Assembly (NCBI RefSeq): GCF_037038585.1
Contig: NC_092523.1
Location: 625,001-689,000 of the forward strand
Direction: 5' to 3'
Source of the DNA: Patagioenas fasciata
Taxonomy: Eukaryota; Chordata; Aves; Columbiformes; Columbidae
DNA: 64,000 bases
The notes beneath the pieces are model-generated. The model did no database searches. It was not told the DNA's origin and saw nothing but the letters and a program-made list of their open reading frames with translations. The translations under genes were made by a program, and so were the position numbers. This document shows positions 1-64,000 of the stretch, in pieces (positions within the stretch are counted from its first letter, which is position 1; each line of letters opens with the position of its first letter).

Positions 1-1398
1 CCGGGCAGGAGGGGACCGGGAGCCCCTTCCCCACAGCGGCCACGCGGGCCGGGCGCCGGGGCCACCGTCCCCGCAGCCACCGGGACCCCCGCAGCCACCG
101 GGACCCCCGTACCGCGGCCGGAGCTGACCCCAGCGGTACCGCACACAACCACATAGATACAGCGATCTGCAGTAACTCATTACAACTACAATCTAATTCC
201 TCTAATTACAGACTGTGTACAAATTGTAGCAGCCTTTAAAGTATTCAGAAGATCTGAGGAGTCCGTGTTATTGCAGTGTTAAGATCGCTAAGATAAAGGG
301 AAGATGAATAAAAACACTAAATGTCTTCAGGGATGTCTTAATTCCAGAGCAAAATAATCCACAGGACTGTCTGCAAATGTGCCACGTAATCGATTTGCTC
401 TGCCAGAGCTCCATAAGCTGAGCAGTTTGCTCTGTATGCTCCCGGGACAAGGAGGCAGACACCTCGGTCAGCGCTAGAGCACCCGGAGCAGCCGCCCGGC
501 CATGACGGGACCCCAGGGTGACAGTGCGAGCGACGGGGGACGCGCCAGCTGCTCGGGGAGCGCCGGTGCACGCCGAAGCCACACAGCAAAGATGAGGTGG
601 GGACAGCGAGGTCTGAGAGCCCCGGGGGTGCCAGGACCCCCATGCAGCCCCGCACCGCACACGGGGCCCCCGCGGGGACACCGACACCGGCACCTCTGCG
701 AGCGCCGCCCCGGGATCACCCACCGGGCAAACCGCAGCCCCCGCACCGGGCGACCCCCCGCTCCCCAGCGCGGCCAGCGCTGCCGCAGCACGGGATCCCC
801 CTCCCCTCCCGCCTCGCCAGGCCGCTTCGGCTTTCGGTGCCGCGTACGGGGAACGAAAGAGGAACGTAACTGGCTTTTTCTGGTAACGCTGCTGGTGGTG
901 TTTTCGGTTTTGAGCCCAGCAGCACAGCCGGGCCCACCCGAGCCTGCCCGCGGAGCCCCATCTGTCCTGTCACCCGCATTAGGACGGGAACCTCGTATCC
1001 ACGGGGAACAAATGAAACCAGGTCTCGGGACGGGGCTGGAGATACCGGGGGGACTTGGACCTCATCCTCAGCAGCAACAGGAGCCGTCGAGGCTCCCACC
1101 CCTCACCCCGCATATCACAGGACCTCGGGGTGGTTTGGGCTGAAGGGACCCCAAAGCTCATGTCTGCAGCGTGCTGGGAGCCAGGGGCCACCCGGGGTGC
1201 CACGTCTGACCCGAGCAGCCGGCACCGGCTCCAGGCAGGTGGAGGTGCCAGTGCCGCATCCCCGGGGCCAGCGGTCAGCACCAACACCACTCCTGCGGCA
1301 CAGGGACCCCCGGGACCCTCCCTCTCCCTCCCCAGGGGCTGGCACAGCACCCGGCAGAGCGCGGCACCAGGCCGGTGCAAACCACCGCCAGCACTTAC
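1..1398. other. intron of the DOCK-A gene up to the window edge; contains an AT-rich island
   Basis: After the last visible DOCK exon a good donor (GTAAGT on the minus strand) opens an intron. I find no downstream DOCK exon in 1-1398. Positions 127-470 form an AT-rich island, described separately; the rest is GC-rich with no recognisable feature. Confidence 0.6.
127..470. promoter_or_regulatory. AT-rich island in a DOCK intron, candidate conserved non-coding element
   Basis: About 340 bases of strikingly AT-richer sequence in GC-rich surroundings. It includes CTAATTACAG near 205, CAGCCTTTAAAG near 230 and an AATAAA on the plus strand near 309. It has no CR1 match and no coding frame. High local complexity without repeats suggests a constrained regulatory element; this is inference from composition only. 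Confidence 0.35.
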
Positions 1399-4300
1399 TG
1401 GGCAAAGAGGCGCCGGGAGCGGACGATGAACTTGAACACGTACTCCAGGGCCTTGAAGGTGCGCAGGAGCGGCTCGCAGGGCTCCCCCCGGCTCGCACGC
1501 TCCACGTACTGCGTCAGCACCGAGAGCAGCTTCCTGCGGGACGGGGACACATGGACAGGGCTGGGACACACGGCCAGGGCTGGGACACATGGACAGGGCT
1601 GGGACACACGGCCAGGGCTGGGCAGGATGGGGACACATGGCCAGGGGTTGGCTGAGCAGCCTCGGGGCAGGCACTGAGCGGAGCTGCACTGCCCGCCGGG
1701 CACTGCCCAGGCTCCAGCCCCATCCCAGCCCTGTCCCTCCCCACACCCGTGTCCCAGCCCCATCTCCCCCGTGCCCGCACGCACTTGTAGGCCAGCGTGG
1801 CGCTGAAGTGCTGCCGGATATAGGCCTCCAGGACCGCGTTGAAATGCTGGAACTTCCTATCAGCCACCAGCCCCACGATGAAGACCTGGGGAGCGGCAGG
1901 GACAAGTTCAGCACAGGCAGGACACCTGGGGACAGCCGGGTGGCCAGAGCAGCACTGACCCCTCGTGAGGCTGCTGGGACCCCAGAGCCCCTGCACGCCC
2001 GCCCAGCCCCCCGGGGCGGACAGAGCTCCAAGGACAAGGGCCCCAAACGAGCCCCGCGGCCCCCGGAATCTCATGGGCAGTTGTGCAGAGCTCGTCCGTC
2101 ACCGACCCCGTGGTCCCAGGAGAGTCAGCACAACCCCGCCCTGCCCGGGGCCGCCGCTGGGGCTGCTCCTGTCTCGCTGCAAGAGAAGCACCTTTGGCCC
2201 TTGCTGGAATTGTTCCCTGCAGGGACAGTGTCCCCATCTGCCACAGCCCTGCCCTGCGTGGGGTCAGCCGGGGGGACCGCGCTGGAGCCGGGGGGCTGTG
2301 GGCCCTGAGCACGGCTCGGGGGTCAGAGCAGTGACCCCATCTGAAACCACCCCGGGGCCCATCCTGCACCCGCCTTGGGCTCAGACGGGGTCAGACCCGC
2401 GCTCCGCACTCGCAGGGACGCAGGTCCTGCTTACCAGGGCATCGAACACAAGCGTGTCATAGACATCCGTGTCCGAATTCTCCATCATGATGGAGAACAA
2501 GGCGTCCAGCGTGTCCTGGAGGAACTGTGGGAGACAAGAGGATGTGAGGGCTCGAGCATTCACTCTCAGCATCGTGCCCACACATCCCTAGGAACTTTCA
2601 CAGCCCTGTGTCCCCAGGGAGCGGCCACGTGGGGACACGGCCGGCAGGTGAGGGTGGGAGCCGGGGAGGGAGTGGGGGGAAGAGCTGCGGTACCTTGATG
2701 ACCTCCCCGCCGTCCACGTGCATCAGGTTCTGGAGGTTCCCGGCGAGCAGGCTGGGCTGCGAGCGCCACTTGAGCAGCCCCAGCAGGTTCACTGGGCGGC
2801 AGGAGGGGACACTGAGCTCGGCCTCACCCACCGCCCCCAGGAACCCCACCGCCCCCAGAGACCCCGTCCCTGGGGACAAGGGGATCCCCGCTGCTGGCCC
2901 CGCGCAGGGCGGGCACAGCCGCCTGTTGTGACCAAACGCCCATCGCGACTGAGCGACCCTCGCCCCATTGTGCCAGGAGCAGTCAGAACCCCCGGCCCCT
3001 GCGCAGCAGCTGCCGAGCACCGAGAGCTCCCTGACCTCGCACCAGGGAAGACAAAGCCCGGCAGGAGAGGGGCTGGCGCTGCCGAAGCTGTAACCGTGCT
3101 GCTGCTGCTGCAGGGAGGGAACTAACGCCACAGCCTCAGCCCAGCCCGGCTCACGCTGAGCCGCAGAGGCCCCAGAGCTCGGCAGTGAGGGGTCACAGTG
3201 CGCTGTGTGTCCCCGGGCCCTGTGCCAGGACCAGTGTCCCCAGCTGTGTCACTGCGCTCCAGCAGCAGCTGGACACAGAGGTTCTGTCTGTTGGCCTCAC
3301 AGAGGAGCTGCTGGACAGGGGACCCCGTTGTCCCACTGCCCATCCCCTGTCCCAGTGCCACTGCCACCGGTGCTCCCGGCAGCACCCAGCACTCCCGGCA
3401 CACGGAAACGTCACCGCCGGGCATTCATGTCACCCACCCCGAGGGACTGGTGGTGGCTGCGGCGCTTTCTGCAGGGCCACAGACACGCACTGACAAGGTG
3501 GCAGCGGCCCCAGTGCCAGCAGCACCACACAGCACAGCACGGCAAGAGCTGGCAAACAGGCTGCTCGTCCCGCCCCCGCAGAGCTGTGTGCCGTGTGTCC
3601 CCAGGCTGGGCACCGCGAGGGCGCTGGAGCACGGCCCCGCCAGCCCTGTGCCCCGCTCACTGCCAGCCCCGCGGGGAAGCGTTCGGTAACGCCAGCAGTT
3701 GCCAAGGCTGCCAGCTCCTCTTGGTTCCGCCACCTCCCAGAACATTCTGTCCAAGGCAAAATGCATCCACAAGTGCTCCTGCATCTGTGCCAAGGAGGCT
3801 CGTGCGCTCTCGGCTGCAACGAGCTGCACAAAGCGCCTGGGGCTGGAGCCAGCGCACTGAGAACGGGTGTGGAACCAGGAGTGCCACCGCCACCCCTGCG
3901 GAGCCCGCACTCACCGTTCTGCGTCAGCTTGGTGGAGCAGACGAGGGTGGAGATCTGGAAGCTGTCCCGCGCCGACACCGCCAGCCCCGACGTGGCCCCG
4001 CTCACGCGGAAGGAGGAGCCGGACAGGAGCTTCGGCTCGGGCGCGTTCCTCACCGAGGGCAGGGACAGGTACGCGCCGGCGTCCTCCATCCTCCTGCTGT
4101 CACCCTGCAAGGCAGAGAGGGGCTGGCACCGGTAGAACAGCCCGGGACCCGCACGCACAGAGCCCCTGTGCTCGGTTCTGACCCCACATCAAGTCCCCTG
4201 CGGGGACCCCGCTGTGCAGAACGGGGCAGGGCACAGACGCCAGCAGAGCTGGTGGCTCCCACTAACGGCATCCTGACAGCTGGGACCTCGGGCTCACGGG

Positions 4301-7300
4301 AACATTGGGACATGGAGCCGCACGGGGGAACTTCTGCCTGTGCTGCGGAGCTCTGAGCACCCAGCAGAGCTGCTCCCTGCGGGCTCCGCGGGAACCTGCG
4401 CCCAGCCGGGATAACCAGCCTGGAGAGACACGAACCCGACCGGAGCCCGCAGGGACGGCACGGGAACCGGCACGGGAAAAGCACAGGGAGGCCGGTGGCA
4501 CAGAGGAGCTGGGGCCAGGTGGCAGCACCGGGAACAGAGCACATGGCTGAGCACGTGGACACGGGCAGGCAGCAGGACACGGGCAGGACACGGGCAGGCA
4601 GCAGGACACGGGCAGGACACGGGCAGGCAGCAGGACACAGGCAGGCAGCAGGACACGGGCAGGCAGCAGGACACGGGCAGGACACGGGCAGGCAGCAGGA
4701 CACAGGCAGGCAGCAGGACACGGGCAGGACACGGGCAGGCAGCAGGACACAGGCAGGCAGCAGGACACGGGCAGGCAGCAGGACACGGGCAGGACACGGG
4801 CAGGCAGCAGGACACAGGCAGGCAGCAGGACACGGGCAGGCAGCAGGACACGGGCAGGACACGGGCAGGCAGCAGGACACAGGCAGGCAGCAGGACACGG
4901 GCAGGACACGGGCAGGCAGCAGGACACGGGCAGGCAGCAGGACACGGGCAGGCAGCAGGACACGGGCAGGCAGCAGGACACGGGCAGGCAGCAGGACACG
5001 GGCAGGCAGCAGCACATGGGCAGGTGGCCGGCGCAGTCCCACAGCATCACCAACACCAGCCTGATGGGGCATTTCCTGCCTGCATGGGCACACCGGGGTC
5101 CCTCCACGGCACAAAGAGCCCATTTCTTTGTGAAGTAGAAGAATTAAGAGGACATTACAGCCAGGAGGACCCACTGGGTGACTTCCTAAAGATCCTTCCT
5201 TGCTCGCTGGCGACACTGGGGTGTGGGGGTGTCCGGGGGGAGGCCGAGGACGGGCGCAGCAGGCGGCTGCGGGCTCAGCGGCGCTGGCTCACGGCCCGGC
5301 AGCGCGGAGCATCCATCCTGCCCGCAGCCCCGCGGGATGAAATCCCCCGCGGAAGGGCGGATGAAGGTCACACTGTGTGCTGCGGGCTTTTCTCTGTCCC
5401 CATGGTGCGCAACCAACGTGCGGGAGCCCCCGCGCCCCTCCCGAGCGCACGGAGCCCTCGCAGGATGAACCGGCTGTGCTCCAGGCGTTTCCTGACCAGC
5501 ACCAGATCAAGAGGTCTGAGGAGCTAAAAGCTCCTAATTCGCATTCCTCTGGCAAACAGGTACAAAGATGAAATAGCTTCTGACTTCCAGGACCGAGCCC
5601 CGGTGTTTGCCAGGAAGAGCAGGAGTCGCTGGAGTGAGGACAAAGCGGCGCACGTGGCTGTCACCGCTCGGGGGCCACCAGGGAACACGACGGTTCAGCG
5701 AGGGCAGCGACAGCCCTTGGGGGAGAAGGCACAGCAGCCGGGGGAGCGCAGGATGTGGCCGAGCTGCCCTGGCAGCACCGGTACAGCCCCGAGGTGCTCC
5801 CGCTGCAGCACCGGCTGCCGAGGGGAGGTCCCGGAGAGCCGGGACTGTGTCTGCAGCTCTGCAGCCACGGCAGCGTTCCAACAGTCGGGGTGTTTTGTCC
5901 AGAAACACCAGGAGGAGGGGCCCAGTAACCATCCCAAACAAACAGGAGCTGCCGGGGAGGGAACGAGCAGCTCTGCCCCGTCCCCGGGCCGGCGGGGCAC
6001 CGTGGGTCCCCGCGGGAGGGACGGCGGTGTCACGAGAGCGGGACGTGAGCAACGGGAACGGCAGCGCCGGGACGGCCCGGGGAGAGCTGGTGCTGCCCAG
6101 GGCACGAGGCGGGTGGGACAGCCCCGGACAGACAGACGGACACTCAGCCCCCGAGGGGCGGCTACAGGAGTGTGGGGCGGGAGCACCCTGGGTGACGCTG
6201 TCACACCCACCACACGTCCCTGCGACACAGGACAATGTGCGCCGGCAGCAGCCACTCTGCGGGGAGACCCACAGCTGCAGAAACAGCACGGGGGGCCAGG
6301 AGGGAACCGCGGCGATGAGGAGGAGGCGATGAAGAGCAGGAGCTCCTCCATCGCGCCCACGGGGAGCGCAGGCCGAGGCGGGCTGCGCAGCTGTCACAGC
6401 AGCCGGGACACAGACCTGCTCGCCCACAAAGACGGCGGCTTGGGAAGGGAGGTGGGTCAGCCTCGAGGAACGGGTCACGTCTCCAGGAACAGCAGGAAAA
6501 GCAGAGAAACTCCAGCTAAATGCAGAGCAGCCCAGGACCGAGGGGGACAGCGGCCCCGGGACCCGGAGCTCCGTGCTGGCGGGGAGCGCTGCAGCGGAGC
6601 CGACGCACCCAGCCTGAGCTCGCCCGTGCGGGGGACCCGCTCACAGCTCCCGCTGCCCCGGCAGAGCCACCCGGCCGGCAGAGGGGACGCGGGCGCAAGG
6701 GGACAGCGCGGTCACAGCGTCCGTCACACTCCAGCCTCACAGCTGACTGCACTTTCTGCAAACAAACACTGAATTTTCCCTCCCTGCGTTCTCTGCTCTC
6801 AGAAGAAAAAGCGAGGGGTTTTAGGTAGAGGAAGCCTGGTGAGATCCGGTGAAGTGCAGCAAATATCTTCATGGGGACGCTCCCTCCCAAGTCAGTTCCA
6901 TTTAAGTTACCGCTGTCTAAACAAAACTCATCATTCGCAGAGGAGTCACGTGGAGATTCGAGATGCCATGTGCTGGGAGCAGCGGCAGGAGCCCCCATCA
7001 CCAAGGGCAGAAAGGACGGGGGGGGAGGGACTGGGGCCTTTGGGGACGTGTCACCAGCACGGCGGCTCTGGCGGGCGCTGGGAGCCCACCCCGCAGCCTC
7101 CCCGCGCCGAGGGCTCTGCCTTCCCGCACCTTGTACAGAACCAGGTCGTGCTCCCCGTCGCGCAGCGTCGTCCCGTCCGGGCGCATCAGCTTCACGAAGG
7201 CCATGGAGAAGATCCGCTCGCTCTTGTCCTTGGCTGGGGGGACAAGCGCGGGGTGAGGTGACACAGCACAGGAGGAGCCCGAGGCTGCAGCGCACGGGCA

Positions 7301-10300
7301 GGGAACAACAGCGCAGCCGCAGCGGCTCAGGGCTGCGGGGAAATGGTGGTGGTCGTCCCAGAGCTGTGACCCCGCAGTGGGACCCCCGGCACTGGGGAGA
7401 AGCTGCTGCAGCCATTTGGGAACCTCAGAGCGGGAGAGGGGACAGATGGCAGCGATGGCTGGTGTGTGGCCAGAGGAGCTGCCGGCCCCTGCGTGTGCTG
7501 CGCAGGTCAGGGCCACCAGAGACACTGCTGCGGGGACAGAGGGGCTGGGGCTGGCACAGCTGGGGACGGGCAGGGTACGGGGCTGGCACAGCTGGGGACA
7601 GGCAGGGCGCGGGGCTGGCACAGCTGGGGACGGCCAGGGCGCGGGGCTGGCACAGCTGGGGACGGGCAGGGCGTGGGGCTGGCACAGCTGGGGACGGCCA
7701 GGGCGCGGGGCTGGCACAGCTGGGGACGGGCAGGGCGTGGGGCTGGCACAGCTGGGGACGGGCAGGGCGCGGGGCTGGCAGGGTTTGACTGGCACAGGAT
7801 CAGGCCACCCAGCAGCTGCAGGTCCCCGCAGTGGCCCTGGGGAAGGTCCCTGCACCAGGGGACATGCCGCACCATGTCCCATCGTGTGGGGGTTCAGAGC
7901 TGCAACGGTGCAGCCTGTGGCACTGCAGCCCAGCGGCAGCTGCAGCCCCAGCGTGTGGGGTGGGGGTCCGGGATGCAGAGCAGAGGGTCCGGGATGCAGG
8001 GTGCTGGTCTGGGGTGCAGAGCAGAGGGCCAGGATGCAGGGTGGAGGGTCTGGGATGCAGAACAGAGGGCCGGGATGCAGAGCAGAGGGCCGAGGTGCAC
8101 AGCGGGGGCTCAGGGAGCCGGGCACAGACACAGCACCCGGGCAGCAGCTGCTGCTGGAGGTCGTGGTGTCCCAGGGCTCTGCTGCTCCCACAAGCAGCAC
8201 GGGGTCAGCTGCCTGCCCCCCACACATGAGCCCAGCACCCCACGTACCCCGCATGGTGCCCGGGGGGCTGCTCGCAGCCCTGCGTTCCTGCAGCCCCCGC
8301 AGCCCTGCTCCAGCACAGCCCCTGCAGCCCCGCTCCAGCGCAGCCCTGCTCCAGCACAGCCCCCACAGCCCCGCTCCAGCGCAGCCCCACGTTCCCACAG
8401 CCCCCACAATCCCGCTCCAGCACAGCCCCCTGCAGCCCCGCTCCAGCACAGCCCCGCTCCAGCGCAGCCCCGCTCCAGCGCAGCCCCGCTCCAGCACAGC
8501 CCCGCTCCAGCACAGCCCTGCTCCAGCACAGCCCCGCTCCAGCACAGCCCTGCTCCAGCACAGCCCCGCTCCAGCACAGCCCCGCTCCAGCACAGCCCCG
8601 CTCCAGCACAGCCCCGCTCCAGCACAGCCCTGCTCCAGCGCAGCCCCGTGTTCCCACAGCCCCCACAGCCCCGCTCCAGCACAGCCCCCGCAGCCCCACT
8701 CCAGCACAGCCCCGCTCCAGCACAGCCCTGCTCCAGCGCAGCCTGGCCAGGAGCTGCTGGAGAGGAGCGGAGCAGACACTTACAGTCACTGGAGGAGCGA
8801 TGCCGGAAGGTGAATCTCAGGTGGGTCTTGTGGACGTCCTCGATGGGAACAGCGATCTGAGCGAGAACGGGGGCGTGTGAGGACGGGGGGCGCAGGCTGA
8901 GCCTCCCGCCTGGCCCAGGCCCCTGCGCTGAGCTGCCAGCTGACACACCCAACCCCACGCGCTTTCCCTTCCGTTAACGCAGCTGCACTGGTGCCACAGG
9001 TGGCTGTGCAGGGATGCTGGCGTGTCCCTGAGCCCATGGGGGGGCAGGAGCGATGCAGGGGCACCAGCGGTGACACAGTGACCCAGGCGACGTCGCGTCC
9101 CTGCTGCGGTCACCTGGTCCCCGTCAGGGGTCAGGCAGTGACACCGGCAGCACCTCCCATCCCCCTCGAGCCGGGCACTGCGCCCCTGAAGAGCCGGCCC
9201 TGCCGCAGTGTCCCCCGCGGCAGCTCAGTCCTGTGAGGGACACGGTCTGGGGTCCCACGCCAGTCCCAGCCGTCCCACGCCCCAGGGCTGGCACGGACCT
9301 TCACCGTCTCCATCCAGCGCTGGTGCCGCTGCTGGTAGTACACCACGGAGCGGTACTCGCTCGACGGCTTGTCCCCCGCGCCGTGGTAGATCACGTTCTG
9401 CAGGGAGAGCGGCGGCAGCAGAGACACATGGTGGTCACATCAGAGGGACTCCAAGGGCCGAGGAACCCCGCGTCCCCTCCTCCCGGGGCAGCCCTGCACG
9501 CTCCAGCCCCCGAGCCGCTGTCCCCACCAGAACTCCAGCACAGGGGCTGCTTCACAGCAACCAGCCCGCAGGGGACATCTTTCCAAACGTCCCTCCCCAG
9601 CCAGGCGCCAAGGGGTGCGAGAGGCTCCCCGTCCCACCCCCGTCCCACCCCCGTCCCCTGCGCCCCCGCCAGGCCTTGTCCCGCTGCCAAGGGAGCCGGC
9701 GACGGACACGCGGCCCCGGGGCAGGGTCAGGCTCGGCGGCCCCTGGGACGTCCCTGTCAGGGAGGTGGGGGCTGTGCCCCCCGCCCAGCCCCGCGGGACC
9801 CGCAGCAGCGCAGCCTGTGCCCTGGGAATGGCGGAATGGTGGTGGGAATGGGAGCAAACACCTGGGGAGATGGGGCAACAGCCGGTCCTGGGGGAACCGG
9901 GGCTGAGCCACGGCCTCGGGGGTGGCCAGGGGGCTGCACGTCCCCAGGGGAGGGACTTTCTGTCCCTTCCCACCGCTTTCCCAGCTCTTTTTTCTGAAGG
10001 GCAGCTTCAGGGGTTCCAGCAGCCACAAGGGCCGCTCCAGTAGCCACAGGGGCTGCTCTGGTAGCCACAGGGGTCACTCCAGCCGTTCCTGCTGGCACCG
10101 GTGCTGCTGCCTCTGCCGCAGTGGGTGACAAGGGGGCCGGCCAGCCCAGGCCCGCCCCCGCGCCCGCCGTACCTGCAGCACGCCGCCCGACTCGTCGCAG
10201 ACGCACACCGTCACCTCCACGTTCTTCTGTGTCTTCTTGCTCCCCTTGTCGAACTCGCCCTGCACCAGCGTCAGGTAGATGTCGTTCCTGACGTCCCCTG

Positions 10301-13300
10301 TGGGTACAGCCCCGTCAGCAGCGGGACCCCATTGCCCCCACGCTGGCACCCCCCACACCACCCTGGGTGGCCCAACGCGCCGCCCCGCTTGCCTGGCATG
10401 ATGACCTCCGGGTAGCCCAGCTTGCGCGCCACCACCGTGCTGCGGTCCACCAGGTGGGGGTGGTCCTTCCGCACCTGGCTCAGGTCACCCCACAGCATCT
10501 TCAGGGACACCCAGAACCCTGCAGGGACAGAGGCGCCGTCCCCATGAAGCCACCAGCCTGGCTCGGGCTGTGCCACACGTGCCTCCCCTCGCCACCCCGT
10601 CCCGCTACGATCCCGCCGGCCGGGCAATCGGCACCATGAGCCCCGGCTGCGCCCAGGGCCCCCCGCAGCCCTCTTGGGTGACAGCGGACAGGAGCCGGGG
10701 GCAGCAGGAGGGGCCCAGGGCCGGTGAGGAGCCCCCAGACCCCGCGAGGAGCAACACGGGGGGCCCCAGCGTGGGGTCAGGGGCTGCCTGGGCCCCCAGC
10801 ACCAGCACCAGCACCAGCTGCAGGGAAATGCAGGATGTGCCGAGGGCTCTACCTTGTCCCTTGTGGTTGATGTCCTTCCCCTCCACTGCCTTCCTGATCA
10901 TATTGTGAAGAAAATCGTTGTCACCAGCTGCCCTGCAAACACCAGAGCAGGCGATTCGGAGGAGCTCACACACACGGGGACCCCACAGCTGCTCCCACGG
11001 TGACCCCACAGCTGCTCCCACGGGGACCCCACAGCTGCTCCCACGGGGACCCCACAGCTGCTCCCACGGCTGCCACCGACCCCAGCACAGGGACCCAGCA
11101 CAGGGACCCCAGCACAGTGATCCCAGCACAGTGACCCCAGCACGGGGACCCCAGCACAGGGACCCCAGCACGGGGACCCAGCACAGTGACCCCAGCACGG
11201 GGACCCCAGCACGGGGACCCCAGCATGGGGACCCCAGCAGGATGGCATCACAGAACCACAGCTGGTTTGGGCTGAAGGGACCTCCCCAGCTCCCCAGTGC
11301 CACCCCTGCCATGACAGGGACATCTTCACCAGCTCAGGGTGCTCAGAGCCCCGTCCAGCCTGGCCTGGGTTGTCTCCAGGGATGGTTCATCCATCACCTC
11401 TCTGGCCAACCTGGGCCAGGCTCTCACCACCCTCAGGGCAACAATTTCTTCCTCATGTCCAGCCTGAATCTCCCTCCTTTAGTTTAAACCATCACCCCTT
11501 GTCCTGTCACAACAGGCCCTGCTCAAAAGCCTGTCCCCATCTCTCTTATCAGCCCCTTTTAAGTCAGGAAAGGCTGCAATAAGGTGTCCCCGGAGCTTCT
11601 CTTCTCCAGCTGAACCCCCCAACTCTCAGCCCGTCCCCATCCACCACAGCCCGGGGACCCCAGCACCGTGTGCCCGAGGGGACAGAGCTCCACAGGGCTC
11701 CCGTGGCCCTGAGTGCGCCCCTGCCCACCAAAACACCTCCTCTGTGCTCTGGGGTCTGGACCTGGTGACACCGTGTCCCAGGGATCCGCGGGCCCTTGGA
11801 AAGCCACGTTTAAGGGAAAACCCTTTCTCTTTCATCCCAGTACATCCTGCCCCCCTTGCAGCTGATGTCCCCGTGCCAGCCAGGCCCATAGAGCACTGCG
11901 CCCCCCACCCAGCCCCCACCCCAGCGCCCTCCCCCGGGACTCACAGGTGCACGGGAATGAAGTGCTGCTTGTCCTCGTCGCTCTCGCACTTGCCCTTGGT
12001 GATGTCCGTGATGTCCATCACTGCGGCACAGAGGCGGCAGCATGGGGGAGCTGCCGGGGGCGCTGGCACCCCCAGCCCGGGCCCTTCGTGCCGAATCCTC
12101 CAGGGACCGGCACCCAGGACAGTTTTGTCCCACCCTGCAGCCACTGCTGTGCCCGCATCCCAGCTCTGACCCTGCTGTGCTCTGGTCTGTGCCCCGTGGG
12201 GGGTCATCCTGTCCCACTGAGACCCCTCTGCCACCCACAGACACTCCAAGCTGCTCGGGGCTTTTGGCAGGAGGAACCCGGCACCCACACAGCACCACGG
12301 TGATGGCCGTGCTGCCAGTGCGGGCTGGACCCGGCACCAGCCACAGCTCACCCACAGGGATGCTGCGGGGAGCTGCGGTAGCACCAGCCCCGGCACGGTG
12401 CGGGGTCCCGCTGCAGAGCACCCTCAGCAGCACCAGCCCCAGCACGGTGCGGGGTCCCACCACGGAGCACCCTCGGCAGCACCAGCCCCAGCACGGTGCG
12501 GGGTCCCACCGCGGAACACCCTCGGCAGCCCCAAGCCCACCCTGGCTCCCCCTCCTCAACCAGCACTTCCCTGGCTGCTGGGGACAGCACCCGTGTCCCT
12601 CCAGCTGAGCACCTCTGGGGAACGGCACAGACACGGTGCAGCCACCACCAAGACTGTCACCAGAGGTGACCTCAGAGCTCTGGGGCAGATTTGGGCCAAA
12701 ACAAGCCCTATCCAGAACCCTCCATCACCCATGGACGGGGGTTTGGTGCAGGACAGACAGGGGGTTCGGTGCAGGACAGACAGGTCACTGCAGAACAGGC
12801 ACCAGGACAGTCCCTCTGTCCCCTCCACAGGACCACGCTCAGCTCGGAGCCCAATCAGGTAACTTCTCTGTGGCTGAGGTCCCAGCGCACGCTAATTAGC
12901 CAAGTAAGATCAATTTCCCAGCATAGCCACCCGCTGGGGATCAATGCCCAGAGCAGGACCGGGGGCTGTGTGTCGGGCTGGGGACACGGGGCATCGAGCA
13001 CAGGGGACAGGGCAAATAGCCACGGCAGTGGGGTCGGGGTCTGTGTCGGGATGGGGGTGCCTGGCAGGGGCAGGAGCAGCCCTGAGCCCCCACACCCCAC
13101 GCAGGGAGCCCCTGAGCCCGGCGGCAGGAGGCGGGTGCTGGGTGCTGGGTGCTGGGTGCTGGGTGCTGGGTGCTGGGTGCTGGGTGCTGGTGCAGACCGC
13201 GGGTCCGTCCTCCGCACCCGCGCGGCCGCGCGCTCACCAGAGATGCCGAAGGGCCGCCGCAGCCCCGTGCTGAGCTTGCGGCTGAAGCTGTCCCGCAGGT

Positions 13301-16300
13301 CCATGCGCCCCACGCGGATGATCTGGCACACCAGGAACAGCCGCTCGCGCTTCAGGTCCGTGCTGCCCAGGTCCTGGGGGTCAGGGGCTGCGTGAGCCGG
13401 CGGCACCGCGTGCCACGTGCCTCTGCCAGCCCGGCAGCCGGAGCCCAAGGGACAGGGACAATGCTGGGGCTGGCGGGGACTGATGGCCCCACGGGGCAGC
13501 CAGCGGCAGGCAGCACGGCCGGGGGGACACGTCACCTGGGAGGGGACAGCTCTGACAGAGCGTGGGGCTCGGGGAGGCCACGCACCCCAGTTTGAGCCAC
13601 CCCATGGGAGCCGGGTCTCGCAGGGGCCACCCCTGCGCTGTGGCACGGGGTTGCGGCACAGGGCAGTGGCACAGGGCAGGGTCACGCCGCGGTGCACAGG
13701 GCCACGCCGCGGTGCACGGGGACGCGCGGCCGCCACCAGCAAGCGGGCAGGGGTCAGAAATGGGCGGGACCCGGGGGAGCTGGGCTGCGGGGGCTGGAAG
13801 TGCTGATGCTGCTCATTAGCATTGATTTTCCCAGCTCATCTGCATATCCATGGCTCCGCTTGGGCCGTCCTGAGGGTCAGCTCGGCTCTGCTGGCGCAGC
13901 GGGAAAATCGCTGGCTCAGCAGAGCTGCCTGCGCTGCCTGCGCCTGCTCCTGCCCGCGGCCAGCGCCCGAGCCGGCTGTGGGCAGGGACGGTGCAGAGAT
14001 GGGGGCACGGGCACCCCAACAGCCACACACACCCGGAGGGGGGGCTTTATGGGGCATCTCCACGGTAGGTGCCCCCATCCCAGTGCCGGCACCGGGGTCT
14101 GTGCCAGAGCTGCAGGGCTGGCTGCGCTGGGAACATGTGGGAAACAGGCAGCAGGGAGAAAGCAGTGGGCAGCAGCGGGGTTTGGCTGCTCGGGGGGCAC
14201 ATGGGCCGCGGCGAGGGCTGGGGGTCCTGTGCATGGTGCTGGATGCACCCGAAACGCTGGGGGCACGTCCGCGGGGAGCAGAACCAGGCAGCGCTGGGGC
14301 AGCGGCCCCCGGGGGCTGCGCTCACCGTGAAGACGGCCTTGAGGTTGTTGAGCAGCTCGATGTCCTGGGGGACGCCGGTGCTGGCCCAGCGGATCACGTA
14401 GTTCTCGCTGCGGGGGAGGCGAGGGGTGAGGAGCCACGGCGGGGCCCGGCGCCGCCACGGCAGAGCGGGAGCTCAGCGCGTCCCCGGGCCCCACGGGCAG
14501 CGGCCGCGGCCGGCGGGGAAACACAACGGGGCTGGAGGCTCCGCCACGGGCAGGGCGCTGCTCGGCCCCGGTTCACACACCCGGCCTCTGCCAGCTGCCC
14601 ACACGGACCCCTCGTCCCAGCGCTGGCCCCAGTGGTGACACAGGACTGGCGCGGCCCGGCCGTCCCGGCAGCGGGACACTGCCCGCCAGCCCTGCCCGCA
14701 GGACACGCAGCGCGCAGGACGCGCCAGCTCACGGGTCCTGTGCACGGGCCACGCTGCCCCGGTGGCACCCGTGGGCTGGCACGGGCTGAGCCGGCACCTG
14801 CCTGCCGCGGGCAGATCTGCGCAGGGCGGCACAGCACAGCGCGATGGGCTACGGGGTGTCGGGCGCACAGCACCCGGGCAGGACGAGCCGCAGGTGTCCC
14901 ATGGGACAGGGCTGTCAGCCACGGGTGTCCCACGGGACAGGGCTGTGAGCCACGGGTGTCCCACGGGACATGCACACCCTGCACACTGTGACAAACCCTC
15001 CCCTCCAGAGGAGAAAACCCCGCGGGAGGGACGAGCTTCTTCCCCTCGAGATGTGCTGAGCCGGGAGGGCAGGACGGACAGCCCAGGGCGGGCAGGACGG
15101 ACAGCCCAGGGCGGGCAGGACGGACAGCCCAGGGCGGGCAGGACGGACAGCCCAGGGCGGGCAGGACGGACAGCCCAGGGCGGGCAGGACGGACAGCCCA
15201 GGGCGGGCAGGGGCTACCGAGGGGCGTTCCCGCGCAGGGAGCCAGGACAGGGACGCTGGGGGGAGCAGCAGGACGGGCACCAGCCGAGCTGGGGCAGGGT
15301 CGGGGGGGTCTGGCCCCGCACCCGGGCCCACCTGATGATGCGCTGCTCGGCGGGGTCGTACAGCGCCATGAAGAGCTGCGCCTCCTCCCCGATGTTGCAG
15401 ACGAAGTTGCGCACGCAGAGGTAGAGGCTGTGGGACGGCGAGGCCGCCCAGCGGGTGCTGCCGCCCAGCGCGCTCTGCTGCGGGCTCTGCGCGCACGAGG
15501 CGGTTCAGCCCCATGGCACGGACCCACGGCACAGCCACGCGGGGGCAGCCGGCTCTGGGCGCGGGGGTCAGCGTGCCGGGGCAGCGCTGGCTCGCACCGT
15601 CTCCTCCTGGATGCGCTGCGTGACGGTCTGCGCGGCCCTCCGGTGCGCCTGGAACAGGCTGATGACGCTGGTACTGTCGGGGTCCAGGATGTTCTCGTCC
15701 TCGTCCCGCACCACCAGGTCCAGCGCCAGGATCCTGTGGAGGACAGGACAGGTGAGGCTGGGGCAGGGGACACGGGGCTGTGCACCCCAGGGGGACCCAC
15801 CGGCCCCGGTACAGGCTGGCACGGGGCCTGAGGGTGCAGGACAGACCCCAGGGGTCCCAGCAGAGCCGGGGCGAGGGGACACTGTCCTGTCCCAGCCAGG
15901 GCTTGCTGCCCACAGCCCTTGGCCAGATGGCTTTCACAGCCACCAGCTCTCACTGTCCCAGCCACCACAGGACAGCCAGCCAGCACAGTGGGGACACAGG
16001 GTGCCCCAGGGACACCCAGCCAGGGTGATGGTGACACAGGGACAGCCAGTCGGCAGGGACACCACAGCAGAGAGGCCAAGTGTCCCTCAGCACGGCGCAG
16101 CCTGTGCTGGGCTGCAGGTGCCCAGGCCCCCGTCCCGTCCCCACACTCACTTGTTGCCGTAGTCGATCTTGCCCGTCACCTCCTTCTTGAGCTGCAGGAG
16201 CTCGTCCTTGGGCAGGGTCCCCGAGAGCAGCTGCGAGCGCCGCTCCATCAGCTCGCACATCATCTGCTTCACCTGCCGGTACCGCTCCGCCTGCCCCGCC

Positions 16301-18718
16301 TGCGGGCGCTGCACCAGGTCACTGCGCGTCCCCCCGGCCCCCCCAGCGCCCGCATCCCCCCGGCCCTCACCACGTAGAGCTGCTTCCAGATGGCGGCCCA
16401 CTCGCGCAGCGTGGTGGTGATCTCCTGCACCATGGGCATCTCGGCAGGAACCAGGCTCTCCTCGGCCCTGGGGGGGCACGGGGAGCCCTGCAGCCCTGCA
16501 GTCCCCACGCTGGGGGCTGATGGGGCCACCCCCGTGCCCTGCGGTACCTACCCCCTGCGCTGCACCACGGCCGCCTTCAGGTGGATGAGCGAGGCCGGGA
16601 AGATGCCCTGGGGGAGCCGGAGCCCTCAGTGCCCGCAGGCTGGGCAGGACACGGCCCCTGGGGGGGCACGGCCAGGGGACCCCATCCTGGGACTGAGGGT
16701 CTCGGCCTGGCCACGCTGCAGCGCCCAGCGTGTCCCCAGCAGGGACAGGACAAGCCACCAGCTATCCCTGGGCCCCCCCGCACCCCAGTCCCCCTCACCT
16801 ACCCGGCCAGCCCTGTTCCGGAGCGAGTACCCGCGGTACCAGCCTGCCAGGGGAGGGACAGGGACAGGGACACGTCAGCCGCGCTCGGGGACGGCAGCCC
16901 GCGGCACGGCAGGGCTGGGTGCCCGCCGGCGGCGTGGCTGAGGGAGGGTGCCCAGCCCGGTGTCGGGGTGTAGCCGGGGCCCCCTTACCCTCGGAGGCTT
17001 GCAGGATGTGCACCGTCTCCCCGATCTGCAGCGGGAGGTGATGCTCGTGGGTGCGTGGGAAGTTCCACAGGGCTGCGGGAAGAGCCGGGAGCTGCGAGCC
17101 GGGGTCCCTCACCCAGACCCCGCACCCCGTGCCCTCTCACCCAGACCCCGCACTCCGTGCCCTTCTCGGGGCAGTGTGCCCCCCGGCAGCCTCCCCACAG
17201 GCAGCAGGGCCCCACAACCGCTATTGCTCAGCCCTGAGAGACGGTGCGGGGTCCCAGCCCCACAAACCCAGGGGGAGCTGGCAGGGGCTGCAGGGTGGCA
17301 GGGGGTGGCAGTGGCAGGGGGTGGCAGTGGCGGTGGCAGGGGCTGGCAGGGGGTGGCAGTGGCGGTGGCAGGGGCTGGCAGGGGGTGGCAGTGGGTGGCA
17401 GGGGGTGGCAGTGGCAGTGGCGGTGGGTGGCAGGGGGTGGCGGTGGCGGTGGCAGTGGCGGTGGCAGTGGCAGTGGCGGTGGGTGGCAGGGGGTGGCAGT
17501 GGTGGTGGCAGTGTCGGTGGGTGGCAGGGGGAGCCGGCAGGGGCGTGCAGGAGCTGGCTGGTGCGCAGACACTTCCTGCTGCGGCATGGGCTGCACCGGC
17601 CGCGCCGTGGTTAGTCCTGCTGCTGTTCTGGTCCCGGGGACAGGGACAGCTCTGTCTGCCGAAGCCAGCCCCAGCTCGGCCCAGGACTGGCTGCACCCCG
17701 TGCCTGGGACAGTCCCCCAGCCCTGCCGGCAGCCGGGGTCCCAGCGGGGACACTGCCTGTGCCCTGTGCCCAGCGCCAGCCCCTGCTGTGACACTCCCAG
17801 AGCCACACGGCTCCTCGAACCCCCCGTGTGGGCCCCAGCGCACCCCACAGCAGCAGGAGCCCTCGCTCCCGGGGCTGCCGGCAGCACAAGGGGGGGCGGG
17901 AAACAGCCCCTCAGAAACGGGAAAGGGTGCAGGGCTGCACGGGCCAGCGGGGGCACACGGGGGTGCTCGTATGGGGGATGCTCGTATGGGGGTGCTCAAA
18001 CGGGCCGGGGTCGGCACAGGACCCTGGGCTGGAGGTGCAGGGTTTGCCCAGGGCTTTGCCAGCCCCGATGCAGCGTCTGGGAGCGAAGCCCCAGCTGGGA
18101 CTGGGGGCACATTCCTGGGGTGGCTCTGAGCTAACTGTCCCTGCTAACGATCCCCGTTAACAAGCCAGCCAGCCCCTGGGGAGGCCCCTGCCCTTCAGCA
18201 GCCAGGCCTGGCCCAGGCCCACAGCTCGGGCGCCGGATCCTGCGCTGAGCACCTGCCCCAGCGCTCTGCCTCCCGCTCAGCCCCGCAGCTCCCAGCCCCA
18301 CCAGCACCAGCCATGCTCAGTGTGGTCCTGCTGACCCCTGCCGTGCTCAGCCCCGTGTCCCCTGGCCCACCTGTCCCCAGCCCTGCAGCCTCCGCCGCCA
18401 TCCCCATCGTCCCTGCGCCCACTGGACCCCCAGTACCAGCAGTGACAAGACCCAGCCCCTACCCTGCACCCCCTCACGTCGCCACCAGCACCCAGCCCAG
18501 CACCGTTCACCTGCAGCCCCCACCATCGCCCAGCCGCCAACATCCGCCCCACCACAGCCGCTGCCACGGGGCCACCGCAGCCACGGTCACCGTCAGCATC
18601 ACCCCAGCCGCCAGCACCATCCCGCCCACCGTGCACCCTCCGGGGAGCCCAGCGGCACCGCGCACTGGCACTCACCCACGCCATACTTCTCCTCCTTGGT
18701 GGGCAGCCACGGGGCCAT
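1399..18718 (-). CDS. DOCK-A subfamily Rac guanine-nucleotide exchange factor, DOCK2-like, 5' part (22 exons)
   Basis: Exons (high to low): 18718-18676, 17072-16989, 16843-16803, 16607-16552, 16467-16371, 16299-16151, 15733-15598, 15486-15332, 14407-14326, 13373-13238, 12020-11945, 10932-10853, 10518-10393, 10297-10173, 9397-9299, 8856-8784, 7233-7130, 4104-3915, 2791-2694, 2524-2435, 1885-1785, 1533-1399. They join in one frame for 2276 nt (759 codons). The start [14 protein letters not shown] resembles DOCK1/2 N-termini. An SH3 fold ([26 protein letters not shown]) covers about residues 12-65 and in this family binds ELMO. A DHR-1 (C2-like, phosphoinositide-binding) domain starts near residue 421 ([19 protein letters not shown]). 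Phrases such as [37 protein letters not shown] and [17 protein letters not shown] are closest to DOCK2. The catalytic DHR-2 domain would lie off the left edge. The exon ending at 10393 uses a GC donor. DOCK-A identity is firm; which paralog it is, is inferred. Confidence 0.93.
1543..1650. repeat. minisatellite, ~19-bp unit, about 5 copies
   Basis: Units alternate GGGACACACGGCCAGGGCT and GGGACACATGGACAGGGCT, in the DOCK intron just upstream of the exon at 1533-1399. Confidence 0.85.
4555..5020. repeat. minisatellite, 18-bp and 10-bp units, ~465 bp
   Basis: Tandem GACACGGGCAGGCAGCAG units with interspersed 10-bp GACACGGGCA units and GACACAGG variants, in the intron between DOCK exons 7130 and 4104. 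The recurring order of the two unit types shows a higher-order pattern. Confidence 0.95.
5515..5590. promoter_or_regulatory. low-GC island in a DOCK intron
   Basis: Locally AT-rich and non-repetitive. It contains CTCCTAATTCGCATTCC and GGTACAAAGATGAAATAGC. A candidate enhancer fragment; no direct evidence beyond composition and a TAATT core. Confidence 0.25.
6755..6965. promoter_or_regulatory. low-GC island in the same DOCK intron
   Basis: About 210 bases of AT-richer unique sequence with GCAAACAAACAC (forkhead-like), TTTAAGTTACC and AAACAAAACTCATCATTCGC, followed by GAGTCACGTGGAG with an E-box. It is flanked by GC-rich sequence and does not resemble CR1. Candidate regulatory element or old unrecognised repeat. 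Confidence 0.3.
7541..7785. repeat. minisatellite, 32-bp unit, 7-8 copies
   Basis: The unit contains GGGGCTGGCACAGCTGGGGA followed by CGGGCAGGGCGC, with minor variants, in the DOCK intron between exons 8784 and 7233. Confidence 0.95.
7964..8112. repeat. degenerate minisatellite, ~22-bp unit
   Basis: Repeated GGGATGCAGAGCAGAGGG-type units with substitutions, in the same intron as the 32-bp array. Confidence 0.8.
8276..8745. repeat. minisatellite, 15-bp unit, ~30 copies
   Basis: Tandem CAGCCCCGCTCCAGC with variants (CCTGCTCCAGC, CCCCCACAGC), filling ~470 bp immediately upstream of the DOCK exon at 8856-8784. It is the third array in this one intron. Confidence 0.95.
10976..11245. repeat. two adjacent minisatellites (22-bp unit, then ~15-bp unit)
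   Basis: Four copies of a 22-bp unit around CCCCACAGCTGCTCCCACGG (10976-11065), then about a dozen GGACCCCAGCACAG-type units to 11245. The array abuts a CR1 copy. Confidence 0.9.
11246..11640 (-). mobile_element. CR1 LINE 3' fragment
   Basis: Read on the plus strand it starts CACAGAACCACAGCTGGTTT and passes through the CR1 3'-end landmarks: CCTGCCATGACAGGGACATC, CCGTCCAGCCTGGCCT, GGGATGGTTCATCCATCACC, CACCCCTTGTCCTGTCAC and CTTCTCTTCTCCAGCTGAAC. This is the reverse complement of the CR1 3' region, so the element lies on the minus strand. It sits in a DOCK intron and is moderately diverged. Confidence 0.92.
12375..12525. repeat. minisatellite, ~49-bp unit, 3 copies
   Basis: Three near-identical units beginning CACCAGCCCCAGCACGGTGC, in the DOCK intron between exons 13238 and 12020. 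Confidence 0.9.
12880..12950. promoter_or_regulatory. TAATTAG-containing islet in a DOCK intron
   Basis: Contains GCTAATTAGCCAAG and AAGATCAATTTCCC within otherwise GC-rich intron. Candidate homeodomain-bound element, weak support. Confidence 0.25.
13133..13190. repeat. 7-bp microsatellite (GGGTGCT)n, 8 copies
   Basis: Perfect heptamer array in a DOCK intron about 45 bp from the exon at 13373-13238, close to the splice donor side. Confidence 0.97.
13800..13870. promoter_or_regulatory. ATTAGCATTGATTTTCC islet in a DOCK intron
   Basis: Low-GC unique stretch with CTCATTAGCATTGATTTTCC and CATCTGCATATCCATGG (octamer-like core and a CATATCC). Candidate enhancer, support from composition only. Confidence 0.25.
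14893..14968. repeat. 34-bp tandem repeat, ~2.5 copies
   Basis: Copies of GGTGTCCCACGGGACAGGGC followed by TGTGAGCCACG, in a DOCK intron. Confidence 0.9.
15072..15212. repeat. minisatellite, 23-bp unit, 6 copies
   Basis: Almost perfect tandem units of GGACGGACAGCCCAGGGCGG plus GCA, in the same intron as the 34-bp repeat, ~120 bp from the exon at 15486-15332. Confidence 0.95.
17290..17535. repeat. G-rich (GGTGGCAGTGGC)n array, ~245 bp
   Basis: Hexamer-based GGTGGC/AGTGGC array with GGCAGGGG interruptions in intron 1 of the DOCK gene. Runs of G on the plus strand could form quadruplexes; that is inference. Confidence 0.95.
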
Positions 18719-18870
18719 GGCCGGTTGTGCCGCGGGACCAGGGCCCTGCGCGGGGCGGCTGCTGGTTCCTCCTGCCGCGGTCCCCGGTCACGTGCACCGC
18801 ACCGGCTTGTGCAAACCTCCGCTTCCTCACGGCGAGCGGGTGCTGCAGGGACCCACCCAACCGGCTGCAC
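18719..18870 (-). promoter_or_regulatory. proximal promoter/5' UTR region of the DOCK-A gene
   Basis: The start codon at 18718 has a purine-poor but CC-ATGG context. About 100 bp upstream, the minus strand carries GTGAGGAAGC (ETS/PU.1-like) near 18821-18830 and a CACGTG-containing stretch near 18789-18794. No TATA box is seen and the transcription start is unknown. The ETS site would suit a blood-cell gene like DOCK2, but this is inference. Confidence 0.4.
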
Positions 18871-19877
18871 CCCACAGCGGGGCGGCGGGGACAGAGCTCC
18901 GGGACCCACCACACCACCCCCCCAGGGCCAACGCTGCGCGGGTCACCGGCCCTGGCACAGGGGCAATGGGGCTGCTGGCCCGGGCGATGCTGCGGCACCA
19001 CGAGCCCTGGGCTGAGCTGCGCAGCCAGAGCCCCGCAGCCCCAGGACACGGGCGGCAGCCCCAGACACGGAGCCAGCGCAGGTCCAGCTGCCGGGGAGCG
19101 CAGGGAGCCCAGCACTCGGGCCAGCCCCACGCCCGGAGCAGCACCGCAGGGAACCGGCCTCTGCCTCCCGTCCTCAGCCCGTGGTGCACGAGGCTCGGTG
19201 GCGAACGCCGGTGCAGCGCACGCTGCGGCCTGACCCGCGCCCAGCCCCGTGCGCCCTGCGGCCCCGGGACGGCAAGCAAAGCAACGGTTCAGCATCAACC
19301 ACTTCCTTCCTCCCACGCGCTGCAAACCCCCGCTGTCCAACGCCCGCGGGGATGGCGCTTGTTCCCTGGCCCCGCTCAGCCCCGCGGCAGCGCTGGCCGG
19401 CCCCTCTGTCCTGGCACAGCCAAGCTGCCCTGGGACTCACATCCCCCCGAGAGCTGCTCCGGGGCTGCTGCAGCCGGGCTGCTGCTCCTGCAGCTTGAGC
19501 TGCTTTTCCATCCCTTCTGCACCTGCCCTGTGCCCCCCTTGCAGCCCCCACCTCCTCACACAGCCTGAGCCTGCACTGTGGTCACCCGGGAGCGGTTCCC
19601 CCGGCCCCAGGACAGACGCCTGTCCCAAATTCTGCCCCGGGCAGCCCTCCTGGACCCTGCGGCCTGGGGGGGGGACGGAGAGGCCATGGGAAAGGGAGCA
19701 TGAGTAGCTCTGGGTGAGCCAGCAGAGCTGGGGACGGGGAGCAAGGAGCTGGCCGGGAGCGCTGAAGGGCCCCCGAGCACAGAGAGCCACCCGTGTCCTC
19801 GGTGGCCGCACCAGACCATCACCGCTCCACCAGCGTCCTCCGTTCTGCTGGGCCTGTTCCTGGGTGGCAGCACAGCA

Positions 19878-19977
19878 GGGTCCCTGCCCAGTCGGCAGCG
19901 CCGCAGAGCGCGGTGGGATGGCACGGCGGGGTCCCTGCCCGGTCGGCAGCGCCGCAGAGTGCGGTGGGATGGGATGG
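19878..19977. repeat. ~50-bp direct duplication
   Basis: Two adjacent near-identical copies starting GGGTCCCTGCCCAGTCGGCA, differing at a few bases plus a small insertion in the second. Confidence 0.85.
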
Positions 19978-20365
19978 CACGGCACAGCCCGGGAACACCC
20001 GCCGTGGGGCTGCAGCGCAACCTTCGGTGCAGGAGCTGCTGCCCGGGGCCGAGGTGCGAGGGCGGGAGCCGCAGCAGCCAGCGCCCGCCGGCAGGACCGG
20101 CCGCACCGGGGCTGCGGCACCGGGTCAAGCAGCCGGCACAGCGGGGCACGGGCGCGGCGGGGCCCGCTCGGAGCGTGGGGGCAGAGCGGCGACTGCCGGC
20201 AGCTTCGGAGCCTCGAATTCCGCCGGCCCCGCAGTCCCTGCCCGGCCCGGTCCCGGCGGCAGCTCCGGGCCGGCTGTAACGGCCGTCTGCCGCTCCGGGA
20301 GCTCCACCTGCCGGCAGCGCCGGGAGCCCCGCGGGATGAGGCCGCCGCTCCGGGCGCGGGGTCCC

Positions 20366-20450
20366 GGGTACGGGGTACCCGGTAACGGGGTGCCCGACAC
20401 GGGTACGGGGTGTCCGGTAACGGGGTGCCCGACACGGGTACGGGGTGCCG
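20366..20450. repeat. ~36-bp tandem repeat, 2-3 copies
   Basis: Repeated GGTAACGGGGTGCCCGACAC and GGGTACGGGGT segments upstream of DQX1. Confidence 0.85.
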
Positions 20451-20531
20451 GCGGGTTCGGGCGGCAGCCGAGCAACGGGAGCACCCACCGGGGCCTGGCA
20501 GCGGAGGGGCGGGCGGCGCAGGGCGCAGCGC

Positions 20532-20770
20532 GGACGCGGACACCGGACGCGGACACCGGACGCGGACACCGGACGCGGACACCGGACGCGGACACCGGAC
20601 GCGGACACCGGACGCGGACACGGACACCGGACACGGACAACGGACACGGACAACGGACACGGACAACGGACACGGACACCGGACACCGGACACCGGACAC
20701 GGACCCGGACCCGGACACCGGACACCGGACACCGGACACGGACACCGGACACCGGACACGGACACCGGCG
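20532..20770. repeat. (GGACACC/GGACGC) hexamer-type minisatellite beside the DQX1 promoter
   Basis: About 240 bp built from GGACACC, GGACGC and GGACACGGACAAC units: first GCGGACACCGGA copies, then ACGGACAACGG, then ACACCGGAC. It ends ~70 bp before the CCAAT box of the DQX1 promoter. Confidence 0.95.
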
Positions 20771-20837
20771 ACCCCTCCGTGCCACACGCGCCCCTGCCCC
20801 GCCCGGGGTCGCGCGGTCCCGGGCACGCCCCGCGGCG

Positions 20838-20922
20838 CTGATTGGCGGCCGTGGGCGGGGCCACGTGACGGTCACCTGACGCTCTCCCCCCGCAGGGCCC
20901 GCGGTGGCGGCGGCGCGCGCAG
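20838..20922 (+). promoter_or_regulatory. DQX1: DQX1 promoter and probable 5' non-coding exon
   Basis: An inverted CCAAT box (ATTGG, 20841-20845), a GC box (GGGCGGGG, 20853-20860) and CACGTGAC (20862-20869) lie in 30 bp. A perfect inverted repeat GTGAC-G-GTCAC spans 20865-20875. A probable non-coding exon ends at 20922 before GTGAGC; the acceptor at 21421-21430 opens the exon with the start codon. This is a TATA-less CpG-island promoter. An E-box of this kind is typically bound by USF/MITF-TFE factors; that is family knowledge, not shown here. Confidence 0.6.
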
Positions 20923-21446
20923 GTGAGCGGCGGCCGGAACGGAACCGGAACCGGAACCGGAGCCGCGGCCCGGGGGGCTGAGCCGGGGAGCCCGCACCGT
21001 CCCGTCCGGTGAGGTCCGGTCCGGGTGCGCAGGGGCCCGGTCTGGTCCCGGTGCTCAGGTGCTCGGTCCGATCCATCCCGTTTCCCCCGGCCCGCCGGGA
21101 CCGGCCCCGGGCTGCCCGCCCGCCTCCCGGGTGTCCGCCGTGTCCCGCCCCCCTGTGCCTCGGCCCGGTTCCCCACGCACAGCCCAGCCCGGCTGGTCCA
21201 GGACCGGCCCGATCCTCCCGCCTGCCCCGGTCCCCGACCTGTCCTGCTGCCCCTGCCCGGGCCGTGTCACCCTCTGTCCGCGCCTTCCTGCCTGTCCCTG
21301 TCCCCCGTGTCCCCCGCGGGGCGGGTCGGTGGCCGCACCGGCTGCTACCGGGGCCGGGAGGGTCAGCAGCGGCTGCCCCGGCTCTGCCGGGACCCGCTGG
21401 GGCCGCCGCAGCTCCCGCCTGTCCCCGCAGCCCCGGTGTCCCCGGC

Positions 21447-27228
<5,782 letters not shown>

Positions 27229-27598
27229 GCTGAGCCGCGGAGCCCCTGCGCCGGGGCCGTCTGGGCTGGCCCGCGAGCACCGGGCCGGGAGAGCCCGGGG
27301 AGCCGTGCTGCTGTGGGGCCGGCCCGGTCCCCAGGGAGGCGCAGGCAGAGCCGGTGCCACCACAGCTCTGCGCCGCGGTCGCCCTGCCGGCGGCCACCCG
27401 ACCGGCCCCAGCATCGGCCCTGGGGCCAGAGCCCGTTCGGGGAGCACTGGCCCCGGGCCTGGGGTGTCCTGTGGGGCCCCCGCCCGGCTCCTTCGCCCCT
27501 TGTTCTCCTGGGGCTGGGGCCACGGCCCTGCCCGTCCCGCTCCCCGTGCGCGGGGGGAGCAGCAGCTGGGGCCGAGGGGCCGCGTGCGTGTCTGTCTG

Positions 27599-27604
27599 TA
27601 TAAA
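27599..27604 (+). terminator. DQX1: probable DQX1 polyadenylation signal (TATAAA variant)
   Basis: TATAAA ~370 bp after the stop codon, followed by GTTTTGTGACATTTG, a GU/U-rich downstream element. No AATAAA lies nearer. Confidence 0.6.
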
Positions 27605-28916
27605 GTTTTGTGACATTTGCTCCTGGCCCCGTGTCCCTCATTACAGCCAGGAAGGCTCGCGCCGCAAAAGGCTCCGGTGGGGTGGGCTCTGTCACCCCCA
27701 GGGTCCGGCCTGCAGTGGGGTGAGGGCTCCCCAGCCCTACGCTGCGCCCCCCGCCGCCCCTCTCCCGGGGGTTTCTGAACATGAGGCGGCCCCGGTGCCG
27801 CTCGCGTCCCGCCCCCGGTTCTGGGTACGGCCGAGGGCAGCCCTGCCCTTTGGACGGGGCTTCCCCCCGTGGCCGCCCCTCTTCCTCAGAAGCGGAGGGG
27901 AAGCTGCGGCCGTGCGGGGGCAGGCGCCAGCCTGGTGTGCAGCGGTCCCTGCCCCCCGGGCCGGGACAGGGCGCGGCGACACCCCGGGGCACAGCGCACC
28001 TTCCCTGCCCCTCCTGGGGTCCCCTCCAGCGAGTCGCACGGCTCCCGGCACCATGGCACAGGACTGTGCCATCTCGGCAGATGCCCCGCCGTGTCCTCCT
28101 TCCCGCCCCCTCCCTCCCAGCCCCTCCTTCCCTCCCACACCCACGCGTGGGGCTCCGCTGTTCCCGGGAAGGGGCCCGGAGACCCCGCCGCCCTGTCCCC
28201 ACCGCAGAACCTCGAAGGTCGGGCAGAAAGGTGAGGGCTGGGCCTCCCCGCAGCCCCCGCTTCCCCTTTGCTTTCTAGGAACTGCAGAAAGTACGTGAGC
28301 GGAGCAGCGAGCGCCGCTTGCACCTCCCACCCTGCCCATCCTGGGGAGCCCGTCCTGGGGAGCCTGTCCTGGGGAGCCTGTCCTGGGAACCCCATCCTGG
28401 GGAGCCCGTCCTGGGGAGCCCATCCTGGGGAGCCTGTCCTGGGAGCCGCCCAGTGCCTGGTATGGGTGCAGAAGCTGGGCTGTGCCTGCCAGGATGGCAA
28501 AGGCCGGTGGCTCTGGCTGCCTGTATCCCCATGTCCCTGTCCCAGCATCCCGGGGGACAAGCACCAGGAGCAGCCGTGTGGCCTGGGAAGGGGAGAAGGG
28601 GCAGGACGGCAGGTACCTGGGGGATGCAGCACCCCAAGCCTCCCTGGGGACCCGCTCCGCTCCCCGGACCCACGGCAGCCCGAGGGCTGGGGCCAAGCAC
28701 CGCACCCCTGGGACAGGCGCTGCTGGCCGCTGGTCCCGTCCCCGCAGGGCAGTGGGTGCTTCTACGGCACACGGTGACGGGCAGACCCGCAGCCGGGATC
28801 GCTCGGGGGTGCTGGGAGCACCCGGGGTTCTGGCACCGACCCGGAGCCAGCGCTGCCCCTTTGCCCAGCAGCTCCCAGCACGGGGCCCGTCCTCACTGCC
28901 CCGGCAATGCCCTCGG
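27605..28916. other. spacer between DQX1 and the p40-like gene
   Basis: GC-rich, no exon chain with splice signals found. It contains only the small array at 28335-28448. Confidence 0.6.
28335..28448. repeat. minisatellite, ~15-bp unit
   Basis: Repeated GTCCTGGGGAGCC(C/T) units with a few variants. Confidence 0.9.
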
Positions 28917-29118
28917 TCACAGCGTCACAGAACGTCCTGAGCTGGAAGGACCCACAGGATCACGGAGTCCAGCTCCTGTCCCTGCACAGGACACCCCACA
29001 GGTCACCCCGTGTGTCTGAGGACATTGTCCAGTTTCTTCTTGAACACTGTCAGGTTGGGCCGTGACACCTCCCTGGGAGCCTGGTCAGTGTCCAGCACCT
29101 CTGGGGGAAGAACCCCGG
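28917..29118 (-). mobile_element. CR1 LINE 3' fragment, different subtype
   Basis: Plus-strand text runs from TCACAGAACGTCCTGAGCTG through GGATCACGGAGTCCAGCTCC, GACATTGTCCAGTTTCTTCT and CCTCCCTGGGAGCCTGGTCA to GGGGGAAGAACC. This is the reverse complement of a CR1 3' end of another subfamily than the copies at 11.2 and 48 kb. It lies ~140 bp upstream of the p40-like promoter. Confidence 0.85.
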
Positions 29119-29256
29119 GGTGGGGGTGGGTCAGGTCCTGGTGCCCCCCGCTCCCCGCAGCTGGGGAAGTACGGGCGGTGAGTCCCCCAGGCTGGGCGGG
29201 GGTCGGGGCTGAGTGTGGGGCCCTGCTCGCAGCCCCAGCCGCACAGCTCGTGCCTC

Positions 29257-29382
29257 TTCTGAGAACTGTGATGCTGCTGTGGTTTGGCTTCACCTTGGGG
29301 CAGCCCCGCAGGGTCCCGCTCTGCTATATACCCGGCCCCAGCGTGGCCGAGCCCCCGGAGCAGCGCACACCGCGGCGGAGAG
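29257..29382 (+). promoter_or_regulatory. promoter and non-coding exon 1 of the IL-12 p40-like gene
   Basis: A TATA box (TATATA, 29325-29330) is followed by a probable non-coding exon of ~28 bp ending at 29382 before GTAGGC. Upstream lie TTCTGAGAA (29257-29265), a STAT/GAS match (TTCNNNGAA), and CTGTGGTTT (RUNX core) near 29277. A TATA box plus non-coding first exon also fits the layout of IL12B genes. Inducible expression is inferred from the motifs, not shown. Confidence 0.55.
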
Positions 29383-29669
29383 GTAGGCACGGCTGGGTCC
29401 TGCACCACGGCACTGGGGATCCCCAGGGACACCGTGGCCCCCTGCCCAGGGGTCACAGCGGGGTGGCGGTGGGAAGGGTTGGGGTGTCTTGTTGGGGTGT
29501 CACATCAGCTCCCACCGCTTCCCCCCCGGCCTGACCCTGCTGCCGCCCCAGGGCCGAGGGCTCTGCCTTTACTGGTCCTGCTGGTGCGCCCAGCTTGGCA
29601 GCTCCCATCCTTGGTGGTACCACTAGAACCCCCGGCACGGGGCTGCCCTTGCCCTTCCTTCCCCTGCAG

Positions 29670-31833
29670 ATGCTGGTGCTGCTGGGGCTGGTGCTGTGCC
29701 TTGTGTCTGCAGATGCCCTGACCGCCTTCCCCCCAAAGTGTGAGTCCTGCCCGCCTGAGCGCTGTGGGGGCCTCGGGGGGGGATGTCCCAGGGGCGGGGG
29801 CTGTGGGACCTGCACAGCAGCAGGAGGGAGCACCCACATCCCTCTGACATGGGGCAACATGAGCCTAGGTGGGGGCTGCACTCCTGGTGGGGGTTAGAGG
29901 ACAGGCAGGAGGGTGATGGGGACACGGGGTGACAGAGCAGGGGATGGGTGTGGGGGGATGGGCAGGGTGTGGATGTCCGGGGGGTGATGGCAACGGTGGT
30001 CAGAGCAGGGCTGGGGACCGTGGGTCAGGATGGATGCAGTGGGTCAGGACAAGGGGCTCCCAGCCCCGTTGTGGCAGGGTTGGGCTGCCCACCCCACAGC
30101 CCGCCTGACCCCAGACTCTGATCTCCAGTTCAAGTGGGGAAACTGAACGGGGACGTGGTGGTGAGATGCAACACGTCGGTGCAGCACGTGAGCTGGACGC
30201 AGAATGGGGAGCCCGAGCCCATGGCCGAGGTGGTGGCCGAGGGCCAGACCCTCACCATCCTCGGCGTGGACCTGCCGGCTGCCGGCAACTACAGCTGCTG
30301 GGCTGGCCCCGTCCTGCTGGACAGCACCTACGTGGTGGTCGGCGGCACCGGTACGTGGGGCGGGTGTGGGGGGGCACGGCCAGGCAGGGGAAGCAGGGGG
30401 TGACGGGGGTGCAGGAGAAGCAGGGGGTGACGGGGGTGCAGGGGAAGCAGGGGGTGACGGGGGTGCAGGGGAAGCAGGCGGTGACGAGGGGTGCAGGGGC
30501 AGGCTGGGGACCGGGAGGTGCTCGTGCAGCCGCGGACGTTGGTGCCCAGCCCGCGGGGCTGTGGGGACGCGCCGGGCAGGGCTGGGGAGAGCGCAGGTGT
30601 GGGGCAGCCACGCCTGAGCCATACGGGGAGGGGGCACCTCTCCCGGCCCGTGCAGCCCCCCGAGCCACCAACCCCCTCAGGCAAGGAGGGGATGAACGTG
30701 TCCTGCCAGGCTGAGTCCTACCGCGGCTCCTTCCACTGCACCTGGACCGGACCCCGCTCCGCCGTCTTCCGCGCCCGCCTCACGCGCAGGTGGGTGTCCC
30801 AGGGACCCCCCTCGCCCTGGCCCGTGAGCACCCAGCCCTCACGCCCGCCTCCCCCCACAGCGACGGCTCCCTGGGGCAGTGGGTGCCGGCGGCCGGGCGC
30901 TGGGGCCGGTTCAGCGCCAGCCTGGCCGATCCATCCTTCTGCCCCTTCGCCGAGGAGCTGCGCCCCATGGAGCTGCAGCTGGAGGGGCTCTCGGACACCT
31001 CCTACCTCAACTTCTCCTTCCACTTCTTCGTCCGCGACATCGGTGAGCTCACCCGGCGGCGCTGGGGCCCGGGGGGCTCTGGGGGCCCTGTGGGAGGGTT
31101 TGTCCCCGCGCTGACCCCACCGTGCCCGCAGTGCGGCCGGACCCGCCGCAGGAGCTGACCGTGCAGTGGCGAGGGGAGCAGCTCCACCTCACCTGGGCTC
31201 CCCCCGCCTCCTGGCCGCTCCCCAAGTCCTACTTCGCTCTGCTCTACCGGCTGCAGTACGAGCTCCGCAACGGCACCCAGGTAACCGCGGGACGCCCGAG
31301 CCCTGCGCACTCTGCCCTGGCCCTCGCTCCGCTGCGCCCGCCCGGCCCCAGACTGGGCTCTTCCCGCTGCCAGGGGGACCACTGGGAACAGGGGCTCACG
31401 GGGGGCTCAGCAATGTCCCCCCCTGCCTCCCCACTACATGCTGCTCCCCTTGGGGTGCTGCACGGTCACCCCTGGCTGTCACCTCTGCTCCCCGCTCCAG
31501 CGCTGCCCGCACCCAGCAGCATCGCTGCCCGAGCCGGGGAGGTTCCCGTGTCTGCCGACCCTGAGCCCCGGCACTGAGCTCTGGTCCTGCCCTGTTCCCC
31601 ATCCCCACCGCCTCACCCCCGCAGCCCTGGTGCCTCCTGCCCCCCCAGGCTGTGACCTGCCCCGCTTGCAGGTGGACAGGTACGTGGAGGGCACGGAGGA
31701 GCTGCGGCTGCAGGGGCGGGTGCGGCGGGTGCGCATCAGCTGCCAGGACCCCTACGCCAACCCCGCCTGGAGCCCCTGGAGCACCTGGCAGGACGTCGGT
31801 GCAGTTCGGCAGCCCCGGCTCCGAGCGCGGTGA
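29670..31833 (+). CDS. interleukin-12 p40-like soluble cytokine subunit (IL12B paralog)
   Basis: Coding exons: 29670-29739, 30129-30350, 30681-30789, 30861-31042, 31132-31280, 31672-31833; all GT-AG, one frame, 297 aa (human IL12B 328). A hydrophobic signal peptide (residues 1-~16) precedes an Ig domain with the Cys37/Cys80 pair, then two fibronectin-III cytokine-receptor domains: VSCQAESYRGSFHCTW (Cys106/Cys117), FFVRDIVRPDPPQELTVQW, and WSPWS at 277-281. Cys161 in SFCPFAEELRP aligns with the p40 cysteine that bonds p35/p19, so dimer formation looks preserved. The second domain-2 disulfide of IL12B (VTC...VEC) is absent. Five N-glycosylation sequons are present (first N38, N77, N103). No transmembrane segment, so secreted. 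The Ig domain excludes EBI3, which lacks one. True IL12B is expected on another chromosome; this is a paralog. Confidence 0.9.
30386..30490. repeat. 27-bp tandem repeat, ~4 copies, in a p40-like intron
   Basis: Units of AGCAGGGGGTGACGGGGGTG plus CAGGGGA, just downstream of the exon ending at 30350. Confidence 0.93.
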
Positions 31834-32569
31834 CCTCGCACACGGACTCCCCTTCTCCCCTTCTCCCCGCGCACCGTCCTACCCGCTGCACCCCAGCGTG
31901 CGCAGGGACACCGTGGCCATGGCCCCCCCGGGGCTGGGGCTACAGCACAGCACAGCATCCCCCAGGTGCAGCTGCCGTGGGCACCCGACACCAACCTTCC
32001 CCTTCCCCTGCACGGTTTGGAATGGATCGTTAACCGTTAAAGAGCTGGGCTTGACGCTACCACAGCCTCAGCCACTTTTTGTGTGGGGTGGGGGGTGCTG
32101 GCCCCTTGGTCCCCGCGTTCTGGCCAGGCACCCGCAGGCAGGTCTGCTCCCTGCCCTCCTGCTCAAGGTGCCCAAATGGTGCCAGTGCGGCACCCCCCCA
32201 GATCTGCCTCCTCCAATGCGGCTGCAGTGGGGCATCATCCCCAGTCCCCACCGCGCAACCATGCCCTGGGAGCTGCGCCCCCTCCCCACATCCCAGGGTG
32301 CAAGATCCCTGCCTGACCCCAGGAACATCTGTCCTAGGTCAGGACACGGACATGGAGGGGGCGGCCAAGGACCACCCACCAGCACTGGGGGGGCACAGTC
32401 CCGTCCACCACATGCCCACGGTTGGGCCTCCATGATGTGCCCCAGTCGGCATCCCCATGGGGGGCCCAGCCCGGGGTGAGGGGCTGCAGCCAGGTGGGAG
32501 GGAGCCCAGGCCCCTCAGCCAAGCAGGCCCCCAGCACAGACGGGCCAGCTCTGGGTAATGCCATGGGGC
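31834..32569. other. 3' region between tail-to-tail p40-like and intermediate filament genes
   Basis: No AATAAA for the p40-like gene is evident. The sequence presumably holds its 3' UTR; nothing else recognised. Confidence 0.4.
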
Positions 32570-32575
32570 TTTATT
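32570..32575 (-). terminator. polyadenylation signal of the intermediate filament gene
   Basis: AATAAA on the minus strand, ~330 bp after the stop codon at 32904, supporting a complete transcript. Confidence 0.7.
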
Positions 32576-32903
32576 GAGGTGCTTCCGCACAGGTTGGGGC
32601 TGGGAGCCCAGCCTCGCTGCTGCTCCGGAGAGGCTGGTGAGAGTGTGCAGCCCCACGAGCGCTGCCCTCCTGGGGGGCTGGGGTCTCCCGGGGCGGGGGT
32701 CTGGGCAGCCCAGGAGTCCAGGGAGCCCATGGCACAGGGGACAGAAGGACCGGGGCTCCAGGACGCCAGAGGGGCCGGGGGTCCCTCGGTCTGGGTGTCT
32801 GGGGCTGGGAGTCCCGAGGCGCGGGCAAGGGGGGCTTAGAGGACGCCGAGGTGCAGAGTCCGGGCTCTGGGGGCGCGGGGTCCCGCAGGGGCCGCGGGTC
32901 CCG

Positions 32904-33775
32904 TCACGGCGGGGCCAGGCAGCCCAGGCGCAGCTCCTCGCCCTCCAACATCTCCCTGCAAGAGACAGGCCCGGGCTGAGCCCCGCGCCCCGCCCGCCCC
33001 GCCGCCCCCCCCGCGTACCGGTACGCGGCGATCTCCGCCTCCAGCGCCATCCGCAGCCGCAGCAGCGCCGGGTACTCCCGCAGGCACCGGGCCATCTCCG
33101 CCTCCGCCGCGCCGATCTCCCGCTCCAGCTCCGCCACCCGCTCCTGCCGCCGTCCGTCAGCACCGCCCGGGACCCCGGCCCGACCCCTGCCCCGCACGGA
33201 CACCCGGAGCCCCCAGCCCCGGCCCGGCCCCCGAACCCCCTCCCAAGCCCCATCCCGACCCCCTGCCGCACCTGAACCTCCCTCCCCAGCCCCATTCCGA
33301 CCCGTGCCCAGCACGGACCCCCGGCCCACTTGAACCCCCCTCCGCAGATCCTGCCTGACCCCGTTCCGCAACCCCACCCGGACCCTCCTCCTCAGCCCCA
33401 TCCTGACTCCCTTCCTCCCGTTCCCCAGCCCTCCGGGCATCCGAGCCCCGCACCACGCCCCCCCCAGCGCCTGGGCTCCCCCTCCAACCCCAGATCTCCG
33501 CCTCCTCCCACAGCCCAGGCACCTGCCCTTTCCCAGCCCGCCTGCCCTTTCCCAGCCCGCCCGGCGCCCCGCACCTGGTACTTGGCGAGCTCCCCGCTGC
33601 GCCGGTCCCGCAGCCCCTGCAGCTGCCGGTGCAGCGCGCCCACGGCCCCGCGCAGCGCCTCCACCTCGGCCGCGCGGGCGCGGAGCAGCCGCCGGTACCC
33701 GGCAGCCTCGGCCCGGGCGCGCAGCACCGCCTCGCCGCCCCGCCGGCACCGGGGCCAGCCCTCGGCCGCGCTCAT
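32904..33775 (-). CDS. short neurofilament-type intermediate filament protein, coil 2 only
   Basis: Exons 33775-33575, 33143-33019 and 32955-32904 give 125 aa. The product matches coil 2 of type IV filaments. A first block ([27 protein letters not shown]) leads to [27 protein letters not shown] and the rod end [10 protein letters not shown], then only CLAPP and stop. The middle exon is exactly 125 bp and both introns fall where I recall those of NEFL (after the residue before D-T-I-N-K, and inside AAYR), so this is a neurofilament/internexin-type gene. Head, coil 1 and tail are missing; the initiator Met sits where coil 2 begins, and a CpG promoter with CCAAT box lies directly upstream. Whether it polymerises is unknown. 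It could also be a longer gene using an undetected upstream exon. Confidence 0.75.
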
Positions 33776-33860
33776 CCCACCGCTTCTGCGGCCGCGCCGC
33801 CGCGGTTCCGCCCCCGGTAAAACGGGGCCGCGTCACGGAACCGCAGCCAATCCCGCTGCC
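33776..33860 (-). promoter_or_regulatory. candidate promoter of the short intermediate filament gene
   Basis: Read on the minus strand: GGGATTGGCTGCGG (inverted CCAAT; CCAAT at 33847-33851 on plus) and CCGTGACGCGG (CRE half-site) lie 30-80 bp before the ATG. No upstream rod-coding sequence in frame. Confidence 0.45.
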
Positions 33861-35022
33861 GGGGCACCGGCTGCCCGCCTCCCGCCGGGCCCAACGGGGG
33901 GGCGGCAGAGGCTCCAGGGACAGCGCCAGGGTGGGGGTCAAGGTCAAGTTTAGGGTCCCACTGACCAGACACCACATTGGTGGAGTGGGGGGGACGATGG
34001 GGCTGGGGGCAGCTGAGAGGGGAACAAGGCAGGGGTGGGGACCCCCGGCCGTGGCTGGGGACACTCAGGAGGTCACCAGGGAAGGAGGAGAGATATTTGC
34101 TGGGGAATGGGGGTGTTTCAGCCCCCAGTGCACCCCTCTCCTTCCCCACAAGTGTGCTGCGGGTCACGTCAGATGGCGGTTCAGTCTGACCCCAGTGGCG
34201 CAGGGGGAAGTGAGGGGGGTCCCTGAAACCACAGACTGGGGGTTGCAGGCACAAGGGCAGTCCCATTTGGGGGGGGCTGGTGCAATCCGAGTCTGTCGCA
34301 GGGTGCTGTGGGGGCACATCCAGGCCCGGGGCCGCAGGGAGCCAGAACACCAGTGGGTGAGGGGCCATGAGTGGGCAGGATCCTGGCCCACGGGGCGGGT
34401 GAGCCCAGTCCGTCAGTCTGTCCCACTGCTGGGGGCTGTAGGTTCCTCATCCAGTCCGGGGGCTGCAGCTGGGACCCAGAGCTGGCAAACTCCAGCCAGG
34501 ACAAGGCAAGTGCGTGTGGGTGGTGCAGACCCCGCAGCAGCCGCCACTGCAGGCAGGGGGTCCCCGCACAGCGAGCTGGGGGCTCCGGTAGAGGCTGCCG
34601 GGCTGGGGGCTGCTGGCGGGTGGGCAGCAGGTCCTGAGCTGGGACCACCCAAGGAGCTGCCCCCAGCGTGGGGGGCGCTGGGGAGAGGGCCCAGTCTGGC
34701 AGAGCAGGGTGCGGGGTCCAGCCCTGGGCTCCCCAGAGGGTCCGGCAGGGTCTGCCCACGGAGGTGACACAGGCGGAGTCCAGGCAGGGTCGACAGAGCT
34801 TTGGAGTCCAACCAGGGGCACATCTGCCCCCCTGGAGCTGCAGGGTGGCCATGGGCCCGGGGGGACAGCAAAGGGGGTCCAGGGACGCCATCCCATGGTG
34901 GGGAGGGGGCTGCTGATGGGGGCAGCTCCTGGGAAGCAGCAGCCCGAGGTGCTGGGCTCCAACCCCGCTGGGCTCCCGCCGCCCACTGCCACCCACCGGC
35001 GTGTCCATGGCCCCCGGGGACC
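33860..35022. other. spacer downstream of TLX2
   Basis: Contains the TLX2 3' flank. No AATAAA on the minus strand was found here, and no other gene or repeat was recognised. Confidence 0.45.
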
Positions 35023-38000
35023 TCACACCACGGAGGCCACCCCTGAGACGGACGTCACCTTGTTGTCCTCAGCCCAGGGCTGCAGGTTCTGCAGGGCATA
35101 GAGGGAGGAGTTGTGCATGCAGAGCGGGTCCTGGGGCAGCGGCTGGCTCAGGCTCTTCTGGAAAGCCTCCTGCTGCAGGTGCAGCATCAGGCGGTTGGCC
35201 TGCTGGCGCTCAGCCTCGCGCTCCTCTGCCGTCTGCCTCCTGCCAGGAACACAGCCCATCCAGCGCTGCCCCTCCGGCTGCCGGCACCGCTGTGCACCAG
35301 ACAGGCACCGTCCCAGAGCCTCCACCCGCCGACCGTCCCTCCTCCGGCACCACCGCGCCTCATCCAGCCGGGCACGGGGGATGCCGTGGGGAACGGGCAC
35401 AGGGGATGCCATAGGGATGGGCACAGCGGGATGCCATGGGGATGGGCACAGCGGGATGCCATGGGGACGGGCACAGCGGGATGCCATGGGGACGGGCACA
35501 GGGGGATGCCATGGGGACGGGCACAGCGGGATGCCATGGGGATGGGCACAGCGGGATGCCATGGGGACGGGCACAGGGGGATGCCATGGGGACGGGCACA
35601 GGGGGATGCCGTGGGGAACGGGCACAGGGGATGCCATAGGGATGGGCACAGCGGGATGCCATGGGGATGGGCACAGCGGGATGCCATGGGGACGGGCACA
35701 GCGGGATGCCATGGGGACGGGCACAGGGGGATGCCATGGGGACGGGCACAGGGGGATGCCATGGGGACGGGCACAGCGGGATGCCATGGGGACGGGCACA
35801 GCGGGATGCCATGGGGACGGGCACCAGCCCAGCCTCTCCCGAGGGCGGCAGCCATGGGGAGCAGTGGCTGCTGGAGGGGGCAGCAGGTCAGAGCTGTGGG
35901 GGCTGCAGCAGCCGCTCCAGGCCCAGCTCCGTTACCTCCACTTGGTGCGGCGGTTCTGGAACCAGGTCTTGACCTGGGCATCCGTCATCTTGAGGGCCTT
36001 GGCCAGGGTGGCCCGCTCGGCCGAGGCCAGGTACTTCTGCCGGTGGAAGCGCTTCTCCAGCTCGCAGATCTGCACCCGGCTGAAGGAGGTCCGCGGCTTC
36101 TTCCGCTTGGGCGGCGTGCGGTTCTGGTAGGGGTGCCCGATCCGCCGGGTCGCCGCGAAGGGCGACAGCGCGGCTGTGGGCAGAGGCGGGGTGAGGGGCT
36201 GCTCGGGGAGCCGTGGGAGAGACAGGGAGGCCCTGTCACCGCTGCTCCGCACAGGTAGGGGCCGGGCAGGGTCCCGGTTGAGCCCAGGGCCTGGGGGGAT
36301 GCTTGGGGCCATGGGGACAGTGAGCTCTGTAGGGGCCGTGGGGACAGCGAGCTCCAGGAAGGCCACCAGCACTGCCTGGCAGAGAGGAGGGGAGGAGGAG
36401 ACCCCAAGTCACCCCACCTGCTCCCAGAGCCCAGAGGCACGCGGGGCAGCTCAAGACGTGGCCAATCCTAAGCCCACGGCCACAGCCCAACTGCTCCCCT
36501 GGCCCGGTGGCTACGGGCTGGGGCCAGCGGGGCAGCCAGCAGCACAACCTCACCCTTCGCTGCATGCCGAGCCCTGTCACAGCCCCAGAGGAGCCTCCGC
36601 GGCTCTGCAGTGACTTCCCAGCCCTCCTGGGGAGGGGACAGGATCCCAGAAGCCATCAGGAGGCAGTCGGCATCTCCTTCCATGTGCCGGCAGCGGCCGA
36701 TGTGGCCGCCACCAGCTGCCCAGGGGCTGGGAACGGGCTGTCCCCGCATGGCCAGTGTGACCAGAGACAGCGAGTCTGGTGTGCCGCGTGCAGACACGGA
36801 CACAGCCAGAGCCACCGGGAGTGTCGGGGCAGCAAAGCGGCGCAGGCGAAGGCAAGAGCTCGGTGGGGTGCAGCACCCAGTTCCTGCTCCCCTCCTGCTC
36901 CCATGGCACCCACAGCCAAGCCACAGCCCTGCAGCACCACGGCCCTCACCAGCGCCAGCACCACACGGGCAGGGCTGCTCATGGGGCCGCCATGGGGCCG
37001 CAATGGGGCCACAGGGACATGGGCAGACCCTGCAGTGGCCCCAGGGACACCCCGGTGCCCAGCAGACCCCCCTTCCCGCCAGCACCCGCAGGCAGCGCGG
37101 GCAGGGAGCCAGGCTGCCCGCCGGCGGGGGCGGACGTGGTTGATGCAGGTGGAGCCGCGCAGTCGGGGGACAGAGGCCCCCGCGCCTCCTCCTCATGCGG
37201 GGCGGCCCCTCGCTGACAACAGATGCCGACAGCCCACAGACCACCCCAAGGCCAACGGTGCTGAGTGATGGCCACGCTGGGAGACCCCGTACCGGGGAGG
37301 GGCCGCCTCGTCCACCCACCACTGGCGCCAGGCAGGAGATGGGGACGTCACCCGCCACCCTGTGAGGGACGGTGCTTCGTCACCACCGGGATGGCGGGGT
37401 GGGCCGGGAGGCAAACCTGGCTCTGCTGGTGCCCAGGCTGGGCCCCCACAGCCCCCACATCCCACATGGCCCCAGTGTCCCCAGCGCTCAGCCCCCAGCC
37501 CCGTGTGGCCCCAGCCTTGTCCCCACATGGAGCCACGCACTGCGGACGTGGCGGTGCCGCCATCTTGGGAAGCAGCTGAGCTAAGCTGAGCCAGGCCAGA
37601 GCTCCCCGGCCCCCGCCCGGCACACAGGCCCCACACCAGCATCGCAGCCGCAGCACCACACACCTTCTGCTCCGGGCTGCAGCAGTCAGCATCCCCACCC
37701 CAGCACTGGGTGCTCCAGCCCCCACTACGAGCACTCAGCTCCTGGCCCCACTGGCAGCACCGGGACCCTGCACCACCTCCCTGACACCTGCACCATCAGC
37801 TGCCCTTCCCAGCCCCAACCCCAGCCCAGCATCTCCCATAGCACCTGCACCCCATGCCCGGTGCTTGCCCCTGCACAGTGGGTCTCTGAGTCCCATCCCC
37901 AGGCAGCCCACAGACACCCGCAGCACCTGCCCCATCCCCACGGGCACACGGGACAGGGGTATCTGCTCCCCATTCCCAGTCCCACACACAGATGGGTTTT

Positions 38001-38871
38001 GCCCCGCAACCCCACCGTGAGTCCCGCGGGTGGGATGGAGCCGACAGCCGCTGCCCTCGGGCCCCAGGAAGGGACCAGACACGGCGTAGAGTCCGAGGCC
38101 AGAGCGCGGCGGGACCGCTCGGGCGCCACTTGGAGTCGGACCCCGGCCCGTCCGCTGCCCGTGGCCGCCGGGAGACAGAGCGGAACCGCGGCGGAGCTGC
38201 CGGTGGCCGCACCAGCCCCGAGCTGCTCCCGGCGGGCCCCGACGGCGGCCGCGTCCCGCGGCGGCGAGAGCCCGGCCCGGCCCGGCGGGACCCGGAGGAG
38301 CGGGGCAGCCGCGGGCGAGGACTCCGCGCTGCGGGAACCGGCGGAGCGCACGGTGCCCGGCCAACCTCGCCCGGGCCCCGCGGGTGACGCGGCCCCGCTC
38401 CGCGCCCGCCGCGCCGCACCGACGGAGCCAGCGGAGCCGCCGGCAATCGTCGGTAGCCGTCCCGCCGCGCTCACCTGAGAGCCGGTCCTTGGCGATGCGG
38501 CGCGTCGTCTCCATCCAGGGGAAGGTGAGCCCCGAGAGCCCGGGCACCGGCGGCGGCGGGGCGGGCGGCGCGGCGGGCGCGGGCCGGTGCGCCGGGACGC
38601 GGATGACCCCGGCGGGCGGCGCGGCGGGCGCGGGGGTCACGTTGACGCTCACGTTCATGCTCATGTTGAGGTTGTAGGAGCCGAGGGAGCAGGCGGGGCC
38701 GTACCCGCCGCCGTAGAGCCCGTAGTCGGGCTCCCCCGCCGCCCGGCCCGGTCCCGCGCCGCCGCCCGCGGGCTCGGGTCCGCCGAGGATCTGGTCGATG
38801 CCGAAGCTGATGGGCTCGTGGGGCGCGGGGCCCTGGCCGCCGCCCTCCCGCGCCAGCGCCGCCACCTCCAT
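35023..38871 (-). CDS. TLX2: TLX2, NKL-class homeobox transcription factor (T-cell leukemia homeobox 2, HOX11L1)
   Basis: Exons 38871-38475, 36173-35936 and 35239-35023 encode 283 aa (human TLX2 284). An Eh1-like repressor motif [12 protein letters not shown] lies at 18-29, VIRVPAHRP is mid-protein, and the PBX-contact motif FPWM is at 117-120. The homeodomain (~156-215) carries the TLX-specific threonine in [13 protein letters not shown]. The tail ends SVSGVASVV, as in TLX2 rather than TLX1 (VASACE) or TLX3 (VTSLV). Parts of the homeodomain ([16 protein letters not shown]) look like TLX3/TLX1, so orthology rests on the tail and on its place between DQX1 and PCGF1. In mammals it acts in enteric and autonomic neuron development. 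Intron 1 is ~2.3 kb; intron 2 is mostly a minisatellite. Confidence 0.95.
35372..35828. repeat. minisatellite, 25-bp unit, ~18 copies, in TLX2 intron 2
   Basis: Unit GGGATGCCATGGGGACGGGC plus ACAGC, filling about two thirds of the 696-bp intron. A variant block recurs exactly 225 bp (9 units) apart, at 35381 and 35606, showing a higher-order duplication. Confidence 0.97.
36174..38474. other. TLX2 intron 1
   Basis: About 2.3 kb of GC-rich sequence without an additional exon or recognisable mobile element. Confidence 0.6.
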
Positions 38872-39205
38872 CGCCCGGCCGCGCTCAGAGCCGGCGGGGG
38901 GCGGACATGGCCGGGGGGCGGCGGGGGGCGGCGGCGGGCGGCAGCGGGCGGCCCCGTGCGGGGGCGGGAGAGGGGGTGGCTGGTTCGGGGCGCCCGCTGC
39001 GGGCCCGGCGGGGCTGGGGCTGGAGCCGGGGCTGGAGCCGGGTCCGGGGCATGGCCCGCGGCTGCTGGCGGCCCCGGCGCGGGAGCGCGGGTGCACGGCG
39101 GGTCCTGGCGGCGCGCGCTTTTCTGCCCCGCTCCATCTGTACCTGCCAAAATCCCGACCGCCCGCGCCCTGATTGGCGGCCGTGCCCCGTGATTGACAGC
39201 CCCGC
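38872..39205 (-). promoter_or_regulatory. TLX2: TLX2 promoter/5' UTR CpG island
   Basis: A CpG-dense region upstream of the start codon. It has an inverted CCAAT box (ATTGG, 39172-39176) and, 14 bp away, TGATTGACAG (39190-39199), the canonical PBX-PREP/MEIS site. No TATA box. Mammalian TLX2 has been reported to respond to PBX/PREP factors; that is recalled knowledge. Confidence 0.5.
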
Positions 39206-39559
39206 GCCCCCGGGGGCGGAGGCTCGCGCATCCCGGGGCCACACCCCGCCACCGGTCCCCCCTGCCGTGGTACCGGGCCCCCGGCCTGCCCCTCGCCGGG
39301 GCTCTCGCACCTGCTCCAGCCCGGCCCGTCGGGCCCAGAGCTTACGGCGCCCCGGCCGGCCCCGGGACGCCCCCGGCCCCGCCGCGCTTCGGTCCGGTTC
39401 CCCGCCGCCGGGGAAGTCGCCTGGCGTCCTCCGGCACGCAGCAACGAAGGGGCGGCGCGGGGGCCACCGAAGCCGCCGCGATACCGGTGCCTCTCCGCGC
39501 CCCGGGGGCGTCGGGGCGCCCAGCGCGGAAGGGCCGGGACGGCCGCTCGCCCGCCCGAG

Positions 39560-40320
39560 GCGGAGCCGCGGCCTCCCGTCCTCGCGGGACACACGGCTGC
39601 GCCTCCCGGGGCACATGGAGCAGTCCCCGGTCGGGGTGCCGTTGTCCCGTTCCTGCATCCCGGGACGCAGGGACCCGCACCGCGCCCACTGCTCCCGAGT
39701 CGCGCAGGCTTCGTTCCGCTGACCCGCTGCTCTCCGGGCGCGCAGAGTCCGGTCCCACCGAGCCCATCCACAGCGGAGCGACCGGACCTCTCGGTCCCTG
39801 GCGCCGCCGCTCCCGGGACACGGACCCGGCGTTTACCGCGACCCGCCGCTCCCAGACGTACCGCGGTTTCCCCGAGCCACCGGGCCCGGAGCACGGACTA
39901 ATCCGCCCCTCCCGGTAGGAGGGACCCGCGCTCCCGGGGACACACGTTTAGCTTCCCCCGACCCGCCGTTCCCGGGGCACGGACCCATCCGCCTTGCCGG
40001 GTCGAATCCCGCTTTTCCAAACCCGCCATTCCTGGTAGATGGACCCCGCCGTTCCCGGGACACCGACCCCAGTTACGCCGATCTTCCGTTCCGGGGCCAT
40101 GGATCACGTTTCCCCCGGACCCGCCGTTCCCGGTAGCACGGACCCCATTTTCCACGGAGCCGCCGTTCTGTGATCGTGGATCACAGTTCCCCTGACCCGC
40201 CGCTCCCGAGTCACGGACTCTGGTTCCCGCGGATCCGCCGTTCCTATTAATCAGCCGTTCGCGGGACACGGACCCCGGTCCCTCCGACCCGCCGTTCCCG
40301 GGCACGGAGCCTAGACCGGC
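39560..40320. repeat. strongly degenerate ~45-50-bp tandem repeat upstream of TLX2
   Basis: About 15 loose copies share a core GACCCGCCGTTCCCGGG followed by ACACGGACCCC and a variable AT-richer linker (GTTTCC, ATTTTCC, GTTTACC). Individual copies differ at many positions, so the array is old or selected for its core only. Confidence 0.7.
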
Positions 40321-40744
40321 CCGTCGGGACGCTCGTACCTGGCTCGCAAAAGCGGGGCCGGCTGCAGCCCCAGCGGGTGCCCGTGTGCGGGGTGCGACGG
40401 TTCCGCCCGGGGCGGGCTCGGCCCCGGCCGGTGGACCGGCCACCGGAGAGCAGCACGGGCCGGACCGGCTCGGATCGGGGCTCCCGGTGACTATCACGAC
40501 AGCCGCTCCGCAAGCGGCGGGTCCGGCCCGTGAGGTGCGGCCGTGGGGCAGCCCCGCGGGTCGGTCCCGGCGGCTCCCGGGCCGGGGGTCCCGGCTCCCG
40601 GACGGGTCACGGCTCCGGGGCAGGGGCTGGCGAGGGGGGGTGGCTGCCCGGCCACTCTGGCGCCACCGGTCTGGGGTAAATGACATTACCGGGGCCTGTG
40701 CTTGTAAATCACGGCGGCACCGGGAACCGCAGCTGCCGCATCCC

Positions 40745-40880
40745 GGGGGCACTGCACGTCCTGGGGGCACTGCACATCCCGGGGCACTGCATGCAACGCG
40801 CTGCATGTCCCAACAGACACCACACATCCCGGGGCACTGCATGCAATGCACTGCGTGTCCCAATGGACACTACACATCCC
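40745..40880. repeat. ~53-bp repeat, 2-3 degenerate copies
   Basis: Repeated ATCCCGGGGCACTGCATGCA and TGTCCCAACAGACACCACAC blocks. Confidence 0.8.
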
Positions 40881-41569
40881 GGGGTCACCAGGGGCCACAC
40901 GCACCAGGGGCGCTGGGTGGATTCAGGCTCAGCCGGATCTGCTGCAGTGTGGGGTGACCGTCCTTGCTCCCGCAGCTCCTCCGGGGTGTGGGGCAGCGGT
41001 GGCCGCAGGGGCACACACTCACCCAGTGCCATGGGGTGCTGATAGACAAACATGTTCCCCAAGGGCACAGCCTGCTGCACACGCATGTGTACGCACAGCC
41101 TGCTGCACACGCGTACACGCATGCAGCACAGCGTGGATGCACACATATACACATGCACACACGTCCATCCCCGCCAGGCCCAGGCTGGGCACACTCTGCC
41201 CTGCCCAACCCCATGCTGTGCCGAGCTGGCTGTGCCAGCGTCCCACCACAGTGCTGGGCAGGCGCAGAACTGCCCCGTTGCGTGCCGGAGGCATTTCTCT
41301 CCCTGCTGCTCCCGTGGAGCCCCGTGCCACGGGTGGGAGGCCCCACACGCCTCAGCTGGGGGGGCACTGCGCCCCAGTCTGCAGCACCAGGACCCTGCCG
41401 TGCCAGTTCCCTACAGTTTGCTGCTCATGGCCCGACAGGTGCCGGGAGAAACTCACCCAGTGCTCCAGCTGCACCCACACGGCACGGCCGTGGCTTTACC
41501 ACCCAGAGAGAGCCGCCGGCTGTGGGCTGGTGCGGCAGGGAGGCTCACCATGGCCCTGTGGACACAGCA

Positions 41570-41660
41570 TTCCCACTGGCACTGGCACTGGCCACAGTAT
41601 TGGCCACGGCACTGGCCACGGCACTGGCACTTGTGTTGGCACTGGTGTTGGCCCAGGCCC
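41570..41660. repeat. 12-bp repeat (GGCACTGGCCAC)n
   Basis: Short array of GGCACTGGCCAC/GGCACTGGCACT units. Confidence 0.85.
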
Positions 41661-41704
41661 CATCAGTGCTTGTCCCAGCCCTGAGCGGCGGTGGGGGGGA
41701 AACG

Positions 41705-41790
41705 CCGAGTGCTGGGGGAGGGAGGAGGCAGCAGGTTAATTAAACCTGGAGCGAGGCAGATGTTTGGAGGCAGATGTTTGCCGTGCCCAG
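41705..41790. promoter_or_regulatory. TTAATTAA islet with a duplicated 14-mer
   Basis: GGTTAATTAAACCTGG near 41733 is followed by two copies of GGAGGCAGATGTTTG within 30 bp. Candidate homeodomain-bound element. Confidence 0.35.
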
Positions 41791-43199
41791 GGGCTGGAAT
41801 GCTGCCGCTCCTGGGAGATGGATTGGGGGACGGGTGACAGGGCCGCGGGCCGTACAGGCTCATGCGGCGCCTGCCTGCGCCACGGTCCGCCCCGCGCCCA
41901 TGGGGGTCTCCTGGGCAGCACCCCCGTCTGCAGCCTCACCAGGAGGGTGCTCGGCCCGATCCCAGTGCAGAGCGGGACCCCAGCAGCCAGCACTGGCTCT
42001 GGAAGGATGGGAGGCATCCACAGGGGGCTGGGCTGGCAGCACACGCAGCCCTGTGGCTGGGGCGCACACCCCTGCCCAGCTCCCCCCGGACCCCTGGTTG
42101 GGGCTGCCCCAGGGCAGGGAGAGCCCCAAGGGCTCAGGAATGGCTGAGGGTGCTCAAAGTATCAGCGAGCCCTGTGCTACCCGGCTGTGGGTGCAGGGGG
42201 TCACCCTTCCAGGGACTCCAGGTCCCCCCCGCTGTCACCTGCTCGTGCTGCTGGCTCTGTCTGGCCGGTGACCCTCAGGCCACCAGCAGCTGGACAGTGC
42301 TGTCTCCCTGTGCCTGTCCTTGGGTCCCCAGAGCCACCATGCACCCTGGGTCTAGGCAGAGTTGCTGCTTCTGGCTCCCCCGGCTCTGCCCTCAGCTTCA
42401 CGCCCCACGGCCAGAGAGGTCTCAGGCGGTGGGACCCCCACACACCCGCACTGGGAGGACTGGGGCCACCCAGCGTGCGCAGGTAAAGCCCACTCCCCAT
42501 TCCTCAGCCACAGCGTGAGCCCCCGTGGTCCCCAGAGCGTGTCCCTCCTTTCCCCACGAGGCTGGACCGGGGGTTCTCTGCGGGGCACAGCAAACACGTC
42601 CCCACATCGGGGCAGGAGTGTGACCTGGCACCTCGGTGGCCGAGATGGCCAGATGGGGCACAGCAGAAGGGGTATTTGCCCAGTTCCAGGTGACAGATCT
42701 GCCTGCAGCCATGACATTCTGCCTGTGGCCACTGCGGCACCGGGCCCCACTGGAGCTGCACTGGCTCTGCCAGGGCCGGCTCCAGGAGTGGAGCTGCATC
42801 TCAGCATCTCACCACCCCACAGCCCCACACCGGCCCAGGCTCCCTGGCCCTCAGCACCCCAGGCAGGGGGTGGGCACATGGGGGTCTGGCTGCCACCCTG
42901 CTCCATAGCGGGGTCCCGTTGGCGGCACTGCCTGTCCCTGCAGCCACCCCAGAGCTACCAGAGCTCCCTCGGCCCCACCACCGGCCCCGTGCCCGTCCCG
43001 CACTGTGCCTGCGGTGCCCATGGCCCTGGGCTGCCAATCGCGGCCGATGCAGCCGCCCGGCTTCACGGTGCCACGTCCCCGCCAGCCCAGCGTGCCGGTG
43101 TCCCTGTCCCCTGCAGGGAGTCCTGTCGGGCTCAGCTGGTGCTGCTGGGGCAGGAGCTATGGAAACGGGTCCCTGCCAGCCCCTCACGCCGACCACGGC

Positions 43200-43545
43200 C
43201 ATGCGTGGCAATTAAGCAGCGGAGGCCTGGTAGGGCCCCACGTTACCATCGGCAAGACGCTGCCAAGCGCCTGCTCCCGCCCGCTCCCCCCCGTAATCTC
43301 ATTACCGTTGGACGTCCCCTTCTTCCTCCCGCTTCCCCCCAAACCCGCTGGCAAACTGTAGGGACAGTCAGCTCCTCTCTGGCTGCTGGGTTAATTCTGG
43401 GCTAATTAGATGAAGCCAGCCCAGATTGGATTACTTTAGCCTGCATTTGGTCCTCCAGTCCTTGGCTTGCGGCTCCCGGGGGAGCTGCTGGCGCCTCCTG
43501 CCTCAATCAGACACTTCTTAACCGCATGAAACACTCCCGGTGCCC
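43200..43545. promoter_or_regulatory. AT-rich homeodomain-motif island 1 in the TLX2-PCGF1 spacer
   Basis: Cluster of GGCAATTAAGC (43207), GTAATCTCATTACC (near 43291), GGTTAATTCTGGGCTAATTAG (43388-43410), CAGATTGGATTACTTTAG (near 43421) and CTTCTTAACCGCATG (near 43515). Five homeodomain cores in ~320 bp of otherwise GC-rich DNA, non-repetitive and non-coding. A likely enhancer; conservation not tested. Confidence 0.45.
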
Positions 43546-44354
43546 CCCGCCGCCCGCCCCGGGCTGGGCGCCGGCACCCGGCCGGGGTGCGCGGGGCGCG
43601 GGGTGAGCGGGGTGGCAGCCGGTGGGCGCACGGTCCGGCCCCGGCCCGCCGGGAGCGCCGGGGCAGCGCGAGCAGCACCGGCAGGGCGGGAGGCGGCCGG
43701 ACCGCGCGCCCGGGGCCCCGCACGTCACGGTGACCGACACGGTGACCGCCGGCTTCTGCACGGCGGCCTCGGGGAGGAGCCGGGCGCGACGGGGACGCCC
43801 GGGCGGCGAGGGACACCGGCCCGGGCTGCGGGGGGGCTGCCGGGCAGGGGCCGCGGGTGGCGGTGCCCCTGGCTCCATCTCCCCACCTGGGGGAAGGTCG
43901 TGGAGAGCCCTGCGGGTGGGGGCTCCTACCACGGGCAGCTCCAAGTCCCCAGGTCTTCAGGGGGGCGATGGTTTGGGGGGAGGGCTGGGGGGTGGCGATG
44001 GAGAGGGGGGTCGGGGGGTGCTGGGGTAGGGGGGTCGTGCACAGGGCCAGGCAGGCACAGCGCTGGCAGGGTGGGCAGCCTCGGCCCCCGCCCGGCTCGC
44101 TCCTCCGCCCTGGCCCAGCGGTGCCGGAGCCGCGTGCAGGCATCCTGGGATCCTCTGCCGTACTCCAGCCTCCATGACCCGGCCAAGCGTTCCTGGGGGC
44201 ACTGGTGCCCACAGCCCCATCACTGCCTCCCCCGGGGCCTGAGACTGCCTGGGGGCTGCTGGGGGTTCCTGCCTGGCACGAGGCTGCGGGTGCCGGTGCT
44301 GCCCGTGCCGGGGTCCCATCAGGTGCTGGTGGCCGTGGCCGTGGCTGCCGTGGG

Positions 44355-44460
44355 GCCGTTGACAGAAGCCGTCGCTCAGAACCTCGTTATCAAAGGCCGA
44401 GGGCAGGTAATTGGATTCTGCAAATCCAATCAGGTGCATTAGGCAGGAGTTCAGTCCATA
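44355..44460. promoter_or_regulatory. island 2, with a perfect 8-bp inverted repeat
   Basis: CGTTATCAAAGGCC (TCF/LEF-like) is followed by ATTGGATT-CTGCA-AATCCAAT (44410-44430), a perfect inverted repeat joining two CCAAT motifs, then CAGGTGCATTAG (E-box). Confidence 0.45.
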
Positions 44461-44499
44461 ACTGCCCAGCCCCCCGGCCGCCCGCACCGCAGCGCGCAG

Positions 44500-44880
44500 G
44501 GCCCCCTGCCCACCCTGCCTGTGCTGCCCGCCCTGCCCATCCTGCCCACTCTGCCCGTCCTGCCCACCCTGCCCGTCCATACCATCCTGCCCATCCTGCC
44601 CGTCCTGCCCGCCCTGCCCGTCCTGCCCACCCTGCCCATCCTGCCCGTCCTGCCCACCCTGCCCATCCTGCCCGTCCTGCCCGCTCTGCCCATCCTGCCT
44701 GCCCTGCCTGTCCTGCCCGCTCTGCCCATCCTGCCTGCCCTGCCCGTCCTGCCCACTCTGCCCATCCTGCCTGTCCTGCCCACCCTACCTGCCCTGCCCG
44801 TCCTGCCCGTCCTGCCCATCCTGCCCGTCCTGCCCGCCCTGCCCACTCTGCCCATCCTGCCCACCCTGCCCACCCCGGGA
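44500..44880. repeat. 9-bp (CTGCCCATC/CTGCCCGTC)n minisatellite, ~40 copies
   Basis: CCTGCCC-based nonamers with ACC, ATC, GTC and GCC variants over ~380 bp. The length keeps one reading frame open by chance of period 9; not a gene. Confidence 0.97.
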
Positions 44881-45084
44881 CCTGCTGGCCCCGGCCCTGC
44901 TGTGGTCCCTGCTGTCCTGAGCCAGGTGTGGCATGGCCCCCACCCCGCCTGGCCCGGGGCTGAGCGCTGCTGCCCTGCGCCCGCTGCAGTCACAAGCGTG
45001 TCCAGTCAGCCCCGGCCGGGAAAGCCCCCTGCCACGCTTACCAGAAGGAGCCGCCCAGGCCCCGCGCGGCTCCGCAGCGGAAAT

Positions 45085-45225
45085 GGAGCTGAATATTTGA
45101 GCAGGCCTCTGCTAAAAGCACTGGCCCACCCGGCCCCAGAGCCTCTCTGAGGCCGGGAGAAGTGCCGGCTGCCGCCCAGGCATTAATTATTTACAGGGAG
45201 ATAGAGCTGCGCGGCTTCATGCGTG
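45085..45225. promoter_or_regulatory. island 3, with a forkhead/homeodomain composite
   Basis: GCTGAATATTTGAGCAGG near 45088 and GCATTAATTATTTACAGGG near 45180, the latter joining TAATTA to a forkhead core TATTTACA. Unique and AT-richer than its flanks. Confidence 0.45.
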
Positions 45226-45879
45226 CCAGGCTGGCAAGCACGGCCCTGGGGAGCGTTGGCTGCTGGCTCCCCGGCCCCCATGGCCAGCATGAACAGGGAC
45301 CATGTGTGTGCACCCCGTCCTGGTGCTGCAGGCCCCCCAGCCCCTCCACAGCCCCTCATCCCCACGGGTGCCCTGCCTGGGCAGTGCCGGAGCTGCCCTG
45401 CGGACCCCACACCCCACCAGCCTGGTGCTCACAGGTCGGGCTGGTGTGAGCAGGGGGGCACGAGGGGGTGCACACGGGTGGGATGTGCGCTCATGCACAC
45501 AACCAGGTCCTCGTGCAGGGGCTGTCAGCACAGGTGCAGTAGGTGCAGGTGTGCGGGGCCCTGCTGCCATGAGCACAGGGGTGAGCGTGAGGTGGGGCGT
45601 GAGGAGGCGGCATGTGGGGCGCAGAGAGCTCTGTGCTGGAGTCAGAGCGTTCCGCAGGGACCTGCGCCAAGCAGGCACCACTGCCCAGCACATGCCTGCG
45701 CTCGTCCCTGTCCTGCTGTGCCCTCGCCAGCGCTGCCTCACTCTGGATCAGCACCACAACCCGCCCGTCCTGCGGGCCTGGGCCGAGGGGGAACACGGGG
45801 GCACAAGGGGCGCACGCAGGGCACGCATAGGGCCGGGCAGCGGGCAGGCAGCGTCCACTGCGGTGCTGTGCTCGGGGCT

Positions 45880-46325
45880 TTCAGTGCTGCTGGTGCTGCT
45901 GCTTGTGCAGTGCTGGTGCTCAGTGCAGTGCCAGCGCTGGTGCCAGAGGTCAACTGGTGTGGGGCCAGTGCCACTGCAGTGCTGGTGCTCAGTTCAGTGC
46001 CAGTGCTGGTGCTCAGAGCGGGGTGCTGGTGCTGAGTGCGATGTCAGTGCCAGGTACGGTGCTGGTGTCGGTGCTGGGTGCGGTGTGGGTGCTGAGTGCG
46101 ATGCCAATGCCAGGCACGGTGCCGGTGTCGGTGCTGGGTGCGGTGCAGGTGCCGGGTGTGGTGCCGGTGTCGGTGCTGGGTGCGATGTGGGTGCTGGGTG
46201 CGATGCCAGTGCCGGGTGTGGTGCCGGTGCTGAGTGCGGTGCCGGTGCTGGGTGCGATGCCAGTGCCGGGTGCGGTGCCGGTGCCGGGTGCGGTGCTGGT
46301 GCCGGGTGCAGCGCGGCACCGGCAG
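45880..46325. repeat. GGTGC-rich minisatellite, 18-24-bp units, ~440 bp
   Basis: GGTGCCGGTGCTGGGTGCGG-type units with GATGCCAGTGCC variants. Confidence 0.93.
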
Positions 46326-46329
46326 TGAG

Positions 46330-47205
46330 CGATGCTGCCCTGCCCGAGGGCTGCGCTGGCCGGGCCGTGACCCCCGCGTCCCCCAGACCGGCCGCTCCGC
46401 CCAGGAACTGCCCCTGGCAGGTACAAATGGGGACGGGTCCTCCCCAGACCGGGGGTCACCCGCCCTAGCCTCATTTCTCACCCCCCGGCGAGGAGGGGCC
46501 GGGGGGCGGGCAGGCTCCGGCGCGCAGTGGGTGGGTGAGTCGTGGGGGCCACGATCCTGCCCGCCTCTGCCCGTGGGGCACCGGGGAGGGGGCCCACGCC
46601 GCTCCCAGTGGGGTCCCCTCCCGGGGCACCGGGCTGCGGGTGCTGGAGCCCAGCCATGCAGGAGGCAGGGGCGCCGTGGGGACACGCCGGGGTCCCCGGG
46701 GCTCAGGCGGTGCCAGCTGCACTGCACAGGGCCAGGCTGAACCGCCGCGGTCGGTCACAGGGGGCCGGGACAGCCCGGCCAGCTGGACTGGGCGACACTG
46801 CGCTGACGGGGACCGGGAGGAGAGAAACTGACCGGGATCACGGGGGGAGTGGGACCGGGAGCAGGACCCGTCCAGGAGCGCCCGAGCCGGGGGTTCCAGC
46901 CGCAGCCGCCTGCTCGGTGTGTGAGGACGCCGGTGGGGCCGGGGACGGTTCCGGTTCACCCACGGGCCCCACGGCTGCCGCTCCCCGCTGAGCCGGAGGC
47001 GTCCGGCCCCGCACACTCGGTCAGGAGGCAGACGTCGCCGCCCCAGCACGGCCATGGCGAGCGCGGCCGCTCCTGCGGGTACGGCCGGGCCGCAGGGGGC
47101 CGGAGCCCCGTTAGCCCGCGGGGCCGGGGCCGGGCTGGCAGCGCGGCTGCGAGCCGAGGAGCTCCGTGCCGGGGCCCCGCCCGGGCCAGCTCGCTGGGAC
47201 GCGGC
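46330..47205. other. GC-rich spacer without recognised feature
   Basis: CpG-rich sequence. A short ATG-led frame at 47054 ending near a GTACGG donor has no supporting exons. Confidence 0.45.
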
Positions 47206-47209
47206 ATTT

Positions 47210-47600
47210 GGGCTCCCCCGGCACTTAATCACCTCCCGCGAGCCCCCGCAGCGACAGCGCGGACGCTCGGCCGATGCGAGCGGGGCGCGGGGGGAACATC
47301 GGCTGGGAGCGGCGGTGCCAGCCGGCCCGGGGTCCCGCCGCGCCCCCGCCCGCTCCCGCGTCCCCCGCGGGGCAGCAGCCGCCCCGCCCGCCCAGCCCCG
47401 GGGGGGCCGCGCAGCCTCCCCGCGCCGGCGGCCCCCGCCGGGTCCCCAGGCGGCACTTGTTGCTCGGGATTGGAGCAATAATCGTAACCATAACGAACCA
47501 TTACGGCATTTAACGGCTTCTGCTTTGCATTAGCGGGGCCGCTCCTTCCCCTCCAGAGCCCTGATCCAATCACCCCCCATTAGCGCGGCTCCAGGCTCCG
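47210..47600. promoter_or_regulatory. island 4, HOX/PBX-type motif cluster
   Basis: GGCACTTAATCACCTCC near 47220, then 47465-47535 with GGAGCAATAATCGTAACCAT, AACCATTACGG, GGCATTTAACGGC and GCATTAGCGG, and GATCCAATCACCCCCCATTA near 47564-47583. Unique sequence in a GC-rich setting; looks like a constrained enhancer. Confidence 0.45.
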
Positions 47601-47635
47601 GCGGGCAGCGCCAGGGAGCCCGCCCGCCGCCCGCC

Positions 47636-47745
47636 AGTGCCACGGCACCGGCACCCCCGGCACCCCGATCCACCAGCGCCGCGGCACCGGCATCCCCGGC
47701 ACCCCGATCCACCGGCGCCGCAGCACCCCGGCACCCCCGGTTTGC
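47636..47745. repeat. 33-bp tandem repeat, ~3 copies
   Basis: Units of GGCACCCCCGGCACCCCGAT plus CCACCAGCGCCGC, next to island 4. Confidence 0.92.
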
Positions 47746-47999
47746 CAGTGCTAGCAACGCCCCTTGACCCCCCCAGCCTGGGACCCTGCAGCCTTGCTCT
47801 CTGCACCCCTGCACTCTGCCCCCAGCACGGCCCCCTCCACCTCCCCCGGTACAGCCCTTGCAGCCACTCTCCCCCAGTTCAGCCCCCTATGTGCCCCCTC
47901 GGGCCCCCACGCACCCCTCATGGCCCACTGCCCCAGCAGTGCCTGTGCAGAGGGGACACTGCTCGCTGCCAGAAGCCCCGCCCCTGCCATTGGGTCCAT

Positions 48000-48865
48000 G
48001 GAGTCACAGATGGTTTGTGTTGCAGGGCCCTCCCCAGCCCCCCTGCCATGACAGGGACATCTGCACCAGCTCGGGTTGCTCAGAGCCCCGTCCAGCCTGG
48101 CCTGGGATGTCTCAGGGATGGTTCATCCACCACCTCTCTGGCCAACCTGGGCCAGGCTCTCACCACCCCCTTAGGGAGGAATTTATTTCTCACATCTAAT
48201 GTAAATCTCTGCTCTTTCCGTGTAAAGCCGTCACACCTTGTCCTGTCACTACGTGTCCTTGTATTAATAAAAACTTTGTCCCCATCTTTCATGTAGGTCC
48301 CTTTAGGTGCTGGAGGCCACACTAAGGTCTCCTCTTTTTTCTCTTTTCTCCTCTCCTCTTTCTCCTCTCCTCTCCTCTCCTCTCCTCTCCTCTCCTCTCC
48401 TCTCCTCTCCTCTCCTCTCCTCTCCTCTCCTCTCCTCTCCTCCAGCTGGAGCTTCTCTTCTCCAGCTGAACCCCCCAGCTCTCTCACCTGTCCCCAGCAG
48501 AGCTGTTCCAGCCTCGGGTCATTCCTGGGGCTCCTCTGGCCCCTCTCAGCAGGTCCATATGTGTCCTGTGCTGAGGACGGAGCTGGACCAGCACTGCAGG
48601 GGGGCTCACAGAGCGGTGCAGAGGGGCAGGATCCCCCAAACCTGCTGCCCACGCTGCGGGTGACACAGCCAGGATGGGTGGGCTCTGGGCTGTGAGTGCG
48701 CACTGCGGGTCCTGCTGAGCTTCTCATCAGCCAGCACCCCCAGTCCCCCTCCTCAGAGCTGCTCTCAGCCCATCGCTGCCAGCTCGGCTGCCCCGACCCT
48801 CGCGCAAGACCTCGCACTCGGCCTTGACCTTCACGAGATCCGCACGGTGGGCTCGACCCCCGCAT
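48000..48865 (-). mobile_element. CR1 LINE 3' fragment, ~870 bp, with an internal microsatellite
   Basis: Plus-strand text shows the reverse complement of CR1. It runs from GAGTCACAGATGGTTTG through CACACCTTGTCCTGTCACTA, CAGCTGAACCCCCCAGCTCT, CTTCTCATCAGCCAGCACCC and CACTCGGCCTTGACCTTCAC to GATCCGCACGGTGGGCTCG. It is the longest copy here and appears to reach into the C-terminal part of the reverse transcriptase ORF. The array at 48344-48443 splits it. Confidence 0.9.
48344..48443. repeat. (TCTCC)n polypyrimidine tract, ~100 bp
   Basis: Nearly pure CTCCT pentamers preceded by a T-rich run, expanded from the GGTCTCCTCTT site of the CR1 copy. A pure purine/pyrimidine strand bias could favour triplex DNA. 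Confidence 0.97.
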
Positions 48866-49149
48866 GGCCCGCGGTGCAGCCCGCACCGGGCGGCTGGGGG
48901 GCCACGGCAGGGCTGGGCACGGACCCCCCTGGCTGGGGCACGGTCCCCAACCGCAGCCCCGCGGGTCACAGCCCCGAACGGCCCCGCCGCCCGCACCGGG
49001 GCAGGACGGGACCCTCGGGACAGCGGAGCCCACGGAGTCCCCGGGACCCCCCCGCCGCCCCCGCCCTCGGCCCCGCGGAGCTCTGCTGCCCCCTAGCGGC
49101 GGCCCGGGCACACACAGCCCCCCCCACCCCACCGCGCACACAGCGGCCT

Positions 49150-49550
49150 CTCCGATTGGCGGCGGCTGCCGTCTGTCAAGAGAGCGCGCCCCGCCATTGG
49201 CCACCGGCGGGGACACCCGCCCCGAAGCGGGTCTGCGGCCCCTGCCCGGCGCGCTGCCCGTACAACGGTGGCGGGAGCTCCTCGGTCGCGGCCGGGCGGG
49301 ACGGGGTTCCCTCCCACCGAGCGCCCCGGAAAGCCCGGGTGTCCCTGCGGGTCGGGTCAGCGCCGGGCCCGGTGCGCGAGGCCGCAGTCCCCGCCGCGCC
49401 CAGCAGGGGGCAGGAGCGCTCCGCGGCGGCCCGGCCTTCCCGGCATGCCCGGCGGCGCGCGCGGCGCGGCGGGAGCTGTAGTCACGGCGTGGGCGGCGGC
49501 GGCCCCGCCCCGAACCCGGAAGTGAGCGGGGAGGCGGAGGAGGTTCTAAG
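49150..49550 (+). promoter_or_regulatory. PCGF1: PCGF1 CpG-island promoter
   Basis: Two CCAAT boxes in opposite context (ATTGG near 49155 and 49193), GGGAGCTGTAGTCACGG near 49469 (ZNF143/THAP11-like, GGGA..TGTAGT), an ETS site CCCGGAAGTGA near 49515, and AAGATGGCG over the start codon at 49548, which is a YY1 match. No TATA box. This is the usual housekeeping promoter grammar. Confidence 0.65.
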
Positions 49551-52500
49551 ATGGCGTCGCCTCCTCAGGGGGGCCCGATGGCGATCGCCATGCGGCTGCG
49601 GAACCAGCTCCAGGCCGTCTACAAGATGGACCCGCTCCGGAACGAGGCGAGCGGCGGCGGCGGCGGCCGGGCCGGTGCATGCGTGGGCGGAAGAGGCCGC
49701 CGCGCCGCTGCTCGGGGGGCGCCGGGGCCGCGCAGGCGCTGTTCGCCCGCCCCGCGCATGCGCCGGGCCGCCCACGCCCCGGGAGGGCGGGGCAGCGGGG
49801 GAGGGGCGGGGCCAGGGGCGGGGCGCGCGCAGAGGGGCGCGGCCAGGTGTGAGGGGCGGGGCGCAGGTGAGGGCGGGGCCAGGCACTGGGGGCGGGGCCA
49901 GGGGCAGGGTGTGGCACAGCGGATTTAAGCCCTGTCCTGGCCGGGGAACGGGCTTTGTGGGCCGGGCCGGGTCGGGCTGGGCTGGGCTGGGCTGGGCTGA
50001 GCTGAGCTGAGCTGAGCTGAGCTGGGCTGGGCTGGCTCGGCTCTGTGAGGCTGTCGGTGCCAGGCAGCCCCACCCCCGCCGACGCTGGGCACCGAAGCAG
50101 AGGGGGAATTGGCCACCAGCCCTGTCCCCCTGCCCCGTCACAGTGGCAGCCCCGCTCGGGGCCGCAGGGCCGGGCCGCGGGGTGAGGCTGGGTGTGGGTA
50201 CCGGTGCGGGGGGGCTCTGAGCCGCTGTCCCACAAGCCATGTCTGCGAGGGGTCCCTCCGCCCGTGCTGGGTGGGAGCTGCCCCCAGCCCCGTGTCCCCT
50301 GCCGTGCTGCCCATGGGGCACCTTCCCCAGTGTTCTGGAGGTTCCTGCTGACTGTGGGGCAGGCAGGGGCCCTGTGGGGCAGGCAGGGGCCCTGTGGGGC
50401 AGGCAGGGGCTGTGTGGGGCAGGCGGGGGCTGTGTGGGGGTGAGAGCCCGAGCAGCGGGGCCGTGCGGGGTGCCCACAGGTGCCAGCCTGGCGGGTGGGG
50501 ACCAGGTGACGGTGGCATGTCTCTGCAGGAGGAGGTGAAGGTGAAGATGAAAGAGCTGAATGAGCACATCGTGTGCTGCCTGTGCGCTGGGTACTTCATT
50601 GACGCCACCACCATCACCGAGTGCCTGCACACCTGTGAGTCCCCGCCTGCTGGGGCAGCTGCCTGGTGGCTCCATCGCCGCGGGGTCCCCAGGGTGTCCT
50701 GGCGGAGCTGCCCGTCCCCACCGGCGGGTCAGCGCTGCCCCGGGACCGGGGCTCCTGTCTGGGGGGCCAAGGGGAATGTGTCCCCTGGTCAGCGCTGGTG
50801 TCCGGGGCTGTGGGGCTGTGCCCCCCCCAGGCCCCTGACACCCCCCTCTGGCTGCAGTCTGCAAGAGCTGCATCGTCAAGTACCTGCAGACCAGCAAGTA
50901 CTGCCCCATGTGCAACACCAAGATCCACGAGACGCAGCCGCTGCTCAACCTCAAGCTGGACCGCGTCATGCAGGACATCGTCTACAAGCTGGTGCCCGGC
51001 CTGCAGGAGAGTGAGTGTCCCGGGGCCGGGGTCGGGTGTCCCACGTCACCGGGGTCCTGCGGAGGAGCCGGGAAGGGCCCAGGGCAGGGGCAGGGGAAGG
51101 GGAAGGAATTGGAGATTTTTGGGAGGTACCTCACTGTGGGGTGTGGGAGACTGCCCGTGGGTCTTCAAAACGCTGCTGACCAGGTCTGTGGTGGCTACTA
51201 AACCTGGCAGGGGGCACAGCTTAGTGTGCCAAACTGGCTGTAGAGGGAAAGGCGGGACAAACGGCCTCCAGGCCTGGCAGCAAGGGCCAGGGGACCGCGG
51301 GGACCGTACCCGGGAAGCACATGGGGCCGCTCGGGGATGGGGAGCGGAGGGGCGTGCTCTGTGCTGGTGCCGCAGTTTGGAGGGTCCGGGTGTGGGGACC
51401 CGCTGGAGGCTCTGGCTGTGCCGGGGCTCCGCGCCTTTCCCTGGGCGGTGCCGGCGGGGGAGCGGCTGCCGGATGGGGAACGGAGCGGGGAGGTGGGTGC
51501 TGCGCCAGGGCTCAGCACTGTGGGGCCGGAGCTGCGTGAGCGGCGTCCCTGGGGCCGGGCGCTCCGTGGCGGCGCGGTGAACCGGCGGCGGTGAACGCAA
51601 AGCAGCACGCGGGGGGGCAGCCCCGCGCCGCACGCTCGGGATTTGCCACTGTCACTCAGGACGGGGACGGCGCTGGGGACGCCTCTCTGGAAATGTCACA
51701 CCGCCACACGGGGCGGGGGCCTGGGCTGGATGGGGGGCACAGCGACATGCAGCGTGGGCCCTGGACCCCACCATGCAGCGGAGAGGGGGGAAGTGGGGAA
51801 GGTGTGAGGGCGACAGCATCGGGGACGTGTCTGTGTGGGCTGGGACAGGGACTGGGGACCCCCTGCAGCAGGGGTCGGTGGAGCCCCCGGGGTACGGAGG
51901 AGGACGGGGAAGGAGGGTCTGGTTTCTGGCAGCACGAGCTCCGCTATGCTCAGGGCAGCCCGGCCCTGCCTCTGGGTGCTGGGGAGCACGGGGGGCGTCC
52001 CTGAGCAGCACCGGCCTCTCCTCCGCAGGCGAAGAGAAGAGGATCCGAGAGTTCTACCAGTCCCGCGGCCTCGACCGGGTGACGCAGCCCAGCGGCGAGG
52101 GTGGGCGCGGGGACCCTGCGGGGCCTGGGGCCGACAGCCGGGCCGAGCCGTGGGGTCTCACTGTGGCAATCAGGCAGTGCCACGGTGCCAGCAAGGCAGC
52201 CATGGGCTGACTCCTGCCCCCTCCCCTGGTTTCCCCAGACACGGTTGGGGGTGACCCCATGGGGCTGCCCTACAGCACCTTCGATCACTCCCGCGCCCAC
52301 TACTTCCGCTATGACGAGCACGTCTCGCTGTGCCTGGAGAAGCAGAGGTGAGCGCGGGCCCGGCTGCGGGACAGGGAGGGGTGGGGGGGACCAGCATTGC
52401 TGCGTCCCCTGGCCCCTGCAGAGGACATGGCTGAGCTGGGGGGTCCTGCTGCCCCTCTGGAGCTGCCCCAGCCCTGTCCCCCGAGGCCGCAGCGTTCATG

Positions 52501-53840
52501 GCTGCCGCGCGGGCGCCGCGCAGCTGCCTGCCGCTCCGACAGCAAAGTCAATAAGCAGCAGCTCTGGGGGCTGCGCTGGGATCGATGGCTGCAGCTCAGC
52601 TGCCACCGCGCTGTCCCCGTGCCGCTCAGCTGCCACCGCGCTGTCCCCGTGCCGCTCAGCCGTCCCCGGCTCCGTGTGCGTGACGGGCGGGCGGGGGGAG
52701 TGCTGGGGCGGGCAGGGGCACCCAGCCCAGGGCAGCCTGTGCCTCTGCAGGGGGCTGTGCCCACAGGGGGTGCAGCCCACAGCCCCCCTCCCTGCTGCCC
52801 CTTCTCTCCGCAGCTCCAGCAAGGACAAGAGCAAGGCTGTGCTGCAGGTGAGCGGGGGTCCCTGTGGCCGCCCTGCCGCTGCTCCGGGCCCCGAGCCCCG
52901 GGCTCTGCCCGGACCTGGCCCCACAGCCCTCACCCGGGCTCGGTGCGTGGGCTCCCGGGCGGGGGGTGAGGGGAGCTGGAGCCGCGCCGTGCACCGGCAC
53001 TGGTCCCGTGGGGCCGGGGCTCCCGCACCCCTGACCCGCTCTGCCCTTGCAGCAGAAGTATGTGAGATGCTCCGTGCGGGCGCAGATCCGGCACCTGCGG
53101 AGGGTCCTGTGCCACCGCCTGGAGCTGCCGCTGCAGCACGTGAGTCTGGGCACCGGGGGGGTCACAGTGCTGGGCGGGGGTCACGAACCCCCTGTGATGC
53201 AGCCTCCTGTGCGTAGGTGCAGATCCTGTTCAACAACGAGGCCCTTCCCGACCACATGACGATGAAGCAGCTCTGGCTCTCGCGCTGGTTTGGCAAGGTG
53301 GGCGTCCCCCGGTGGGATGGGACTCACTGCCCACCCCACTGCGGCCCCCACAGCACAGCTAGGGGTGGGGGTGGCCCCATCCGGACCAGGAAGCTCCATG
53401 GGTCCGGCGGGGGGACCGTCCCCGGCAGGCGGCTCGGTGCGGCGCTGGGCTGAGGCCGTGAGACCGAGTCAGGAGCCGGAGAGTCAAAGATGATTAATGT
53501 CGCTCACTGGTGACCCGGGTTGCCCACGGCTGCCCCACAGCCGCCCCACAGCCGCCCAGCCCGCGGCTCCTCGCGGGTCAGCAGGGGGACGGGTCCCAGA
53601 AGGGGGTGGACAAGTTCACGGGGCAGCCCGGGGCTCTCCCTGTGGGGAGGGGTTTCTGCCGCCCGCCCGCGGGTCCGGGGTGGGGGTGTCTGCATGGACT
53701 GCCTGCTCTGGGCTGGGGGTGCCTGCTCTGGGCTGGGGGTGCCTGCCCTGGGCTGGGGGTGCCAGCTCCCTGACCCCCCTGTTCCCTTACAGCCCGCGCC
53801 CCTCCTGCTGCACTACAGCATCAAGGACAAGAGGAGGTAG
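49551..53840 (+). CDS. PCGF1: PCGF1, polycomb group RING finger protein 1 (NSPC1)
   Basis: Exons 49551-49646, 50529-50634, 50858-51010, 52029-52100, 52239-52347, 52814-52847, 53053-53139, 53217-53297, 53793-53840 encode 261 aa (human 259). The N-terminus [20 protein letters not shown] leads to a C3HC4 RING (~48-86: [28 protein letters not shown]) that pairs with RING1A/B to ubiquitinate H2A K119 in the variant PRC1.1 complex. Next is [18 protein letters not shown], and a C-terminal RAWUL fold ([38 protein letters not shown]) that binds BCOR in mammals. Near identity to the mammalian protein shows strong constraint. Intron 1 begins with GC instead of GT (GAG|GCGAGC). It lies head-to-head with TLX2 across ~10.7 kb. 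Confidence 0.98.
49973..50037. repeat. pentameric (GCTGG/GCTGA)n in PCGF1 intron 1
   Basis: About a dozen GGGCT/GAGCT pentamers. Confidence 0.95.
50352..50440. repeat. ~20-bp tandem repeat, 4-5 copies, in PCGF1 intron 1
   Basis: GTGGGGCAGGCAGGGGCCCT units grading to GTGGGGCAGGCGGGGGCTGT. Confidence 0.93.
52598..52660. repeat. 30-bp duplication in a PCGF1 intron
   Basis: Two perfect copies starting CTCAGCTGCCACCGCGCTGT. Confidence 0.95.
53695..53768. repeat. 20-bp repeat, ~3.5 copies, in the last PCGF1 intron
   Basis: CTCTGGGCTGGGGGTGCCTG units, ending 25 bp before the last acceptor. Confidence 0.93.
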
Positions 53841-53942
53841 GGGCTGGGGGCGGGCGCTACCCCCAGAGCGCAGCCCTGCTCCCCTTGCCCCCCACTCTGC
53901 TCCCCCTAACTTAATACCCTTCCTGCTCAAGTATATTTTTTG

Positions 53943-53948
53943 AATAAA
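53943..53948 (+). terminator. PCGF1: PCGF1 polyadenylation signal
   Basis: AATAAA ~100 bp after the stop codon, within CAAGTATATTTTTTG-AATAAAACTGTGG, giving a short 3' UTR. Confidence 0.9.
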
Positions 53949-53959
53949 ACTGTGGAAAA

Positions 53960-54360
53960 TACCCCCGAGTCCTTCTTCCATCCTGGGGGAGCATTGATGG
54001 GGCTGAGGGTTGCTACTGGGGTCTCTGCGGTGGATCTGGGGACCCTGCTGAGCATCCCACACCTCCCGGAGTGGGCCTGGGGGTAGCAGTGCCCCCAGAA
54101 AGGGCTGTGGATATGGGGGGTGCAGTGCTGGGAGGGGAGGGGCTGAGCCCTGGGGTGCGCTGTGCAGGATGCGGGGGGGATGGTGCTCGGGGCTCTGGGG
54201 AGGAGATGCAGCATTGGGGTTGGGGGGGCTGGGGATGCACAGTGGGCAGTGGGTGCGGGGGGGGGACTCGGCTGTGGGGTGCAGGGGGGTGCTGGAGGTG
54301 GGGATGGGGTTCGGGGGGTGCAGCCCCTCCCGGTCCCTCTCCCGCGCGCAGTTGTGCGGG
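53960..54360. other. G-rich flank downstream of PCGF1
   Basis: No feature recognised apart from G runs on the plus strand. Confidence 0.5.
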
Positions 54361-54364
54361 CGCT

Positions 54365-54645
54365 CGGCAGATTAATCACCGTCACGGCTGCCTGGCGCAC
54401 GTCCCGGCCCCCCCGCGCCGCCGCCGGTGCCAGAATCCCGATGAGGAGTGATGGGGAAATAACACGCCTGTCGCCTCGGCGCAGGCTGCGCGCCCCCCCG
54501 CCGCCCGCGCATAATGAGCCGTAATAAAGTCATGGGCCCTTTGATTGCCTGAGCGGGGGGGGGACGGGGCGCCCCCCCCCAGCTCCCCAGCGCTCGCCTA
54601 ATTAGCTCGCTATTGTGGGGACAATATCGCAGCCATCTGGGCCGC
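54365..54645. promoter_or_regulatory. island 5, with HOX/CDX and paired SOX motifs
   Basis: CAGATTAATCACCGTCACGG near 54368, GCATAATGAGCCGTAATAAA near 54509, CCTAATTAGCTCGC near 54597 and a perfect inverted SOX pair TATTGT-GGGG-ACAATA (54611-54626), followed by the E-box CAGCCATCTGG. It lies ~0.4 kb beyond the PCGF1 poly(A) site, on the side where human LBX2 would be. Confidence 0.5.
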
Positions 54646-54649
54646 TGCC

Positions 54650-55640
54650 GGAGCGCGGCGGGGTCGGGCCCAGCTGCCGGCGCGGGGCGGCCCGGGGGTC
54701 CCCGGGCGCGGGGGTCCCTCCCGGTGCGGAGCTGGGGCCGCGCTCCTCCCGCCCGGGCGCCGCGAACACGATCCGGCGGCTGCGGCCGCCGCTCCGGGCG
54801 GAGGAACAAGCAGGTGCCGACCCGAGGGGCCCCGGCCGCGGGGCGGGGCTCGGGGACGGGGCGCGGGTGTCCTTGGAGCGGTGGCCGGAGCCGGATGGGA
54901 CGTCCCCGTGGGCCCTGGTCCTGCTGGGAGCGCCGTCCCGCTCCGTCCCGCCCCGCACGGCGCTGATGGTGCCGGGGCTCGCTGCGGTGGCGGCCGCGGC
55001 CCCTCTGCTGCCCCCGCGCCGCGGAGCCGGGCGGCCCGTCCTGGGGCGGGCACGGCGGGGACCCGCCAGCCTCAGCGGCCGTGGCACGGAGCCGTCAGGG
55101 CGCCGTCCCCTCCGGGGGTCCCGTGCCCACCCCGCACCCCGGGGGTCCCCAGCCGTTGCGGGGCGCGGCCGCGGCCCCTCCCTCACCCCCGGCCCCGCAC
55201 CGCGGCTGACCCCGCGGCCGGGACCCCGCGCAGCCGCCGCCGCCGGGGGATCCGGTTACCGGCCCCTCTCCCCGGCCCAGCTGTCGGCCATCCCTCACTC
55301 GGGGCGGCCGCGGCCCCCCCGTGCCGAAAGCCCCTGCTAAGTACGTGGTGAAACGCGGGCAGAGGCCCGGGGGCCGCGCTGCCCCTGCTGGGACGGGATC
55401 AGTGTCCGGCCGCCGCTGTGCCCCCCCGCGGTGCCCAGGGCCTCGCTGCGCCGGGTCGCGCCCGGCAGCCCCGGGATGCGCTGGGCCCGCCGGCACCGCT
55501 CCGTCCCGCCCCCCGGCACCCACCGGAGCCTCCTGGGGCAGCCAGGGCAGAGGGGCGCGGGGTGGGCGCGGGACGGGGGTCCCAACCGGGGCCGCCTGCC
55601 GGGGCGCCGGGAGGGCAGCACGGCCGTGCGAGCGGGCGGG
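54650..55640. other. CpG island without recognised exon
   Basis: Nearly 1 kb of extremely CpG-dense sequence next to island 5. No exon with homeodomain or other known coding was found. Confidence 0.45.
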
Positions 55641-55649
55641 GGACGGACG

Positions 55650-55654
55650 AATGG

Positions 55655-55690
<36 letters not shown>

Positions 55691-55700
55691 ATGGATGAAG
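55650..55700. repeat. (GGAT)n microsatellite
   Basis: About 12 GGAT/GGAC tetramers. Confidence 0.97.
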
Positions 55701-55844
55701 GGGGTGGTGAGGCGGGGGCCGTTCCCGTGTCTTTCAGCAGCGGCTCTGGCAGTCGGTTCCAGACGGCAGAGCAGGAAGCGGGAGCGGGGCCGGGAGCCCC
55801 CCGCGCCCCCCAGCCCCGCGCCCCCTCCCTTATCAGCGCCGGCC

Positions 55845-55905
55845 GCGGAGCAGCCTAATTCAAACCAACTGCGGGGCTGACGTTGGTAAATGAGCCCCCG
55901 CCGGG
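55845..55905. promoter_or_regulatory. island 6, short unique AT-richer element
   Basis: GCCTAATTCAAACCAACTGC and GACGTTGGTAAATGAGCC in GC-rich flank. Confidence 0.35.
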
Positions 55906-56294
55906 ACGGGAGCGGGGGCGGGCGCGGGGGTCGGTGCCAGCAGCCCCTGCCCGCAGCCTGGCCCCATCGCCCGCCGGGGGCTGGGGCTGCACCATCCCCC
56001 GGGGCTGCCGGGGTCCAGCAGGGGCGGGGGCTGCTGGGGATGCGGGGGAGCGAGAGGAGACGGCGGTTCGGGGGACCTGGGGAGGCCCAGGGGGCAGAAG
56101 GAGCCCGGGGGTGCAAGGGGAGCCCCAGGCAGCCCTGGAGACGGAGGTTCCCAGGGGAGCCCGGGAGAGCAGGACAAGCTTGGGGGGTGCGGCGGGAGCC
56201 CCCGGTCGAGGCCGCGGGTGGTGCCGGGGGCAGTGGGACAGGGACAGGTGCCGGTACGGGGTCCTGCACCCTTGGCCCGGCCGTGGTGGGGGGG

Positions 56295-56385
56295 CTGCAA
56301 GCCACGATCACGCCGGTTAGTGAGGGGCGAAGGCACTTTGATATCCCGGCCCCGTCATGCTCCCAGGGGGCTAATGGCCGCGGGC
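56295..56385. promoter_or_regulatory. island 7, candidate regulatory element
   Basis: CCGGTTAGTGAGG, GGCACTTTGATATCCC (TCF/LEF-like CTTTGAT) and GGGCTAATGGCC in 80 bp. Confidence 0.3.
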
Positions 56386-56389
56386 TCCA

Positions 56390-57740
56390 GCCCGGCAGCG
56401 GGAGAAACCTGAGCCCCCTGTCCCGGGGGCGGCGGGGGCTGCACAGCCCTGCCCGGGAGACCTTGGCACGGCCCGGTCACTGCACGGCCCCCAGCCCTGG
56501 GAGCTCCTCGGCCATGCAGGGACCCTGGGGTTCCCACTCCCCTGTCCCCATGTCCCTTGAGTGTGCCCGGCTGTGCACTGGGGACGGTGGCACCCCCAGC
56601 CCAGGGGGTCCCGGGCCCGGCGAAGGGCCTGTTGAGGAGTGAAGGGGTAAACAGCCCCAGCTGCCCCCCTCAGCCCCATGGGGTGACACTGGGGCAGGGA
56701 CGTGCTGCTATGGTCACCCCTTGTGCCGGGGGGATGCTCCAGCCGTGCCGGGGCCTGCAGGTGCGGCCGGGTCCCGCAGCCCCTGGCTGCCCGGGCGGTA
56801 ACGGGGTGGCTGAGCGGGAGGATGAACCCGTGCCAGCGCTGTGGGGCTGCCAGGAGGACAGGAGGGACTCCTTGGAGGGACCCCTCGCCATTAGCCGTAA
56901 CGGCCCCCATGGTTTTGCAGCCCCTGCACCCTGGAGTCACCGTGGAGTGGCAGGGTGGGGACACTGGGCGCATGGCACAGCCCAGGGGATGGTGTCAGCC
57001 CCCCTCCCTCCAATGCCGAGGTCCCCAAGCACCCTGTCCTGCTGTGCCCCCCGCCCTATGGCCCCTCCTGACCGTCCCTTGCTGGGGCTGAGCCCCTTCC
57101 CTGCTGCCCCACGGACCTCGCTCTGGGGCCCTGCTTGTCCCCCCAGCCCCTGCCCCATCCCACGGGTGGGCACAGGGATCCCACCCGCGGTACCAGCTGG
57201 TGTGCGGTGCTGGCACGGGCCGTGTCACAGGCCGTGTCACAGGCGAGCGGGGCCGTGCTGAGCACCCCCGGCCGCGCCATCCCTGCCACGCTCCGGCAGC
57301 ACCGGCTCCCACGCGGCTCCTGACAGAGACAAACGAGCCGCCCGCGCCCGCCGCCTTCACACCCCATTGCGGGGTGAGTGCGACCCACGCATGGGGCTGG
57401 CCCTGGGACACCCCTGCACAGCCTGGGTCCCCCTGCATGGCACCACCGCGGCCTCCCGGCCCCAGCCCCGGCAGTGCCAGCGTGGTGGCACCGTGCTGCC
57501 GGGCCAGCTGCTGGGCCGCACAGCGGGGCCTCACGCGGCTGCCAGCCCGCGGCACAGCGGGACCTGCCAGCGCCTCTCCGCGGGGCGCCGACGGATGGGC
57601 ACCGCGGGGACACGTGTGCCAGGGCCCGGCCGGCGCCGCCACGCACCCTGGCCCCCGCCACAGCCCACCCTGAGGGCACCCGCCGGGGCACACGGTCATC
57701 CCTGCCGGGCATCGCGGTGCCAGCCGGTGCGTGGCGTGGG
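56390..57740. other. GC-rich spacer, nothing recognised
   Basis: No exon chain, repeat array or mobile element seen. Confidence 0.5.
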
Positions 57741-57744
57741 CACA

Positions 57745-57900
57745 CTGGCATATGGCTGTCATGGTGTGAATGAGCTGTCATGTCGGTGCGGGGAAATTAT
57801 CCCGTAACGAGGCGTGCTGGAGATTAGGCTAATGAGAAAATCAAAACACAATTTAATTCCTGTCACTGCCTGATCGTCTTTAAACGACGCCGTGCGGTTC
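57745..57900. promoter_or_regulatory. island 8, AT-rich homeodomain/MEIS cluster
   Basis: ATGAGCTGTCATGTCGG (TGTCA, MEIS/TGIF), GGAAATTATCCCGTAACG, GAGATTAGGCTAATGAG, AAAATCAAAACACAATTTAA and CTGTCACTGCCTGATCG within 150 bp. The most AT-rich unique stretch of the right half. Confidence 0.45.
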
Positions 57901-58925
57901 TGACGGGCCGGCATGCTGTGCCCACGCGCCCTCCGGCACCGCGGCAGCGCCGGCCGGTGCCCGCCATGCCCTGCACGGGGGCGGCGGGGCCGGGGCGGGC
58001 GGGATGGCGGTGCCGGCTTCCTGCCGGCTTCCCGCGGATGTGGGCACCGGCGCTGGCACCGGGCGCCCGGCAGCGTGGGAATGGGGGCGGGGGGCACCTT
58101 CCCGCGGATGGAGGGGCCACGGCGGGTCCTGCCCCAGCCCCGGGGGACGTGGCCGCGGGGCCCTGGGAGAGTGGTGCTGGCTGCAGGGACCCCCTGAGTG
58201 CTGCCCCCAGGACCCCGACACCCCCAGCCATGGGGTCCCCATCCGGCCGGGGCTGGGACCGGTGCGGTGCCCAGGGGAGCTCGGAGCAGTCCTGGCTGGT
58301 GATGGGAGCAGCCCTGGCACCCCAGCCCGGGACCCAGCCCTGCCACCAGTCCCACCGGTCCCACCGGTCCCACCGGCCCCACCGGCACCCCCAGCACAAC
58401 CCTGGCTGCGAGGACGAGCCCGCGCCCGGCGTCCCTCCAGTGCCGGTGGCGGCAGGGCGGGTGCTCCCGGCGAAGGGGGCGCCGGGGCCGGGCGCCTCCA
58501 GCCCATCTCAAGGCGTGCGGCTTGGCGGGGCCGTGGGAACCGGGAGGGAGGGCACCCCGCACCCCCTCACCTTTCCCGGTTTATCTTGGACGACGGCGTT
58601 TCCTGCGGCCCTTTGTCTGCAGGCTGCGGCCACCGCGCCCCCCCGCCTTCCTGCGTGCGCGGGGCGCGAGGCGGGGTGCGCTCCAGCGCCGTGCTCGCAC
58701 CGGGCACCCCCGCGGAGCGGCTCGGGGGCCGCGGCCAGGCCCGGGCACCCAGCGGCCGTGCACACGGGACGGGCAGGGGACGGACATGGGATGCACGCAG
58801 GATGCGCACGGGCTGCGCACACTGGGTGCAGGTGTGGGGTGTTCACAGGTGGGGTCTCTCCAGGTCGCCGGGGATGGGCCGGTGCAGGTGCCGTGCCGTG
58901 AGTGCTGTGCTGTGGGTGCCGAGCT

Positions 58926-58995
58926 GTGGGTGCCGTGGGAGCTGCGCTGTGCCGTGGGAGCTGCGCTGTGCCGTGGGAGCTGCGCTGTGCCGTGG
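58926..58995. repeat. 19-bp tandem repeat, ~4 copies
   Basis: GTGCCGTGGGAGCTGCGCT units. Confidence 0.95.
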
Positions 58996-59029
58996 GCGCC
59001 GCAGCCGGGTGCTCGCCGGCCCTGCCATT

Positions 59030-59135
59030 GTTGCGGCCGCAGTCCCGCGCGCCCTTTGAAGTCGGGCGACTTCCTGTCCCGGCTTTATGGCCCGATCTGT
59101 CTGCACCGCGTGCTTCCCCCGCCATAAATCACTGC
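59030..59135. promoter_or_regulatory. island 9, CDX/HOX-type motifs
   Basis: CGCCCTTTGAAGTCGGG, GCGACTTCCTG (ETS), CGGCTTTATGGCCCG and GCCATAAATCACTGC in ~100 bp. Confidence 0.4.
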
Positions 59136-59699
59136 ACGGGGAGCGCGGCACGGCCGCCCGCACGCCCACGGCCCCAGTGAGGGCACCGGCCGAGCCCACG
59201 GCCGCCTGGGACGTGCCCAGGGCAGGGGCAGGACCCGGGCGAGCCGTGCAGCAGCGCCGGGCTGGTGCAGGGACCTGCACCGCGCCATGGCGGCTGGTCC
59301 CCAAGGCTCCCACCAGCCGTGCTTCGGCCCAGCGAAGGCGCCGTGGGCACTGGAGCCATCCTGGCCAGGACGCTCCTCCCTCCCTGCATGGTCCTGGGGT
59401 CCACAGCCCCGGGCAGGGTGGGAGACACAGGACGAGTGCTCCTGCTCTTGTCCCTTGGCCCCGTGAGCACTCCACCCATGGGGCAGCGCGTCCCCTGTGC
59501 TGCCACCTGCCCCAGCACTGCAGGGACACACAACACTGGCCGGTCCCTTCCCCATGGCCGCACTGGTCCCCCCGGTCCCCGGTGACCCCCAGCAGTCAAA
59601 CAGGCACCATGCGGGGTCAGGTTTTCAGGGCAAATCACAGCAAGAGTGGAAACACCCACAGTCACTGAGGGCTCAGCACAGCCCAACGCACTGCACAGG

Positions 59700-59800
59700 G
59701 CCACTGGTGCCAGGGCTGCCAGCACCAGTGCCACTGATGTCAGGGCCACCGGTGCCAGGGCTGCCAGCGCCAGGGCTGCCGGCGCCAGGGCCACAGGGGG
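59700..59800. repeat. ~15-18-bp degenerate repeat
   Basis: GGTGCCAGGGCTGCCAGC units with ACC variants. Confidence 0.8.
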
Positions 59801-60774
59801 GTTCCCGCTGTCCCAGTCTCAGCCCAGCACCCTGGAGCTTCCTGCTCGGCTCAGCTCCGGCAGCACGGGCCCGGCACAGCGGTTACCTTCGCTATTCAGA
59901 GCATTTCCTGGGTTTTATAGCCTTCCCCTCCTGGTCGCACCTTCCTCGCAGGAAGCCCCGGTCCCAGCAGGGCTGGCGGCTCCACGTGCAGCAGGACGGC
60001 GCTCCTGGCTCTCTCCCCGCTGCTCCGCGCCAGCAGCGCAGCCATCGCTCCAGCGTTCCCACTCCCAGCCGGTGGCCGCCGGCAGCTGCAGCGCCCTGGT
60101 GGGACAGTGCATGGGGTCCGTGCCCCGGCACCCCCAGAGCTGTGATGGCACTGCTGGGCTCAGCCGCTGGCAGGGGGTCCTGGCCACACCACACACACCA
60201 GGCTGAGCCCCCGCTGCAGCCGTGCCAGCGGCAATGCCATCCCCAGCGTGCCGACATCGCGCGGTGCCGGGGCCCGGGGGTGACCGGCAGCCACCACACG
60301 CCTTTTCCCGACCTGGTGGCCGTGCCGGGGCTGCGGGCCGGAGCTGGGATCTCTCCCATGACGGCAGCTCCATCGTCACCATCCGGCTGGGTGTTCGTGA
60401 GCGGGACCCTGGCAGGGGGTATGGGATGCTGAGCAGGAAGGTGCCACGTTCCTGGGCAGGGGGTGCAGAATGAGCCCCGGGATATGCTGGGCTGTGGGTA
60501 CCCTGGGAGCACAGCAGCCCCACGTCCAGCCCCCGATACCGCTGCCCCCTGCCCAGACCGGCTTTGTGGATCCGGGCACCCCTGGCCCTGTCCCCCCGGC
60601 ACCCCCCTGCAGCACACCCGCAGCCGGGGTGGGGGTCCTGCTGCCCACCCCACCGTGTCCTCAGGACGGACTGGGGCTGCCAGGCAGGTCCAACCAAGGG
60701 ATGGGGCTGGCGGGTGTCCCTGGAGCCCCAGTGCGGGGGCTCGTTCTGCCGCGGCTGCCGCCCGCCCGCTCCCA

Positions 60775-60850
60775 CTCTCCCTAAATCAATTTGGCGGGTT
60801 ATTGAAACGCCGCGTCTCCGTCTGGCGGCTAATTGCATGTGATCCCGGTC
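60775..60850. promoter_or_regulatory. island 10
   Basis: CTAAATCAATTTGGCGGG, TTATTGAAACGCC and GGCTAATTGCATGTGATCC in 75 bp; unique, AT-richer than flanks. Confidence 0.4.
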
Positions 60851-61014
60851 CCGCGGCAGCACAGTCCCCCTCCCACGCCGCAGTCACGCAGCACCCGTGC
60901 CCCGCGGCTCTGCTGGCGGGGGCACCGGCCGCGGTGCAGGGGACAGGGGTTGGGGCACCGCTGGTGCGGCAGAGGCTGCTTCTGGGGGTGAGCTGGGGGG
61001 CGGCACCATCCCCA

Positions 61015-61258
61015 CCCCACCCCATCCCACCCCATCCCCATCCCCATCCCCATCCCCATCCCCATCCCCATCCCATCCCATCCCATCCCATCCCCATCCT
61101 ATCCCATCCCATCCCATCCCATCCCATCCCATCCCATCCCATCCCATTCCCATCCCCATCCCATCCCATCCCATCCCATCCCATTCCCATCCCATCCCAT
61201 CCCATCCCATCCCATCCCATCCCTATCCCATCCCATCCCATCCCATCCCATCCCATCC
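61015..61258. repeat. (CATCC)n satellite, ~245 bp
   Basis: CCCAT pentamers with CCCCAT hexamer interruptions and single substitutions. Not telomeric repeat. Confidence 0.98.
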
Positions 61259-61489
61259 TCAGCACACACAGCCACATGCCCGTGTCACCTGCGCTGGCCG
61301 GGCCACCATCACCCCAGCAGGGCCGGTGCTGGGGCCAAGGGGATTGTGTCCATCCCCATCCATCCTCCCGCTATCCCAGCCACTCCCGCTCCTGTGCCAG
61401 CCCGGCTGCCACCCCCTGTGTCCCTGTCCCTGCTGGCCCAGCCCATGCCTGGCCAGACCCCCCCAAACACCCCGCGGGGCCTCGGGCGG

Positions 61490-61565
61490 CAAATTCCAAA
61501 GGGCACCCGGGAAGATTAATCCCAGGGCCGGCAGCCAGCCGGGTAACCGGATCACCCCGCCGGGA
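61490..61565. promoter_or_regulatory. TAATCC-containing islet
   Basis: GGAAGATTAATCCCAGGG and CCGGGTAACCGGATCACC; the first is an OTX/PITX-type core. Confidence 0.3.
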
Positions 61566-62083
61566 GCAGGAATGCGGAGCTGCTGTGCTGACCCCCCCAC
61601 ACCTGCCACGGGCCAGGGATGGCCTCACCACACAGGGGTCACCGCGAACCAGCACGGCCCTGCCCCAGCTGGGGGACACCCCCTGATCCCCAAACCCAGC
61701 AAGGCTGGTTTCCAGTCCCAAACCCACAGAGACACATACCCAGGACACACGGACAGGCGGGGTGCCCAGAGTCCCCATGCTGGGAGTGACGCCGTCATCG
61801 GGGTCCCCGTCCAGGGAAAGGTGCCGTCCCCTGTTCCCACATCCAGATGAGCCCCGTCCCCAGGGGCACTGTCCCCACGCCCCATTCTTCCTCCCCCTTC
61901 ACACCCTGGGGGCTCCGTCTCCCTTCCCACACCCTCATCAGCGGGGCAGAGCCCCCCCAGCCCAGGGGACAGGGATGGGCCAGGGGACACCTGGTCATGC
62001 CAGGCCCTGCGTGAGGGCTGATGCCAGCGGGCAGGAGGGTCCGATCCTGCACCAGCACACTGGATGGCTGACCCCCCGTGATG

Positions 62084-62212
62084 TGCTGTGCCATGCCGTG
62101 CTGTGCCATGCCCATGCCGTGCCATGCCGTGCTGTGCCATTCCGTGCCATGCCGTGCCATGCTGTGCCATTCCGTGCCATGCTGTGCCGTGCCGTGCTGT
62201 GCCGTGGGAGCT
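62084..62212. repeat. pentameric (TGCCATGCCG)n array, left arm
   Basis: TGTGC, CATGC and CGTGC pentamers; its reverse complement composes the array at 62484-62775. Confidence 0.95.
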
Positions 62213-62483
62213 GGGGGGCCGGGCAGCACAGCTGTCGGGTCTGGAGTTGGGGCAGCAGCTGGGGGCAGTGAGCAGGTTGTGGAGAGGGACGCGGTGCCCA
62301 CGGGGGGAGCCCCACTGTCCCACCCCAGGGTCCCTCTGGGGCACAGGGCTGGACCCGGGCCGGGCGGGGAGGATGCGGGACAGACCGGGACTAAGAATAG
62401 AGCAGGGCTGGGCGGGAGGAGGAGGAAGGATGGGGCTTCCTCTGCGACGGCTCTTCTTCCTCCGGCCCAGCCCTGCCACGCGG

Positions 62484-62775
62484 CATGGCACAGCATGGCA
62501 TGGCACAGCATGGCACGGCACGGCATGGCATGGCATGGCATGGCACGGCATGGCACACATGACATGGCACAGCATGGCATGGCACAGCATGGCATGGCAC
62601 AGCATGGCACGGCACGGCATGGCACGGTACGGCATGGCATGGTACGGCACGGCACGGCAAGGCATGGCGCAGCATGGCACACATGACATGGCACAGGATG
62701 GCATGGCATGGCACAGCCTGACATGGCACAGCATGGCATGGCGCAGCATGGCATGGCACAGCATGGCATGGCACA
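62484..62775. repeat. pentameric (GGCATGGCAC)n array, right arm
   Basis: GGCAT, GGCAC and AGCAT pentamers with two ACACATGACATGG interruptions. Inverted relative to the left arm, ~270 bp away. Confidence 0.95.
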
Positions 62776-62829
62776 CATGGCACAGCGTGACACAACCCTC
62801 GCTGTGCCCTCTGCCGGAATGGCCAGGTC

Positions 62830-62888
62830 ATCGAGTCACGGAATCATTTTGGGTGGAAGAGACCCTCAAGATCACCGTGCCCCCCCAG
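62830..62888 (-). mobile_element. very short CR1 LINE 3' fragment
   Basis: TCGAGTCACGGAATCATTTT followed by GGGTGGAAGAGACCCTCAAG and ATCACC matches the extreme CR1 3' end (reverse complement) of the type that reads ...AATCATTTTGGTTGGAAGAGACC. Confidence 0.75.
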
Positions 62889-62962
62889 CTCCATGGCACA
62901 CGGGCACCCAGCCCCACACGGTAAAGTGCCCAAGTGCAGACACTGACGGGGGCACACGCACG

Positions 62963-62984
62963 TGCGCACACACACACACACACA
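62963..62984. repeat. (CA)n microsatellite, ~10 copies
   Basis: Short dinucleotide run next to the CR1 fragment. Confidence 0.97.
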
Positions 62985-63104
62985 CGCAACCCCAACATCC
63001 CCCCCACCCCACCAGGCAGGTGCTGGCACCAAGGCACCAATGGCAAACCCAGCAGCACCGTGCCCGCTGCCCGCCAAAGCGCAGCCACGCGCCCCCCCCG
63101 CCGC

Positions 63105-63180
63105 CGCCGCGTTTCAGTGCACTTTTCTTTTTAATTAACCTCTGCGCGGCGCGGCGCGGCTGCCTCGCCGGGGTTAATGG
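63105..63180. promoter_or_regulatory. island 11
   Basis: CACTTTTCTTTTTAATTAACC near 63121 and GGGGTTAATGGCATCGC near 63172 between CpG-rich flanks. Confidence 0.4.
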
Positions 63181-63529
63181 CATCGCTGACCCGCCGCGGC
63201 CCATCGATCCCCGCTCCGCGCTGCCAGCCCAGCGCTCGCCGGCCGGGGCGCGAGGGGCCGGTCCCGTGGCGGGCGCCCCGTGGGTGCCACCGGCGCCGTG
63301 TGCCGGAGGAGCCGCTGTGCCGCCACAGCCCCGCCAGCCCCCTGTGTCACCCTGCATACGGCGCTGCCACGGGTGCCCTGCTCGCCCTCACCCTTCGATC
63401 ATTCGCCCGACCATGGGTGCCCAGCCCTGGGCTGCGCCCCACCGGTGCCACGTCCCCATCCTTGAGGCCACCGGGTACCACCCTCCGCAGCTCCTCGGCA
63501 GCCCCCGCGCCGCCCCGGCCCTGCTCCTC

Positions 63530-63690
63530 GCTCAGGTGCGCGCTGTCGGCGTGCGGAGCTTTCATCCGGCGGTCGTTCATCTTGGGCGCGGGGCCGGGCT
63601 GTCAGCGGCTCAGACGGCCATTTCCTCCGCGCTGCCCCCCGAGCGCCGAGCCCCCCGCGCTCTCGCCCTAATTGAATCCGCATGGCCGCC
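63530..63690. promoter_or_regulatory. island 12
   Basis: GAGCTTTCATCCGG, GGTCGTTCATCTTGGG, CGGCCATTTCCTCCG and CCCTAATTGAATCCGCATGG. Less AT-rich than the others; weak candidate. Confidence 0.3.
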
Positions 63691-64000
63691 CTGCCAGCGC
63701 ACCCCGGCTGCTGCGGCCGCGGGTCCCAGGGTCCCGGGCCCTGGGGACACTGGGGGGACAGCAGGCAGTGACCAGGGTGCCCCACTCACAGGCACCCTTG
63801 GACCATGGCCAGAGCCCCAAACCCTGCGCCACTGTGCCCGGTGAGAGTGGCCGCGGTCTCCTGCAGCAGCCACTGCCCGGGCCGTGCCAGCACCGCTGGC
63901 ACCTCTGCTGTGCCGGGGCGTCACAGGAGAGCGGGGCCTTGGCACCCCCTGCTCCGGCCACCTCTGCCAGCCACCGCATCCCCGTCCCTGTCCCCATCCC

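Follow-up and report, generated by a model that had tools for sequence, protein, structure and literature searches.

Whether a bird may carry more than one p40, the subunit upon which both IL-12 and IL-23 rest in steering Th1/Th17 immunity, is the question raised by a gene in Patagioenas fasciata. The window, by which we mean the whole stretch of DNA analysed, comprises 64,000 nt (NC_092523.1, 625,001-689,000; this contig is labelled C4), and at 29670-31833 on its plus strand lies an intact p40-like gene of six coding exons, which encodes 297 aa with no internal stop (Table 1). The clean six-exon gene described in the first-pass annotation is borne out both by this uninterrupted frame and by the introns, which are GT-AG throughout and have phases 1,1,2,1,0. 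Because a splice acceptor ends directly before the ATG, a non-coding first exon presumably precedes the coding ones. The GC contents of the coding sequence at codon positions 1, 2, and 3 are 0.668/0.503/0.919, a spread of 0.416, as compared to a mean of 0.075 (sd 0.050, maximum 0.352) among 651 window pieces of 894 nt, a background that itself includes coding pieces. An Rfam search gave no match, and a single palindromic NF-kB-like match at 29415 was taken as uninformative. A decaying pseudogene could be argued from the loss of one disulfide in domain D2, but this reading is very improbable for a gene having six exons, intact splice sites, no stop, strong codon periodicity, and an intact pairing motif.

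Table 1. Features of the window (positions are those of the 64,000-nt stretch)
Feature	Position	Strand	Basis and remarks
DOCK-A gene, 5' part (DOCK1/2/5 family; fourth in genome)	1399..18718	-	exon prediction; paralogon linkage marker
DEAH-type helicase gene, read as DQX1	21447..27225	+	HA2_N, HA2_C, OB_NTP_bind above cut-offs
Candidate TATA box (TATATA)	29325..29330	+	pattern match; upstream of the presumed non-coding first exon
p40-like gene, coding exon 1	29670..29739	+	signal peptide judged by eye (MLVLLGLVLCLVSADA...); phase 1 at the exon end
p40-like gene, coding exon 2	30129..30350	+	Ig-like domain D1, Cys37 and Cys80
p40-like gene, coding exon 3	30681..30789	+	FnIII domain D2, first half, Cys106 and Cys117
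p40-like gene, coding exon 4	30861..31042	+	D2, second half: CPFAEE with Cys161 (= human C177), sequon NFS at 184, FFVRDI
p40-like gene, coding exon 5	31132..31280	+	FnIII domain D3, first half: RPDPP, SYF
p40-like gene, coding exon 6	31672..31833	+	D3, second half: CQDPY, WSPWS, then stop
TLX2 homeobox gene	35023..38871	-	exon prediction; Homeodomain 66.7 bits
PCGF1	50523..53836	+	best PDB match PCGF1, 4.7e-52; RAWUL 25.9 bits, below cut-off 33.5

Several searches place the encoded protein among the p40 subunits. It matches the Pfam family IL12p40_C (PF10420) with an E-value of 1.4e-9 (38.8 bits, cut-off 25), while its Ig_3 score of 28.7 bits falls slightly below the cut-off of 30 and none of the Pfam fn3 families gave a match; thus, the Ig and FnIII domain calls rest mainly upon alignment with p40. 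With that basis, and with the signal peptide recognized by eye, the originally annotated plan of signal peptide, Ig domain, two FnIII domains, and WSPWS holds, the last of these being directly present. In a PDB search, the best 13 of the 45 sequences found at E<=1 were all IL12B (9.7e-25 to 2.1e-22), followed by EBI3 (6.2e-11), CNTFR (3.5e-10), the prolactin receptor (3.9e-5), and IL6R (6.9e-5). CRLF1 was not among these 45, even though the PDB contains it (8d7h_A); both IL6R and CRLF1 were compared with the window protein by PDB score only. When the window protein was used to scan viral and prokaryotic contigs, 30 and 101 pattern matches, respectively, were obtained and no relative emerged. 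As far as sequence can tell, the window gene is a member of the IL12B/p40 family by descent.

A search of the whole genome for PF10420 returned three matches at two loci, which are the window gene and an ordinary IL12B on contig C18 (11.44 Mb). In the unspliced genome, the window gene is a single-exon match of 24.6 bits, slightly below the cut-off of 25. The C18 gene encodes 315 aa that are 44.6% identical to human p40, and its product shares 30.6% identity with the window protein. Both genes have the same five intron phases, although equal phases may be general to the cytokine-receptor family, and in both the acceptor stands immediately before the ATG. Further features that the window protein shares with IL12B of this genome and with human and mouse p40 are the Ig domain and two FnIII domains, the Cys177-type cysteine within CP.AEE, FF(I/V)RDI, SYF, and an N-glycosylation sequon at N200. 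It differs from IL12B in having Leu for F82, a shorter D1-D2 linker, and an extra Cys268, and in lacking the final Cys305. There is also no Trp ahead of the first Ig cysteine of D1.

Three further identities are conceivable for such a protein, namely an ordinary IL12B, an EBI3, or a soluble receptor of the CRLF1/CNTFR type at a new place, since much of the domain plan is common to all of these and the window protein is almost as similar to CNTFR (25.2% identity) and IL11RA (27.3%) as to human IL12B (28.0%). CNTFR, IL11RA, IL6R, and CRLF1 share the arrangement of Ig, FnIII, and FnIII, while EBI3, the beta chain of IL-27/IL-35, is likewise secreted, belongs to the IL-12 family, and has PDPP and a pair of FnIII domains. 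However, the CPxAEE stretch and SYF, both found in the window protein, are p40-only in our alignment; the EBI3 rows lack both the Ig domain and the CPxAEE cysteine, whereas in CNTFR and IL11RA the second D2 disulfide is retained and the p40 motifs are missing. The tree likewise separates these proteins. It held eight sequences, comprising the window protein, bird and mammal IL12B, EBI3, IL11RA, and CNTFR, with CRLF1 and the fish p40a/b/c outside its scope. The window protein grouped with IL12B against EBI3, IL11RA, and CNTFR with support of 99.9/100 in the full alignment and 99.8/100 in the trimmed one (245 columns), and its placement with any of the three was rejected (AU p <=0.0004 full, <=0.0009 trimmed; for EBI3 alone, 0.00035 and 0.00086). 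A position inside EBI3 or CRLF1, which the first-pass annotation had named as fatal to its proposal, therefore fails for EBI3 by the AU test and for CRLF1 by the PDB search only, and the other case that it named, an ordinary IL12B with no second gene, fails by the separate IL12B on C18. The probability left to these identities is negligible.

The age of the gene is a separate matter. The window protein branched outside of bird plus mammal IL12B with support of 95.9/96 (full) and 93.4/93 (trimmed). Joining it to mammalian IL12B alone gave AU p values of 0.045 and 0.065, respectively. A younger copy of IL12B, made only in birds or sauropsids and evolving rapidly in a GC-rich region, would be in line with its long branch (0.95 substitutions per site) and its GC3 of 0.92, and a bird-only duplication survives the SH test (p 0.285 full, 0.26 trimmed). 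Against this stand the branching order itself, the AU test of the same bird-only duplication (p 0.046 full, 0.028 trimmed), and the presence of TLX2 and DOCK-A beside the window gene and of TLX and DOCK2 on the IL12B contig, as a single-gene copy would not carry such neighbours; we consider the younger copy quite improbable. The tree suggests, not strongly, a branching before the bird-mammal split of IL12B.

The neighbouring genes bear further upon this point. The previously annotated TLX2 and DOCK-A neighbours are both real, and their counterparts occur on C18 of the same genome, where IL12B at 11.44 Mb is linked, not adjacent, to a TLX3-like gene (14.94 Mb) and DOCK2 (15.83-15.84 Mb). Contig C11 carries DOCK1 and a TLX gene, and C33 carries DOCK5. 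The three nearest TLX-type homeobox exons are on C4, C18, and C11; the exon in the window is 94% and 92% similar to the closest two loci elsewhere in the genome, and its gene is named TLX2 because of its neighbours. An LBX2-like homeobox is located 8.6 kb beyond the window, while an LBX1-like homeobox lies beside the TLX gene of C11. The name DQX1 for the window helicase is partly our assumption. It is helped by human TLX2 being flanked by DQX1, according to the accessible part of PMC2446394, which also finds, independently, that the closer pair is formed by genes at the Lbx2/Tlx2 locus and at the former Lbx3/Tlx3 locus, with Dock2 placed at Tlx3.

The DOCK genes on C11, C18, and C33 are 95.3% (DOCK1), 84.7% (DOCK2), and 85.8% (DOCK5) identical to their human orthologues, and the window DOCK is at most 66.1% identical to any of these three. 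Over the same 152 residues, its identity is 71.7% to DOCK1, 69.1% to DOCK2, and 64.5% to DOCK5. A DOCK tree, whose rows include a small number of uncertain residues at exon ends, grouped it with DOCK2 at moderate support (94.5/91), and a grouping with DOCK1 was not rejected (AU p 0.087); by the SH test, neither the DOCK1 grouping, the DOCK5 grouping (0.53), nor a late copy of the genome's own DOCK2 (0.064) was rejected. Naming the window DOCK as DOCK5, from a match of 838.6 bits with a 656-aa query, was discarded, as DOCK1, 2, and 5 of this genome all reside on other contigs; it should be noted that the PDB ranking behind that name drew upon a DOCK2 chain with masked stretches and only a fragment of DOCK1. 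There were also weaker DOCK matches on C13 and C1 (40-52%), which were taken for DOCK3/DOCK4.

Other ohnologs accompany the window gene in a paralogous block. The linkage of DOCK, TLX, and IL12B within one genome supports the duplication-era paralog proposed at first, and the tree does so more weakly. The gene is most likely an intact IL12B paralog from the early vertebrate (2R) genome duplications, one that has most likely been retained in the lineage of this bird and is not known in human. Its membership in the p40 family together with an old age is very probable, and the fuller account, in which a whole-genome-duplication twin of IL12B serves as a putative heterodimer beta chain with a changed receptor contact, is probable.

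In both the alignment and the PDB match, Cys161 of SFCPFAEE aligns with the cysteine of human SACPAAEE, which is C177. E181, Y246, Y292, and the N200 sequon are kept among the p40-only columns, and Y114 and D290 are kept as well, the latter two being also common to EBI3, CNTFR, and IL11RA; we take Y114, E181, Y246, D290, and Y292 to be residues facing p35/p19. In human p40, C177 bonds Cys54 of p19, as given in the accessible part of PMC5566574, and the alignment agrees with the initial assignment of Cys161 as the counterpart of this interchain cysteine. Equally correct was the observation that the VTC/VEC pair (C148-C171, the second D2 disulfide) is gone, as both cysteines are absent here and present in the IL12B of this genome, human, and mouse. 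This loss is no bar to descent and marks the window protein as divergent. The Trp that grips IL-12Rb1 (W37) occurs in the IL12B of this genome, whereas the window protein lacks it. According to the available text of PMC8571081, mouse p40 requires W37 for IL-12Rb1, and mouse cytokines whose p40 carries D36K/W37K/T38K still fold and retain binding to IL-23R or IL-12Rb2, but neither bind IL-12Rb1 nor signal. The absence of this Trp speaks against a simple copy of IL-12 or IL-23, and it appears less likely that the window protein works upon IL-12Rb1 in the manner of the p40 of IL-12/IL-23.

Because partner-side residues are among those kept, we propose that the window protein would be secreted and serve as beta chain in a heterodimeric cytokine, with Cys161 joining it to a four-helix alpha chain. 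Candidate partners are detectable in this genome, as IL12A (p35) matches occur on C12 (38.2 and 28.3 bits) and an IL23A (p19) match occurs on C35 (27.3 bits, cut-off 27), with one more below the cut-off. Since the needed Trp is gone, the standard IL-12Rb1 grip would be absent and the receptor would be met differently. The product could either add to the IL-12 family a heterodimer that uses a changed receptor or act as a competitor tying up p35/p19, and birds may have an additional heterodimer of this family. Covalent pairing is slightly favoured, while for changed receptor use we regard the chances as evenly balanced. A pairing cysteine is no guarantee, as grass carp p40a, which was modelled as pairing-capable, formed homodimers, heterodimers being obtained with p40b only, in the account of PMC8481787 available. 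A purely soluble antagonist would bind p35/p19 or homodimerize via Cys161 without engaging IL-12Rb1 and would thereby damp IL-12/IL-23. The kept cysteine and missing Trp fit such a sink, as does the behaviour of the mouse triple mutant described above (PMC8571081), but a new receptor is equally compatible with them and a pure sink conserved for so long would presumably be unusual; we judge this reading unlikely.

Extra p40 genes have precedents outside of birds. The teleost p40a, p40b, and p40c are such genes, and some act with p35 paralogs as distinct IL-12 forms, as reported in the accessible portions of PMC4929537, PMC10165394, and PMC8481787. The p40c of common carp and grass carp is described as lacking the interchain cysteine (PMC2946394, PMC8481787, same limitation), whereas the window protein has it. 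In the portions available, the authors of PMC8481787 tie the fish p40 copies to the teleost duplication, and a survey of 405 species (PMC12162339), which counts two human beta subunits in the IL-12 family, p40 and EBI3, names ray-finned fish for duplication of IL12B and EBI3. Bird studies of the IL-12 family, as far as their available text goes, work with one p40, and among the literature matches listed, judged by titles and the starts of abstracts, none was devoted to a second p40 of birds; the window gene may be present in RefSeq/Ensembl as an unnamed IL12B-like entry. If our reading is true, a second ancient bird p40 would alter the interpretation of IL-12-family biology for poultry and wild birds alike, and it would raise the question of whether some of the fish copies predate the teleost duplication. 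It would also be a natural experiment, i.e. a p40 with the partner cysteine and without the known IL-12Rb1 hot spot.

More tentatively, and as something we hold to be doubtful, birds and perhaps other non-mammals could have a third beta chain besides p40 and EBI3, which would take p35, p19, or a different alpha chain as its partner and signal without IL-12Rb1, in an axis lost in mammals and with a D1 that retained an older, receptor-like N-terminus. The start of D1 in the window protein, FQVGKLNGDV, resembles VQYERLGSDV of CNTFR. At 9 of 29 columns that are invariant in the outgroups, the window protein has the outgroup residue, and it keeps 17 of the 62 IL12B-only columns. These kept columns are divided as 2/19 in D1, a domain that EBI3 lacks, and 15/43 in D2-D3, a difference that is not significant (Fisher p 0.065).

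The p40-like gene of the window is intact, with GT-AG boundaries at all five of its introns and intron phases of 1,1,2,1,0. Its coding sequence has a GC content of 0.668/0.503/0.919 at codon positions 1/2/3 and its introns one of 0.73, the codon-position spread of 0.416 being larger than in any of 651 equal-length pieces of the window, coding pieces included (maximum 0.352). Alignment to p40 gives the protein a signal peptide, an Ig domain (D1), two FnIII domains (D2 and D3), and a WSPWS motif. In Pfam, IL12p40_C was the only family above its cut-off (38.8 vs 25), Ig_3 scored 28.7 (under its cut-off of 30), and the search returned no fn3 family match. Past the signal peptide, cysteines are found at positions 37, 80, 106, 117, 161, and 268, and the protein has five sequons.

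Coordinates of the features discussed (L040 is the locus past the window end; C4 is the contig of the window, which spans C4:625001-689000, and C11, C18, and C33 are other contigs of the same genome)
Feature	Location	Strand	Remarks
p40-like gene	window 29670-31833	+	6 exons, 297 aa
Ordinary IL12B	C18, 11450040 to 11442601	-	6 exons, 315 aa
Fourth DOCK-A gene	window 1399-18718	-	distinct from C11 DOCK1, C18 DOCK2, and C33 DOCK5
LBX2-like homeobox	L040 8572-8775 (C4, 8.6 kb beyond window end)		82% to an LBX homeodomain probe
Intermediate-filament-like coil 2 end, in pieces	window 32907-33832	-	between p40-like gene and TLX2
25-bp minisatellite	window 35369-35824		18.3 copies (94% matches), flanked by two predicted TLX2 exons
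27-bp minisatellite	window 30384-30499		4.3 copies; within second intron of p40-like gene
Presumed avian CR1 element-like stretch	window ~28917-29110		upstream of p40-like gene; judged by eye

The first-pass annotation had proposed an extra p40-like subunit, to be given up if the protein fell inside EBI3 or CRLF1. Among the 45 PDB sequences matching the protein at E<=1, the top 13 are all IL12B (best 9.7e-25), followed by EBI3 (6.2e-11), CNTFR (3.5e-10), the prolactin receptor (3.9e-5), and IL6R (6.9e-5), while CRLF1 is absent from this set. In a tree of eight sequences (the window protein; IL12B of the same genome, human, and mouse; human and mouse EBI3; human IL11RA; and human CNTFR), the protein groups with IL12B (99.9/100; 99.8/100 on 245 trimmed columns) and branches outside the bird plus mammal IL12B clade (95.9/96; 93.4/93 trimmed). 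Placement with EBI3, IL11RA, or CNTFR is rejected (AU p <=0.0004 full, <=0.0009 trimmed). For placement with bird IL12B, the AU p values are 0.046 (full) and 0.028 (trimmed) and the SH p values 0.285 and 0.26; for placement with mammalian IL12B, AU gives 0.045 and 0.065. From these results, we regard membership of the p40 family as firm, whereas an age for the gene derived from sequence alone is not.

It was also conceivable that this is simply the ordinary IL12B, with no second gene elsewhere. Searching the whole 1.454-Gb genome with the protein yielded seven matches, namely its own six exons and C18:11445004-11445141, where a separate IL12B could be assembled, which rules this out. The C18 product is 44.6% identical to human p40 (285 columns) and 30.6% to the window protein (248 columns), and the two genes share their intron phases as well as a splice acceptor directly before the ATG. 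A genome search with PF10420 gave three matches at these two loci only; that at the window gene scored 24.6 bits, just below the cut-off of 25, because exons were read one by one, and one at the C18 gene contains a TAA because the match extends beyond the end of the exon, which is itself open. D3 of the C18 protein lacks human C278 and has a cysteine after PDPPQ, and its D3 disulfide may differ from the human one. This IL12B resembles that of chicken, and contig sizes of 81.5 (C4), 43.4 (C11), 20.8 (C18), and 7.6 Mb (C33) would fit an avian genome.

Three DOCK-A (DOCK1/2/5 family) genes are known in humans. The genome search for DOCK found four loci with strong matches; weaker matches at one locus each on C13 and C1 were taken for DOCK3/DOCK4. 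Over 190 residues, the C11, C18, and C33 genes are 95.3%, 84.7%, and 85.8% identical to human DOCK1, DOCK2, and DOCK5, respectively. None of six rows, DOCK1/2/5 of human and of the genome itself, exceeds 66.1% identity to the window DOCK (192 residues for the human rows). It groups with DOCK2 against DOCK1 plus DOCK5 (94.5/91), and in 97% of 500 bootstraps of a four-taxon tree. A late origin by duplication of the genome's DOCK2, DOCK1, or DOCK5 is rejected by AU (p <=0.0013 in the trees tried), with SH p values of 0.064, 0.016, and 0.0002, respectively. Of the alternative groupings, AU rejects that with DOCK5 (p 0.017) and leaves that with DOCK1 standing (p 0.087), and SH rejects neither. The TLX2 exon has 87 matches in the genome, two of them near-identical (C18, 14.94 Mb, 94%; C11, 28.96 Mb, 92%) and the remainder all <=60%. 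C18 carries IL12B (11.44 Mb), its TLX gene, and DOCK2 (15.84 Mb), C11 has an LBX1-like homeobox ~35 kb from its TLX gene, and C4 combines TLX2, the DOCK-A gene, and the p40-like gene. The names TLX3 and TLX1 for the C18 and C11 TLX genes, respectively, are provisional and go by linkage. Wotton and colleagues describe four Lbx/Tlx paralogons, in which the genes at the Lbx2 and former Lbx3 loci are the closer pair and Dock2 sits at Tlx3 (PMC2446394). The p40 pair fits this scheme as set out there, and the term Il12 is absent from the main text of that paper. The filament-like stretch matched Filament at 1.4e-9 (38.5 bits, below the cut-off of 40) and has nearly no tail before its stop.

Residue retention was scored over 62 columns in which the three IL12B share a residue that none of the EBI3, CNTFR, and IL11RA rows has. 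The window protein retains 17 of these (human mature numbering: T52, A63, G116, C177, P178, A180, E181, E182, E187, Y198, N200, F206, R208, D209, S245, Y246, and Y292), and, out of 29 columns where the outgroups all agree on a residue that IL12B does not have, it shows the outgroup residue in 9. Y114 and D290 are also present, being common to all rows; together with E181, Y246, and Y292, we take them to line the contact with p35 (IL12A) or p19 (IL23A). Retention amounts to 2/19 columns in D1 and 15/43 in D2-D3 (Fisher p 0.065), and the stronger retention in D2-D3 is thus suggestive only. In human p40, the bond to Cys54 of p19 is made by C177 (PMC5566574). In D1, mouse p40 W37 is required for IL-12Rb1, and D36K/W37K/T38K triple-mutant p40 cytokines still bound the second receptor (PMC8571081). 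The matching Trp is present in the C18 IL12B; the window protein has no Trp upstream of the first cysteine of its Ig domain, and F82 is replaced by Leu.

The simplest reading is that the gene probably encodes a secreted beta chain, which is predicted to couple still to a four-helix chain and would either engage its receptor in another way or fail to engage it. Possible partners exist in the genome, with IL12A matched on C12 (38.2 and 28.3 bits) and IL23A on C35 (27.3 bits, just above the cut-off of 27, with a second match below it). We count against the predicted pairing that grass carp p40a, modelled as capable of cysteine pairing, yet formed homodimers, heterodimers arising from p40b only (PMC8481787). 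The beta subunits described for human are p40 and EBI3, with IL12B duplication named for ray-finned fish (PMC12162339), and among the papers listed, judged by title and start of abstract, none deals with a second avian p40. In fish, which carry several p40 genes, activity differs between p35/p40 pairs (PMC4929537, PMC10165394). The p40c of common carp and grass carp lacks the interchain cysteine (PMC2946394, PMC8481787), and the window protein, which has it, is unlike carp p40c in this respect.
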